In this document: positions 1-64,000 of the stretch, piece by piece
How the letters are laid out: each line of letters begins with the position of its first letter
Numbering within the stretch: position 1 is the stretch's first letter
NCBI GenBank assembly: GCA_039545355.1
Contig: BCJJ01000010.1
Location: 381,085-445,084, forward strand
Direction of reading: 5' to 3'
DNA: 64,000 nucleotides
Source: Trichosporon coremiiforme
Lineage: Eukaryota > Basidiomycota > Tremellomycetes > Trichosporonales > Trichosporonaceae
The notes under the pieces: generated by a model
Databases searched by the model: none
What the model was told of the DNA's origin: nothing
Seen by the model: the letters and a program-made list of their open reading frames with translations, nothing else
Translations under genes and position numbers: made by a program

Positions 1-1197
1 CGTACCGCCTCGCCTTGGACCTCGGACTCGCGCGATCACGGTTGGAACGCGAAGTGCGAGTATGGCGGTGTCTGCAGGTCATCGACACCTGGCGAGCAGC
101 CAAGGACGGGGTCCCGATGCTTCACCCGTTCCCCTGTGGTTCCGAATCCAACTCTACGGCGTCGTCGACCCTGTCGTCCTCGATCAACTCTCCCTCCATC
201 AGCCCGCCAATGTCGTCGACTCCGCTGTCCGTGTCGGTCCTGACCAAGTCGTCAGTGGGGCACGTGTACGGCAACACGTTCTTCGAGAGGCTGTACTCGC
301 TGTCCAAATTGCTGGCGAGGGTACTGACGCTGATCTACGGACCCGACGGGGTCACTGAAACGGATGCGCCGGCGATGCGCAAGCTGCAGCACGACCTCGC
401 CGTGTGGCGGGACTCGCTGCCGATATCGCTCAAATTTGACTACAACTCGGCCAAGTTCCAGACTGTGCGAACACAACGCCGTGTGCAAGAGTCCGGGCTG
501 CTGCTCGTGTTCTACACGGGCGTGCGCTTCCTGTTCTTCCGACCGCTGATGCCGTGGTCATTCCACCTGCCGAAAAAGTTCAAGCAGTTTGTCGGCATCT
601 CGACCGACGAATGGGTCGATCTCATGAAGCTCAGCCGGTACTCGGTCGACTTTGTCGTCAACCTGGAGGAGGCGTCCGAGCTGCTGTTCTTCTTTGGCGT
701 GTACACGCTGAACCTATCCTGCCTCGTGCTGTACCACACGTGGGCTCGGCGCGGCGAGTGGGAGGGCAGCATCTACCTGGACAAGGCGCGGCGATGCTAC
801 GACCGTCTCGTGCATGGTCCAGGCACGCATCTGCCGTTCCTCAAGAGAGTGAGTTTGACTTTTCTAGACATTTGCTAACCGACAGGACATGAGCACGATC
901 GAGATGTTGCTCGGGATTACCGAGCTTTCGCGAGACCAGTTTGGTGCACACGGTGTGCGCGGGCTGAATCCGGTACCAGGCGTGCTCAACTCGCTAGCCG
1001 AGTCGACGGTCTCGGGCGTCATGATGCTGCGCGAGGGCGACGGCGAGGGCTTCATCATGGTCGCGACGCCCGAGGCGGCGCGCGACATCCAGGACCTGCC
1101 GCCGGGCACGATTGTGCTCGGCGGGCTCAGCGGGGGGCTCCCGGGCGAGTCGTCCCCCGATACCGCTTTGATTGGACGCGACCTCGGTGTTCTATAG
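1..1197 (+). CDS. Fungal-specific transcription factor, C-terminal part (5' end outside window)
   Basis: The reading frame is open from the left edge, so the N-terminus (where a Zn2Cys6 DNA-binding domain would normally sit) is missing. Two exons: 1..848 and 886..1197, split by a 37-nt intron (849..885, GTGAGT, branch CTAAC, end CAG) in phase 0. The first residues (LDLGLARSRLEREVRVWRCLQVID) have the pattern of the fungal_trans regulatory domain (PF04082), where a 'lGLHR...E.RRR.WW.l...D' motif is typical. After it come a Ser-rich insert, then helical segments rich in aromatic residues as in the middle homology region. The second exon ends with a Gly/Leu-rich tail and a TAG at 1195. The role is therefore a nuclear transcriptional regulator; the target pathway cannot be read from this part. 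Confidence 0.75.
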
Positions 1198-3526
1198 GTT
1201 TGACCCCCACTTTCGTCTTTTTGGTGCCACGAATCATATGCATAACACATAGCGCATGCGAGCCCCGCGTGCGGCGAGCGGCGAGGGCGCGCGGTGAGGG
1301 ACGCCGCTTGCCAGACACGGCCACACGTTCCCACACACAGCCTACGAATTACAGTACAGTGATTGGCGGAAATGGCCGGTGATACATGGCCCGTCAGGCC
1401 GAAGGCCTGGACTAAAGAGTGCTTGATGAGTGACAATCAAGTGATCCGCACAGCAGACGTGGCGGGCGGCATCGCGTCCGACATCGGCACATGCGCACAT
1501 CGGCCAGGACACTCGCGGCAAACAGCGTGTGTAACGTAAGCAGCCATGCGGCTGGCCTCTGTCGAATGAGAGTGAGTAGGCGGTCGCCCAAATGCGACCC
1601 GAGTGTTCGTGTCCGTGAAGTCCCGTTCGGCAGTCAATCCAAATTGCATGGGATTCCAAATGCACAACGAGTGGGTAGGTACGGGCGTACAATGATGGGG
1701 GGGGGGTGATGCCGAGGCGGAGTACCTCGGAGTACCTTTAGCCTCTGGCGCTGATGGGGGGAGATCTGCCTATTCTCAACTGATTTCAACCGATGTTAAT
1801 TGAGGAGGGACGCGAGTCGACGTGAGTGAATGGCATCCGAGTGGGTGCAGTGAGAGGGTTTGCATTGTTATGCAGATCTACTTCATTAAACGACTGAGGT
1901 GGGCCGAGACGGAGACCGAAGAGGGCGGAGGTGATCTGCGCCGGGTTGTCGGTCCGTGGGCCGCTTCGGACCGTTCTGCGCTCTTGACGATCGGGAGCGG
2001 AGGGCAGATCCGCTTTGGTCCGCCCTCTTACGCGTCGTCGATGTCATTCTACTACCCTACACTCTGCAAGCCATCAACGACGTCGCATGTGGACACTGTT
2101 CATGAGGAAGTGCATGAGGGAGTGGAAGATGTCAGGGTGTAATTCCGGGACGGAGAGTCCGTCTGCAACAGAAGAGAGGAGCTCTGCTAGCTCTTGAGGC
2201 ACCGGACAGCGGCACAAGCGTTGTAGGGGGCGTACATAGGTGGAATCACCGCTGTGCCGAAGATGAACCTCGCGAAAGTTCGCTTAGAGATATCGTTGCC
2301 GCCGGGTGGCCCACGGGGTGGCACCGGATGATCCAAGACCCCTTGCTCTCGTGGGATGTGGGGGTTCGCTATGTTCTCGCTGGTTAGTCGCTACATAAAC
2401 CTCTCTGTCGATGTCTTGTCTCAGAATTCAGCACAGGGGACAGAGTGGGAGCCCGGCGAATGAGTTTCACCCGTAGCTTGAGCTCGGTCATCCACGCGTT
2501 TGACTTCATATAACAAACCCGACACGCGCGACACGACGTCATCGGCACTGTCGGGCTTGCGAGCCGGTTCCGGGCGTCGGGTGGGGGAGGCAAGTCTTCA
2601 CCGTTGACGATTGATCGACGTGCCCCACTCGGCAACGCCACTATGATACAAGTCCGTCGCGATCGTACCCAGTTGCCAGCGGCTGGCGTGGCGGATCGAC
2701 ATGCGCGCCATCATCATTGAGCTCAGGCGCTGGCATTTCGCCGGCCAAGAGCGGTCAGCAGTCTCAACCGATGAGCCGGCCCTCGCCGCTGTATCACTGC
2801 ATTACCGCCTTGCCGGTGGACAGCTGGACCGAGCCTCTGTCCTCGGCATGAAGATGGCGGCCCCACCCCGTCTCATCGAATACACGACACACATCCCCAC
2901 CCGGCCCCGCGAGCTGCGCGACGTCCGCAGCCGTCCCGCGTGTATCTGGCCCCGCATCACGTCCTCAAAACGGGCAGAATAAGCTCGAGCGTGATCGTCG
3001 ATCATTGCCTGTTTCTCGGACTCTGCGACGTACAACGTGCGGAAGCGTGGAACGAGGGGACGGTGTCAAATACTCCCACTGCTCCACATTCGGTCGTGTA
3101 GGACCTCTCGGCGTGTATCGGCACTCGAGCTCGTCTACTCTCTCCCCCCATCCAACACCCTGTCCGAGTTAGCTGGGCATGGCGTGATTCTGGCCTTGAG
3201 AGATCACCGGTCCATAGAGGCCGAGGACTAGGCCGAGAGTGGGGAACGGGGAAACGCGGCGCTCGGCCCGCATCCCCATTAGACTCATTGAGTCGCGGTG
3301 AGCACCGCGCATCGCCAAAAGGTGTCGTACGCGCTCGGTCTGTTCTCGGTCTCAATGTGCCAAGTGAGGGGAGTTTGCATCCGACGTCGCTCTTTCAGCA
3401 TCCGCAACAGATCTACAATGGGGGATGCTGGACGTCAGGTCATCTCTTCAGCTGAGATCAGCTTCGAGCTTCACGGCCACTAGCTGACCACGGTACAGCG
3501 CTCTCTCTTGATCCCTGTCCCACTCA
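1198..3526. other. Intergenic region, nothing recognised
   Basis: About 2.3 kb with only short, unrelated ORFs. A poly-G tract (11 G, around 1696) and a short GTACCTCGGAGTACC inverted repeat (around 1722) are visible. No gene, tRNA or repeat array that I can support. Confidence 0.4.
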
Positions 3527-5285
3527 TCACGAGGCGGCGAGGGGCTGCGGGTCAGCTTTCGACTCGGAACCGACAGCTGGCTTACAGACGTCCATGGGCC
3601 GTTTGTCAGTTTAAGTGCCATAAAGTGCGACTGACGCCAGATGATCTGGATGGGGCCCGGGCTGGATGCCAGTTTACCCCAAGAACTGCAAAACTGACCG
3701 GCCATTTGCCAGTGATGGACGGAGGTCAGCTATCGATTGGTGTACCAGCGGGACTTCGAGCCTGCTCGTCAGCTCAGGCAGCACAATCCCCAGCTGACCT
3801 GCAGGCTGTGATCTCCTCAAAGCGTGGCCTGGAGGTCAGTTAATTGTACCGACTGCAGAACTGACTTGCACGACTCCAAGGCTGCGGGTCAGCCATCGAC
3901 TGGTGTTTCACAGCTGACCTTTCGGTTCGTCAGCTGGAGCACAACAATGCAGCTTACCGTCGTTCTCGCTGGCCACTTGACACCTGTCTGTCAGCTTTGC
4001 TTGTCGTGGACCGCTAGCCTCTTCCCTCATTTGCTACAACTTCCCGTGAGGACAGAGGGAGTACGGAGGGCGCTGTGAGGACTGTGGGTCAGTTCCGAGG
4101 ATGCCTCCGACAACTGACTTTGCGAGTGTTGAGGTGTGATACTGCACGTCAGCTCTACAGCATGCCCAAGAGCTGCTCACACCACAGTGGCTTTTTGTCA
4201 GTGACTTTCCGCACGTCGGATCTGACTCTGCCTTCCCTACTCCCTACTTCCACTTCGAGCAGCTCCGGCCGACGTGCGTGGGGACTGGGGATCAGTTCCT
4301 ATCATGGCTCGTACAACTGACATTACCGTGGGCCTGTTGGAGTGGAGCTTCTCGTCGGCCCTTTCACGCTCCCAGAGCCTTCCTGGTCATAAAGTCTATC
4401 AGCCAGCTTGTGTGCCGTGTTCTTTAGCTGACCTCTGCCTTCCTCTCGGTAGCCCCGGCAGTTGTGGCGACTGGGGGTCAATTCTCGCTGTAGCTACTGC
4501 AACTGACATGTGCGATGGGAGTGAAGTTGGAATGCTGCTCGTCAGCTCTATCAGTTTGTCGGAGGTATGGTCGGCGATTGAGATGAGCTCACCGTGTCGC
4601 ACCTGCCGGTCAGCTTCGCGAACAAGGGCAGCTAGCTGGGCTCACCAGCATTGCGCCAAGTGGCTCGCATATCGCGGAAAGGGATTTGAATGTCAGCTGG
4701 TATCTCTTCGACCTGGCCCGCCGTCGGTTGCGCTTGCTGAATGCCAGCTGCAGGTCAGCTTGCTGCGGGTTGTGCACAACTGACAGTTAACGCCGTTGTT
4801 CACAGCGATCCATAGCCCGTAAACTGCTGTCCAGTCATTTCCCAGTAGAACTACTGATTGTCGGCTGCAAGTTCGCTTTGCAGCAAAGCTAGTCCCCTCC
4901 CTGTTGAAGGTCCTTCCATGACTTCATCTAACTGCTAGTCAGTTCCGCATAGAGCTTCCAAACTGATCTTCCCGCTGCTGCGGGACGCGTCCCGTACCCT
5001 ATCTCTTCAAGGTGTCAGGTAAGTGCCGCTGTCGAGGCGGCTGTCTGTCAGCTTATTGCGATGTTCATCTCCAGCTAACCTTAACTTCCTCCGACAGCTG
5101 GCCCATGACAGTAAGGCAGGGCTGCGGGTCAGTTCAACTTCTTATGCACAACTGACCTGTCTTCCAAACAAGAGGCGATCTACGAACCGTTCGGGACGCC
5201 AACCGACATGCCAACCCTTTGAAAACTTAGCAGACATCGTCCTCACAGCAGTACTTGTCTTGGCGATTGAAGCCCGGAGAAGTTT
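3527..5285 (-). CDS. Unrecognised intron-dense microexon gene (3' part well supported)
   Basis: No long ORF exists here, but the minus strand carries a dense series of GT...CTNAC...AG introns. Splicing them joins these exons: 4646..4747, 4593..4602, 4508..4534, 4433..4470, 4327..4382, 4227..4284, 4181..4190, 4119..4141, 4041..4081, 3958..3983, 3866..3881, 3799..3828, 3699..3761, 3586..3661, 3527..3544. Their sum is 594 nt, exactly 198 codons, open through 14 junctions and ending in TGA at 3527. Further upstream exons 5157..5285 (129 nt) and 5080..5121 (42 nt) are also open in one frame. The part 4785..5040 is unresolved: it holds another 37-nt unit (4932..4968) with a GA start and I could not keep the frame open. 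The 5' end is not defined. The product is basic and I do not recognise a family. Some splice choices (GTTGTA at 4040, GTAATG at 4326, AAG acceptor at 4191) were made to avoid stop codons, so the model needs RNA evidence. It lies downstream of the SUR7-like gene on the same strand. Confidence 0.5.
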
Positions 5286-5611
5286 CTGAGGTTAGCTATT
5301 GCAGATGCCTTGCAGCTCACAGTCAATATTATGGGTGAAATGTCGGCTGGTGGGTACTCTGTCTTTTCACTGCTCTGCGAGGCTGGTTAGTGCAAGGATG
5401 GTTTCCGGCATCAGCCTTGAGCAGGTACTGGATGGTCCAAGTAAGTTGGTTTCGGACTACATCAACTTACACCACGGCGTGAGGACGCTTTGAGCTCCTG
5501 ATTCAAGCCGTCAGCGGTTGAAGTTTGCTTCCCCACCGAAAACCGGAAAGCGAGCGTTATCGAACTTCTTCGTGCATTCTCCGTCGTTCTCGTTCTGTTC
5601 ACTACACTACT

Positions 5612-5648
5612 CTGACAGTCAGCTGGGACTACCTTCTTGACAACTCAC
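5612..5648 (-). other. Isolated 37-nt intron-like unit between microexon gene and SUR7-like gene
   Basis: Minus strand reads GTGAGTTG at the start, a CAGCTGAC branch and TCAG end, exactly 37 nt, the modal length of the introns in the neighbouring microexon gene. It sits 51 bp after the stop codon of the SUR7-like gene, so it is either a 3' UTR intron of that gene or a 5' intron of the microexon gene. Other candidate introns on the same strand before the first supported exon are 5428..5470 (GTAAGTTG with branch CAACTTAC) and 5286..5320 (GTGAGC, CTAAC, CTCAG). Confidence 0.45.
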
Positions 5649-5699
5649 ACAGACTTAATGCCACGCAGTGAGTTGGCGCTGCCCGGAGACTTGGACCAC

Positions 5700-6993
5700 T
5701 TATTCGGGAACCGCGTGGTTCCAACGGGGAAGCGAGCGAGGGTTGGCGGCGTCGGTGGTCGTCTGCCTCCACTTGGCGACCCTGACCTTGGGCGGGGTGA
5801 TGTCGGCGGGGACGGGTCGAGCACCAGTAGGCGTCTCTGTTGGCTCGAGGTCGTTCTGGATCGCAGTGGCCTCGCGGAGCATCCGCTCGTGGCGGCGGAC
5901 AATCTGGCGCTCGGCGGCGTCGATCGACTCGCGCTCGGCACGGCGAGACGCGTCAGACTGAAGGTCGACCGTCTCGAGGTCCCAGGTGCGGCGAGCACGG
6001 CGGATTTGAGCGGGAGGCGTACGCGGGGGCGAGGGGGTGGGGAGGCGCGAGGGGGTGCTGGGAGGTGAGACAGGAACGACGGGAGGAGGAGGGGCGCGGC
6101 AGCGGGGCATTTCGGTTGAACCGTCGGAGGCAGGCGCGTCAGCATCACGGTCACGGGGGGTCGTGTTGCCACCAGCGGCGTTGTTGCCGTCAGGAGCATT
6201 GTCGTAGTCGACGGGGATGTTGGCGATGGCGGCGTCAGTGCGCAGAAGACGCTCGGCGTGGAGTTCTTTGCTGAGCCAGACGAGAGGGATTCCCAGGAAC
6301 ATCAGGAGGAACGCGACGAGCTGGAGCGAGAGGATATGGCCGAGGGGCGAGATCTCAAGACCACGCGCGTTCTCCTTCAGGTTGTTGCGGATGCCCTCGA
6401 AGACGATCCACTCCGTAATCACCGTGATGAAGGTGGCCAGGGTGGCGAAAGCGTGGGGGCCGAGAGGGTGGTGGCCGAAGTGGCACGCCAGGGCGAAGGC
6501 AATGAGGCCGGCGGTGACGGGGGACATGGCCAGACCACGGGTGTGCAGAGCCCACTTGAGGTCGGTCTCGACGCCATAGGTCTCCCACACCGCGTGAGTG
6601 ACGTTGTAACCGATGGACTCCACGGTGCAGATTAGCTCGTCGGTGTTGGGGCGGTGGGGGTCGTGAACGATGCGGTGAGCGTAGCCGAGAGTGCCGAAGC
6701 AGAGTGCGGAGCCACCGATGGTGGACTCGCGGGCGGAAAGGAAGCAGAGGTCGGTGACAATGATGCCCGAAACTGGGGTTAGCACATGTCTATGTTGAGG
6801 ATGCTGGGTCACGAGACAAGTCGACGTGGAGGCACACACGGGACTCACAAGAAGATAGCATGAACAGAGTCCACGCTAGAACCAGACCAGCGGTCACTAT
6901 GGCGTGGGTCGTGCCAGCGAGGTGGCGGACCTTGGCCGGCGGCCAGTGATGGAAGCGGGTTTGGGGGACAAACCCGTCTTGGATGTTCTCCAT
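5700..6993 (-). CDS. SUR7/PalI-like four-TM membrane protein (paralogue 1)
   Basis: Two exons, 6849..6993 and 5700..6772, joined across a 76-nt intron (GTGAGT, branch CTAAC, CCCCAG) in phase 1 inside a Phe codon; 405 residues. A short N-terminal cytosolic part is followed by TM1 (about residues 30-50), an outer loop with the motif LCFGTLGY (compare the conserved G.fGyC loop of SUR7/PalI proteins), then three closely spaced TM segments. The C-terminal ~200 residues are hydrophilic, rich in Pro, Ser, Thr and Arg, and probably cytosolic. Family members sit in the plasma membrane (eisosomes) or sense pH/cell wall state; which applies here is not shown by sequence. A paralogue with the same intron position lies 1.2 kb away on the same strand. 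Confidence 0.7.
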
Positions 6994-8240
6994 TATGAGC
7001 TCTTGATGAAAGTAGAGAGGTTGAGGTGCTGTAAAGAAGCGTTGAGAAGACTTCTGTCGACGAGTTGAGAGGAGATGGTGAGATGAAGGAAGGGAGGATG
7101 AAGAGGATGGAGAAGGATGAAGAGGGATGACTTGAAAGGAAGAGTGAAGGTTGAGAGAGTTGCTGTTGTGACGAGTTGTAAAAGGCAGGGGGAATGATGG
7201 ACAACGACGAACATGGGCTGGGGAACTGGTCAGCCGGCCGTGCTGCCAAGGACGAGCGGCGGCAAACGGCGAACACAAGGAGACAGGCTTGCGAGCGCGC
7301 GGCGGAGGTCCTGGGTGTCGAGCGCTGAGCATCAGCACCACAAATAGATCTCGAGAGCGCGACGCCTCGTGTTTCTTGTGTGAATCGGTCCATCGATTGG
7401 GTCGAGGCAGCGCAGCCACCTGTGGCAAGTGAGGGGGAGCGACAGACAACATTGGACAGCCTGAGGCGGCGGCCGTGGGAGGAATGTGTTTCTGTCTCGA
7501 GTAAGGGGAGGTGTTCAGACTCTCGTGGATGCTAATTTGTGCGGATGTGGTCATCGATGAGCTTTGGCTGGGAAAGCGGCGGAGCCAGTGTGAGCGTTGA
7601 CATGCCACCCGCCACTGAATACACAATGATGGACAACAGTTGCCTTCAAGGAGCACCAGTCCATGCAGAGCATCGTCAGAAGTACATCACCTCATACGCA
7701 AATCTTATTGTGCATAGCAGACAGTCGTAAGATGGAGGAGTGATGAGTATCTGCCGTTGCGGGCTCCACGGTGAGGATGATGAACAACGAGGCATAACGT
7801 CGTGCGGAATGTGTACTGGTCCGTCCCTCCGCCCACGACATACACACACGGACTTGATGACCAGCCTCTCCGCGCATAGCATTAAATTCTTGGTGCCTAA
7901 GCATTAAGCTGCGTTTTATCACTACAGACATGCATAGAGACTACGGAAACTACGGATCGAATGCAGCGGGGACATTTCGAGGGAATTTCGGCGGGTTTTG
8001 AAGAGTTTCAGCCAATTTCGCGTAGGGGTAGGGCGCTTCACTTTCTGGCTCATTAATGATGGTGGAGGTGGTATACGAGATCTTGGGATAACGGAAGTAG
8101 CTTGGTGGTAGGAGAACACTGCATGGTCCGCAGCAGTGCTCTGCGGAGTGGTAAACTTGATAGGTTGAACAGGGCGGTGAAGGTGGACGAGGTGACGAGT
8201 CAGTCGCAGTGAGACTGCTTATCTTATGATAGGCGAAGCG
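6994..8240. other. Intergenic region upstream of SUR7-like gene 1
   Basis: The 400 bp next to the start are purine-rich on the plus strand (a CT-rich leader for the minus-strand gene), as expected of a fungal 5' UTR/promoter. No further gene is supported; the 182- and 288-aa minus-strand ORFs overlapping the start codon are low-complexity leader sequence in other frames. Confidence 0.4.
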
Positions 8241-9286
8241 TTACGACTGGTGACGATGCCAGTCCTCTCCAAACGCCTGGCGGGGATGAACACCCATGCC
8301 TCGGGGCATGTAGATCGACGACGGCGGGGTGACGGGGCTGGTAACGTCCATGCCCTCCTGCGTGTGGAAGTAGTACGGAAAGGTGTGCGCGTCGGCTGTA
8401 GGTCCGGGGCGGTGGTTGACAGAGGGGGTAGCGAGCTCGATAGCCCTTTGCTCGAAGATGTCCTCGCGGAGGTCCATAAGGAGGACCGGGGCGAGCGCGT
8501 CCCAAAACACAAACAGGGACAGGAGCTGAAGCCAGGCAAGGGCACCGACGGGAGACACCTTGAACGCGCCTGCGTGCCGCTTGCCCTGCTGAATGAGTGT
8601 GTTGCGCACACCGACAAAGACGAAGAGGTTGATCGTGACGGGGATGATGTTGATGAACATCAAAAAGAAGTGCATCGTTGAGCCGAAGCCGGACATGGGA
8701 CGCTCTTCGGGCATGGAAGGGAAGACGTCGGCGGCGAGAGCCGCGACGTAGAAGAAAAGCACGACTGAGGTCAGCGGGGTCGCGAGGGAGACTCACTCGT
8801 CCATATGTACGACATGGCGAAGCCGCGCGTGACGGGGCCCAACTTCAGGTTCAGGTCCGGGTAGCCGGTCGCGTCGCTCACGACATCCATGATGTTGTAG
8901 CCGTGCTTGGAGACTGTTGTGTCCGTCGAGCGGTCGAAGTAGCCATGCAGCCCGAAGCAGAGGTCGACTCCTTCGGGACCAGAGATGTAGGGCTCGCTGC
9001 GGATGTGCAGCATGCACGAGGAGTGCATCCGGGGGCCAACGGCCGTAACTGGGGCTAGCTGGGATCACAGAGAACACTTACAGCAGCTGACGATCCAGAT
9101 GATGAAGCACCCGACGAGCAAGCCAACCATGATCCAACGGCTGCGCTCACCCTTGTTGCCACGGATCGCGGGGCGGTGCGTCTCTGCCTGGTGTCTCTCA
9201 ACGTAACCTTCCATCACGTCCTCGGGGAAATAGATCGTCGACCTCGTCTCCTCGGTCCAGGCGCCTCCTGGGCCACGGCGAACCAT
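8241..9286 (-). CDS. SUR7/PalI-like membrane protein (paralogue 2)
   Basis: Three exons: 9082..9286, 8797..9048, 8241..8764 (introns 9049..9081, 33 nt, GTAAGT; and 8765..8796, 32 nt, GTGAGT with branch CTGAC); 326 residues. The first intron interrupts a Phe codon in phase 1 just after TM1, exactly as in the neighbouring paralogue at 5700-6993. The outer loop has DLCFGLHGY, matching LCFGTLGY of paralogue 1. Three further TM segments follow, with the pair of motifs RGFAMSYI and VRNTLIQ mirrored by RGLAMSPV and IRNNLKE in paralogue 1. The C-terminal tail is much shorter. I infer a tandem duplication followed by divergence. Unlike paralogue 1 it has a longer N-terminal cytosolic part with many charged residues. 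Confidence 0.7.
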
Positions 9287-10012
9287 GCTGACGGTTGTTG
9301 ATGAGGGTTAGGTCGAAGAAGATGGAAGAAGTAGAGTAAAGGCTGTGAGGGCAAAGTGGAACTGAAGAGCAGAGATTGGAGCGTTAACGAAGGAGGCAGA
9401 TGGGTTGAGTGGAAGAGGTTGATGAGAATGATGAGAATGAGAAAAACACGAGCGAACGAGAACGTCTAATCAACTCTGCAGACCTCTCTAAGCATCAGCG
9501 GCATCAGCTTCATGTGCTGTGTATCTAGAGCCACAGCTCATGAACACACACAACGCGCAAGCTGGTGAGTGGATCTGACCCGAGTTGGAAGTGTTGGTGC
9601 CGACTGCCACACACGCTGATGCGAGCTGGATGTGCTCCATGTGTGCCCCGGGTTCGAAACCGAAGACTCCATTGCTAAGGCATGGGGCTCCCTCCTGACT
9701 CGTTCGAGTGATGAACTAGGTGAGACAGCACGGTGCGAGATGTAGCTGTGTGTCAGCCTGACTGAGTTGGCCACCAGAATGTGTGGCGGCGAGGCAGGTG
9801 AAAGTGAGCATGGTCAGTCGCGAGCAGTCTGGAGAGGCATATGACGTCCCGGGCAGTACAGAGCTGTCTTTTGAGGGCGCTGCCCATCACACCTTATCGT
9901 TCCAGCCTTCCCATTCGGAGCACTGCTCCTGGCTCCCCCGCTCCGTGCTAAAAGCAATAACCAAATTGCCCCTCACCATCTTCCGAAGGATCAGGCGGAG
10001 CAAGTGATAACA
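9287..10012. other. Intergenic region
   Basis: Contains the CT-rich (minus strand) leader of the SUR7-like gene up to about 9450. Nothing else recognised. Confidence 0.4.
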
Positions 10013-10098
10013 TGGGACGAGGGCGGATCGAACGCCCGACCTCAAGAATTGACTTCTGAAGCTTCACTCTCGCGCTCTCCCAACTGAGCTATCATCCC
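10013..10098 (-). tRNA. tRNA-Phe(GAA) with 13-nt intron
   Basis: The minus strand folds as a tRNA: acceptor GGGATGA pairs with TCGTCCC, D arm GCTC/GAGC, anticodon stem CGAGA/TCTTG, T arm GGGCG-TTCGATC-CGCCC, discriminator A. The anticodon GAA is at 10063..10065. An intron of 13 nt (10049..10061) sits at the canonical position after base 37. Confidence 0.85.
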
Positions 10099-10809
10099 AA
10101 GGCATGTTCAGCGCGGAATGGCTCGGTGGACGTTCGGAGCGGACTTCGGCGCTGCCCGCTGCAGTGTGCACGCGACAGAGACCATGCCGAGAAAGGAAGG
10201 AGGCGACAGGGGGACTTGGGGATGGCTGGACAACTCCTGCATTGGTGGACATCGGCGGCGAAAACAGCCGCGAAAACTGGGGCGCACGGACGCCCGAGAC
10301 AAGCAATATCGATGTTTCACCTGATTGTTCTTCGCCACTTCCACGTTTCGACCAACTATGAACTCGTCTCCTCTCACTTCTCACACTTTCGCTCGTGTAG
10401 AAATCTAGACTGCCCGGGGCCCAAGCAACGATGTTGCTCGTAGGGTGGCTAGACTTGAACTGATCAACTGAGGATGTGGTTGCATAGGATGGCCAGATGG
10501 CCACTTATATATCTACAAGCAGCTAGAGAACAAAGAGACTAGCTGCAGGCTATCGGAGGATGTCGTACGGTGTCGGGCGCCGAGGCCGGCGCCGAGAATG
10601 CGTGTAAGAAGCATGTTGAGCATGTTCTCAGCTAGAACAATAGAAACATTGAGAACGGGGGTGCTGACAGGATGTCGAACACCGGAGTACGGGCCGAGTG
10701 CCGCGAGACACGTGGGAAAGAAATCATGTGATTTCCAACAGCTCGCAACGTCATGAGAAGGTTGATAGGCGACGCCGTGCGAGGCATTACATCGGCTTCA
10801 GAAGTCACG
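10099..10809. other. Intergenic region between two tRNA genes
   Basis: Only small overlapping ORFs without family resemblance. Nothing supported. Confidence 0.35.
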
Positions 10810-10893
10810 GCCCCTATAGTATAATGGTTAGTACGCGAGTCTCATATGCTCTGTTGCAATCTCTAGATCTCAGTTCGATTCTGAGTGGGGGCA
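10810..10893 (+). tRNA. tRNA-Met(CAT), elongator type, with 12-nt intron
   Basis: Acceptor GCCCCTA pairs with TGGGGGC, D arm GTAT/GTAC, T arm CTCAG-TTCGATT-CTGAG, discriminator A. Anticodon CAT at 10843..10845. The anticodon stem closes only if 12 nt (10847..10858) after base 37 are removed as an intron; it then has a T-T and one C-T mismatch, so stem quality is moderate. A T-rich stretch (TTCTTTT) follows about 10 nt downstream as a Pol III terminator. Confidence 0.7.
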
Positions 10894-11396
10894 CGAAAAA
10901 ATTCTTTTGGCTTTCCGCGAACGTAGCGAGCTGTTTTGCGAGCGAGGAAGTGTTGTGTGCCGGGATGTAGTGAGCAGAACGGTGCAAAAGTGCCACTAGC
11001 AGGTGATGTATGATTTAGCGCCACGACGCCCCGGGCTGAGCTTCTTTGTCTAACCTTCGCCTGCCGTGGATTCTCAAACGTGCCCCACTGATCCTTCTGT
11101 CGCCCCTCCACGCTCCCTTCCTTCCACGTTCTTTGCATCATTCTGTCTTCGAGTTAGAACCGCACTTGTACTCATTCACAACCTCGGTCACGACAACGAC
11201 GACGATGACGACGACTGGCGGGGTGTTGATTCATGGAGCGGGAGCGGATCCTGCGCGCTAATGAATCACCGAACTCCGGCTATCCGGGTACTAGCCCGGC
11301 CAACGCCGCCGTCCACCGGCGAGTGACAATATTCCAGCCCACAACCACATTTCTCTCCTTCCCTCACTCCACTCCAGTCCATCAACAGCAACAACA
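10894..11396. other. Upstream region of the 3-hydroxyacyl-CoA dehydrogenase gene
   Basis: About 500 bp. The last 100 bp before the ATG are CT- and CA-rich, typical of a fungal leader. No TATA box seen. Confidence 0.4.
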
Positions 11397-12931
11397 ATGT
11401 CGGCCACGAAACGCCTACAGACGATTCAGTCGCATCTCTCCACCGCCCCTGCCTCCGGCTCCGGCTCCGGCACCACGAAGCCCGAGATCAAGGTCGTCGC
11501 CGTATACGGCGCGGGCCTCATGGGCGCGGGCATTGCGCAGGTCGCGGCGTTCGCGGGCTACGACGTGCGCCTCTGGGACGTGAACGACAAAGCGCTGGAG
11601 TGAGCTTGAATATCGTGTTTGAGCTGACAAAGCAGGAAGGGCCTCGCCATTATCCGCAAGTCCTCCGAGCGCATTGCGAAGCACATCGCGCCCGAGGGCA
11701 CGGACACGGCACCCATTATCGACGGTATCGTCAAGGCGATTAAGACGACGACTGACCGGTGAGCCTGCTTCATTCCTTCTTAACCATTCTCCTTAGGCGA
11801 GGGAGGCACGCTCCAGCTGGGCGAAAGTGAATATGAGCTGATCCCAGCGCCGAGGCTGTCAAGGACGCCGACCTCGTCATTGAGGCGATCATCGAGGACC
11901 TGGCCATCAAGCAAGACTTCTTCAAGTACCTCGACACGGTTGCCAAGTGAGCTTTAATTGCGTTTCGCTAGCTGACCGCAGGCCGTCGTGCATCTTTACG
12001 TCGAACACGAGCGGTCTCCTCATCAAGGAGATCAACGCGAAGTGCCCCGCCGAGCGTAAGAAGCGTTTCGGTGGTCTGCACTTCTTCAATCGTGAGTCAG
12101 CTCGAGTGGAGGGCGCAGTCCTTCTCCTTCCGAGGGTTTGCGCCTTCTTTCATTCTCACGCTTGCGCCCGACTTGAATCCCCCTTCATCAGCCCTGCTGA
12201 GAGGAGGGCTCCAGCCCAAAGGATGATGGCAGACAGCTTGCCCACAGTAGTTCTCAGCTGACACTCAGCTGTCCCCGTGATGCGCCTCGTCGAGGTCATC
12301 CGCACGGAAGACACACTGCCCGAGGTAGATGACGCGCTGTTCGCGTTCGGCAAGTCGCTCAAGAAGAAGCCGATCCGCGCCAAGGACACGCCCGGATTCA
12401 TCGTGAACCGTCTCCTGATGCCGCTGAATCGCGAGGCGATCCGCATGGTCGAGCGCGGCGACGCTACGTTCCAGGACGTCGACACGGCGATGAAGCTGGG
12501 TGCCGGGCACCCTATGGGCGTGAGTACGACCAGGTCTTGAGGTCTCCTGCAGGGAGACCGACAGTTGAGCGTCAATCGGCGAACCACTCCACCAGTGGTG
12601 CATTGTCGGAACGCACAGCTGAAAGACCTTGGAAAAGATGCAAGCTAACAAACAGCCGTTCGAACTATTCGACTACGTCGGTCTCGGTAAGTTCCACCTT
12701 CTCTCCACCTCCCGCAGCTTCCTGCCATTCGAAGCCTAGCTAATGACAGACACAAACCTCCTCGTCGGCAAGGGCTGGGTTCAGCGCGCTGAGCAGGGCT
12801 ACATCCCCAAAGCCTACGTCGAGCCGCAGGGCAATCTGATCCAGGACCTCGTGGCGCAGGGCAAGCTTGGTCGCAAGTCGGGTGAGGGCTTCTACAAGTA
12901 TGAGCAGAAGGGAAAGAAGTCTCTCACTTAG
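11397..12931 (+). CDS. 3-hydroxybutyryl/3-hydroxyacyl-CoA dehydrogenase
   Basis: Seven exons: 11397..11599, 11636..11758, 11848..11946, 11982..12091, 12269..12519, 12656..12686, 12750..12931; 332 residues. The N-terminal Rossmann fold has [11 protein letters not shown] (from residue 38), the NAD-binding GxGxxG. The catalytic His lies in HFFNPVPVM (about residue 175), spanning the junction of exons 4 and 5. The C-terminal helical domain has [13 protein letters not shown] and [15 protein letters not shown], both family signatures. It oxidises 3-hydroxyacyl-CoA with NAD+ in beta-oxidation or butanoate metabolism. The Ser/Thr-rich N-terminus with two basic residues could be a mitochondrial leader; no C-terminal SKL is present. 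Exon 6 is only 31 nt. Introns are 35-177 nt. Confidence 0.9.
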
Positions 12932-13240
12932 AAGAAGCCCGCCGCTGGCGAGCTGAGTCACAGGCAGGTGGATCTTAGACTGACAAGGGCTGTTAGAACG
13001 GAGAATGTATCGCTTTGTATCGGTCAGAGGGACGCGTGCTGATCGCGAACTCCCAAGCCTGCGCCTCGTTGCATGTCGTGCACACAAGCGCACACATGCA
13101 CTTCCGCGAATTTCTGTTCGCGAAACTTCGGACTCGGACCTAGCAGCGTTCATGTCGATTGAAGGCCAAGCATGCATTGCTGACGGTATACTCACACCTC
13201 TCACCTCTCATCACCACTTCATATCCGAACGGGCTTCGAC

Positions 13241-13897
13241 ATGAGCAAGCCCGCCCAACTGCTAGAAGTGCCCCGATTCTCCGGTGTCGGATGGCCCACT
13301 GTCGAGGTGTTCATGAGCAAGCTCGAGACTCTAGAGATGGTTCTGTCCGAGCTTGGCTTCAAGCTGCCGAGTCGTCTCCAGTTGCTTCAAATTCTTGACG
13401 GCTTCGCCAGTCTGTGGTGCAGTTGGGTGCTCGACCCGAAGCACTGCTGCACTTACTTGATAGTCTTGTTGATGGTGGAGTTCGGCGAGAGTTACGATCT
13501 CGACACGCCGTTCCAGTGGTGCCCGCCCGAGTTGCGGCCCCATCTCTTCCGAGCTCTAGTGCAAGGCGACCACGGCGTCCAGCGGTATGCCGGCCGGTAT
13601 CGCCGCATGGGCAATGAACTCCAACGCGCCTTCGACTATTCAACCCCATTTGGGCAAATGCCTTCTGAAAACATTCTGCAGAACATCGACCAGTCTCTCA
13701 AGAGGCTGGTGCTCCTTTCCGAGTACAGCTTGCTGGTGACCACGACAGCAAGGAACTCAGCCAGTCCACCAGCTTTGTCAACAACGTCAGCATCACGTTG
13801 TCACCAGATATCTGAGGTTGTTCTACCAGATCGGAAAGAACAGGCAAGCGATGGCGATCCACGGCTGAGCAGGGAAAGCGTAACTCTGCTCTTCTGA
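13241..13897 (+). CDS. Divergent Gag-capsid-like protein (array member 1)
   Basis: Single-exon ORF of 218 residues starting at an ATG after a short AT-rich leader. It shares the order of motifs of the family next door in divergent form: an N-terminal PRFSGVGWPTVEVFMSKLE (compare LFSGDFSFPVDEFLVLVE), a buried-Trp helix LDGFASLWCSWV (compare ALTGRARLWYVRW), and ALVQGDHGVQRYAGRYRRMGNEL (compare LTQ...VQQYVDRWTELA). The final YGLR element is not obvious and the last 70 residues are low complexity. I place it in the family from position and motif order; it could be an independent protein. No zinc knuckle, protease or polymerase follows. Confidence 0.5.
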   Translation: MSKPAQLLEVPRFSGVGWPTVEVFMSKLETLEMVLSELGFKLPSRLQLLQILDGFASLWCSWVLDPKHCCTYLIVLLMVEFGESYDLDTPFQWCPPELRPHLFRALVQGDHGVQRYAGRYRRMGNELQRAFDYSTPFGQMPSENILQNIDQSLKRLVLLSEYSLLVTTTARNSASPPALSTTSASRCHQISEVVLPDRKEQASDGDPRLSRESVTLLF

Positions 13898-14152
13898 TGC
13901 ACTTGCGTGTTGACCTTTGGAGACAATGTGTTGAGGCACTGGACCATTGTTGGCGCTGTTCATCACTGACCGCGCGAAACATGGCTGCTCCATTGTGTCT
14001 GCTTGTCAACCATTCAGAGCGATGCACTTGCCTGTGGCGCCGAACACTGCCAGATATTTTGGGCACTGCAAGCGTCAAAATGCATACTGAAGAGAGAGAG
14101 ATATAACAGCCGCTCACTAGTATTCAGCAACCACTCACCACACCTACCCACC

Positions 14153-15061
14153 ATGACCAGCCACGGCAGTCCACGGAGCGCGTACGGCTTCCCCGCCGGC
14201 GTCAAAGTCTTCAAGGGTGTCGACCAGAGCTATACGGCTCTTGAGTTCCTGTCGCTTATACACGCGAATGAACGTGAGCTACCCGGCCCGCCACAGGCAT
14301 ATCACATCGCGAACTACCTGGGCGCGCGGGCGCTGTTGTGGTTTGCAGCAGCCCATTCCGAGGACAGCTACGACGGACCGCAGTCTGCACTGCTCCAGTC
14401 TTTCTCCCTCGACTGGTCCGCAGGCCTGAGCAGAGAGCGGCAGTTCCGACTCCTGCAACAGGGTTTCGGCACCGTAGACCAGTACGCTGCCGAGTTTGAG
14501 CACCTCGCGAACTCGTGCGCCGAGGACGTCAACGCCGAGTACAACCTGCGGTGGTTTGCCTGGGGCTTGCGAAGGGAGGTGAGGGAGCTCGTGTTCACCG
14601 AGCCTTATGCTTTCATGAGCTTTGACAGTCTCGTTGCCGTCGCTGAAGACGCGGCGGTGTCACTTCATCTCGAGTCACGAGCACGCCCGCGCGTCCGTGA
14701 GAGCGCGGGAAACCCCCTCCGTCGCCGATACACGAAGAGCATGCGCAAGGCGAAGGAGATCTTCTTCGTTCTGAGGCGCAGCCCCAACCTCTCTAAGACT
14801 CCGCAGGGTGCGGACGACGTCTGTTTCTCCTTCCAGTCCGTTAGCGAGCCCAGCCTCGACAAGAGATCGATACCGTCACCTGGGAGACCGCCCTCGACCC
14901 GCGGCCGCCTCAGGAGCTTCACGTCTCACCCCGAGATTGTGTCAGACTTTGGCATGATGGGCGCTAGGCGCACTCCTGATGTGCCCGCCGACGCGGTCCC
15001 GGGCGGCTCCAGCGGATCAGCGGGGAGCCCGGCCACGAGCAGCGCCGGAAAGCCGCCCTGA
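14153..15061 (+). CDS. Gag-capsid-like protein (array member 2)
   Basis: Intronless, 302 residues from the ATG at 14153 (preceded by CTACCCACC; the frame is open further upstream from 14003 but that part does not match relatives). The retrotransposon-gag-like core spans about residues 10-190: F-KGV...ALEFLSLI, NYLGARALLWFAA, FRLLQQGFGTVDQYAAEFEHLA, EDVNAEYNLRWFAWGLRREVREL, then a helix with SLVAVAEDA. The C-terminal 110 residues are basic and Ser/Pro-rich, where retroviral-type Gag would have a nucleocapsid; no CCHC knuckle is present. Such domains form capsid-like shells in LTR retrotransposons; whether this one assembles is unknown. Confidence 0.65.
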   Translation: MTSHGSPRSAYGFPAGVKVFKGVDQSYTALEFLSLIHANERELPGPPQAYHIANYLGARALLWFAAAHSEDSYDGPQSALLQSFSLDWSAGLSRERQFRLLQQGFGTVDQYAAEFEHLANSCAEDVNAEYNLRWFAWGLRREVRELVFTEPYAFMSFDSLVAVAEDAAVSLHLESRARPRVRESAGNPLRRRYTKSMRKAKEIFFVLRRSPNLSKTPQGADDVCFSFQSVSEPSLDKRSIPSPGRPPSTRGRLRSFTSHPEIVSDFGMMGARRTPDVPADAVPGGSSGSAGSPATSSAGKPP

Positions 15062-15250
15062 AACCCTCTTAGTCCGTAGTCATCGTAGACAAGAGTATGC
15101 CCACCCAACACGAGCTCCAAGTATCAGTCGCCGTCACTGTGGCCCTCGGAGCATACCTTCGGAGCAAACCCACAGAAGGCGTTGTTGTCAGACAGGTGGG
15201 CAAGCGGTTGCGCCCCCTGGACTTGAGATCCGGTGGATCTGTTAGTTATA

Positions 15251-15873
15251 ATGTCTTCGTCGCGCGCCATGGCAGTGGCGAGCCCGTCCCTTCCCACCCT
15301 TTCCCTTGTCACCCACTCCATCATGGTCGGTACTCCTCGCGCTGCTCCCCACATGGTACACCTCTTCTCCGGCGCCTACACCTATCCGGTGGAGGAGTTT
15401 CTCGCCGTCGCCGACGCGTGCATGGCTGAAGCGCCCGGCTACTACTGCACGCCCGAGCGTAAGCGGGCGTACGTCGTTGCCGCTCTCGCTGGTCGTGCTC
15501 GTCTCTGGTTTACGAACTGGGCGAAGCACCACCTTTCGGCAAGTTACGAGGAGTTCCGTTCGGCCTTGCTCGACGAGTTCCACATCGACGACACGCCAAG
15601 CGAGCAGCAAAAGTTCCGCCACTTGACGCAAGGTATCTCGACTGTTGCCTGTTACGTGCGCGAGTTCGAGAGCACCGCCGGCCGCAGCAAGGAAGACGTC
15701 GAGGCGCAGTACAACCGCCTCCGCTTCGCGTACGGGTCAACCACCCCATCAGCGGCCACGTTCTCGAGCGCTTCGCTTTCTGCCCCACGTTTAAGGATCT
15801 CGCTAAGGAGACCAACCGAGTTGAGGAACACTTGAAGACCCTCAACGCGAACGGCAACGGGCACGGGATGTAG
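15251..15873 (+). pseudogene. Gag-capsid-like ORF with C-terminal frameshift (array member 3)
   Basis: The frame opened at ATG 15251 (an inner ATG at 15323 is possible) encodes the family core: HLFSGAYTYPVEEFLAVAD, VVAALAGRARLWFTNWA, FRHLTQGISTVACYVREFE, EDVEAQYNRLRFAYG. Right after FAYG, where relatives have the GLR/GLN continuation, the frame shifts near 15735 and runs into unrelated Ser-rich residues, stopping at 15835. A neighbouring frame carries the expected continuation (helix with TFKDLAKETNRVEEHL) to a TAG at 15871. This is what a single-base deletion would produce. A sequencing error, or programmed frameshifting as in some Gag-Pol junctions, cannot be excluded, but no pol follows. 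Confidence 0.6.
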
Positions 15874-16600
15874 CAAGGTCAGTCGAGTTCGTCACTTTTC
15901 CCCTCTCAGCGCGGGCGTAGTCAGCCCGTTTGCCGTAGTCTTAGGGTGTGAGATCTCTTACGAAGCTGCCATTGTATATAGAGGATATGCAAGATGCAAT
16001 CTCGTCTTTTCACGATGCACGTTCATGTTGTCAATGCTTGGCGGCGGAGCTCCAAAACGCCCCGTTTAAATCGAGGGTGCTATGGTTCGTGTCGTCCCAA
16101 GTGACAGGCGAGGTATACCGACCTCTCTGCTTTCACCCCTTGGCGTCGCCAGCCGTGTCTGCACCGTCTGACATCCCTTCCACTAACTTGCGAATCGCAG
16201 CGTGTGTTAGAAGCGTCGTGCACGCCGTGACCGAAGGCGCGAGGCGTTCCAGGCACAATTTGCTCGGTTCAATGGCCTCAAGAGAGATAACGGACATCGG
16301 CGAATTTCGCGTTTGCATCCTCCCAGAGACATCCTGAACACGTTCTGCGGGCCTGAGCCTTAGACACGCCGTCTTGGTAATGTCTCGGTGGGCCGCGGCG
16401 TGGACCAACCCTGTCCGCGAGAAAGGCATCAGGCTGGGCCAAGAGTGCGCAACAATAGAGGGATGTGAGCGGAACATCCTATCATGAATGACGGGTCCGA
16501 GACCTCCCGCCGTCAGTGGTGGTATATGACAGGCGCCTGCGCCGACGCGTCACTTTTCGCCCCCTCACCCTACGACCTACATTGTCAACAACTACTAATC
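15874..16600. other. Spacer between Gag-like members 3 and 4
   Basis: About 730 bp without a supported gene; no long terminal repeats or primer-binding site could be seen on either side of the Gag-like ORFs. Confidence 0.35.
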
Positions 16601-17404
16601 ATGGAACCAGTCGAACAGCCCGCGCCTGCACTGGCGCAGCTCTTCAGCGGCGACTTCTCCTTCCCCGTGGATGAGTTCCTCGTCCTCGTTGAGACCAACA
16701 CGCTCCCGCACAAGTGCTACTACGCGCACACGCCACACAAGACGGCGTACGTAGCCAATGCTCTCACCGGGAGGGCGCGACTATGGTACGTGCGCTGGGC
16801 CGGTGAGCGGGAGCACAAGGCGCCCATATACAATGAGAAAGGGCAGAGTTTGAGTTTCCAGTCGGCCTGGAAGGCGTACAAGGACAAGTACTACGAGACG
16901 TTCCGCCGCGACCTCGTCGCGCAGTTCGGGATTCCGGAGTTCATCACGCCGGCCTTTGCGCTCCGCCATCTTACGCAGAACCGCCTCCCGGTGCAGCAGT
17001 ATGTCGACCGATGGACTGAGCTCGCCAACGCGTGTCTCGAGAACCTCGACAGCGAGTACAACAGATACTGGTTCATCTATGGACTCAGGAAGGAGATCAG
17101 AGACCACATGCTCGAGGTGTTTCCCTTCTTCAGAACTTTCGCCAAGATCGTGGACGAGGCGAAGGCGATGGAGAAACACCTCCAGCCCAAGCTCGTCGAG
17201 CGCGTCGTCGAACGCATCACCGTGCAGCAGGTGCCGGCTCCACCTACACCCGCTACATCAGTGCCGGCCACGCCAGAAGTCGCGACCTCTCCTGTTGCCC
17301 CGCTTGCTCCGTGTGCGCCATCAATTCCAGCGACACCCGGCCCCCCGGCGGCAGACGCGCCCGCGCCGCCTCCGTCCACAGACGAGATCGCCGTTGCGCA
17401 GTAG
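16601..17404 (+). CDS. Gag-capsid-like protein (array member 4)
   Basis: Intronless, 267 residues from the ATG at 16601. This is the clearest family member: LFSGDFSFPVDEFLVLVE, YVANALTGRARLWYVRWA, FALRHLTQNRLPVQQYVDRW, LENLDSEYNRYWFIYGLRKEIRDHM and a closing helix FAKIVDEAKAMEKHL. The last 70 residues are almost only Pro, Ala, Thr, Val and Ser, a flexible tail. No protease, reverse transcriptase or zinc knuckle. A 20-residue lysine-rich insertion (about residues 72-95) follows the GRARLWY helix. The leader directly before the ATG is CA-rich with no TATA box. Confidence 0.7.
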   Translation: MEPVEQPAPALAQLFSGDFSFPVDEFLVLVETNTLPHKCYYAHTPHKTAYVANALTGRARLWYVRWAGEREHKAPIYNEKGQSLSFQSAWKAYKDKYYETFRRDLVAQFGIPEFITPAFALRHLTQNRLPVQQYVDRWTELANACLENLDSEYNRYWFIYGLRKEIRDHMLEVFPFFRTFAKIVDEAKAMEKHLQPKLVERVVERITVQQVPAPPTPATSVPATPEVATSPVAPLAPCAPSIPATPGPPAADAPAPPPSTDEIAVAQ

Positions 17405-17642
17405 CAGTAGCCCGCTCTCAGTAGTTACCTACGCGGATGTTGTATAGTCCCCCGATCGTGCTTTGATGCCCTTTGAAACGGCTGCTGACCGCTTGATGTC
17501 CGTCGCCTGATGTCAGCAATCTATTGTGACGCGTTTGGAAGTGGCTGCCGACGCGGGGCGCGAGCCCCCACATCATCCCCCGTACTTATCACCAGCTCAC
17601 CACACGCAGTGTCCCTCTTCCCCGATCGCTCACCCCGTAACC

Positions 17643-18611
17643 ATGTTCGCCAACGTCCCATTGAAGGTTCCAGTCCCCTACCGCTCCCCGACCTCCCCGC
17701 CAACGAGGCTCCGGCTCCGCTTCTCAGGCGACCTTTCGCTCGACGTCGCGACCTTCCTCCGCGTAGCCGAAGCCGACATGACACGCTACCCGTTCTACTT
17801 CAGCTACGCCCTGCTGCGAATCCTCTTCCTCCGTCTGTCGTGTCAAGGTCGGGGTGCGCTCTGGGTCGACCGCTTCCTTGCGGCGCGCACTCTGCCTGTG
17901 TCGTTGAAGTCGCCCCTCCCCAGCGAGAAAATTGCAGAGTGGATCGCCGCAAACGACGCGGCCTGGACTGCCTTTTGTGAAGACATGATCGACTTCTTCA
18001 AAGACGGCACGCAGGCACAGATGAGAAGAATGGAGCAGACCGGAAGCGTGGCGCATTATGCTCAGAGGTGGAAACAGGCGGCGGACGGGGCGGGCGTAAT
18101 GGTGGATACGCACTTCAATTGCCGATGGTTCATCTGGGGCCTCAAGTCTGCCATCAGAGCCAGGTTCTCAGAGACTGATTGGTCCACGCCTAGTCTCGAG
18201 CATGTCGTCGCTGTCGCACAGCGTGCCGAGCGCGAGTTGAACCGCTCCCAGCGGCCGAACACGTTCCATGCCAGCCCATCGAGGTGGCGGAGCCGCGTGA
18301 GCAGCGAGCCGGCGTTGAGAGGCCTGCCGTCGCCTATTCCCGAGATGGACGCGGGTTCTGGATGGGAAGGCGTGGGTGAAGGGACCGGGAGGCGGAGAAG
18401 AGCGACAGACATCACGCACCGCCTCCGATCGAATGAGAGCGCGCAGTGGACACCTCTGCGGCCTACGAGGGGGACGTCGCCAGCGTTCAATGAGGTGCAG
18501 AATGAGCTGCTTGCGTCTCCTCAGGCGAACGCGATAGCGGTGGTGGGGCAGGAGCAGGGAGATCTCCCAGACGACGGATCGCGCAGGGAATCGCACTGCC
18601 GCCCTATGTAG
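17643..18611 (+). CDS. Gag-capsid-like protein (array member 5)
   Basis: Intronless, 322 residues from the ATG at 17643. Core motifs: LRFSGDLSLDVATFLRVAEAD, CQGRGALWVDRFLA, GSVAHYAQRWKQAADG, THFNCRWFIWGLKSAIRARF, then LEHVVAVAQRAEREL. The C-terminal 100 residues are basic and Gly/Arg/Ser-rich. Compared with member 4, there is an insertion of about 25 residues after the GALW helix. All array members share orientation, single-exon structure and a hydrophilic, unrelated C-terminal tail, which suggests selection on the core and free drift of the tail. Confidence 0.65.
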   Translation: MFANVPLKVPVPYRSPTSPPTRLRLRFSGDLSLDVATFLRVAEADMTRYPFYFSYALLRILFLRLSCQGRGALWVDRFLAARTLPVSLKSPLPSEKIAEWIAANDAAWTAFCEDMIDFFKDGTQAQMRRMEQTGSVAHYAQRWKQAADGAGVMVDTHFNCRWFIWGLKSAIRARFSETDWSTPSLEHVVAVAQRAERELNRSQRPNTFHASPSRWRSRVSSEPALRGLPSPIPEMDAGSGWEGVGEGTGRRRRATDITHRLRSNESAQWTPLRPTRGTSPAFNEVQNELLASPQANAIAVVGQEQGDLPDDGSRRESHCRPM

Positions 18612-18836
18612 ACGAGTATGCAGCCTTGCAGAATCTTGAGCGTCGACAGCTTTTGTGTCGCTTCCCACAGCGCACTCCCTGTTGTGAGCTGAGTCCTCGT
18701 CGCTTCGTTCACATCACTACCCCTGCTGTCCATCATTCCCTCATTTCACTTCCCACCCCACCCTCATTCGCCTTTCATCCTCCATCTCTCCATCTCTTTT
18801 ACCTCCTTTTGACTGCGACAACTACACGACGGCACC

Positions 18837-19442
18837 ATGGCGCCGCTCAACCTCCTCCCCGCTGTGCCGCTGCAGCACCCCTTCAGCGGCTCGTTCTCGT
18901 ACCCGGCCGAGGACTTTCTCGCTTTAGCGGAAGCAAACATGAAGCCGCATCCCACGTTCTTCAACGCCGACGATAGGCGCCGGATCATCTACTGTGTGAA
19001 CGCGTTCACGGGCCGCGCGCGCCTGTGGTACTTTGAGTGGGTGCGGCGCAAGTCCGGCGACCACCAGCGCCCCACAGACTGGTATTCCGTCTTCAAAGAA
19101 GATTTCCTCGAGCAGTTCTGCATCCCCAAGATCAAGACTCACGACTGGCTCCTGCGCCAGCTCGTGCATGAGACCAGCGTGGCGAGCTACGCCGAAATGT
19201 TCCGCAAGACGGCGCTCGCGTGTCGCGAGGATGTTGAAAGCCAGTATAACCGCCTCTGGTGGGTTTACGGGTTGAGGGGTCCCCTGCAGGCCAAGATCCT
19301 CGATGTCTTCCCGCTCCTCGACACTTATGCGGAGCTCGTCGAGGCTGCGGCCGACCATGAGCGGTTCATGCTTGCTGGTGGCGATGCGCCGCGCACTGGC
19401 CGCAACGGAAGCCTGCCCGTCATAACAACGTCGCAACACTAG
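18837..19442 (+). CDS. Gag-capsid-like protein (array member 6)
   Basis: Intronless, 201 residues from the ATG at 18837, the shortest intact member. PFSGSFSYPAEDFLALAEANM, CVNAFTGRARLWYFEWV, LLRQLVHETSVASYAEMFRKTALA, EDVESQYNRLWWVYGLRGPL and a final helix YAELVEAAADHERFM; only about 25 residues follow, so this ORF is close to a bare capsid-like core. Upstream, 100 bp of CT-rich sequence look like a fungal leader. Confidence 0.68.
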   Translation: MAPLNLLPAVPLQHPFSGSFSYPAEDFLALAEANMKPHPTFFNADDRRRIIYCVNAFTGRARLWYFEWVRRKSGDHQRPTDWYSVFKEDFLEQFCIPKIKTHDWLLRQLVHETSVASYAEMFRKTALACREDVESQYNRLWWVYGLRGPLQAKILDVFPLLDTYAELVEAAADHERFMLAGGDAPRTGRNGSLPVITTSQH

Positions 19443-19788
19443 CCCGCTGGATCAGTAATAGTTAGTCCGCACGCACAGTGAAGCCTTTACCGTTCTACTC
19501 ATGCATATTCTACCTATGCTTAATGCTTGGCGTCGTCTCCCTTCTCCTCGGCGGCAGCGACGAACTGGCGGATGCTGCATGGTCAGCTAAGAACGCCGTG
19601 AAGAAGCCGGGTGGAAGTAGACTGCGGTATGGGCCGTTGGAAGACCGCCGACCACAAGATCGAGCGTTCAAGATCCTTTCGCGAGCGTCCGACAGGACCA
19701 CGTTATCTCCATCGTTGCGTGCGACATGTGCGTCGGCGTCGAACGTCCTTCAGGAACCAACTGTTTGCGCCTCCTTCCACGAAAACAC
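19443..19788. other. Short intergenic stretch, convergent ends
   Basis: Lies between the end of Gag-like member 6 (+) and the end of the ATP synthase subunit K gene (-); only 3' flanks expected. Nothing else recognised. Confidence 0.4.
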
Positions 19789-20464
19789 TCACAAGTCGTC
19801 CTCCTCCTTGTTGCCAGTGTTGATCGACGAGTCGTCCTTGGCGGCAGGGGGAGCGGCCTGCTCCTTCTTGTCACCACCCTTGGCAGCAAGAGCGATGCCG
19901 ATGGTCGAGAAGATGGTGCCGAGGGCACTGATGGTCAGTTTCAACGTTCCATGAAGCTTGGTGGTAGAATGAGGTCTCCAGTTATTTCGAGGTTCGAGTT
20001 TCACGGTTTTGTTGTTGACATGGATGTCGCAGAGCTTTGCGCGGCGTTCTCGATGCTCGGACAGCAGCGCAGACGACGGTTTCGACGTTTACTGTGGTTG
20101 TGAAGGCGTAGGTCGGCTCGCTGGCTGCGTCGGCTGGGATTGGCGAGTTATCGGAATCCGCACAGGTCGTTGTTCTGCTCGTGCAGCACCTCCACACACC
20201 TCAAAGTAGCACCACTGCACTCGCTACACTCTCCTCATCCCTTCTAAGCCGCCTGCATCGTTCCGCCTTGCTTCGTCGTCGTGTCGTCGAGTGTGGTCGA
20301 GTTGTCGCTGTCGGAGCCGTGATCCAATGAAACTTCGGAATAGCCGGAGAAACCCTCCCTCCACCGGGGGTAACAACTCACATGTACTCGTTCTGTTTCT
20401 GTCAGCTATGTTCCCAAACTGGTGAGCTCACCTTGATGGCGCGGCCGGCGATGTTGTACGACAT
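19789..20464 (-). CDS. Mitochondrial F1Fo-ATP synthase subunit K (Atp19-like)
   Basis: Three exons: 20432..20464 (33 nt), 20382..20392 (11 nt), 19789..19927 (139 nt); 60 residues. The product starts MSYNIAGRAIKNEYIALGT and continues with a short hydrophobic segment, GG-D-KK and an acidic C-terminus, matching the fungal subunit K pattern (a small single-TM protein of the ATP synthase dimer in the mitochondrial inner membrane; yeast Atp19 is 68 aa). The middle exon of 11 nt is needed to give KNEYI across the junctions. Intron 1 is 39 nt (GTGAGC, CTGAC, CAG); intron 2 is long for this window (453 nt, GTGAGT, CTGACCATCAG). It is transcribed divergently from mitochondrial ribosomal protein L16. 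Confidence 0.75.
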
Positions 20465-20720
20465 TTTTGGTGAGGGTATCGATGCTATCACTATCCGTCC
20501 TGGTGAACGAGATGGCAACGACGCAGCGGTGCGCGACCCAGGCCAGAGCCAGAGCCAGGCAGGAGCGAGAGCGTGAGCGGGCGGAAGTGCAAAAGTCCGA
20601 GTATCGCCGAGCGAGGCGTCCTTCTCCTGCTGCCTCCACCTCCGTAAAAGCCCAGTTTCACGCTGCTCACAGCATAAGCGCACCTAGACCAGACTCCAGC
20701 ATCGACAAACGACAACAACG
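20465..20720. promoter_or_regulatory. Shared divergent promoter of subunit K and mL16 genes
   Basis: Only 256 bp separate the start codons of two nuclear genes for mitochondrial proteins facing away from each other. No TATA box is evident on either side, so a bidirectional promoter is inferred from layout. Confidence 0.45.
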
Positions 20721-21502
20721 ATGCTCGGCCTCTTCCGCTCAGCGCTCACCGGTATCGGCGCCCCCGCCGTCCGCACCGCCGGCCCGTCACGCGCCCAGCT
20801 CGCCCACCCCCTGCCCGCCGGAACGCAGGTGCGATTCCGCGGCTCCCAGCTCATGCCCAAGAGGATCAAGTGGAAGAAGAGCGCAAAGGGACGACCGGCC
20901 CTGCCGACGGTGCGTACAGCTAACCTTTGCGTGGACCGTGGCTGACAATACAGGGAGGTTCCGTGAAGGGCACGACGCTTGCGCACGGCGGTTTCGGCAT
21001 CCGCCTCCTGGAGCAGGTGCGCCTGACTGCCGCGCAGCTCAAGTCGGCGCAGGCGGCGCTGAAGCGCAAGATCAAGCCAGTCAAGGGCGCCGAGGTGCAC
21101 CTGCGTGTCTTCCCCGACATTCCCGTGTGCGTCAAGGGCAACGAGACGCGTATGGGTAAGGGCAAGGGCACGTTTGAGTACTGGGCGTGCCGCGTCCCGG
21201 CTGGCCGTGTGGTTTTCGAGATCGCCGGAGGCGGTATCCGCGAGGAGATCGCGAAGCAGGCTCTCAAGCTCGCCCAGGTCAAGATGCCGGTTCAGACCGA
21301 GTTCATCTCCTCCACCTCGCCCCGCCGCCTGGGACACCTCGTTGGCGACTTTGACCGCCCCCCTGCCGCCCAGAAGACGGTTCGCGCCCGCGAGCTCACG
21401 ACTCCCGGCATCCAGAGCCAGCTCGCGCGCGAGGCCAAGGAGGCCGCCGAGGCGCAGGCCAAGGTCGAGCAGGAGGAGGCCGCTAAGATTGCCCGCGTCT
21501 AA
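20721..21502 (+). CDS. Mitochondrial large-subunit ribosomal protein L16
   Basis: Two exons, 20721..20909 and 20954..21502, with a 44-nt intron (GTGCGT donor, branch CTGAC, ACAG); 245 residues. An N-terminal basic/hydrophobic leader of about 40 residues fits mitochondrial import. The L16/L10e core follows: [99 protein letters not shown] (each part typical of bacterial L16, which binds the A- and P-site region of 23S rRNA). The C-terminal 70 residues are a mitochondrial-type extension rich in Ala and Glu. Confidence 0.88.
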
Positions 21503-21756
21503 GCGAGCGAACGAGTGAAGGTAGCTGGGCCGTGAGCTCGAGTAGCCCAGCAACAAACGTCTAGACCGACACATCCTTAGGTTTTGTAACATTATGCATT
21601 CTGCACACACAACTGAACACAACGAGTACAACTGTTTCTTCTTCTGATTTTGCGGGATACCGGCTCGGCGCTCGGGACGTAACGCTAATGAAACTCGTCA
21701 AGAACAGGTGACAGATCGCTCGCCACGAGCGTTCGCTCACTGCTCTTCGCGAACGC

Positions 21757-23946
21757 TCACATGCTCGCCTCCAACGCGTCCTTCTCGACCCAATCCTCGA
21801 GTCTATCGAGCCCATTCTTCCCGAGCCCCTTCCACTCATGTTTAGCGATGGAGCCTCCGCGGCGATATCCCGCGTTCATGTCCCAGCACGTCGACATCAG
21901 TGTCGGTTCCTGGCTGTGCCAGGCTACGTCGCGGACCACGCGCTGGCGCGTGTCGTAGTACGGATCTTCGACCCGGGGCGCGGGGGGCGATTCCGGCGCC
22001 GAGGGGTCGGTGTAGTTCTCAGCCCCAGTGTGTCGGAGCGGCTGGCTAAGCGCGCGGTCGAGGACATGCACGACGCGCCCGTCCAGGCTCCAGATGTGGA
22101 TCCTCCCGTCACTGGAGCCGGAGAAGACGTAGCTCTGCCCCGTCGTGGCGGCGGGGGAGAAGTGGCACCGGATCAGCGTCCTCTCAACAGAGTGGCCGCG
22201 GTACGTCATGACGCTGCAGTCTCGGGGATGCGCCGCATACTCGGGGCTCTGGTATCCGCCATGCCGGTAGTCGTACCCCGGTTTGCCGTACTCCTGCACC
22301 GCGTCGGGCTCGTCTGCAAACTCGCCCCATGCCCGCATCTTCCTCAGATCGTAGAGACGGCACGCCTGGTCCTTCGAGTTGGCGAGCACGTACCGCCCAT
22401 CGCCTTTCGGCGCCGTATAGGTTATCCCCTCGGTGGCGCCGACGAGCACGCCGCTCGGTGTCTGCGACGCGTTCAGGGAGCGCCGGTCCCAGATCTTGAC
22501 GTATCCGTCATCACTCCCCGACACGAGGATATTGGTGGAGGACTCGTCTGCGAAACAGACTGCGTTCACATCGTCCCGGTGGCCTTGGACACAGAGGCAG
22601 CGCCGGTCGCTCTCCACATCGTACACCATGATGTTCCCCCTTGATGCGCCTGCAACGATTTCCTTGCCGTCGGCACTGAAACGGATAGACCACAGGCCAA
22701 AGGATTCAAACCCGTACCGCCGGGTCCGGTCATGGAAGTCGAGCAGCGTCTGCTCGTCATCCCCTGCTTCTGTCGAGAGCATGTACACGTGCGGCGTGAT
22801 CGAGGAGTAGATCATGCGCTGGCCGGCACGGTCTGCGTCCGCATCCGTGATTGTCCACTGCCCCTCAATGCCCTGTGTCGTCTTGATGCGGCTCAGGCTC
22901 GTGTCCTCTCTCGGAGAGTGGGCCGGTGCAGTCCCGCCCCACCGCATAAAGGTGTCCTCGTCCTCCGAGTCGGATTCAAAGTGCACCAGACTCGACAGAA
23001 CACCGGCACTGCCCCTTTCCTGCCGTCCAGGGCGGCGTTCAGGCTCCGCCTCGGGCGCACGCCGGCCCCAGGATTGAGTCGAGTACATGTGCAGCGTGAA
23101 GTACTGCGTTGCCGAATCTTACATTAACACTTGGTCTGTAGGGGGCGAGGTGCGCTTACAGAAGATGGAGTCGTTGGGGCCGCAGAACTGCCCAACGTAT
23201 GGCACGCATGGATATCGCGCGACAATCGTGCCGTTCGTATTGGGTATGACGGGGTGTTCGAGCTCCCTGGACGCGTGCGCGTACATGTATGTCCTGGGCA
23301 GATGTTGGCGATAATGTCTCTCGCTTGGCCGCTTTCTCCTCTTCTTCGCTGGAGCCTTCGGCCTCTCCACCTCGTCCTCGCTGTTTTTCCTCCGGTGGTT
23401 ACGCACACGGGGGTCTTCACGCTCCACGGCCGGCGGAGGGGCCGAGTACACCCACGGTCCCACTGGCCCGAATTCTCCACTGCGTAAGAGTGCAAGACCT
23501 CTAGGGTCAGGCTCGGTCTGCACTTTCCACCACCGCCTTGGCTTCCTCCTCCGCGGCGCTGAGATGTGCGTGTGTCGCATCAGTTGCCTAACCAGTGTAG
23601 CCCGGTGGTCTTCGGACATGTTTGACGCCGAGTTGATCAACGCCGCGAGCTCGAGCAACCGGACCGGCGTATAGTCGTACGTCCCTCCCTCACTTTCCTC
23701 GTCGTCGTCTTCGTCATCCTCGACATCTAGGCGGGTGTGAGTAACATATGTCCCGGGGATAGCGAGATCGTCCATGTCGTCTTCGTCTATGTCGTCCTCG
23801 TCGAGCTCATCGTCGTCGTCGTCGTCAATGGCCCACAACTCGGCCGCGTCGTCGGCATACTCTTCAAAGTCATCCTCGTCGTAGCCGGGGATATAATCGG
23901 GGTCGAAGTCGTCGTCGAAGGGGTCGTCCTCAGGCCAGCCGGACAT
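21757..23946 (-). CDS. DCAF11/LEC14B-like WD40-repeat protein
   Basis: Two exons, 23160..23946 and 21757..23117; 715 residues. The intron (42 nt) has a GTAAGC donor and ends in AAG, not CAG; the AAG is required to keep frame and to restore a WD-repeat-like strand (SIFYSATQYFTLHMY). The N-terminus is extremely acidic (long Asp/Glu stretches over the first 80 residues), then comes a basic KKRRKRP stretch and at least five WD repeats including IRFSADGKEIVAGASRGNIM, VCFADESSTNILVSGSDDG and SGSSDGRIHIW. In animals DCAF11 is a substrate receptor of CUL4-DDB1 ubiquitin ligase; this function is inferred by similarity. The gene converges with L16. Confidence 0.78.
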
Positions 23947-24596
23947 GATGAGTGAGGTGGATGGGCAGTATGACTCGCGAGACTCGCAAAGATTACGATG
24001 TGTAATCGATCTCCGAGGTCACGAGGTTGGCCGAGCTTGAGGCTCGGCACCGGAGATGGCCGAGGTCTCCACTATCTCGAGTTGGCCGCGACTTGCGACT
24101 GGCCTCCACCATGACATGTGTGCTTCTTGTGCTTCTTGCTGCGAGCAGTGACGCGGGATCTCGAGGATGAATCTCGGATGGGGACACTCTCCGTCTCGGG
24201 GAAGAGCTGATACGTAGGCTGCTCGCCTGCTCCGGATCGCATGCATGCATGCGACTGGCGTGAGGAATCCTTCTCACAGCGATGGCTGCATGAGCTGCAG
24301 AGGCTGGGGCGATGTGGGACAGACGTCTATTTCAATCAACCCATGACGTCAGTCCCCGTACACCTGGTATTCTTAGGCACTCGACCTTCGACCTTCCAGG
24401 CTCCTCCATGCATCATCCTTCAGGCGCCTGTCCATCGAGCGAGCACATGTGCAGCGTCACAAGGGCGACAAGAGGGGGCCGCGGTATGCAGACAGACGTC
24501 AACAGCGTCAGACAGCGCGTCACTGGCCCCCCAGTGCCAGACCGTCACGGCATGCATAGCCAGCGAGCCGCCGGCACGTTCGCAGCGGAAAGAAGT
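23947..24596. other. Intergenic, upstream of glutamate decarboxylase
   Basis: About 650 bp between divergent genes; a CATGCATGCATGCG stretch lies near 24241. No gene supported. Confidence 0.4.
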
Positions 24597-24602
24597 TATA
24601 AG
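24597..24602 (+). promoter_or_regulatory. TATA box of glutamate decarboxylase gene
   Basis: TATAAG 81 bp before the start codon, followed by a CT-rich leader. Confidence 0.45.
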
Positions 24603-24682
24603 AACTGGCCGGCGGCTACGTGTCCAGCTCCCCCCCCACCGTCTCTTTCTCTCACTTCTAGCAACACTGAAACACTGAAACA

Positions 24683-27009
24683 ATGGCTGAGGACCAGAAG
24701 ACTAAGGTTCACGGCGTCAACGTCGAACACCTCATCCAGGAGAGCCATGACCCCGACACGCCTCACAAGCACGGGAAGGACAAGTAAGTGGTCTCGGAGG
24801 GACTCGCCGTGAGTGGTACTAATTGATGCTAGGGGTTACAAGGGCTGGTCGATGTACGACATCCCGTACGCGTCACGCTACGACGTGGAGGTCAACATTC
24901 CTGCCAACGATCTGCCCAAGGACGGCGTCGAGTCCAATGTCGTGTACCAGATGCTCCATGACGAGCTCACCCTCGACGGCAACCCGAACTTGAACCTCGC
25001 GTCTTTCGTGCACACTTGGGTGCCTGATGGTGAGTATGGGGAGCGAGGCGAAACCGAGCGCAGCTAGCGCCGCAGAGCAAAGCGGGGTCTAGCAGGGTGA
25101 AGCGGGCTCTAGCGGGTAACTGCAGAGCGCAGTGAGGAACAGTGGAAGGGGGTGATGTTGGGAAGCCAGGGAGGAGGGCCAAGAGCTAACCCACACAGAG
25201 TGCACCCGCCTCATGACCGAGAACCTGACCAAGAACCTCGTCGACCAGGACGAGTATCCCGCCTGTACCGAGATTCACAACCGCTGCATCGTGAGTGAAG
25301 CCGGAGGTCTGTCGTCAGGCGGGCCGTAGGCTGTAGATCTGCTAGCCTGGCCACCAGCCACCGACCTCACCTGCTTGACCTATCCGTCAGGGCTGGAAAA
25401 GTCAAAGATGAAGCATCCGCTGACGTTTCCAGAGCATGCTCTCGGGACTGTGGAACCACCCGAAGGATGCTACTCCGATGGGCACGGCCACGACCGGCTC
25501 GTCGGAGGCCGTTATGCTCGGCGGCATGTCGATGAAGCGCCGGTGGCAGGCCAAGATGAAGGAGCAGGGGAAGGATATCCACAACCCGGGCCCGAACATC
25601 ATCATGGGCTCCGAGGCACAGGTCGCGCTCGAGAAGTTTGCGCGCTACTTTGAGGTCGAGGCTCGCCTCATGCCCGTCACGGAGGACAGCCACTTTGTCC
25701 TCGACCCCGAGAAGGTGCTCGACTATTGTGACGAGAACGTGAGTGCTTTCTTCTTCTTCTTCTTCCTCCTACGTCATGGTCTGCATGCACTAGAGCCTCC
25801 ACCACCATCCGTCCACCTCTCCACGACGTATCTTCCTCATTTCTCCACCGTTTCTCTTCATTCTTTCCCTGACGGCTTCAGACGATTGGCATCTTCTTAA
25901 TTCTCGGGTCTACCTACACTGGCGAGTTCGAAAACGTGAAAGCAGTCGCAGACAAGCTCGACGAGTACGAGAAGAAGACCGGGATCCACATCCCGATCCA
26001 CGTCGACGCGGCGTCTGGCGGCTTCGTCGCGCCGTTCGTGTACCCCGACCTCGAGTGGGACTTCCGCATCCCGCGTGTGTGCTCTATCAATGCATCGGGA
26101 CACAAGTACGGCATGTCCACTGTCGGCGTCGGATGGTGTATCTGGCGCTCGGACAAGTATCTCCCCAAGGAGATGATCTTTGAGCTGCACTACCTCGGCG
26201 AGACGGACTATAGCTTCGGACTCAACTTTTCGCGCCCTGCTCATCCCATCCTGGGTCAGATGTTCTGCTGTGAGTGTCCTCTTGGGAGAGGGCGTAAAGG
26301 AAGGGGAGATTATGGAGGGAGGAGGGGAAACGAGGTGCCACGGGCCAGGTGCCACAAGGATCGGCAAGGCACCCGCTCACTCTCCGTCTTCTCTCCCCCG
26401 CTTCATTCCCCTTCCTCCTTGGTTGCGCTATAACTTGTGAACTTTGTGTTGACTCCAGTCCTCAACCTCGGCTTCAGCGGCTACCGTCGCGTGATCCACG
26501 CCGACCTTACAAAGGCGCGCATCCTCTCCCGTGCGCTCGAGAAGAGCAAGCTCTTCACGGTCCTGTCCGAGATCCACATCCCCGTCGACAACCCCAAGAC
26601 CAAGGACGACACTGACCCGACGTACTACCGTCCCGGCCTGCCCGTTGTTTCCTTCCGATTCACAGACGAGATCAAGAAGAAGTACCCGCACGTGCAGCAG
26701 CGCTGGGTGCAGGAGCAGCTGCGCGCGATCGGCTGGATCGTGCCCAACTATGGCCTTCCCCCTAATTGTGAGAAGACGGAGATCCTCCGTGTCGTCGTCC
26801 GCGAGAGCCTTAGTGGGGACCTCGAGCGCAAGCTCATCACCGACATTATCAAGGTCGCTGAGGACCTGCTCCAGGGCGAGGGCCCGTCCGTCCCCATGTC
26901 CCAGGCGAATAAGTCCCAGCCCCATGCCACTAGGCCTCGCAGGACGAAGAACCACAAGGATCACGAGAAGATCTCCAAGGCCACCAAGTTGCACAACCAT
27001 GTCTGTTAG
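24683..27009 (+). CDS. Glutamate decarboxylase
   Basis: Six exons: 24683..24783, 24833..25029, 25199..25290, 25433..25738, 25882..26269, 26459..27009; 544 residues. PLP-dependent group II decarboxylase converting glutamate to GABA in the cytosol. Signatures: TGSSEAVMLGGMSMKRRW, the HVDAASGGFVAPF segment with the Asp that contacts the PLP ring nitrogen, and SINASGHKYG with the Schiff-base Lys near residue 307. The C-terminus is extended with a basic His/Lys-rich tail; plant-type calmodulin-binding motifs are not obvious. All introns obey GTGAGT/GTAAGT...AG and the phases agree throughout. GABA shunt and acid-stress roles are known for the family. Confidence 0.92.
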
Positions 27010-27172
27010 TTTGATGATAAGTGTTGGAAATGAAAATGTACATGAAATGCTATGCCGTATACAACAGATGCACGATCCACTCAGCACGAGCTCGCGGCAG
27101 ACGCTCCGCTCGTGCAGCCGGTGCGTGTCTTCTAAGCGGCTGAACGCCCTCTATATCGGAGTATGCCTGCAC

Positions 27173-27714
27173 TCACTCCTCGACAACCTCGTAGTCGACG
27201 CCAATGTACTCTCCGCAACCAGGACACCCGACAACGTCCACGCCGTCCTCCAGTTCCGGGACCGTGATGACATAGTCCTGCCCGCAGCGGCACTCGAGCG
27301 TGTACTCCTCCGGCTCATCCTCGTCGGGTTTCGGCGTGAATTCCTCCAAGGAGACATACTCTCGTATCCGCGGTCCCTTGGGTTCCGGCACATCACGAGA
27401 CGAGGTGGAGGTGAAGTACTGCGCATCAAACTCTTTCCGTCGGCTGGGGTCGGACAGGACCGCACGGGCTTCGTTCACGAGGACAATGTCTACCGGGGAG
27501 ACATCTCCGGCTCGCCTTTTGTCGGGGTGGCTCTGTCGTTGTCAGTTTCAGCTGCAGGGAAGGTGACGCTCAAGGCTCAAGGGGCGTTTAATGGGCCCTC
27601 TGCAAGTTTCAGACTCACCAGAAGAACGAGCCGGCGCCATGCACGCGTGATCTCCGCTGCGGTCGCCGACGGGTCGACGCCGAGAACCGCATAGTAGTCG
27701 GGAAGCTGGGCCAT
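27173..27714 (-). CDS. Diphthamide biosynthesis protein 4-like J-domain/CSL zinc-finger protein
   Basis: Two exons, 27619..27714 and 27173..27532; 151 residues. The intron (86 nt, GTGAGT, branch CTGAC, GACAG) is in phase 0. The N-terminus is a J domain: DYYAVLGVDPSATAAEI, then the HPD tripeptide (HPDKRR) at the start of exon 2, then VNEARAVLSDPSRRKEFD. The C-terminal CSL zinc finger shows CRC and CPGC pairs (LECRCGQDY, VVGCPGCGE). This J plus CSL order is that of DPH4/Jjj3, an electron-carrying, Hsp70-stimulating factor in the first step of diphthamide formation on elongation factor 2. Length fits the family. Confidence 0.85.
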
Positions 27715-28255
27715 GGGCTCGTCGTCAGCCTGCTTGGTCGACGAACAGCAGAGCTAGCTTCGGTGGATGATGACGGATTCGAACTTTTTGGGTGGCAAGT
27801 CATGTCATGACGAGCCAGGGGGCGGCGCGCGCGGCCGCATTATTCGACCCTCCCACTTTAAAGATTGAACGGCGACCACTGCCCATCCTCGTCGGCTCCT
27901 CGCGCTCGACTCGTCTTCGCGTCGCCGACAGAACATCCCTTCACCTTCTTCTTCCACTTGCTCCCCACCCAAAAGCAGTAGCCCGCCCAGCGCTACTGAT
28001 TGCACCGAGCCCGTCACTCTCCACCAAATTCCCGTATACCCCGTTATCGCAAGATAATTCTTTCGGAATCGAGTGACCCACCCGCAGGCCTTTTGTTTGT
28101 TTGTGTACCAAAAATCTCCGTGAGTAGTAACCCCCCGTCGCGTTCGACCGGCACCATCATTGCTTCCTTCGCCACCGGCTGACTCCCTCCCCAGACTGTT
28201 TAGACTCATTTATAGTACGCTCATCATTGCAAGCGTCGTTCTCACCACCGTCCAG
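27715..28255. other. Divergent upstream region of DPH4-like and RGG-protein genes
   Basis: About 540 bp. The frame of the downstream protein is open from 28160 but without an in-frame ATG before 28256; a CTCACCACCGTCCAG just before that ATG could be a leader-intron acceptor. Confidence 0.4.
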
Positions 28256-30511
28256 ATGACCAACACCGCTCCCGAGACTTCGTCGCCCGCCGCCCCCACT
28301 CCTGCCGCCGCCGCGTCGACGTCCACCATCCCGAAGGCTGCCGCGCCGAAGCGCAAGTCCAAGTCGCGCCGCAAGGCCCGCCGCCGCGACGGCTCCGACT
28401 CGGACGCGAGCTCTGATGGAAGCGTCTCCGACGCCGCTACCAACGCCGCGCGCAAGTCCGCCAAGGGCAAGGGCAAGGCGAAGCAGAAGCCATTGTTCCC
28501 CGAGTCGTCCCACACGGCCCCTTTAGTGTGGGCCGACGCCGACGTCTCGCAAAGCGAGATCGTGTCCTTCGACTTTGGCGCCAGCAGCAGCAAGAGCACC
28601 AATCCCGCGCCCCCCGCCCCCGCCCCCGGCAAGCCGCAGCGCGAGTTCACCGAGGAGCAGAAGAAGCGGCACCAGGAGAAGCTTCGTATCAAGAAGGAGA
28701 AGCAGAAGGCAAAGCGCAGGGCGGCGAAAGAGGCCAAGGCCAAGGAGGAGGCCGCGGCAGCGAAGGACAGCAAACCGAAGGACGACGCTGAGAAGACCGA
28801 CGCCGCTCCAAAGGTTCCGCAGCCCAGCAAGGACGACGCGTCGCTTGCCGCTTCCACTTCGGCCCTCAAGCTTGACGACCCCGCGCCCACCCCTGCTTCC
28901 CTTCCCACGTCCACACCAGCCTCTGCTCCTTCCACCTCCCCTCCGACCGCCGCCCCAACGACCTCTACGACGACGACCCCCGCCGTCCGGCCGAACCAGC
29001 CCTTCGCCCCTCACCGACCTCTGCGCGAGCGACTGTCCAACCCACCCGAGGGTCGCTTCGCGCCCCGCCCGCCCCACTGGGTGAACGACCAGCGCCAGCC
29101 TGTCCGACCTATGCCGGACTTCTGGCGCGGACGCGGTGGAGCCCGCGGCATCCCTAGGGGTGCGTTCCGCGGGTTCCCCCGTGGTCGTGGGCGTGGTGGG
29201 TTTGGTCCCTTCGGCCCTGGTGGCCCTCACTTCCGTCCGCCCTTCCGGCCCCAGGGCCCTCCCCACGGACCGCCAAACGCTGTTAACGCCGTGGTGGCGA
29301 GCAGCTCCTCCAACGCCCCGCCCGCCAACGCTCCGTCCACGCCTCGGGCCATGCTGGAGTCTCCGGCGACTTCGGGCTCAGGAACGACGCCGGCGTTGGA
29401 GCAGGCCGAGGCGACTGAGACTGCGAAATCGGCGGAGCCGACAGAGTCGACTGACAAGTCGGAGTCAACGCAGCCGACGCCGGCTCAGCCGCAACAGCAG
29501 CAACCCGTTCAGCCGCAGCAACCCGTTGTTCCGCCGCACCAGAGGTTCCGACCGAACATGCCAAGGCCTGACGGGCGATGGGGACACGACGGCTTCCACC
29601 AGCACATGCGGGAGGACGCTTTCCGTGCCAACCGCGGCATGCGCGCTCGGGGGCGTGGACGGGGCTTCGCTCCCCGGGGCGGCTTCCGGCCGTTCTTCAA
29701 CCACCCGGGACACCTGCCGACGCCGGAAGTGTCTCCCGACCGTGCCGAGAAGCCTGCTGCCGCCGCGCCTGCCATGCCTGCCGCCAAGCCGGCAGAGAGT
29801 GCCTCGATCGAGGCGCTGCTCGACGACTCTGGCGCCGTCACAGTGCGGTTGCCGGGTGAGACTGAGACCGTGGCCGTCGAGCCTGTAGTCGACGCGCGCC
29901 CGCCCTCGCAGCCGACGGACCCCGTGTCGCAGTCTCCGCTCCCGCCGGCGTTCACGCCATCGAACCCCTCTCCCGGACCGTACTCTGACGCCGGCTCCAT
30001 GAGCAGCTCGGGATACGTCGGTCCGATCCCTGCGGAGTACTACGGCGGTGTCGCCTTCCGTCCCCCGCCGTACCGTGGTTTCCAGTCCTTCACGCCGGAG
30101 CCGTTCCACCCCGGACACGCCTCGCACCCGTCGCACGCGTCGCGCGGCTCGTTCTCTGGATTCTTCAGCGGGAGCCCGATGGACCCGCGCGCCGGCTCTC
30201 CGTTCAACCCGTACGCGCCTGGTTTCGTCATGCCCGCCGCGGTCGGGAAGGACGTGACTGGGGAGCCGAAGTCTCCTCACTCGGAGGGGACGGACTCTAT
30301 GCCTGGCCAGATCCAGACACCCGAGTTTGCAATGGCGCCGTACTACTACAACCCCTACGCTGAACAGCCGATGGGACAGATGGGCCAGATGGGAGGCATG
30401 GGAGGGGTGTTCTACCCCCCGCCGCAGGGGTACTGGCCACAGCAGTACGAGCAGGGGATGTACACTGGGTTCGAGGGCGAGTACCAGCAGGGTCAACACC
30501 AGGGCTTTTAA
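28256..30511 (+). CDS. Large RGG/Pro-rich low-complexity protein, possible Barentsz (Btz)-type module
   Basis: Single-exon, 751 residues from the ATG at 28256. Lys/Arg-rich N-terminus with KRKSKSRRKARRR, a charged coiled-coil-like stretch (EEQKKRHQEKLRIKKEKQ, about residues 137-200), an Ala/Thr/Pro-rich linker, two RGG/RG clusters and a C-terminus rich in Tyr, Gln, Met and Pro that looks prion-like. Around residues 260-300 is PHWVNDQRQPVRPMPDFWRG and around 440 DGRWGHDGFHQHMRED; the aromatic-His-Asp-x-(Arg/Phe) pairs resemble the two HD elements by which Barentsz/CASC3 holds eIF4A3 in the exon junction complex. That match is by eye only. An RNA-binding, condensate-forming protein is the safer call. 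Confidence 0.55.
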   Translation: MTNTAPETSSPAAPTPAAAASTSTIPKAAAPKRKSKSRRKARRRDGSDSDASSDGSVSDAATNAARKSAKGKGKAKQKPLFPESSHTAPLVWADADVSQSEIVSFDFGASSSKSTNPAPPAPAPGKPQREFTEEQKKRHQEKLRIKKEKQKAKRRAAKEAKAKEEAAAAKDSKPKDDAEKTDAAPKVPQPSKDDASLAASTSALKLDDPAPTPASLPTSTPASAPSTSPPTAAPTTSTTTTPAVRPNQPFAPHRPLRERLSNPPEGRFAPRPPHWVNDQRQPVRPMPDFWRGRGGARGIPRGAFRGFPRGRGRGGFGPFGPGGPHFRPPFRPQGPPHGPPNAVNAVVASSSSNAPPANAPSTPRAMLESPATSGSGTTPALEQAEATETAKSAEPTESTDKSESTQPTPAQPQQQQPVQPQQPVVPPHQRFRPNMPRPDGRWGHDGFHQHMREDAFRANRGMRARGRGRGFAPRGGFRPFFNHPGHLPTPEVSPDRAEKPAAAAPAMPAAKPAESASIEALLDDSGAVTVRLPGETETVAVEPVVDARPPSQPTDPVSQSPLPPAFTPSNPSPGPYSDAGSMSSSGYVGPIPAEYYGGVAFRPPPYRGFQSFTPEPFHPGHASHPSHASRGSFSGFFSGSPMDPRAGSPFNPYAPGFVMPAAVGKDVTGEPKSPHSEGTDSMPGQIQTPEFAMAPYYYNPYAEQPMGQMGQMGGMGGVFYPPPQGYWPQQYEQGMYTGFEGEYQQGQHQGF

Positions 30512-30934
30512 ACAAACCGCAAATAGCATTCCAACCAAACCAACAAAGACTAATAAGATAAAACTAGACTGTATGAAAACACCAATGCAATGCATCATCA
30601 TCTCATCGTTCCGTACTACTCGAGTGCCGTCGTCGTACGCCGGTTTGTTTTGAAAAGAGAGACTCGGCCAGTGAGACCTGAGACCACGAACGGAAGCAAA
30701 GTGAGGCAGCGTGCCTGAAACCATGTGTTCCGCGTAGGAGGACGCCGCCACCGACGCGCGCGTTGACACTTGCAAGCCACGACACTGACCATCCGGCTGG
30801 CTGCACTCGACCTACTCAAGACCTCAACCAACCTCTGGCTCACACTACCACACCGCACTCTCCACTCCATTCCACCCCGTCAGACCCCCCTCACCGCCTC
30901 GACCCCGACCCCTGTCTCGAGCTTGACAAGCGCC
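30512..30934. other. Intergenic/leader region before dynein light intermediate chain
   Basis: About 420 bp; the downstream frame is open from 30770 but begins with TTG, so the first ATG at 30935 is used. Nothing else seen. Confidence 0.4.
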
Positions 30935-32776
30935 ATGCAGGCATCAGGTCTGCTGACCCCGCGCCCCTCCCGTATCCCCTCGGGCAGCGGTGCGCGCACG
31001 CCAACAGCGCAAGCAGCTGGTCCCTCATCAAATCCGGCTGACTCGGTGGACCTGTGGGAGGACATTCTGCGCAGCGCGGATCGGGCCAAGACGCACGCTC
31101 ACAAAAACGTTGTCCTCCTCGCTGAGCGTCATCGCGGGCGCACGCATCTGCTCGACAAGCTCGCCGGGAAGCGGAGGCAACGCCCCGAAGGAGCGTCAGC
31201 GCTGGCTATTGGGTATCAGGTTCTTGAGAGCGAGGACAGGGATGAAGGTGAGCCCGCTTGCGCTGAGAGCTGACAGGCAGACGCCGCGCCGCCCGTGTCC
31301 GTGTTCTACCCGCCATCATCGCACCCGACTCTGCTCAAGCTCGTCGACGCGGCGCTCCCGCCGAATCCCTTACCCGTAAGCTGGACGGAGGAAAGTGCAG
31401 CTGACACCCAGGACACCGCAGTTGTCATCGTGCTCGACTGGACCAAGCCGAGCAGCATGGTGCGCGAGCTCCTGACGTGGCTGTCGTGGGTCGACGGCTG
31501 GGCGCAGCGTGTCGGCAAGGACACTGACGAGATGCGAGACCGATGTGAGTGTGCTCTGCCTTGCTAGTCGAAGGCTCCAGCTTTGATTACTGTCGTCCAA
31601 GCTAACGCCCAGTGCAAGCCCATCTGCAGCACTACGCTGAGCCTCCCGCTCCGGGCACGCCGGCGCCGACAAAAGCGCTCGGCACGACGCTTCTCCCCCT
31701 TGGTCCTGGAACACTGACCCTCAACCCCGCCGGCGTCCCGATCATCGTGGTGTGCACACGTGCAGACCAGATGGACAGCGTCGGCGACGAGATGGGCATG
31801 AAGGGCGGGAGCTGGGAGGAGCGCACAGACTGGATCCAGCAGGTGCTACGCACGATCTGTCTCTCGTACGGCGCCGCGCTGTTCTACACGTCCCAAACCC
31901 AGCCGCAGACCTACACCCTGCTGCGCGAGTACCTCGTGCACCGGCTGTACACTACGCCTGGACCGCAGGGAGAGCCCGTCGCGCGATATCCGTTCGCACA
32001 CCGCGCCAACATCCTCGACCGGGATGCCGTTCTGGTCCCTGCCGGGTGGGACAGTTGGGGCAAGATCAACGTCCTCCGGGAGGGTTTCGACCTGCAGCGC
32101 GTGCACAATGCGTGGGAGTCCTCCATCAACCACAGCGGCCAGTCAACAGATGCGGACGAGGAGGCGATCGACGACCTGTGGACCGCCATGGTGCCCGACA
32201 CAGAGCGGCCGAAGAAGGGCAACGATGGGGTTATCACGACGACCAGCGAGGGGGAGCAGGCGTTCCTGAGCAAGCAGCTCGAGGCACTCATGAAGGACCC
32301 GAACCGCGACCCGAGGGCTTCATTCCGACACGCAGTAAACAGTGCGGCGGCCAACGAGGGCGAAGGAGGCAGGTTCGGCGGCGTCGTTGGACCCATGGGA
32401 GCTGGCGGTCTCAATCTGCCAGGAGTCGAGAAGGCCATGGCTGAGATGGAGGGCGGGGACGACGTCAAGGAGCGCTTTGCGAGGATCGCAAGGAGGGTGA
32501 GTAGGATAGGCCGCCGAGGGCCGTTTGGCCGGTGGCCGCCTGGCTTCAATTTGGAGGGGCAGTGCGCTAACAACCACAGCAAGAAGGCAAACCCCAAAGC
32601 CCACCGAACGAGAGACCACCCGTGCCGAACGAGGCGCTGCACAACTTTGTGAGTCCCCCGTTGCCCCTACTTGCCCAGCTTGCCACTTGAGACATCAGCT
32701 GACAGCTCAGTTCCAGGGCCTGCTCGCGAAAAAGTCGGGCGGCACGCCGACCCAGACGCCCACGAAGAGCAAGTGA
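30935..32776 (+). CDS. Cytoplasmic dynein light intermediate chain
   Basis: Six exons: 30935..31247, 31281..31375, 31412..31544, 31613..32496, 32580..32648, 32711..32776; 519 residues. Ras-like/DLIC fold: SVDLWEDILRSAD, NVVLLAERHRGRTHLLDKLAG (P-loop position, but not a consensus GxxxxGK[ST]), TAVVIVLDWTKPSSMVRELLTWLSW, GVPIIVVCTRADQMDS (NKxD-like TRAD), YGAALFYTSQTQP and the C-terminal LHNFFQGLLAKK, the adaptor-binding amphipathic helix region of DLICs. It links the dynein heavy chain to cargo adaptors for microtubule minus-end transport. Introns 1 and 2 are only 33 and 36 nt. All exon phases agree. Confidence 0.88.
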
Positions 32777-33481
32777 ATTCCACCTTGCGACGCAGTCCAG
32801 TCGCGCTCGTACAGCAGCAACAGCCCGGCCACGGGTGCGCGAAGGCGCGAAGGCGCGAATGCGCGAATGCGCGAATGTGCGCGTGAGCTCGGCAGTGCGA
32901 GTCTCGAGTCTGTCCCTCAAGCATGTCCCACGATACGACCATAGCATATGCCCCCATTCTACTGGCAAGATGGCCGGCAGTTAATAATGTCCTTACCCTT
33001 TCTTCCTGTGCATAGAGACGACCCCGGTGTCAGCGTAGGGTTGACGATGTACAGTGTGCAGCTAGCCTCTGCACTGACGACGGTACGGAGCCGTCTGCTG
33101 ACCGCCTTTCAACCAGTAGCACACTGCAGCCGTTCTCGTACTCGGATTCGTTGAGCCAACCAGCAGCGAGTATCGTGTGTGGACAGTGGCGGCTGGGGAC
33201 GCCGCGGGTTCTCAGGAACCGTGTCCAATGTGCTCGGCAATGCGTGCCTCCGTGGCGATGTGTGGGGGTCGTTGGAGGTCGTTGGAAACGCACGGGCGTT
33301 GACCTGGGTTAGCGTGTCCGGGCGGTTGTCGTGTCTTCGTAAACTGCCAGAAACTCCAATAAACTTCGTGGCACGGTGTGATCTGCAGAATCGGCTGCAA
33401 GTCTTCACCCAACGCTGGACGACCACACTGTCTGCAGTACGGACACAGGCATCGTTTCATGACAACTCTACTTATCCTCGG
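32777..33481. other. Intergenic region with a short G/C repeat
   Basis: About 700 bp. A run of GCGCGAAG/GCGCGAAT units (32837..32882) is present. No gene supported. Confidence 0.35.
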
Positions 33482-34023
33482 TTACTGCATAGGATTGTTC
33501 AGCCCCATCCCTGGGTCCTGAGCCTTGCGAGTCTGTCCTGCAACTTCCGTGTGTGCTCCTCCAGCTCGTAGTGCGCATTCCGCCCCCTTGTCGGGCATGG
33601 TCAGGATCATCTCAACCCGGATGGCGTCGACGACAAGTGCTTCAAAATTCAGCTTGTGAATGGCCCTAACGCGCACCAGCTCCTTGACCTCCTTCCTGAG
33701 TCCCCAGTAGAACCACTGCCTCGTGTCCTCGGCCAGGACGTCCCCCCCCCCGACTCCTTCGCGGCATCGCGGAACACCAACGCGTAGCTCCACAGGCTCC
33801 CCTCTGCTTCACCTTGTTGTACTGACGCTCCGCCTCCGTCAGGTCCAGGTCGACGATGGGCTGAGACCCGAAGTGCTCCTGGAGCGTTATGACGGAGCGA
33901 GCAGTCAGAGGGCCCTTCGCGCGCGACACGCGGTGGAACCAGAACAGCGCCCGACCAGCGAGAAACTGCTCGAGCTTGAACCGTGCTTGCCGCAGCCGGA
34001 GGGTTGTAGCTGTTGCTGCTCAT
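33482..34023 (-). pseudogene. Decayed Gag-capsid-like ORF
   Basis: Family motifs occur in order on the minus strand but in different frames: an ATG at 34023 opens a short N-terminus; then, in another frame, QFLAGRALFWFHRV (compare NALTGRARLWYVRW) continues through LTARSVITLQEHFGSQP; then in a third frame RQWFYWGLRKEVKELVR (compare RYWFIYGLRKEIRDHM) and a C-terminal helix to a stop at 33482. At least two frameshifts separate them and the stretch between GRALFW and YWGLRKE is shortened. It lies head to head with the other isolated copy at 34345. Confidence 0.6.
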
Positions 34024-34344
34024 GAGTGTTGGCGGTGAGCGATGCGCTGGAGGATAGAGGAGCGGCATCTTTATCCTACACCAGCACTGTCCCTAATTTC
34101 CATTGAACTCGGAGCACAGGACTTCGATGCCACATCAACACAAGCGCATTACCACGCGAAACCCTCTTCTCCACGACGACAATGGTTGAGTCCACAAAAC
34201 TCGCAAGTGTGCGCCCTTCAACGTCTGCGTCGTCATCGCACACCTGCTTTGTGTGAGTCGTTCCCACCGCCCTTCTCCCTTTCACCCACCCCTTCCATCG
34301 TCATTGTCGTCCACTCTTCCCATCTCAACGTTACCCACTCCTCA

Positions 34345-35027
34345 ATGACAATGCCGCACACCCACTCGCTCACACTCCCCTCCCCTCTCTCGCTCCCTGC
34401 AGCAGAAGCCTTCTCCGGCGACGCTTCCTACCCAGTCGAGCAATTCCTCGTGATCCTGGACGCTACGTGGCCCCTGCTGCCTTTACCCGCTGACGAGCCG
34501 CGTCTCTCAGCCGCCAAGATCGCCTACCTGGTTCAACACCTGCGCGGCCGCGCCCAACTCTGGTTCGCCGAGCATCTCCACCGCCACGCGTCGGGGATGC
34601 ACGGCGCGCACACATATGCCCAACTCCGTGCGCATATGCTGCAAGTCTTTGGGAGCGAACTGCCCCTCCGCGCACCCCGCCGCGCGAGCACAATGGGCCC
34701 GGACGAGAAGGAGGGCGAGCAGGAGAACCGCCAGAAAATCGTCGATCGTATGCGTGCCGAGCAGGTGTTTGCTAGGATGGTCCAGAAAGAGGATGTCAAG
34801 GGGTATGCGGAAGAATATGAGGAGAAGAGCAAGGGTTGTGGACACAACATTGACCTCGATGATGAGTTTGAGTGTCTCTGGTTCGCTCATGGTCTCCGCT
34901 CGGCTATCCGTGATGAGGTCTCCGCTCGGCTATCCGTGATGAGGTCTTCCGTGTCTTCCAACCCGGCATGAAGTTCAGGGATGTTGTGAAGGAGGCGGAG
35001 AGGGCGGAGGCCGAACAGCAGTGTTAG
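34345..35027 (+). pseudogene. Gag-capsid-like ORF disrupted by a 26-bp tandem duplication
   Basis: Intronless frame from ATG 34345 (or 34351): AEAFSGDASYPVEQFLVILD, LVQHLRGRAQLWFAEHL, EDVKGYAEEYEEKSKG, DEFECLWFAHGLRSAIRDEV, as in the array at 13-19 kb. Immediately after AIRDEV, a 26-bp segment (34893..34918) is repeated perfectly (34919..34944). Since 26 is not a multiple of three, the frame is lost and a stop comes at 34971. The frame that follows the second copy carries a family-like terminal helix (FRDVVKEAERAEAEQQC) to a TAG at 35025. The event looks recent because the copies are identical. Confidence 0.65.
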
Positions 35028-35082
35028 TATGTGTTAGCAGTCTCAGTTAACCAGAACCCTTCATGTATGTCGTTACAACCTT

Positions 35083-36534
35083 TTACTTCTTCATCTTGCC
35101 GTCCTTGATGTCCTTGTCCTCCTGCAGCATCTTGACCACGCCCTCTCCAGGAATGATGTGCTTCGGCCACGTCTCGCGTACGAGCCTCTCCGTTGCATCC
35201 GCAATCATGGGCCAGGAGAACCCAATGCCGGGCCAGAACTTGATCGGCGTGCGCGCGAAGACATACTCGCAATGCGTGCCTCCGGGGACCTGTTTGTCAG
35301 CTGCAGCGTCATTGCCCCTGAAGCTCACCTCGAGGACGTCGACGTCCAGTCCCTGGTCACGCACGATGCCGACCGTCGCGGCGATCTCGTCGTGCAGCTT
35401 CTCGTCCTCGCCGTAGTCAACATGCATCTTGACGCCCTTCTCTGACAGGCGGGCGAAGTGCCTGTCGCTCCTCGGCGCGAAGGCGGGCGACATGAGCGGA
35501 TCGCGCTGAGCGGGGTAGGAGTAGTGCCGCGAGAAGGAAGGCTGAATCACGAGTGAAGTAGTGCCGAGCCAGTCCTGAGGGTTACTCGACGGCCAGTACA
35601 TAACTCACCTTGTGCGCGTTGCGGGAGATGCTAGGGAAGGAGCCGGTCACGTCGCACCATGGCGCGCTCGCGAAGACCGCACCGGGAAGACCGAGACGCT
35701 TGAAGCCTTGGTGGTCCAGCTGCTCCAGGTATCGCGTCAGCGAGAGGCAGCCGTGGCCGCCTGCCGAAGCACCCCAGAGCATGATGTTCTATCTATCAGC
35801 TCTCGTCGGGTTCATCGTAGCTCACCTGAGGCTCGAAGCCGAGCTCCGTCACCATATAGTCCCACGCGGCGAGATAGTCGAGCATCGGGCCGGGCCACGC
35901 CGAGTCGTCGCTGAGGCACTTGCGGTAATTCGCATCTGCAATCAGCTTAAAGCCACCATTCCATCAGCTCACGGAAGATACGAAGACCAAGTCGAGTGGC
36001 AAGCTCCCAGGTGACGAACCACTGCAAGGGCTGGCCCATCTGGTAACCTCCGCCGATGATGTAGAAGATTGCCTTCTCGCTCGGCTTCGCTTTTGCCCAG
36101 ATCTTCTCATCGGGCGTGCCCTTCGGTGCAATCATGAACCCCGGCCTCGGCTCGGGCTTCACGACTCCACGGCCCACGATGACCTTGACACTGGGCAGAA
36201 GCGGGATGTCCGGGCTCGTGGGCGGGATGGTCCTGACCTCGCCGATCTCAGCGAGGTGCCGGTGGTGCTTGGCGAGCTTGGGAACCTTCCATTCCTCGGG
36301 GTCGCGGCGCGTAACGCATCCGAGCGTCAGGAGAGACTGCAGCATTCGGAGCGTGTTGGTCATGAGGTGTCGGAGGAAGCCGTGCTTCGGTTTATAGTAG
36401 AAGTAGGAGAGCGAGTTGAATGTGAGCATCGTCGGCAGGCCGACGCATAGGATCGGCGGGACAACGACGAGCTGCATCAGCCGGAACACTGGCGTCGGCG
36501 GCTCCAGTAGCCGCCAAGGTGTCAGCGGCCACAT
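35083..36534 (-). CDS. Alpha/beta-hydrolase, steryl acetyl hydrolase/lipase-like
   Basis: Five exons: 35973..36534, 35826..35935, 35609..35788, 35329..35574, 35083..35289; 434 residues. A hydrophobic N-terminal segment (residues 20-50, VVVPPILCVGLPTML) suggests membrane anchoring. The oxyanion-hole motif is AIFYIIGGGYQMG (HGG-like), the nucleophile elbow WGASAGGHG (GxSxG) and the likely catalytic His lies in VPGGTHCEYVF. These features fit the HSL-like ER-anchored deacetylase/lipase group (yeast Say1 type) that removes acetyl groups from sterols. The fourth intron (35290..35328, 39 nt) is a multiple of three and stop-free, so retaining it would insert 13 residues just before the catalytic His region. 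Confidence 0.75.
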
Positions 36535-36797
36535 TGTTGAGGAAGGATAGGGAGAGAGCGATGAGGAGGACAGAACGCGACGGTTCGCTTCGGCGTCTTA
36601 CGCGGTGCCGTTAGTGCGCAACCTCGGAACCGATATCAGCGCGGAAACAAAGTGCGACCCCGTGAAGAGTCTATCTTCTGCCTCAGGCTACCCGACGCAG
36701 AAGACACCGACTGCAGACTGGATACACGGCCACGCCTTCGGGTGGACGGAAGCTCCAATGTTTACAACCGACTGTAGCTATGCGGATCCAAAAAGAG
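36535..36797. other. Intergenic
   Basis: Upstream of the hydrolase gene; nothing recognised. Confidence 0.35.
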
Positions 36798-36906
36798 TCT
36801 CTCCACTGTGAGTCGAACACAGGACCTGCGGATGTCTCACCCTATCGGGTGGGAGGAATGGATAACCAATTACAGTCCGACGCTCTACCAACTGAGCTAT
36901 AGAGAG
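36798..36906 (-). tRNA. tRNA-Tyr(GTA) with 46-nt intron
   Basis: Acceptor CTCTCTA pairs with TGGAGAG; the C1-G72 pair is the eukaryotic tRNA-Tyr identity pair. D arm GCTC/GAGC, T arm CTGTG-TTCGACT-CACAG, discriminator A. Anticodon GTA at 36881..36883; intron 36834..36879 after base 37. A T-run (CTCTTTTT) terminates on the minus strand just after the gene. Confidence 0.88.
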
Positions 36907-39333
36907 GAGATATTGATTGCTGACAGCGATCTCCCACGATGGCTCATGAGCCTCGCTGGAAAACCTGCGGGGCTCCACATTTAGCCCAGCACCCGACGAG
37001 GAGGAGAGGTTTGTCAATGAGTTCTGCGTTCCGCGGTCCCGACTTGACTTCGAAAGCTACGCTGCACCTAGAGACAGCGGCTGGGTGCTCAGTCAAACTA
37101 GTATGAGCTAGTCAGGATCTACCTAGCGCAACGCGGACCATCTGGCTAGTCGGGTTAGTGCAGTCGGCAGAGCTCCAAGTCGCGGCCGATGCCGAAACCA
37201 GCCTTGGGATTGTGTTCTGGGCGGCCAGCACTCATGGTAACCATGAGCCGCCTCTTCAACTGGGCAGCTGGCGGCTTATCTTATCCAGTTTGACTCTGAA
37301 TAGTCTCTGAACCGCGAGATCCTGTTCGCTAGAAAGCTTAAGCCCTCTCCTCCACATGCGTTCTACCATAAGCCGCCCCATTAACTGCAAAGTGCTGGCG
37401 GGAGGTGCGATATCGGAAGTCGAGCCCGGAGCAAACGAGTTCTCGAGTACGCAGGGCTCGGTCGGAAGTCGAACAACAGGACTGACTGTTTCTTCCCTCG
37501 TAACACTGACAATGTTCGGAACCCAGACGACCGTTGGCTGTACCGATCTCGCAGTCGCCGCCTCCACTGACACGTATTACTTTGCCGGCATCATCGGAAG
37601 TTGTGCCGAGACACAATGTCCAGCTCGCATCATGGGAGCCCACAGTTCTGATCATGGCCAGCTTTCGTAACGAGCAGACTCAATCGGAGACGTGGGTCTG
37701 AAGAGCAAGGTTTGAGACTCACACGGTACCGCATGCTGCCCCACTTTCTTCCCGATCTCACCTCCGCTTTGTATGGACACTGGAAGCTCCCGGACTTGGA
37801 GGAGTGGGCCGGGTATGCTTATCGGCTGCAGGCCCATGGAGAGATATGTTGACGCAGTCGCTGCGCCGCAATGAGCCCATGCCGGTTGCCCCGTGTCATC
37901 CTCTGCGGCCCATTTATCCGGAGCGCTGATGTGGCTGACCTCAGCCAGCGCAATGGTGCAAGCCATGGATGCAAGGAGAGCATTTCAGTGGAGGACACTG
38001 CGGCGTCGAGCTGCGCCCGGTCCGAGATACGGCCCAAAGGAGATGGCAGCTCCGACCGCCAGGCGCTAGCGACGGCATACAGATCATTGCCGTGCCTATG
38101 TTTGGTATCGTGCGCAGCGACCTAACCATTAGTCGGTGGGCTGGAGCTCGTCCGCAGGCCCGCAGCTGTGCAACATGTGAGATACCGCGTACTTGCCGCT
38201 GGACAGCCGACGTGGCCGGCGCTAGACATCCCGCTGACTAGGAAAGCTTCCAGAAGAGTGAATCGAGTCGGTTGTTCTTTGCGGATCGTAAAATGCGGAC
38301 CTCAGCGGTGACGAGGTGGCTGAAGCAGCAGTGCAAGCGCACTGTGCGGAGCGGGCGAGTGGGTTGTTGCATGTTAGCGTTCGTTAGCGCAGCCGAGTGT
38401 GACTGCGATTCTCGCGGAGATGCGGGTCGATCGTGTGAGGTCATGCCCCATAAGCGCTCAAACAGTGGAGCTCCTCAGGATCCTCAATTGGGCTCCCCAT
38501 GGAACAGGGCAAAGACGGTCCGCAGTACCCCGAGTCTGCACACGTGTTGCGGGAACATGCATGCCCCGCATTGCATTTCCTGCACATGTTTCCATTGATG
38601 CATCATGGACCGCCGTGGGGCTCTTGAGCATGCGGTGCAGGGGACGTACGTAGGCTGCGGGATGCTGGAGGCTGAGGGGGGTGCTCTTCCCTCCGGTCCG
38701 CTCGCCGGTATCCTTACGCCGGCTCGCACTCCGAAGACAGCTGTGCATGATGTCAACGGCGTGAAACACGCGGTTGCGCCGGGGTACAATAGCGAAGAAC
38801 AGTTTAGCAGGTGGGGGTTCACTTCTTAGTCTCGCGCTAGCGTCGGCACAACCACATGCGTGTCGGCAGCAGGGCAGCCGGCAGCGCAGTAGTCAGGCAT
38901 GCAAAACCCACGACAATCGAGCAGATGCTTGCCGAACACGGCACTTCGATGCCCGACTAGTGACTTTAGCATGGTATTCCTTTCCTTCCATGCCGGCGGC
39001 GGCGGCGCCGTCTCAGGCATGTGCTCACGCTTAGCTCGGCTGTGCTCGCTTCCATTCGGGCAAATCCCCGCTGCGGGTAAAGCACCCACGAGGGCGATCG
39101 GAACGTCAAGCACACACATGCAGTACTATTCACAGACACGCGCGCAACACTGTCCCAACCCATGAGAGTACCGGCAATGCTTAGTGCGTCCGAAGCGTCA
39201 GCTGATGGCCTGCATGCTCGCGGGGATCGACTGGGTTGGTTGCGGCCTGTTGCGGCACTGACTCGAGACGTTGGTGCGAGGCTAGGTGCGGCTTTGGCGA
39301 ACGAAGCGCCGCAGCAGCTCGTCGCGGAAGAGA
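36907..39333. other. Gene-poor region, nothing supported
   Basis: About 2.4 kb of short overlapping ORFs on all frames with no recognisable domain, consistent splice structure or RNA gene. A CTGGCTAGTCGGGTTAGTGC stretch near 37142 looks faintly tRNA-like but does not fold. Confidence 0.4.
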
Positions 39334-39339
39334 TATAAG
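39334..39339 (+). promoter_or_regulatory. TATA box of CFEM gene
   Basis: TATAAG 88 bp upstream of the ATG at 39427, followed by a CA-rich leader. Confidence 0.5.
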
Positions 39340-39426
39340 CAGCTGGTCTCGAGATCAAGAAGTACCATCAACCACAAGCTCTTCTCTCCACTACCACCAC
39401 AACCACAAACCAAACCAACAACCACA

Positions 39427-39961
39427 ATGAAGGCTGTCTTCGCTCTTGCTGCTATCGCTGCCGCCGCTGGCGTCTCTGCCCAGGTCGAGTGAGTAGACGT
39501 CTATCACACGCACCTACCCTCTCTCTTGCACACACCCCGAGTGTCTACACCACTTCTACTTGCTTCATCTCCACCACTACGGCTGCCCGCATCGTCTTCG
39601 AGGTCGAATTCGGTGACAACCCCTATCTCGGCTTTCATCGCCTTCCTCGTTCCTGTGCCTGTCTCATCGCCCATCACCACCCCATGTTCCCTCCCTCCTT
39701 CCACAACATCAACTAACCCTCAGCGCCTCCCAGATCAACGGCTGCGTCAAGGACTGTGTCTTCCAGACCGCCAAGAACGTTGGCTGCTACAACGAGGCCG
39801 ACCCGACCGGCTCAGTCAACTGCATTTGCGGCGACAAGCGCGGCGACTTCACTGGCCAGGCTGCCGGCTGCATCTCGGGCGGCTGCGCTGACCAGCTCGC
39901 GGGCGCCCCCGCCCTGCTCGACCAGCTCTGCAACGAGGGCCTCAAGGACGGCCACTGGTAA
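39427..39961 (+). CDS. Small secreted CFEM-domain protein
   Basis: Two exons, 39427..39488 and 39724..39961 (intron 235 nt, GTGAGT, branch CTAAC, CTCAG); 99 residues. An N-terminal signal peptide (MKAVFALAAIAAAAGVSA, cleavage likely after Ala18) is followed by eight cysteines in CFEM spacing: GCVKDC, GCY, CIC, GCISGGC, LC. CFEM proteins are secreted or GPI-anchored; some bind haem for iron uptake. An Asp that could ligand haem precedes the third/fourth Cys region (NEADPTGSVNC) but position is not exact. No GPI signal is seen, so the product is probably soluble. A ferric reductase is the next gene, 4.3 kb away. Confidence 0.82.
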
Positions 39962-42900
39962 TTCTACCGGTTGAGTAGCCAAAGAGCTAAGGAAGATCAG
40001 AAGTAGAAGTAGAAAGCATGAATCAATTGAAGTAGTTCACCAGAGAGTTGCAGCGATAGCCGTTGGGCAGTTCAGAGACAGACTCTCGATCTGACTGAAC
40101 AGGAGAGGAGCGTTCCGTTAGTAACCGGCTAGCGGTGCCATCCTAACAGGAAGCAGAGGTTCTGCTATGTGCGGTGAGTCACTAAGCTTGCGAGTCACTA
40201 AGGTTGGTTGCGGCCAGACAAGCATACCAGGTCTCCTTCCATACCTTCCGCGCACACGACCATCTCGCTTGCCCGCTATCAGTGAGCTGGGGTCATCCCA
40301 GCGTCAGTTCAAAGCACGTCCGCGCAAGTAAGCATCCACCCAGTTGCGGTCAATCCCGCCGTCAGTCAAGCGAAGCAGGGGACAGGTTCCAGTCCAACTG
40401 TTCCCAAGCCAAGGGTCGTAATAAGCCTATGGTGATTGGCTCAAGTGATCACGCAACCACTTCCTCCTCTTGTGATGTCAGTCACCGATATGCATGAGAA
40501 ATGCCTCAGTCAACGCCGGTTGCATTGGGTACTTTATTATTTCCACAGTTCTCCACACGCACACGACCACGACGGGTGATGACGGGGATGGCAGAGCGGC
40601 GATCGGTGCTATTCTCGGCGATGGGGACGTCGTGTGACGATCGTCGTAGGGAGGGTGACCCCGAGATGTAAGCTAATTTAGACCTAAGAGTTGGTTAGAA
40701 GCTGATCTATACTTGGTGGAGTAACGACGCTTCATTTTAAGCGCAGAGTATGCTTTCGAGCTCCTCTGCAGCTCTACAGTGAGAGTTGAGATCGCTTCTC
40801 AGAGAGAGGAGGGGGCCAGATCTCCCACGTGCTCATTCGCACCGGTGCCTCGACACTGATCCAGTAAACGCGCCTGTTTTAGGTGCACTGAACTCTAAAA
40901 TATCTGGACCTGGCGTGTTCGCGACGAAGGTGGACGCGTGGACGTGTAGAGTCACCTCCGCTCATTGTGCTTCACACTGCATTATGCAGAGATGTCGGGA
41001 CCCAGTCCCCGTGGGCCAATAGGAGTCGCATCGCACGTCCACCCGGCGCAGCTTTCAGGTGCCTGCGCCGTGTCGCGGGAGGCACACACGGTCGGGTCGC
41101 GGACCGAGAGGCTTCTTTGTCATTTTGAGCGCGTCCGAGCAACACGGAGCACTCTTCGCTAGCTGAGCTTCCTGTGCATGAACGACAATGAATGACGGAG
41201 GCGTCGAAGCTAAACATTGTTCATGGGGCGAGCGCAAAGGAGGGACAGGCTCTCCGTACGTAGTTTTCTGATAAAACCACCCCGAAGTGCCCTGTGTCAC
41301 AACTCAGGGATTCCGCCGCGGAGGCGTGTTGAGGTCGCGAGGTCGTCGCTACGAAAAGTCGTCATGGAATTTGAGCCTCTGGAGCAGGGTTGACTGTTTG
41401 CCGCTGCGCTGAACACTGGGAAGCGATCGCGCCTCATCAGGTCTCGCTTCAGGGATGCCACTTGCAGGAGAACGCCCGTCGTCATTGGTAGTTAGAAGTG
41501 TGTGAGGTATGTTGAGAACTGGGGAGGCTACCGTATCCATGGAACAGAACTCTTGGCATCACATGAAACGAGCTGCGTACTGCGCTAGGCTGTTCTCGAC
41601 TTTAGCGCTGCGTACGAGATCTCATGAATGGAGCGCAATGACGTGCTACTCGATACCGGCCGACAACTACAGCCAAAGAGCGCTCATACTGCCAGAGGTT
41701 GATGGCCGATTAGCGAAGCGAGCGGAGCGGAGGTAGCGCCTAGCGTAAACGTTCCCCATGGATGTGCACACGACCTACATGATCATCCGAGAAATGTCAA
41801 GGTTCGCTAGCCTTGCTGTCTCCATTCTGAGGGTGCGCCGCGGCCACCGGCCGAGGTTACAGTTACGTTGACCGGCCAGAAGGACATGCAACCATTCGCT
41901 GTCCCCTCCAACACTCATGAGCGAATCCCGACCCCTCCCCAGAGCGCGGAGACTGCGCTAAAGATCAAGATCATGACGGCATTGCGTGTTTGGCTTGTCC
42001 CTCGTGTGCGTTCCTCCTCGGTGCCTCGATGCGCTGGTGTCGCCGGTCCCAACGGCCAGTATGTCTGCGCCTATCGGGGACATCCCGGATGTACCCCACT
42101 ATGTTATGCTTCTCGATTCGACATGCGACGCAGATGGGGAGCAAGGGAAGACGGATGCGAAGAATGGGAATCGAGAATTGAGGAACTGCGGCAACTTGCA
42201 CAGATCTGCGCCCGACGGATGGAGACACCTGGTTGGCGGAGCATTATCTGATTGCGGCCGAAACGGGTGGCACCCTCCACGCCTGTTCACTCACCGCTCT
42301 TCGTGCGATCGTGCACCTGCTCTCCGGAACAACGTTCGTCGGTGACGCCGGTGACGCCGGGTGACTCCCCGGTTCACTCCGGGATCGACGTCCACGGCCG
42401 CGATGCATCGCGCACACCTTCTAGTGACGCAACCGTTAGCGCCGGCGCCAGCGGATCCGACACACTGGGAGGATAATGTTAAGGCAGCGAAAAGCTGCCC
42501 ATTCACACACCTCATGCACCCATTCATGCACCGCGGCGGGCGTAAGATGGCCCCGCGCAGCGTGTCAGCGTGTATTGTGTATTCTGCGGCTGCAGTCGGG
42601 TTGATCGAGTCGGGTATACTAGCCGCTTCGATCACATTGCAGAGCCGCACTGTCGGTCAACGTACCGACACTGTACGCCGCATGCGCCATCTCTGCACCC
42701 CTCAACGCCCTTGAACGCCGCAGAAGCGCCATGCATACCTTGAATCGCGATCTGGGACGCATCATTGATCCGCCTTGCTGACATTTCCGGCCGGGGGGCC
42801 GGTCATTGCAGGTGGTGTGGTTCGTCCTTGACATTTGTGAGGAGGTCTGAGTGACCCGATAGTCGTTGAATGCCGGGCTCCGGTTGGTCCTGGGAGGTTT

Positions 42901-44192
42901 ATCGACCGAGACGGTGCCGAGATAGCCTAAACGGCAGTCGGCCGAAAACTTGAGAGTCTGGCTGAACGGCCCAATTTAGCACGCGAGGCAGGGAGTAAGG
43001 TTGTCGGTCGTGCCTGGCGCGTGTTCGAGTATCGGTGGATTACCACTCCCTTCCCTGGGGGCTAGCAGGCCACTCTTGAACCACTGGCGCGCTGGTCGGG
43101 AAGCACCCACGTCCGCGTACAGAGAAAGTGACTCGTAGAGCTTCAAGGCACTCCAGGCACTGAGGGCGTGCACGCTGCACCCCCCGATTCCTAGCGGCAT
43201 GTCATCATTTTCTGGAGGGACGCGTCAATTTTTAGCACGCTCGAACGAGCACCCCTGCATGGCGCTCACCCGACCCTCATCACCACTCAACAACCATCGC
43301 ACCTGAACACACGTGAGGGTCACACGCCTGCATCACTTGTCAGAGAGTCCAATGTTAGGTGTGAGAGCCATGACACATCCCAGCCTCCGTCGGGAGCTCG
43401 TGGTCGAAGAGGGCTCCAAGTGTACTCATTCTGGGAAGCGGCAGTTTACAGCAGACAAGCGCACCACCCCGAATCTATCAGAGCTCTAGACCACAGATCT
43501 TGCTCGCTTCCGCTGCGCCGCTGCTGAGCTTTCATCGCAGCAGAGGGCGTTGCGTCGCTAGAGCGCAGTAACGAGCCAGGCACGAAACAACGCGCGTGCA
43601 TGAAGCCGATTTCAGGGTGGCATTCCACCGAAACGCAGACCGAAATTACGGTTCGTTCAATCAGCAATGTAGCAGGGCCGGAGGATATTATTGGCTAAAT
43701 CGTGGCGGTTATGATGAATTTCGCCCGAAAATATGATGGACGCTCGTCTGCGCTGCGTTGAAAGCCGCCGAAGCGTCGTAAAGTTTGTGCGACCTCCCTG
43801 AACACCGTTTCTGTGCATCCCTGATGCCAGGATCGCAGGGATCACAGGACCACAGGGTCGTGACAAGCTTTGGCTTCTGACCTAAAACCTGGCTTCCAAT
43901 GCTACTCCTGCGCGGTGAGTTGCGCGACGGCTGCCCCGAATCACTCCTCAAACGAGGGGAGGGAGCAGCGGCGTTGGAGCAGATGCAAGTAGCCGACAGC
44001 ATGGGCAGGAGGCAGGAGAGTCCTGCAAACTTGAACCGAACGAGTGGGTGCCCAGTCCAGGTCCTCGAATGTTGCCGATGGGGGGCCAACCCGAGGGGAG
44101 GATTTCATTTGCTCCAGTGAGTCTCGTCTGCGGCTTCGTGCCCCGATCGACCTACGACCTCTAACCTCTAGCGCACTAGTCTGACAGCGGCA
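39962..44192. other. 4.2-kb gene-poor region
   Basis: No ORF above 130 aa and none with a family signature; no tRNA. Short GGTGACGCC triplications occur near 42341. I see nothing else that can be supported. Confidence 0.4.
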
Positions 44193-44198
44193 TATAAG
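44193..44198 (+). promoter_or_regulatory. TATA box of ferric reductase gene
   Basis: TATAAG 64 bp before the ATG at 44262. Confidence 0.45.
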
Positions 44199-44261
44199 AA
44201 CAGCAGGGTCAGCGTTTATCAGATATCCCCCAACTCGACACACCACTCTACTCCTCTCACG

Positions 44262-46275
44262 ATGAGCGATCTCTTCATCCGGGCAAAGGAGGCTGCGGCT
44301 GCTGCTGGCGGCGCCGCGGGCGGGAAGGACGACAAGGCAGCCAAAGCTGCGAAGAAGGCCGCGAGCCGTGCGCACCAGGTGCTCGGCTTCAACATCCTCT
44401 GGTGGATCTTCGCGGGCATCTGCGGTGTCTGCGCCATCCTCTACGTCTACACCCTCGTCAAGGCGTGGTACATCCGCCGCAAGGTCGGACCGCTTCGCGC
44501 CCAGGGCATCGTCAGCACCGAGTCCAAGCCCCGCTCCGTCTCCGCCTTTGGCCGAGCCCTCCACGCCATCGGCACCAACTACGCCTACGTCAAAGTCTTC
44601 CCGGCCTGGATCTACTCGAACTCGACCGCCGCCGAGTGGTTCTGGACGGCCGCTTACACCGGTATCGTCCTCGGCATGACGGCCTGGGTCGCATGCTTCC
44701 AGGGCTCCCGCGACTTTGCCAACCCGATGGGTTATGCTGTGAGCAACTAACTCTTGGACGCATGGTCCATGTGATGAATTTGGCTGACCCAATCAGGCTT
44801 TCGCCCAGCTGCCCCTGATCGTCGGCTTGGCAGCCAAGAATAACATCGTCTCTTACTTCACCGGCATCTCGTACGAAAAGCTCAACTACCTGCACCGCGC
44901 CTCTGCGCGCGTCTGTGTCCTCACGTCGTGGGTGCACTGGACGCTGTGGGTCAAGAAGGGTCTCGGCCACCACGGCCCTACCACCGACCCCATCCTTTTC
45001 AACAGCGGTGTCGTCGCCATCATCGGCCTGACGCTCATGTTCCTAACCTCGTTCCGCTTCGTGCGTCACATGCTGTACGAGACCTTCCTCTTCGTGCACA
45101 TCACCATGTGCATCCTGTTCCTCGTCGGGTGCTACTTCCACTTCCGCCGTCTGCGGTACTGGGCCTGGGCTGCGCTCGTCGTCTGGGGCTTTGACCGCGG
45201 CCTCGGCTTCCTGCGCATGTTCCTCGTGAACAAGGGCTGGTTCCTGTGTGTCCCCGGCAAGCGCGAGGAGACGAGCTCGTGCACGTGCGAGCTGCTCGAG
45301 GGCGAGGTCGTGCGCCTCACTGTCCGTCGGCCGCTGTTCAAGTTCTCTCCCGGGCAGCACGCGTTCATCACCATGCCCGGCGTCGCGCTCGCGCGCTACG
45401 AGCAGCACCCTTTCACGATCGCCAACATTCCCAACCCCCGCGGCGATGTTGTTTTCCTCGTCAAGGGACAGACTGGCTTCACGCGCCGCCTCATTGACCG
45501 CCTCGAGGCCGACGTCGACGACAAGCTCAACTGCTACCTCGAGGGTCCCTATGGCACACCGCACGACCTGAACCACTACGGCTCGGCGATCCTCATCGCC
45601 GGCGGCACGGGCATCACCTACTCGATTTCGCATCTTATGGAAATTGTCCGCCAGTCCCGCGCGGGCAACAGCGCCATCGCCCGCGTCCGTGTCATCTGGA
45701 ACATCCGTCACCACGCCTATGCGTCCTGGATCGCGCCGCTTTTGAACGAGTGCTTTGCTGAGGGCTCTGGCTCCGTCGACGTCCAGGTCAACCTCTATGT
45801 CACGCGGAGTCACGCCGCGGATGAGCCGAACGCGGACGAAGTGCCCGCCCACCCGGTCGAGGACGAGACGATGAACAACTCGCCGCTCGACTCGCCCCTC
45901 GACAGTCCTGACGAGACGCCGCGCGACTCGTCCGAGTTCCCGACGAGCGAGAAGAAGGGCGGCGCCTCGCGTGGCGCACCCGGTGCGTTCTCGGACAGCA
46001 GCAGCTACGACGAGAAGCAGTGCTCCTCCCTCGGCCTCGACTTCAATGCATCAAAGCACGTACGCTTCCACCGCGGCAGGTCCAACATTGAGATGATCCT
46101 GCGCGAGGAGATCGAGCACACGCCCCGCGACGCCGCCGGCCTCGCTGTTGGCGTTTGCGGTCCGACTGGTCTTTCACTGGACACTCGTAGGGCCGTCACC
46201 AAGGTCAACACGGCCAAGGCGGTTTTCAACGGTCAAGCCGAGATCACTCTCTTCCAGGAGACTTTCGGCTGGTAA
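44262..46275 (+). CDS. Ferric-chelate reductase (FRE/NOX family)
   Basis: Two exons, 44262..44738 and 44797..46275 (intron 58 nt, GTGAGC, CTGACCCAATCAG); 651 residues. TM segments begin at about residue 45 (ILWWIFAGICGVCAILYVY); the ferric-reductase membrane domain carries the haem His pairs (LHRASARVCVLTSWVHWTLW; FVRHMLYETFLFVHI). AAKNNIVSYFTGISYEKLN is the loop typical of fungal FREs. FAD-binding HPFTIAN lies near residue 362, NADPH-binding GGTGITYSISHL near 428 and CGPTGLS near 613. A 100-residue acidic Ser-rich insert separates the NADPH lobe. It reduces extracellular Fe(III) chelates at the plasma membrane for high-affinity uptake. Confidence 0.9.
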
Positions 46276-47859
46276 TCCACCCAAGTAAGAAAAGGGACCA
46301 GAGGTCCCATCTAGTATCTATCACGAGACACGCAGACACGCATCCTTCGCTGGGAAGGCTTTGTACCAGGGTGCGATACCCCAAGACATAATGCATGGCG
46401 TCACGAATGGTATGGTCGTGGAGTGAGCATCAGAGGCACTGAAACGCACACCGTGCTCTCTGCACACGGAACACCTGCGGTGACGTCTCGCCGGATCGTC
46501 AGGTCGCATCAGAAGTAACGGAGCATGCGAAGCTCAAGCTCGTGACAAACGGCAGCCGTCGCAACTCCTGGGCTTATCTGATAATAGCACACTACCTGAG
46601 GTGGCTGCGCAGCTGGCGCAAAGGCGCAAAAGGGCTGGGCATGCGGCGTTTTCGGCGCAACCCAGTATCCTCTCCTCGGCCCTGCATCATTGGGAATAAG
46701 GGAATACCTGCTGCGCGGAGCAGAGTGTCGGCATACCCGGCGCACAGTTGTCTGGGAGACTCCACGAATAGCCCATGGGTTGTCTTGGCGCTAGAGGCCT
46801 GTGGTTGGTCGAATCCAGGTTTCGTCCGAAATCAGCGAAAGCACCTAAAGTGCAAAAGATGCCAATCAGATACGGGCGTTATTATCAGATTACAGCCTTG
46901 CCTGGGGTCCAAATCGTCGAAAATGAACGCTGGCATTATGGCCGCGTCTTCCTCTGCATCCCGCCAGGTGTCACCAGGGAGACATTCAAGGGACGCTGAA
47001 GAGACGGGCGCCCGACTGCGGTACCCGCACATGCTCCATGCAAGAAGAGACATGTGATCACGCGAGGCGTCTCTGCCCTTGCGCCAGAGCGCGATCGCAA
47101 GGAATTCCTTGTGATCCAGCGATTCCTCGTCAGTGTACCGCTGATGGATGACGGAGCTGAGAATCAAGTTCTGCCGCTCAGCTTTGTTCCGCCCTGCTTT
47201 GCAGCGAATGCAGCTGGTTTCCGTGTCGGGAGCCGTGTACTTCGCCTCTCGCGACATACATTCATGACTTGCGTCGATCACGCGTTAACGCCTGACGCAT
47301 GCGCATATGTGATCTTCACGCCAAGTTAGACGACGAGGCGAGCTGGGAAAGTCTCGACTGTGAAAAGACGAGGCGTCCACGGCGGCGTCGAAGTGCACAC
47401 GCATCACATCATCACTGCAGCGAGGAGACTTGCCACATTAGGCACGCAAACACAGAAATCGAAAAGGCGCGAGAGGAGCTCTGTCCAATGTTCACCACGT
47501 GCTCTCACGCCTACCTAAATTCAACCTCCACCTCCACTCTCAAGTTTCCTGCGAGGTCCATCCTGATCGAGATCGATGCGTAGCGAGCACCCACCATCGA
47601 TCGACAAGCGAGCCAGTCCAAGCGACAGAAGCCACCACCACCATCGCATCTTAATCTTATCTGCGGCTATCCTGTTGTGACACTTGCCCACCTCTTTGAC
47701 AAGCGGCCACACCCACGTGCAGCACCTCGCACACGCGTCTGCTCGATCAACAACACCACTCTTCCTCCGCCTTCCTCGTACCTCGCTCGCCCATCGCTCT
47801 TGCCCCGACTGCGTTCGAACACGTCTCGTGATTCCAGCCTTTGAAACAGAGCAGTCACA
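46276..47859. other. Intergenic region with a possible Tc1-like relic
   Basis: About 1.6 kb. On the minus strand near 46720-46760 a helix-turn-helix-like AIRGVSQTTVRRVCRH is readable, followed in other frames by a weak IMSWGI motif near 46385. This is suggestive of a badly decayed Tc1/mariner transposase but too weak to call. Confidence 0.25.
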
Positions 47860-48498
47860 ATGTCACGGAAACTGGCGCAGGGGCGGCAACTCCGCGAGAT
47901 GGACCCTTACGACATCTACTTCACGCATGCGCGCGTGCGGCCGGTCTTCACGGGATGCAACAAGCAGATCCAGCAGACGCTGGACGAGATCGTCCGCGGC
48001 GAGACCAAGCTCGAGGACATCCCTTACATCACGGTGATCGAGAACTTCGAGGAGGCGCCTGCCGCTCCAGACACTTTCGGCAAGAAAGGCAAAGGGGGCG
48101 GCGGTAAGGGGGGCAAGAAGGGCGGGCGCCGGAAACGTGGCGACTCGTCTGACTCGGAAGAGGAGGACGAGGCGCCCAGGGGAGGCAAGAAGAAGGCCTC
48201 TGGCGGCGGCGGGAAGGCGAGTGGGGGAGAGCTCGTGCCGTACTACTTCTCGCTGAACAACCGGAGACTGTTCCTGTTCAAAACCCTCCGCGACATGGGC
48301 CTGATCGAGAAGGTCCAGGTACAGGTCAAACCGGCGCTGGAGCGGGAGAAGACCAAGTACACGCGCGATCGGTGCGTGCTGAGGGCCAAGTTGATGGGCG
48401 CGGGGGCGAAGCTCGACGCTGGGGAGGGAGAGGCGGAGGACGCCGACGGCCAGCCAGCCGCGGACAACATGGGCGACGAGAGGATGGACGAGGACTAG
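47860..48498 (+). CDS. Conserved eukaryotic protein of unknown function (FSLNNRRL motif)
   Basis: Intronless, 212 residues. Two conserved blocks flank a Gly/Lys-rich acidic linker. Block 1 (residues 15-65): DPYDIYFTHARVRPVFTGC, then KLEDIPYITVIEN. Block 2 (residues 125-185): YYFSLNNRRLFLFKTLRDM then VKPALEREKTKYTRDRC. I recall the same block order in plant and protist proteins annotated as hypothetical; the ITV...YYFSLNNRRL arrangement is reminiscent of the ParB/sulfiredoxin fold, where a similar loop binds nucleotide. That is a hypothesis. The C-terminus is acidic. No signal peptide or TM segment. Confidence 0.65.
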   Translation: MSRKLAQGRQLREMDPYDIYFTHARVRPVFTGCNKQIQQTLDEIVRGETKLEDIPYITVIENFEEAPAAPDTFGKKGKGGGGKGGKKGGRRKRGDSSDSEEEDEAPRGGKKKASGGGGKASGGELVPYYFSLNNRRLFLFKTLRDMGLIEKVQVQVKPALEREKTKYTRDRCVLRAKLMGAGAKLDAGEGEAEDADGQPAADNMGDERMDED

Positions 48499-50006
48499 CC
48501 CGTTGCTCGTCTGCTGGATATCCGGCACCACCCGCCGGACGGACCACTTGCCGCGCCGTCGCAGGACTCGCTACAGCTTGCTAAATGCTGAATGGTGCAT
48601 TCAGCAAACTCAACGATTCTACGGAGATAGCCAACTCCATCGCTCAGTCGGTGGCGTCTCGAGAGTTTTGGCTCGCCGCGGCGTCATTAGCCTTTCAGGA
48701 GCTCTCTTAACTGGAATCGACAAATCGACAACGTTGTAATACTATGCATAGACATCCCTAAGTCCTGTCCTCTGATCCCACAATCGCCGACGCCCGCGCC
48801 CAGGAGAGGGCCGAACCGAAGATAGCTGAGGGCTATTCTGGGCTCGGAGGAAACACGCAAGCGGGCAGAAACGGTTCCTGTAAAAACTTGGGCGCCACTC
48901 GATTACGACGTTTCTACGGGTCGCAGGCGGTCGATGTGCCTCGTGCAGTCCTCGTGCTCAATCACAGTTGCCCGCAGCGCTGCTGCTCTGGTCTGAAGGG
49001 CTACTATGGTGCGCTGGAACTGGCCTAATCTCCGAGACAAGAGGTCAGTTCCGAGGGTTGTCTGACGCCTGACCCCAGATCTGGGTGGCGAGCTTTTCGG
49101 ATTCCTTGTGTTACGTGAACACGTGGACCCGCAGTCTCCTTCTCCCTCCTATTTGCGTCTGGGACTCTGTTGTAGAGCCTTCTTTCGGGCCAGGCACAGA
49201 GGACAGCGATTCCAGAACCGATCTGGGCATTTTCTGAGGTCATGCCATCCAGTAAAACGGGGGCTTCACAAGTTGGCACAAATGGATCAGTCACAAACAT
49301 GGGGGACCGACCCAATGGGACTCGATGCAGCTAGCCCTAATCACAACTTTCGGAGCCTGCGCATCACTCCGGTCGCGAAGCTCAGAGTCGCGGGGTGTTT
49401 CAGGATCGGATAAGATAAGAGTTGTCGGCCCTGGCCGAGAAGTGTGCGATGACCAGCGTGACCACGGGGTTTGGGCCCAGATATAGGCCAGAGACGAGCC
49501 GAGTCTGCTGTCAAGTGCTGTACATGACATTAGCTGGGATCATGGATTCAGTTTCATTACGGCGTCGCCAGAGGTCCGAGCTGAGCGATGATCGCTTCGA
49601 GAGCCCGTAACGTCCAGCTGCGTGGCGGAACACAGTGGTCCAAGCCTCACGGTCGCTATCCCCTCTTTCGCTGTTGAGACTTGGACACTTAAGCATCCCA
49701 GTAAGCACTCCTGATGCATGAGACGATGTGAACGCTGAAAGCACAACGTCGGCCGTTACCCTCAGCCAAGACCCACACTGCCGCCCATCGTCAGAGCGGG
49801 GACCCCGCGAAATGCCGTCAGCAGGACCTCCACCTCTTGGATCCTCCCACTTTCGGCCTACTTCACCCGCTCCAAGAGATCTAGCTCCTTTCCACCTCAT
49901 CCATCTCTACCTTCCCTCTGTACTGCCAGCTTCGACGGAGGCATCTACCCCGAATCGCTCTACACAAACACTCGACTCGACCCGGACAACCAAAATACAA
50001 TCCACG
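48499..50006. other. Intergenic region
   Basis: About 1.5 kb of short ORFs. The last 100 bp before the next gene are CT/CA-rich, as in a leader. Nothing else. Confidence 0.4.
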
Positions 50007-50543
50007 ATGCCCTCGACCCGCTCCTCTGCCCGCAGCGACTCGCCTGCACACTCTCTCCAATCCTCACCTCCGCGCTCTCGTGCTGTCTCTGCCGAGCCCT
50101 CTACTGCCCACGCCAACGACACTGCTACGACTGAGAGCAGCAAGATCTCCCTCTCCGAGACGCTCAACGTCGGGGATGTCTTCCCCTTCTTCCTTCTCGC
50201 CTTTGCGGCCCTCGGCGCCGGTTTCCTCCTGACGGCCTGGAGCGCCCCGCGCGTCAAGACCGACTGGACCGCCGTCCCCGTCCTGATCCTCGGCATCAGC
50301 GCTATGCTCCTCTCCCCGCTTATTGGATACACGCTCTCGCTCGGCGTGTGGAAGGTCGCGGGCAAGGCAGGGCCGAAACTGATCGCAACGGCTATTGGGT
50401 GCGTGTTCATCTCGGCGCTCGTGAAGCAGAACCTCGAGATTAAGGGGATCCAGGAGGAGCTGCAGCAGCTGAAGGGGGAGGTTTGGGAGTTGAAGAATGC
50501 GAAGCTGGAGAACCCCCTCAAGAAGCTCACTATGAACTGGTAA
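50007..50543 (+). CDS. Small membrane protein with coiled coil, unknown function (paralogue a)
   Basis: Intronless, 178 residues from ATG 50007 (the frame is open upstream but the match with its paralogue starts at this MPS). Order: Ser/Pro-rich N-terminus with DSPAHSLQSSPPRSR, three hydrophobic segments (about residues 55-75, 85-108 and 120-137), then a coiled-coil heptad stretch LEIKGIQEELQQLKGEVWELKNAKLENPLKKL and MNW. No family is recognised. A paralogue at 53154 shares the N-terminal motif, TM order and coiled coil. Confidence 0.6.
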   Translation: MPSTRSSARSDSPAHSLQSSPPRSRAVSAEPSTAHANDTATTESSKISLSETLNVGDVFPFFLLAFAALGAGFLLTAWSAPRVKTDWTAVPVLILGISAMLLSPLIGYTLSLGVWKVAGKAGPKLIATAIGCVFISALVKQNLEIKGIQEELQQLKGEVWELKNAKLENPLKKLTMNW

Positions 50544-50918
50544 CCGACGGATCGCGATTCGATCGTTTAGACGAGATGGATGTGTATGGATAGGACTTTG
50601 ACGCGTTGACGGACGCCAAAGGCTACGATGCGATGGGATCTCCCAAACTTGCACAGCGAGGTTGAAGCTAACTTCTTCCCAAGAGCTCAACTGATGTCAT
50701 TGACAGCCAACAGACGAGGGGCACAAACTATGCTGACAGATCGTTTGATGTGTTGCGCCTGCTCCCGCCGATGTGACGTAGGAGGGGCCAGCTGGCTCGA
50801 CTTAACATAGCGCCAGCACGTCCTCTTTCCTGGTTCCCACCCCCGCTCCACAGCTCCTTGCAGCCGAGGAGACCATGGCGACCGAAGTCTCGTAAGCTGT
50901 GTAACCTGACTGCCATTA

Positions 50919-52290
50919 GCTGACATGTCAGAAGACGTGCAGCCGAGGGAGGAGCCGCGCCGCCGGAGAACTTCTAAGGTGTACTGTACTCTGGGATGAC
51001 AAAGCCAACAACAGCGGTTTAGACCACTACCGAAGTTCACGTGTTTGAGGTCAGTTTCATGGCACGCGTGAGTTAGCTGACGTCCAGGCTGACGTTCAGG
51101 CTGGGCTGGGTCACCCCAGGTTCGTCGACGGCGCTGCAGCTTCCTGTTCGGCCTGCACAGTAACTGACTTCAGGGCTTGACCCAGTGCAGAGGTTGCAAG
51201 CTAACAGCAGAACTTCAGCAGAACATTGCGATTAGCTGACACCTCAGACGCCAGAGTGGAACAAACGATAATGTCCGTCCGTGCTCAATCAGCTGTGAGC
51301 TTAACCTCGGCCAGTGCAGCTCACGGCGATGGTAGCGCCCGTCCCACCGTCGAGTTCCTGGTCCGTTCCGCCCGTCGATTACGCCCGGAGTAGTTATCGG
51401 ATAGCTAACGCCCAGTGCTTCCAGCAGAGAATCGAAGACAGAACCGTGGATTCCAGGACTCGTCGGCTTCCATAATGTTGATATTCAGCTGACATCAGAT
51501 CAGTTGCCCTCGATGCTTGCTCCCGGCAATTGCCGCAAGCTGTGCTGTCACGCGACAGACAAGTTACTCGCAAGGCTATGGAGCTGACGGCAGTCTGGCC
51601 GCCTCCAAGTAGGTGATACAGGGACCAGCTTCATAACACCTAGCGACCGAGCTGACTCCAGACCCGACGGTCTTGAGGGCTTGTACTGTAAGCTGATTTG
51701 TCCTCCTCAATCGACTCCCCAGACTTTGCGCTCGCGCAACAAGCGAGCCAACATCAGAAGAAGCTGTAAGCTGTATATCACTGACCAGACAGCTGACACC
51801 AGTGGCCGGCCCCCGCCGTCAGCATGAGGCCTGTCTCGAGCGGTCTCTCAGCTGACGCGCTCCATTAGAGTACCTACGCTCAGTGTTGCGATCAACCACA
51901 GCAAACCTCAGGCGTACCGCTAGAGTGTCGTATTCCGGACACAGTGCACCGAATCCTCGAATCAAACCGTACTTGCTGAACGGTGAGAAAGTGAGCTGCG
52001 TATGCCTCCTGAAAAGGCTGACCGCAGCGTGGTGCATGCAGTTCAGCGATCCCCAGGTTTGTGCGGCAGTCCAGCTATGCAACCCTTGGTATTGAGGCTC
52101 CGATCGCGTCGAGGAGCTAACCGCAGTCTGAGCGAACAGCATCCAGGTCCGTGCAAGACGGCGAGCCGGCTTATTCGAGCCATCAACAGAATAGCTGATC
52201 CTCAGTGGTCGATGTGCGCTGTGGCAGCGGAGTGCAAGTCCGTGCTGCTCGCAGCTGCCCATCAAAGACCCAGCTAACATTCAGGAGAGA
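50919..52290 (+). CDS. Second intron-dense microexon gene (partial model)
   Basis: The plus strand has about 16 branch-acceptor motifs (CTNAC within a few nt of CAG) in 1.35 kb. A consistent spliced frame runs through exons 51594..51608 (15 nt), 51662..51687 (26), 51723..51765 (43), 51803..51817 (15), 51869..51982 (114), 52028..52088 (61) and 52127..52274, about 140 codons without a stop over six junctions. Introns are 53, 35, 37, 51, 45 and 38 nt with donors GTAGGT, GTAAGC, GTAAGC, GTCAGC, GTGAGA, GTATTG. Upstream, 51050..51087 is a 38-nt GTCAGT intron, so the gene extends to the left, but I could not fix further exons or either end (TAA at 52275 or a further intron ending at 52284). The protein is basic with no family I recognise. 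It lies between two paralogous membrane-protein genes on the same strand. Confidence 0.42.
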
Positions 52291-53153
52291 AGCTTCGGTT
52301 TTGGTGCAAACTACCTATTTCATCAGGGGGTGAGCGGAATAGCTGTGCTGTACATCACGGCTGATACCCGACTAACTGGCCGTCGTCTCACCACTCGCAT
52401 GGGTGTCCATGGCCGCTGCCAGCTGCGCCGTCACGAGTCCGAAGCTGATCTTTTACTATGCGAGGCATCTCCTTGCGACTGCCATGTTTCCCTCTGCGCC
52501 CTGCAGCTGCCTTCAGGGTCATCGAGCACATATCGACCAGTCATCGGAAAAGTGTCTTTCTGTGGGACCACATAAGCGGGACGGCAGATGAATGAGCTGG
52601 TAACAGCTCCCAGTCAGTCACTGTCCACAAGTTGTATCGACGCCGAACGCGAAGGTTAGCTGCGAGATCCCTTACCTCCAGCTGACGAACAGAAGGCTTC
52701 CTTCACAGCTCTGCATGTCTCTTAGCAACGCAGCTGCGAGGGCTGAGTGGAAGATGATGCCACCAAAGGTGAATCTTGAGTCTACCTCCAGCCGAGCATG
52801 CTTCAATCGCTCCCCATGTCTTCGACATTGCAGGCTCAAATGCTCAGCAGTTATTCCCATGCATAACGCAATGCGAACGCGGAATGCATGACGTTTACCA
52901 CTGACCGCATCGGTTCCACTGGCGCCTGATGTTTGACTGTGGGGACCCCGCAAAATCCCGTACGCCACCTGTGGTGTCCACCTCTCGATTCCCGCATACT
53001 TCATTCAGTGCAGGAGACCTATCTCTGAGCTTCATCCTTCAACGTCATCCATCTTCACATCTCCTCACAGAGGCAAGCTTCGGCGCAGGCATCGACTCTG
53101 TCACTTCCCGCAGACCTCTACATCGGTCCCGCACTCCCCGACCGCCCGACACG
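52291..53153. other. Intergenic region before paralogue b
   Basis: About 860 bp. One more AGCTGAC..CAG motif at 52681. The sequence from about 52930 to 53153 resembles the leader of paralogue a (GGGGACCCCGC, then CCACCTC...CCATC), so the duplication includes upstream sequence. Confidence 0.4.
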
Positions 53154-53744
53154 ATGCCCTCGATTCTCTCTTCCGCCGGCGGGGACTCGCCCGCACACTC
53201 CCTCCAGTCCTCGCCTCCACGCTCGCGAACCGTTTCTGCAGCCCCCCACGTCTCTGCACTTAAAGCCGAGTGCAACAGTGGTACGACCGAAAGCAAGGAA
53301 GGCATCTCCGACGTGAGCGTCGCTGGCCAGCTCTTCCTCTATTGCCTTTTCACCATCTCAGGCTGGGCTGCGGGTATCCTCATGGCGGTGTGGAGCGTGC
53401 CGCGCGTCATGATGTCCGACTGGGCAGCCGTGCCCGTGCTCGTCCTTGGCCTTACGACAGGTATCACCTCCCCCTTTGCTGCGGTACCGCTCACGCAGAG
53501 CGTTGGGAAGCTCGTGAGCAGAGCGGGAAGCAGCCTGGGAAGCAGCCTGGGGGGCAGTCTGGGGAGCAGCGCGGGAAGCAGGGCGGCAGGCAAGGTGATC
53601 ATCACGGCTGTCGGATGCGTGTTCATCGTAGTGCTCGTGCATCAACACCTCGAGCTCGTGAAGCAGAACACCGAGATTGAGGACTTGCGGTCACAGCTGG
53701 AACGGATCAGGGGAGAGGTTTGGGAGATCAAGAACGCCAAGTAG
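53154..53744 (+). CDS. Small membrane protein with coiled coil (paralogue b, truncated by nonsense codon)
   Basis: Intronless, 196 residues. It matches the protein at 50007 in order: DSPAHSLQSSPPRSR N-terminus, hydrophobic segments, VGCVFI before the coiled coil, and GEVWEIKNAK at the end. There is a unique insert of SLGSSLGGSLGSS repeats between TM segments 2 and 3. The frame stops with TAG directly after NAK, where paralogue a has CTG; the next 12 codons (ENLLKKPGINW, then TAA at 53777) remain alignable with paralogue a, so the stop is a recent point change that removes 12 residues. Function unknown. Confidence 0.58.
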   Translation: MPSILSSAGGDSPAHSLQSSPPRSRTVSAAPHVSALKAECNSGTTESKEGISDVSVAGQLFLYCLFTISGWAAGILMAVWSVPRVMMSDWAAVPVLVLGLTTGITSPFAAVPLTQSVGKLVSRAGSSLGSSLGGSLGSSAGSRAAGKVIITAVGCVFIVVLVHQHLELVKQNTEIEDLRSQLERIRGEVWEIKNAK

Positions 53745-53916
53745 GAGAACCTGTTGAAGAAGCCCGGTATCAACTGGTAAAGAGATCACTGTCCGATCGG
53801 TCGATCGCTCAGACGAGACGGACAGATGGATGCGTATGGATAGGATTACGACGGACGGCGGGCCCTGGAGCGTTGCGTCTTGTGGACCATGTACATGTCG
53901 AACAGCTGAGGGATCT

Positions 53917-54066
53917 ACTGACTGCACTGGCAACTGGCGACTGACGACTGACGACTGACGACTGGCAACTGACGACTGATGACTGACGACTGATGACTGA
54001 CGACTGATGACTGACGACTGATGACTGACGACTGATGACTGACGACTGATGACTGACAATTGGCGA
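53917..54066. repeat. 7-bp tandem repeat, GACTGAC/GACTGAT
   Basis: About 20 copies of a heptamer. The central part alternates GACTGAT and GACTGAC, making a 14-bp higher-order unit; ends are degenerate (GGCAACT, GGCGACT). It lies about 140 bp after the paralogue b gene. Confidence 0.85.
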
Positions 54067-54794
54067 CCGACACTCCTGAAGCAAAGGGGCGCATGCTGTG
54101 CAGGCAGATCACTTTGCGTAACGCCTTCTCCCGTTCAAGTGACGTTGAGGGGCGGCTCGACTTGTCACAAATGCCAGCGCGTGCTCTCCTACTTCCCACC
54201 GCTTTCGTCTCGGCCCCTCGGCCCTTGACACTGTTCCCCATTCCCGCAGCGTCCGCATCCAAGTCCCCTTTCATCTTGTTTCTGAAGACATGCCAACGGA
54301 CAACACTGCTTGACGAGCAGTGAGCCAGCTGCAAGGCTCGAGCTGACATGCCAGGCAGTATCTGGAATACAGTAACCATGTTTGCTTACTGATAACCGCG
54401 CTTCGATTGGTCCTCATCTCACTCCTGTTTCTCCGTGTGTTTCTCTGCGAGAGACCTATCCCACCCTGTACGCAGCTGTGATCACAGCTTCGCTGTAGCT
54501 GACGCCCATCTTCGTCCACCACCCTCGTCTCGCAGTCGTCTGTTTCGTGACGGGAACCCCCCCTCACCACGTACGCGGCTACGATTCCCATGGACTTCAG
54601 CTGACGCCCAAAGCCAACTTCTGCGCAGTGAGTCCCTCCTCGCCTGTACACGACTACAACCACTCGCGGGCCAAGCTGACGTCCAGCTCATCCGTCATCG
54701 CCTCGCGCACGGCGCTTTTGCCCGCCCCGCTCCTGAGGTTGTCTTTACCCCCGCCGCTCATGCCATAATATAGCTTCCACAATGCTTACCATCA
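54067..54794. other. Intergenic region with scattered branch-acceptor motifs
   Basis: About 730 bp. AGCTGACGCCC and AGCTGACGTCCAG motifs at 54496, 54599 and 54674, with GTGAGT at 54628, form at least one good intron candidate (54628..54686, 59 nt). A third intron-dense gene is possible but I could not build a frame. Confidence 0.3.
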
Positions 54795-54908
54795 GCCCGC
54801 ATAGCACAGTGGCAGTGCGTTCCTCTCGTAGCAACGGCTCTCGACGTCTTCGTCGACGACCTGACAGCTCGCAAGGAAAGGTCAGTGGTTCAATCCCGCT
54901 TGGGGGCA
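54795..54908 (+). tRNA. tRNA-Thr(CGT) with 42-nt intron
   Basis: Acceptor GCCCGCA with TGGGGGC (one G-G mismatch at the fifth pair), anticodon stem TTCCT/AGGAA, T arm AGTGG-TTCAATC-CCGCT, discriminator A. Anticodon CGT at 54827..54829 in the loop CTCGTAA. The intron 54831..54872 sits after base 37. The mismatch may lower stability or hint at a decaying copy. Confidence 0.75.
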
Positions 54909-55451
54909 TGTGAGCGCGCCTCGGCGCAGCGAGCGGCTGCAACGGCCGTTCGGTCGCTTTTTGGAATCGTCGGGCGAGTAGGAAGAGGTCCGAGATGGTG
55001 TTCGCAGGGTTGGCGACGCGTGCAACCCTGAGGTCATCGGCACGCTTGACGGGTTCGAACCCTGACGTGAATCGGATCATGGTGAGCTGCTTGCTCCCAG
55101 CCGAATCTTAAGCTCACAACAGACGTCGCGCCATGATGATATTGAGGGAGAGCACTGAGTTTGGCCGAAGCGGTCGCAAGCTAACGAGCAGCTTCGATCC
55201 GGAGCAGCCGACAAGCAATGTCCAGGGGTCCCCTTCACGCAGCTTCTGGGCTTGCTCCAACCTTCAAACAATCTCAAAGTGCAAGCTGCAGAACGCATCT
55301 AAGTCTGCTATGTTGCCCGTTGCGAGCTGAATTCGAGGGCGACCTACTGCCATCGGCATGACGAAGCGAGGAGAAGACCCCGGCATTGCTCTCAACTGCC
55401 TTGAAGCCACGTCGCCACACTACAACCGAGCCGAATCTTGAAGTGCTGCCT
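54909..55451. other. Intergenic region
   Basis: About 540 bp. A GGGTTCGAACCC T-loop-like palindrome occurs near 55051 but no tRNA fold surrounds it. Nothing else supported. Confidence 0.35.
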
Positions 55452-55690
55452 TCAGTAGTCGATGTATCCACCTTCTGCAGACATGACAGCTTGCAAACGG
55501 TTAAGCATGGACATGATGAGTCGATCAATCGTCCCCTGGGGATACTCCTTCCAAATCTGCACTGCAGCTTCGAACAGAGCGTCAGATGAGGTAGGCCTGG
55601 GCTACAGACGAGTGTCTGCTTACCAAGCAGCAGCGCTCTAGCTTCATTGTTGCATGCACAGAGCGCGATTTTGTGGTCCACGGCGGGAGT
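55452..55690 (-). pseudogene. Tc1/mariner-like transposase C-terminal remnant
   Basis: An exon 55452..55561 encodes QIWKEYPQGTIDRLIMSML followed by NRLQAVMSAEGGYIDY and a TGA. This has the shape of the last 35 residues of Tc1-like transposases (W.eIPq..I..Li.SMp.R..aVi.A.GG.t.Y). It joins across a 62-nt intron-like gap (55562..55623, GTAAGC donor, CTGAC branch) to a short upstream frame ending NNEARALLL. The DD34D catalytic region and inverted terminal repeats are not seen, so this is a relic or a domesticated tail. Confidence 0.5.
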
Positions 55691-56034
55691 TCAAGGCGGC
55701 CGTCGGTGGCTCATTGATCGACTTTGCCTGGGACCGGAGCGTATCTGAACAGGACACGTCTCAGGCTTGGCAGACCTGGCGAGATGAGCTCGCACATAGG
55801 ATCTGAGAGTCAGTTGGTTCCCGTCGCTGCGGCGAGGACACACCCTCTGCCTCAAGCGCCGCGAGAACGACCGTCTTGAACTCGGTCGCGAAAGCGTTGC
55901 TTCCCGGTTTCGTTATTGCGCGGGCGCGTGACAGAGCGAACAGGTACGGAGACGGAAGAGTTCAGAAATACTCGTAGGGGCAGCCTGACAGGTTGAAGAC
56001 ATTTTCCCTTGTCCGGCTCCCCAACGTTGCCTGT

Positions 56035-56400
56035 TCAGCACCCCCACTCGCAGACTTCAATCTCCCACATAATGAGGGGGAGGAAACACAAGTCAATGTT
56101 GTTGGTCAAGGCGGCGAAAACGAAGCAGCTTGGCAAGCTATTGGGTTCGGCCCAGCAGTCAAGAGCAAGTGTCTGGGATCCGCACATCTGAACTGCACGC
56201 AGCCCGATTTCGGAATCGTACTTGTCGAGAAACCGCAGGAGGTTCAGCAGTCTCGCTCTCCAGTCGACAAAGGCTCGGCTAATGGACATTTGACATCAGA
56301 CCGAGCCTTGAAGCACACGTTGTCGGATGAGATCAGCGTCTCGTCTTCATCCTCCCAGTCGGGATGTTCAGCGAGGTCGGGGTTCGCCATGACCTCAGGT
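56035..56400 (-). pseudogene. BTB/POZ-like fragment, frameshifted
   Basis: Starting at an ATG at about 56390, the minus strand reads HPDWEDEDETLISSDNVCFKA, like the opening of fungal BTB domains (D..L.L.SsDgv.F.vhr). In another frame 60 nt later comes LLNLLRFLDKYDSEIGLRA and then FVFAALTNNIDLCFLPLIMWE, like the C-terminal helices of the same fungal BTB proteins. The middle of the BTB fold is missing and the frame changes, so I treat it as a degenerate copy. Recognition is by eye. Confidence 0.4.
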
Positions 56401-57015
56401 TGGCTATCTGAACAGGGAGATGTGACAGTTGTGTGGTGAGGGCAAGGACAGCCGGTGGCGTCGTGTTCACCATCCCTGGAAGGGCGTAACAGGTGCAGAT
56501 CGTCCACCTTAGTCGGCCAACAACTGCTGCAGGCTGCTGGTATGGAGCCGGTCGCTTGTGAGAGTTGGACAGTGCACGTATCTCACTCCAACCCGAAGCA
56601 GCAAGACAGATGCGTCAGTAACTAGTCGCGAGACAGATTCCATCGTGTCAGACGCAAGCAGATAGCCGGGTTCGAGTCATTCGGAACCAGCAGCCGACGT
56701 CAGTCGACGGCAGCGCGGGGATAATAGCGGCAAACTTCCACCACAGCGCGCCTTCACCGTGCCCAGGAAGCGCCCTTCTCGATCGTCGTATGAACGCCTG
56801 ATCTACTGTCAGCTTGATGCTTCGTTTCCCGCGATATCCTCACCTACTCTGAGAACGAGTCGAAGTCGAGAAGTTGGGAATATAGGTTCGGTGAATAGGT
56901 AGGTCATGTGGGGTGGTGCCGCGGACAGAGCGGCTATATCCGACAGAACGTCACGAGTTCTATTCCAAGCTCATCTCCGAGTCTGCAACCACTCCATCCT
57001 CCATCGCATCCAGGC
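56401..57015. other. Intergenic, upstream of pyroglutamyl peptidase
   Basis: About 600 bp; leader-like CT-rich sequence just before the ATG. Nothing else. Confidence 0.35.
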
Positions 57016-57672
57016 ATGATCGTCATCACCGGCTTCGCGCCCTTCGGCAACCTGCCGGACAACCCGTCGCGGACGTGTGCGCGCATGGCTGTGTCTCTGC
57101 TGAACGCGGAGGGCATCGACGCCGCGTTCGTCGAGGTGCCTGTCGAGTTTGACGGCGCGTTCCCGACCGTCCAGAATGTAGTGCGCGACCACAAGCTGAG
57201 TGCGGGCGACGGACTGATCTGTGTCGGCGTCGCCGCCAACCGCAAAAGTGTGTCGCTCGAGACCACGGCAAAGAACATCATCGACGCACGGATACCCGAC
57301 AACGCGGGCAAGCAGCCGCGCAACGCCAAGATCGCCCCCGACGGCCCGGACACGATCCCGACCCGCCTTCCCGTCAAGACTGCGCTCGAGCAGATCAAGA
57401 GTGCAGGCATCAAGGTCGACTTCTCGGACGATGCAGGAGAATACGTTTGTAACTGTCTCTTCTACCAGATCGTGAACGATGCCGACATGAAGAACCACGG
57501 TGTCGTCACCGGCTTCGTACACGTGCCCCTCGAGGTGGCCGTCAAGATCGACGATCAGACGAACGCACTCATCATTCTTGCGAAGGAAATCGAGAAGGAG
57601 GCTCAGAAGAAGCACCGTCTGCCGGCCGAGGACCAGTCGGCGAACGGCAACCAGGTCCCTCTGGGCGCATAG
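57016..57672 (+). CDS. Pyroglutamyl-peptidase I (peptidase C15)
   Basis: Intronless, 218 residues from ATG 57016 (the frame is open from 56908, but ITGFAPFG normally lies at the very N-terminus). Signatures: VITGFAPFGNLPDNPS, SLETTAKN with the catalytic Glu near residue 82, SDDAGEYVCNCLFY with the nucleophile Cys near 145, and VVTGFVHVPLE with the catalytic His near 169. It removes N-terminal pyroglutamate from peptides in the cytosol. Length is typical. The C-terminal 30 residues are charged and extra. Confidence 0.92.
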   Translation: MIVITGFAPFGNLPDNPSRTCARMAVSLLNAEGIDAAFVEVPVEFDGAFPTVQNVVRDHKLSAGDGLICVGVAANRKSVSLETTAKNIIDARIPDNAGKQPRNAKIAPDGPDTIPTRLPVKTALEQIKSAGIKVDFSDDAGEYVCNCLFYQIVNDADMKNHGVVTGFVHVPLEVAVKIDDQTNALIILAKEIEKEAQKKHRLPAEDQSANGNQVPLGA

Positions 57673-59131
57673 GGACGTCTGAAGTCTAGCATCGGATCGA
57701 GGTGGGCGGCGTAATGACACATCGGAAGGAGGACGAGGAGGAACGGACAGCCTGCATCGGCAGCACTGGAGTGTTGTAGGACGAAGTCAAGTCGAAGACA
57801 TCAAGAACAAGGGAGATGTATCTGGATCCAACACAATCGCGCTAGTGCCTGCCCGTCGGAGTGTCGACTTGCTCGACTCGCTCGTCTATCACAGCCCGAC
57901 GCAAGCAGCTGGCGACTCTCCTCCGCCAAGACTCCTGCAAAACATGCTGTCCCACACGCTGTCGCCCCCGTTACCTCGGTTGTGCCCAATCTCGCCCATC
58001 GTATACCCGCCTTGAGCCGGTGCTGCTGCTGTGGTTGGAGGGCGTGCGCCTTTCCAGCGGCACAAAGCGGTTCCGGGCGGGGTAGGGCGGGGGCGGCTGC
58101 TTCAGCTTCTGATTGACGGGCAGACTGGTGGCCCGGCTCGTGGCTCGGCGCACGCGGCGCTGTCTTGGACTTCTCCCTCGTTGTCTCTGCTTGACAACCA
58201 AGTCGGCGTCCATTCGTCATTTGGTTGGAATCCGAATGCGGATTTGTATTGACATGTCCATGCTGGCCCCTCGGACTGGCAGCTGGCTGGCATGGGGTAT
58301 GAGGCTGAGGCTTACCCCAGTAGTAGCGCCTGGTAAGGTTTGGAACGAGGAGATCTCGATCTCGATCCGGCCTGAAGCCATTGCCGCAGAAGAGATCTGG
58401 CTCGGGACAGGGCGAGAGCAACGCCGCCGAACGCCCACTGAGCCCGTGAGCACAGCGCACAGCGCACAGGTTACAGCCTAGCGCCTAACACCAGCTGTCT
58501 TGGTTGGCGGGTTCCTGGCTGTCCAGGCTGATGGCGAGGCGGCCACCAAGACCGGCGACCAGCTGCTCGGAGCCTGGGACGCTCGCTATTCGACCATGCT
58601 CTTCGTCTCTTTACAGATTCTGTTCCTTCGATTTGACCTCGGCGTGCTCGGCGGCCTTGATCGCCCTTGTGGCTCATGTCAGCCCTTGGCGGCCCTGTGT
58701 AGCACACGTTGCCAAGCGGGGGTCGGCGCCGTGGCGTGGCGCCGAGTGGCACCCCATGCCACTGTTACGGGAGCGGGGACGAGGAGCAGCATCGGCCCGG
58801 TGCTTCCGGTTTGCCCGTAGTGCCTTTTACACAAGACATAGCAGCTCGCTTGTCTCGCTTGCTTGTCTGCGGCGTCCATGTCAGACTCTGTTTGGTCTGC
58901 ACCAAGTCGGTGCGCAGATGTTCTCCGGTATGTCGGAGTGCAGAGGTACGGGTCCGGCATCTATCGTCCAACCGCCGAGCGCGCTTCCCTTCAGGCTGTC
59001 AGGTGGGCCGCTGACGACGGGAAGGGCTCAGTTACGGAGGCTGCAGCCGCGAACGCCCAGACGGATGCGCCTGAGCAATCAGCACGCACAGCTACAGAGC
59101 GCCGCTTCTGGAACGGCCCGTAGACCAATGA

Positions 59132-59195
59132 AACACCTCCGGCGAGTGTAACACCCCCGGCGGATGTAACACTCCCGGCGGGTGTAACACATCCG
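59132..59195. repeat. 18-bp tandem repeat, about 3.5 copies
   Basis: Unit AACACYCCCGGCGRRTGT, three full copies plus a partial, with one or two changes between copies. Confidence 0.8.
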
Positions 59196-59677
59196 CGACG
59201 GCGGCACGGGGCGTCGATGGCGTCGCAGGCGTCCTTGTATGCTTGTAATTAGGAGGGGCCCGCGGAATGTGGTCGACGAGCAGCGAGGTAGCGAGCAGGC
59301 GTGCGAGCACCTTCCCCTGCTTGCTTCTGCTAGTGCTCGGCTTGGTCGGTTTGCTGGCTGCCCGGTGTCCGGACAGTCTGGCTCATTATTCTGCTCCTGC
59401 TTCTTCCTATAGCTGTGGTCGTTGCCGCCGTCTAAAGTGTCCGGTTCACGGCATGGCCCGGCTGCATCCCACATTTGTGGTTCTTTGTAATGGTCGGGTA
59501 AAGGCGGCATGCAACATCGGCATGCACGCGTGGGCAACCGGTGTCTGAGAGCGGCTTACGGAATGAGTCCAAGTCGGCTGCGAGTTCATTGTTGCAGCTA
59601 GTGCATTGACCAAGCTCACATCGCCGTATGCCCTCGTGCTCACACGTGCTGACCTTCTGAAGCCAGTAATCCGGGAG

Positions 59678-59709
59678 GGGCGACGGGCGACGGGCGACGG
59701 GCGACGGGG
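59678..59709. repeat. 7-bp tandem repeat GCGACGG
   Basis: Four perfect copies flanked by G-rich sequence. Confidence 0.75.
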
Positions 59710-60654
59710 CTGGCGTTCGATCCGACGACCGATGGCGGGGTTTGCTCCGCCCACCCGATCGATCACCAGATCAGCAGATCGGCAGCACGACACTTCGCTT
59801 AGCGTTGCGGTATGCTCTGCGGACACTTGGCCGCCTGTCCCCCGCCTCCTTTACGGGATCGAGCCTAGCTCCAGAACTCCTCACTGCACGACACTCCCGC
59901 GGATTGCAACGCTCGCAAATTCCGGCAATCAGTTTGACAAGGTTATACTGCGCACACGCCAAGACACGTGGCAGCGTTCTGCTCCTGGTACTCTGTCCTG
60001 CAGGCTCATAAGGATGTGTCAGGCTGAAAAGTCTAAAGAACATAGAGAGGTTGCGTCCAGATCGGCCCAGGTATGCAGCGTGCGCTGGATTCAATGGGTG
60101 CGGCGTGCGAAGTGAGGCATTTCCGTTCGTTTCGGGGTTTAACACGGTCGCGGAATGTGAGTTAATTGTATGTCCAGGAAACTCACAGGAAACGGCAGAA
60201 AAGTCGCAGGAGAATTGCAGGAAACGCCATCGCCATCCAGGACCTGCGTACCTGCACCAAGAGCCAGCGGGGACCGGAAGGAGGGCAGGCAGGGACCGGA
60301 CCCTGGCGACATGCGCACGCAACTTTCGAGGCGGACCAATGTCCATCGCAACCTAGCTCTTGTGCGCAGGACGTCACCGCAACGGGCAGCGAGTACAACC
60401 AGAACTAGAGACGATTCGCAACACAGGGCAGCGTTCGACGCAAGACCAGCAAGTCCACAGGGCCAATGTCCACAGGGTCGGGCAAGGGCAGCCTAGATCT
60501 GCGATATGAACGCCGTGCAGCTGACCATACCCCAGTCTCTGACGACCCGGCGACTAGAAGCTTGCACCCATCACCATCACCGATCACCCGACCAGTCGCA
60601 GCAGCCAGAGGCAGGATACATAAACCAAGAGCGCACGTCGCTCCGCCTCTCGGG

Positions 60655-60707
60655 ACCCCCAACCCCAACCCCACCCCCAACCCCAACCCCCACCCCTACC
60701 CCCTACC
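60655..60707. repeat. C-rich CCCCAA/CCCCCAA tract
   Basis: Irregular runs of C4-C5 separated by AA or A/TA; the other strand is G-rich and could form G-quadruplexes. It lies 64 bp before the start codon of the next gene. Confidence 0.7.
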
Positions 60708-60770
60708 GTTGCGACACCAACGACAAACTCGACAACTTTGACAACAACAACCAGCCACGCCTCGGCGACT

Positions 60771-61680
60771 ATGGCGCACCTCATCCGGATCCGCGGTCGC
60801 CCGATCGACCCCCTGCACGTGAGTGGTGTCCGCTGTCCCCGCTGACTTGCAGAGGGACGTGCGGCAGTATCTCGTGGACGAGCACGACCACGTCGTGGGT
60901 CGTATGCTCATCCGGCGTTCGGGCGAGTCACACCTCGTCTGGGACTCGGGGGACCGGTTCGTGTGCTGCTGGGGCGAGAGCGGCTCGCGCGTCGAGCCGA
61001 CCTTGAAACTGTGGACGTACCGCGCGGACGAGAACCGACACGAGTTTTATGAGGGCGAGCTCGCCCGCCTCGTCGCGATGCAGTACTGGTCCTGCGTGGA
61101 ATACTCGGAGGGCACGAAGGAGCAGGTGCTCCCGACGTACCTGAGCCGGGACTGGTGGGAGCGCTGGCGGGCTGAGACAGACGGCTCGGGCTCGGACCGC
61201 CGCTCTTCTAACCGCCGACGACACGGACGCGCGCACCCCTATCGCCGGTCCGGGAAGACAGCGGCCATGCGCTGTGTCTCGTCCAGCTCGTCGACGTCCG
61301 ACTCGGCGCACTCGGCGCACTCGGCGCACTCGGTCTCGTCCTCCCATCCCATCCCCTCACTCTACCAGCCCCGCCGGCAGATCAGCTACCTCGACCCACA
61401 CGTGAACGAGCGCTTGCGCCGCCTCGAGTCTGCCCTCATGTGGCACAGCAACATCCTCGAGAGGATAGTCGGGTGCTCGCACCATGCGTGCCCGCACTCG
61501 GAACCGGACGCGGCAAAGTCGAGCTCCAAAGGTGGTAAACTTGTCAAGGGGAAGGAGGCGGAGACCGGACCGCCGGACCGCGACCCCGATCTGAACGAGA
61601 CGCTTGACCGACTTGAGAGCGCCAGCGGCGACATCGATCGCCGCCTCAGGACAGTCCACCTCTGCGAGGGGTGCGCATGA
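60771..61680 (+). CDS. Unrecognised hydrophilic protein with Cys/His C-terminal motifs
   Basis: Two exons, 60771..60818 and 60853..61680 (34-nt intron, GTGAGT, GCTGACTTGCAG, phase 0); 291 residues. The N-terminal 125 residues look folded and Trp-rich (HLVWDSGDRFVCCWGESG; LPTYLSRDWWERWRAE). Then comes an Arg/Ser-rich linker with a SAHSAHSAHS repeat (three 9-bp copies in the DNA) and a helical part with two similar segments (NERLRRLESALMWHSNILERI and NETLDRLESASGDIDRRL). CSHHACPHS and HLCEGCA near the C-terminus could bind metal. No family is recognised; no signal peptide or TM segment. Confidence 0.55.
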
Positions 61681-63228
61681 TGAGCTCGCGATCTCGATCA
61701 CAGCGCGGCCACGCCGGTGCCGGTGCGCGACACCGGCACGCCGGCGCTGTCCATGGTCACAGGGGGGCGACTCGGCATCCCGGGCACCGGAGTCGGCGCC
61801 GTGGACGGAGCAAGAGTGACCCGCGTGACCCCAGCGCCGCGCGCGGAATGGGCGATGGGGAATGGGGGATGGAGGACTGAGCGCCGCTAAATGAGAAATG
61901 AGAAGCGAGCCAAGTGCCAAGTGAGCCACAGCACAGGTCGCCAGTCAATTGCGGCTGCGGCCACTCAAACGGGCTGCACAGAGGTCTGTCGACCGGCGAT
62001 CATCAACCATGTACTTTCTAGTTGTAGGACGAAATTCAACGTTGTTTGTCGGTCGGTCGGTGATTTGAATGGATGTCTGAAAGCAACAGCAGCAGCGTCA
62101 GCGCATTCACGGACACGCACGTGCCGGTCCGCATGGATGTAGGTCGGATACGTTGCCGCGTGTTGCTGAAGTGGGCGCGGCCGTGTCGGGGGAGCATCGA
62201 TGCAAGGCACGGGATGAGGCTGAGTTGGCAGTGACGCTGGAACAAAGGAACCCGTTCAGTGGGAATGGGCCGATTGCGAAGGAACCAGCTGGGCTGACTG
62301 AGCTTATCACTTCCGACGGCGGACTGACGACGACTGACGTCGACGTGGCGATGGAATGCTTGGTCATGCATGCTCCTGACGCCAGTGTGGATGGAGACAC
62401 GGGGCTGCGCCAGGTTCTGGTGAGGTTGGCTGGCTGGGCCCAGCCTCTTGACCGTGCTGGGAAGATGAAGGCCGGGAAGGGCATTGAGTAACCGAGCTTG
62501 AAAGAATTGGGGCACGAACCGGCGCGCGGTCGCGAACACACAAGGACAAACAAGGACAGGGGGAGACGAAGCCTGCCAGACATTCCGATCCATCTCCCAT
62601 TTCCTCATCGCGCAGCTGTCAGCGCTCGCCAGCGCGGGCGCCGGGGCGGCCCAAGAAGCATGCCCATCTCGATTCATCCGGGGTATTCATTGTATCCAAA
62701 CAAGGTTCATAGGTCCCCCTCTTGCAGTGCACGCCATGGCAAGGCGTACCATGCGGATTTCGGTCTCTAAAATGAGCCCCCTGGTAGTGTGGTCATGGGG
62801 ACAGGCTTATGGTGGTAGCCGCGTCCTGTTGTTGGCTGTGCTCGTGCTCTCATGCACCCAAGTCCATCGGGCAGCACGAGCGCATGTAACCCCGCGTAGG
62901 GACCCCACCGGGCTCCCCGGCTCTTGATACCCCTATCGTGAGCTGAGCTGGGAGAAGGAGGCGTAGGAGGCCTAGCCCGTCCGACAACGGCAAACGATTC
63001 ATCGCGGCAACCTCGTGACCTCGTGACCTCGTGACCACACGTATCGGCTATTGCCGAGTGGGTGAGTGGAGGGTGAGGTGAGAGGATGCGTGCCGACGAT
63101 GTGCGCGCTCTCGAGTGTGCCTAGACTTGCCTAGACTTGCCTAGCCCTCTTGGGTGCGCGCTAGCATCGAGCAGGAGCAGGCCCGCCCAGCCCGCTCCCA
63201 TCCTAGATGGCCGCCGGCGCTCGCAGCA
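61681..63228. other. Intergenic region
   Basis: About 1.5 kb with small direct repeats: CCTCGTGAC x3 (63011..63036) and GCCTAGACTT x2.5 (63119..63144). A 213-aa minus-strand ORF at 62036..62677 has no recognisable feature and I leave it out. Confidence 0.35.
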
Positions 63229-63235
63229 ATATAAG
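63229..63235 (+). promoter_or_regulatory. TATA box of alcohol dehydrogenase gene
   Basis: ATATAAG 78 bp before the ATG, with a C-rich leader after it. Confidence 0.5.
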
Positions 63236-63312
63236 CACGCAGCCGGCCTCGCGAGACCATCGCCCACCTTCCCCACATCTCCCCCAATCCATTCTAGCTC
63301 TCATCAAGAACC

Positions 63313-64000
63313 ATGACTGTCGACGTCCCCAAGGTTTGCCGTGCCGCCCCCGCCGTCGGTGCCGGAAAGCCCGACTACAAGATCGTCTGTCGCGAGGACT
63401 ACCCCGTCCCCACCCCCGGAGACGGCGAGCTTCTCGTCAACCTTGAGTACTGTGGTATCTGCCAGTCTGACCACCGTGAGTAGGGCGTTGTGAGAGCTGC
63501 GTCCATCGTGAGGAAGCATCCGACTCAGCTGCGCATGGCCAAGTCGCGCCGCGTCGCGTCTGCCTGCGGTGACTGCGACTGCGTGGCTGAGACCGCGGCT
63601 GTCTTCGCGGCTTCCAATATCGATGGTGCCCGGGGAAGGGAAAGCAAGACTCCCCAGAGTGAGATGCAGCAGCCGCTAACTGTCCAGACGGGTTCGCTGG
63701 TGACTGGCACGGCATCCAGCCCGCCGAGGGCGTCGACTGCACCGGCCACGAGGGTGCTGGTCGCGTCGTCGCCGTCGGCCCCAAGGTCACCGAGTTCAAG
63801 GTCGGTGACAAGGTCGGTCTCACCCCCGTCTACAAGACCTGCAACGACAAGCTCGGCGAGGAGCCCTGCGAGATGTGCCGCCGCGGTCACGAGACGCTCT
63901 GCTTCAACAAGGTCTACCTCGCCTTGGGCGTGAACGGCACCTACACCTCGTACCCGCTCATCGCTGAGCAGTGGGCGATCCGCATCCCCGACGGCGTCCC
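63313..64000 (+). CDS. Zinc-dependent alcohol dehydrogenase (3' end outside window)
   Basis: Exon 1 63313..63475, intron 63476..63687 (212 nt, GTGAGT, CTAACTGTCCAG), exon 2 from 63688 to the right edge; phase 1 junction. Residues seen: YCGICQSDHHGFAGDW with the catalytic-zinc Cys and the SDxH His, GHEGAGRVVAVG with the second zinc ligand region, and the structural-zinc loop KTCNDKLGEEPCEMCRRGHETLC with four Cys. This is the N-terminal half of a medium-chain ADH of the yeast ADH1 type (NAD-dependent, ethanol/acetaldehyde). A TATA box and short leader suggest high expression. Confidence 0.88.

Follow-up and report, generated by a model that had tools for sequence, protein, structure and literature searches.

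On the minus strand of positions 3452-5648 of the window, the 64,000-nt stretch of DNA analyzed here (contig C10, 381085-445084, of a 42.0 Mb assembly in 134 contigs), short intron-like units follow one another closely, and many begin with a donor largely complementary to their own branch site. The original prediction read these units either as a burst of small inverted-repeat introns or as a hairpin-dependent splicing class. Much of the description is borne out by the letters: the lengths of all 11 units given with full coordinates match, the seven-base donor/branch complementarity of the units at 4082, 3829, 5122 and 3762 is perfect, and the unit at 5428 spans 43 nt with GTAAGTTG and CAACTTAC. 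GTCAG starts likewise are present in many units, but not at 5612-5648, which begins GTGAGTT. The 16 scored units between 3452 and 5320 amount to 8.6 units per kb with a median exon of 74 nt; here and in other arrays, the strand of palindromic units was assigned after neighboring units. Similar unit interiors had been taken to suggest copying, and a likeness is visible near 3716-3740, but the 16 scored loops are no more alike than shuffled ones, the observed best match being reached in 57 of 200 shuffles.

Table 1. Candidate units of the array and two ordinary short introns of the window
Feature	Position	Strand	Length (nt)	Donor	Branch	Acceptor	Remark
Intron-dense array	3452..5648	-					no evidence of coding; 16 scored units between 3452 and 5320, plus one at 5612-5648
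Candidate unit	5612..5648	-	37	GTGAGTT	AGCTGAC	CAG	canonical donor, U.G at +6:-1
Candidate unit	5428..5470	-	43	GTAAGTT	AACTTAC	CAG	full complementarity via another base choice
Candidate unit	5286..5320	-	35	GTGAGCT	AGCTAAC	CAG	
Candidate unit	5122..5156	-	35	GTCAGTT	AACTGAC	CAG	7/7 complementary
Candidate unit	5041..5079	-	39	GTTAGCT	AGCTGAC	CAG	
Candidate unit	4748..4784	-	37	GTCAGTT	AGCTGAC	CAG	
Candidate unit	4603..4645	-	43	GTGAGCC	AGCTGAC	CAG	
Candidate unit	4471..4507	-	37	GTCAGTT	AATTGAC	CAG	
Candidate unit	4396..4432	-	37	GTCAGCT	AGCTGGC	TAG	weak
Candidate unit	4285..4321	-	37	GTCAGTT	AACTGAT	CAG	
Candidate unit	4142..4180	-	39	GTGAGCA	AGCTGAC	CAG	
Candidate unit	4082..4118	-	37	GTCAGTT	AACTGAC	CAG	7/7 complementary
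Candidate unit	3882..3918	-	37	GTCAGCT	GGCTGAC	CAG	
Candidate unit	3829..3865	-	37	GTCAGTT	AACTGAC	CAG	7/7 complementary
Candidate unit	3762..3798	-	37	GTCAGCT	AGCTGAC	CAG	7/7 complementary; + strand reading at 3768-3804 too
Candidate unit	3662..3698	-	37	GTCAGTT	AACTGGC	CAG	
Candidate unit	3545..3585	-	41	GTAAGCC	AGCTGAC	CAG	
Candidate unit	3452..3488	-	37	GTCAGCT	AGCTGAT	CAG	
Ordinary short intron	11600..11635	+					same class; homeolog on contig C9 with stem mostly kept (one change at -2), other loop
Ordinary short intron	35290..35328	-					same class; homeolog with one change at +7

A genome-wide class of 37-nt introns

The genome-wide scan called for in the original prediction, with GTCAGYT-N14-20-RRCTGAC-N2-5-CAG, gave 133 matches (64 + 69) in 126 distinct places, seven of them palindromic and matched on both strands, against 1 + 0 for the reversed pattern, and the pattern therefore is not due to chance. 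When the CAG is dropped and the loop may be 10-30 nt long, the genome contains 201 + 202 matches versus 37 + 30 reversed; since 133 matches with CAG stand against 403 stem matches without it, a count in which palindromes enter twice and longer loops are allowed, the trailing CAG gives the direction. Otherwise equal strict patterns matched 133 times with GTCAG and 55 times with GTTAG (both with RRCTGAC) versus 4730 times with GTRAG (AGCTGAC or AACTGAC only).

Measured from an anchor of CTGAC plus YAG in 257,744 sampled bases, the bulk of them in loci picked for GTCAG, donors are most frequent 26 nt upstream of CTGAC, corresponding to 37-nt introns, for GTGAG (42), GTAAG (15) and GTCAG (27), and 37 nt also is the length mode of the 211 introns predicted in 100 genes coding for 150 residues or more. 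Neither the 37-nt length nor the near-complementarity thus is a trait of this locus: both occur genome-wide, and ordinary GTRAG introns have the same mode. The locus itself stands out only by a dense array of short introns, apparently non-coding and rich in GTCAG donors.

The predicted introns form a short class of 34-42 nt (mode 37) with donor GTNAGYU, branch ARCURAC and the putative branch A at about nt 30, and a long class of >42 nt with GTRNGT donors and CTRAC branches, in which +6/-1 and +7/-2 (+6 and +7 counted in the donor, -1 and -2 upstream from the branch motif) appear independent. Short introns (n = 63) have C at +6 in 62% and T at +7 in 84% of cases, and long introns (n = 65) have T at +6 in 77% and are even at +7, such that the short class departs from the long-class donor consensus in the way that restores pairing.

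GT...YAG ends and a CTRAC-type branch, as in U2-type introns, are present, in part by construction of the patterns, whereas the pattern definition has no part in the distance peak or in the near-zero reversed controls. Removal of the introns, with splicing inferred solely from reading frames, restores a conserved frame in Mnd1, Spo11, aldehyde dehydrogenase and others, though not in the window array. GTCAG introns lie in frame inside the Pfam domains of these three named proteins: residues 1-51 of Mnd1 match HTH profile positions 10-60 with no change in length across a GTCAG junction at codon 46, residues 111-170 of Spo11 match N domain profile positions 3-62 across junctions at codons 112 and 134, and the junction in aldehyde dehydrogenase is at codon 135. 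U12-type introns have RTATCCTT donors and TCCTTAAC branches; with GTNAGYT donors and ARCTRAC branches here, this type was rejected for the short class.

Donor and branch covary in register

In GTRAG introns of the whole genome with 14-20 nt loops, position +6 of the donor and the base before the branch motif are C6/G in 2805, U6/A in 1415, U6/G in 357 and C6/A in 153 cases, where independence predicts 1977, 587, 1185 and 981, respectively (odds ratio 72.7), and the reversed controls are 0, 0, 1 and 0. These 4730 matches are free of the selection bias that affects the 20 loci, as well as L032 and L033, picked for GTCAG matches. The excess of U/G over C/A (357 versus 153) fits wobble pairing, and also the long-class preference for U6 and G-1.

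Mutual information across 162 non-duplicate sampled introns peaks only at +6:-1 (z = 22) and +7:-2 (z = 5), with |z| <= 2 in the remaining 54 of 56 cells, and these two cells are the ones predicted by an antiparallel helix that continues the constant AG:CT pairs. Because +8:-3 gives no signal in the short class, the covarying helix is AGYU:ARCU. The covariation is detected in each of three loop-GC tertiles and therefore does not reflect regional composition, and it depends on spacing, with +6:-1 Watson-Crick pairs in 80-87% of introns in five bins of donor-to-CTGAC spacing from 23 to 29 and in 0-45%, chance-like levels, in six bins outside this range (8-33 candidates each). Among introns of predicted genes, 70 of 106 short introns are paired versus 56.3 expected (0 of 2000 permutations); no covariation was observed for long introns of the same gene set, with 24 of 84 paired versus 22.7 expected (807 of 2000 permutations). 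Two further signals are not explained by the helix: +8:-3 pairing in long introns with an exact branch (26 of 65 versus 16.8; 10 of 2000 permutations), and pairing at +10:-5 and +11:-6 in GTCAG candidates (26 and 28 of 70 versus 17.3 and 17.6; 23 and 9 of 2000). The proposed hairpin-dependent class thus survives in a wider form, as a pairing signal that links +6/+7 to the dinucleotide preceding CTRAC in ordinary GTRAG introns by the thousand, but not as a property specific to GTCAG.

Our best reading, to which we assign a probability of about 0.7, is that the spliceosome removes these ultrashort introns with the help of a helix of four base pairs between donor and branch. We infer that the pre-mRNA would form a short AGYU:ARCU helix closing a 14-20 nt loop, which would juxtapose the two signals as a single unit before the spliceosome binds or as it does so; the space in 37-nt introns may be too short for U1 and U2 to bind side by side as usual, and the snRNAs would then displace the helix. 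According to the available part of one source, the human A complex has a footprint of about 79-125 nt on RNA (PMC11913375), and introns with the branch A at about nt 30 therefore would be cramped. At least three of the four pairs are present in the minimum-energy folds of 103 of 156 GTRAG introns; permuting the donors lowers this number to 73, and shuffling the loops gives 110, suggesting that the stem is only marginally stable unaided; for GTCAG introns, the numbers are 66, 56 and 67 of 70.

More tentatively, with the odds somewhat against it, this fungal lineage may have evolved its own way of recognizing introns: an ultrashort intron would first be marked out as a folded unit by the helix between its donor and branch and the 14-20 nt loop, replacing side-by-side binding of U1 and U2, and the genome would also have fast-evolving non-coding transcripts of dozens of hairpin introns. 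Donor-branch covariation across the genome, bound to a sharp spacing rule, would offer a direct genetic test of how introns too short for side-by-side U1 and U2 are recognized; donor and branch consensus could then be shaped by each other, not by the snRNAs alone, with consequences for predicting splice sites in fungi with many introns.

Related structures are described in the available parts of several sources, in which pairing of intron ends is known from euglenids and diplonemids, and distance-shortening stems from budding yeast and diplomonads. Euglenid nonconventional and intermediate introns have CAG/CTG pairing between +4..+6 and -8..-6, which brings the ends together, much as the helix proposed here would, and the intermediates combine GT-AG ends with structure (PMC4770533); the class described here differs in being defined by GT-AG ends, in having the CTRAC branch itself as a partner, in its length, fixed near 37 nt, and in its fungal host. 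We rejected the euglenid nonconventional type, with variable non-canonical borders and no spliceosomal signals, given the GT-YAG ends and branch motif, and also the euglenid register, given that +6/+7 covary with the dinucleotide just ahead of the branch motif. Diplonemid introns also have strong end pairing, proposed to matter for removal, but with noncanonical splice sites and between 5´ and 3´ ends, not donor and branch (PMC12621601). The zipper stems of S. cerevisiae, such as that of RPS17B, draw donor and branch close, and efficiency correlates with this; those stems serve to bring the two signals together, whereas here, in an intron of 37 nt, the pairing is between the signals (PMC2536676). 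Internal pairing in diplomonad and parabasalid introns is linked to a fixed donor-acceptor distance, but with stems in longer introns and the signals forced unpaired in folding, whereas the short class here pairs through its signals (PMC6679479). The 3´-tailed mirtrons share a hairpin between 5´ splice site and branch point, but are RNAi precursors, in contrast to the stem of few pairs here (PMC4513878). Cryptococcus neoformans, another basidiomycete yeast rich in very short spliceosomal introns, is reported to splice introns of 40-60 nt most efficiently (PMC11913375, available part); the term "secondary structure" occurs 0 times in the main text of that paper on its ultrashort introns. In the titles and abstract openings searched, in which subscription literature is thinly covered, pairing of donor and branch with covariation is not described for ultrashort introns of fungi.

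Arrays and GTCAG donors

When spliced at its scored units, with introns under the scoring cut left in that would break a real frame, the window array has stops in every frame and a longest open stretch of 105 aa, compared to a shuffled mean of 109. An intron-aware frame search gave the array a score of 65.5, the best on that strand in the window (the next 2.7-kb piece scored 48.3), with a best-scoring frame that needs 10 introns for about 173 residues. With its open frame at the shuffled level upon splicing at the scored units, the array was rejected as a protein gene.

Fifteen clusters met the density cut, and only the Mnd1 cluster (L015; longest frame 128 aa, shuffled mean 96 and maximum 210) and the Spo11 cluster (L016; longest frame 153 aa, shuffled mean 90 and maximum 153) gave a recognizable protein. 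We take nine segments to be putative non-coding arrays (the window, L009, L010, L012, L013, two in L014, L032 and L033); they have 8.6-11.6 units per kb, median exons of 23-74 nt and open frames at the shuffled level. Four further clusters (L019, two in L022, and L026) showed no open frame at scored units. The +3 base of the 115 units in the nine segments is C in 41, T in 4 and A or G in 70, a GTCAG share inflated by locus choice, with C still far above T.

Since 39,723 bases of the window can be aligned to contig C9 at 67-91% identity, the genome has homeologous pieces, such as a hybrid or an ancient duplication would leave. At the homeologous C9 locus the window array is missing, with only two weak candidates on that strand. 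For L009/L010 and L012/L014, the flanks align at 80-89% (one L009/L010 piece at 69%) and the arrays do not, among the alignments listed. From about 5924 in L012 and about 5992 in L014, the array stops abruptly at a strongly conserved stretch common to the homeologs. The arrays, the window region included, thus may be fast-evolving non-coding transcripts rich in short introns. Stalled spliceosomes direct silencing in Cryptococcus, and we would only guess that the arrays are tied to a process of this kind.

Could the array units be something other than introns, such as binding sites or hairpins of another function that look like introns by accident? The lack of an open frame upon splicing at the scored units and the readability of some units on both strands would be expected in that case, but the units form one-strand runs with the length mode, branch-to-CAG spacing and donor classes of coding introns, and we regard this explanation as unlikely.

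The GTCAG donors do not define a group apart. Any GTRAG intron with a CTRAC branch has GT:AC and AG:CT complementarity built in, and adding the +6/+7 pairs leaves only +3 unmatched, such that a C at +3 makes a perfect heptamer. Selection on this pair would couple C3 to CTGAC and T3 to CTAAC, which the counts contradict: GTCAG is found with CTGAC 133 and with CTAAC 39 times, and GTTAG 55 and 15 times (odds ratio 0.93, with the C/T split of the CTAAC cells counted by eye in 54 listed matches, and with palindromes on both strands contributing 7 to the 133, 1 to the 15 and 9 once to each off-diagonal cell). With each place counted once, the odds ratio is about 1.0, indicating no association. We thus rejected GTCAG as a special perfect-hairpin class; since +3 does not covary with the branch purine, its perfect complement is mostly incidental, and GTCAG is a rarer donor of the same class with a non-consensus +3 base. 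Counted by eye in 79 + 54 listed matches, +6/-1 in the GTCAG class is U6/A in 65, U6/G in 14, C6/A in 3 and C6/G in 51.

Contrary to the claim that GTCAG is never used elsewhere in the window, there is one strict match, by pattern, at 51050-51087. In a further set of 18 loci, 28 strict matches are listed, with some places repeated via overlapping loci or both strands; 15 of them were called as introns within a predicted coding stretch, 2 sat unspliced in such a stretch and 11 fell elsewhere. The short coding stretches of L013, L014, L017, L018, L024 and L026 are not convincing genes. Among the 211 introns predicted for genes of the window and fetched loci, 13 have GTCAG donors, a share inflated by the choice of loci mostly for GTCAG. 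Such donors are used by 2 of 8 predicted introns in Mnd1 (L015 4225-5065, plus strand) and 3 of 11 in Spo11 (L016 4251-5858, plus strand). A tie of these odd donors to meiotic splicing is possible, with two genes only and loci chosen for GTCAG.

The helix covers bases bound by U1, U6 and U2 and could also hinder splicing. It thus could be inhibitory or regulatory, hiding donor and branch until a factor or condition opens it, with arrays and meiotic genes as regulated targets; its overlap with both signals and the recurrence of the non-consensus +3 donors in Mnd1, Spo11 and the apparently non-coding arrays (41 of 115) are in line with such a role. The 4730 strict GTRAG matches are too many for special regulation, however, and only two meiotic genes are involved, among loci mostly chosen for GTCAG, making this role unlikely.

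Introns common to homeologs

In 12 homeologous intron pairs, C6 is present on both sides in all 12, G at -1 in 11, A at -2 in 11 and T at +7 in 9, while the loops have changed; the differences are +7 T/C in three pairs, -1 G/A in one and -2 A/G in one, and no compensatory switch from C/G to U/A was found in the 12 pairs. For eight pairs, flanking exon identity is 0.81-0.94 and inner identity 0.41-0.57, under a filter (flank identity >0.7, inner <0.6; 11 of 15 kept, 8 of these 11 in the short class) that favors diverged loops; the other four, filtered for flanks only, have flanks matching at 20-29 of 30 bases. In the aligned homeologous stretches, which sample few introns, there is no gap resembling a whole intron and no clean insertion, the sole listed gap of 28-60 nt with a GT.AG or CTRAC motif being 33 nt long with GTAAG inside.

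These pairs bear on the idea that two ancestral intron lineages, C/G and U/A, exist side by side and that the association is a relic of descent with no present pairing. Just two combinations dominate, and no homeologous pair switches between them, as this idea would predict. Yet C6 and, for the most part, G-1 persist in introns whose loops are no longer recognizably related, the long-class consensus U6/G-1 is depleted (357 versus 1185 expected), and the association ends sharply outside spacings of 23-29, all of which render this history improbable.

A burst of an introner or transposon, whose tiny inverted-repeat copies would be the units and whose terminal repeat would be the complementarity, accounts for the fixed length, the dense arrays and the absence of the window array from the homeolog, and agrees with the strain-specific intron positions that the available part of PMC4524599 reports for Trichosporonales and that fit intron gain, but is highly improbable, as homeologous introns keep stems, not loops, the spacing-dependent covariation extends to ordinary coding introns, and aligned homeologous stretches have no whole-intron-like gap. 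Loop homology among the sampled units, which the inverted-repeat burst of the original prediction would entail, also is at shuffle level, only L033 of 15 clusters exceeding all shuffles, due to a tandem pair, and one L011/L018 set being the other exception; nor does C at +3 covary with the branch purine. This set consists of a GTCAG element with a similar loop, CATATGCAGACA, at L011 5905-5939 and 6085-6120 and at L018 4305 (minus strand), that is, in two homeologous loci and a tandem neighbor, outside any convincing CDS; most other units have unrelated loops.

We also noted other features of the window. Rfam models detected two tRNAs and nothing else, and the block at 37767-48718 is inverted relative to C9. 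The closest named relatives of the reductase encoded at 44827-46275 are from Cutaneotrichosporon, Apiotrichum and Vanrija (47-55% identity), with metagenome relatives at 86-95% identity, and the DNA most likely belongs to a yeast of the Trichosporonales. On the plus strand, related ORFs lie in a row at 14003-19442 and 34042-34971, as several similar tandem copies with a common motif like LFSGDFSYPVEEFL...RARLW...F, presumably reminiscent of retroelement gag-like proteins. Two similar predicted ORFs at 49728-50543 and 52929-53744 (plus strand), both with a SPAHSLQSSPPRSR segment, likely reflect a local duplication, and an ORF built from short VVSHQSSVISRQ-like repeats at 53915-54379 (minus strand) likely is a tandem DNA repeat.
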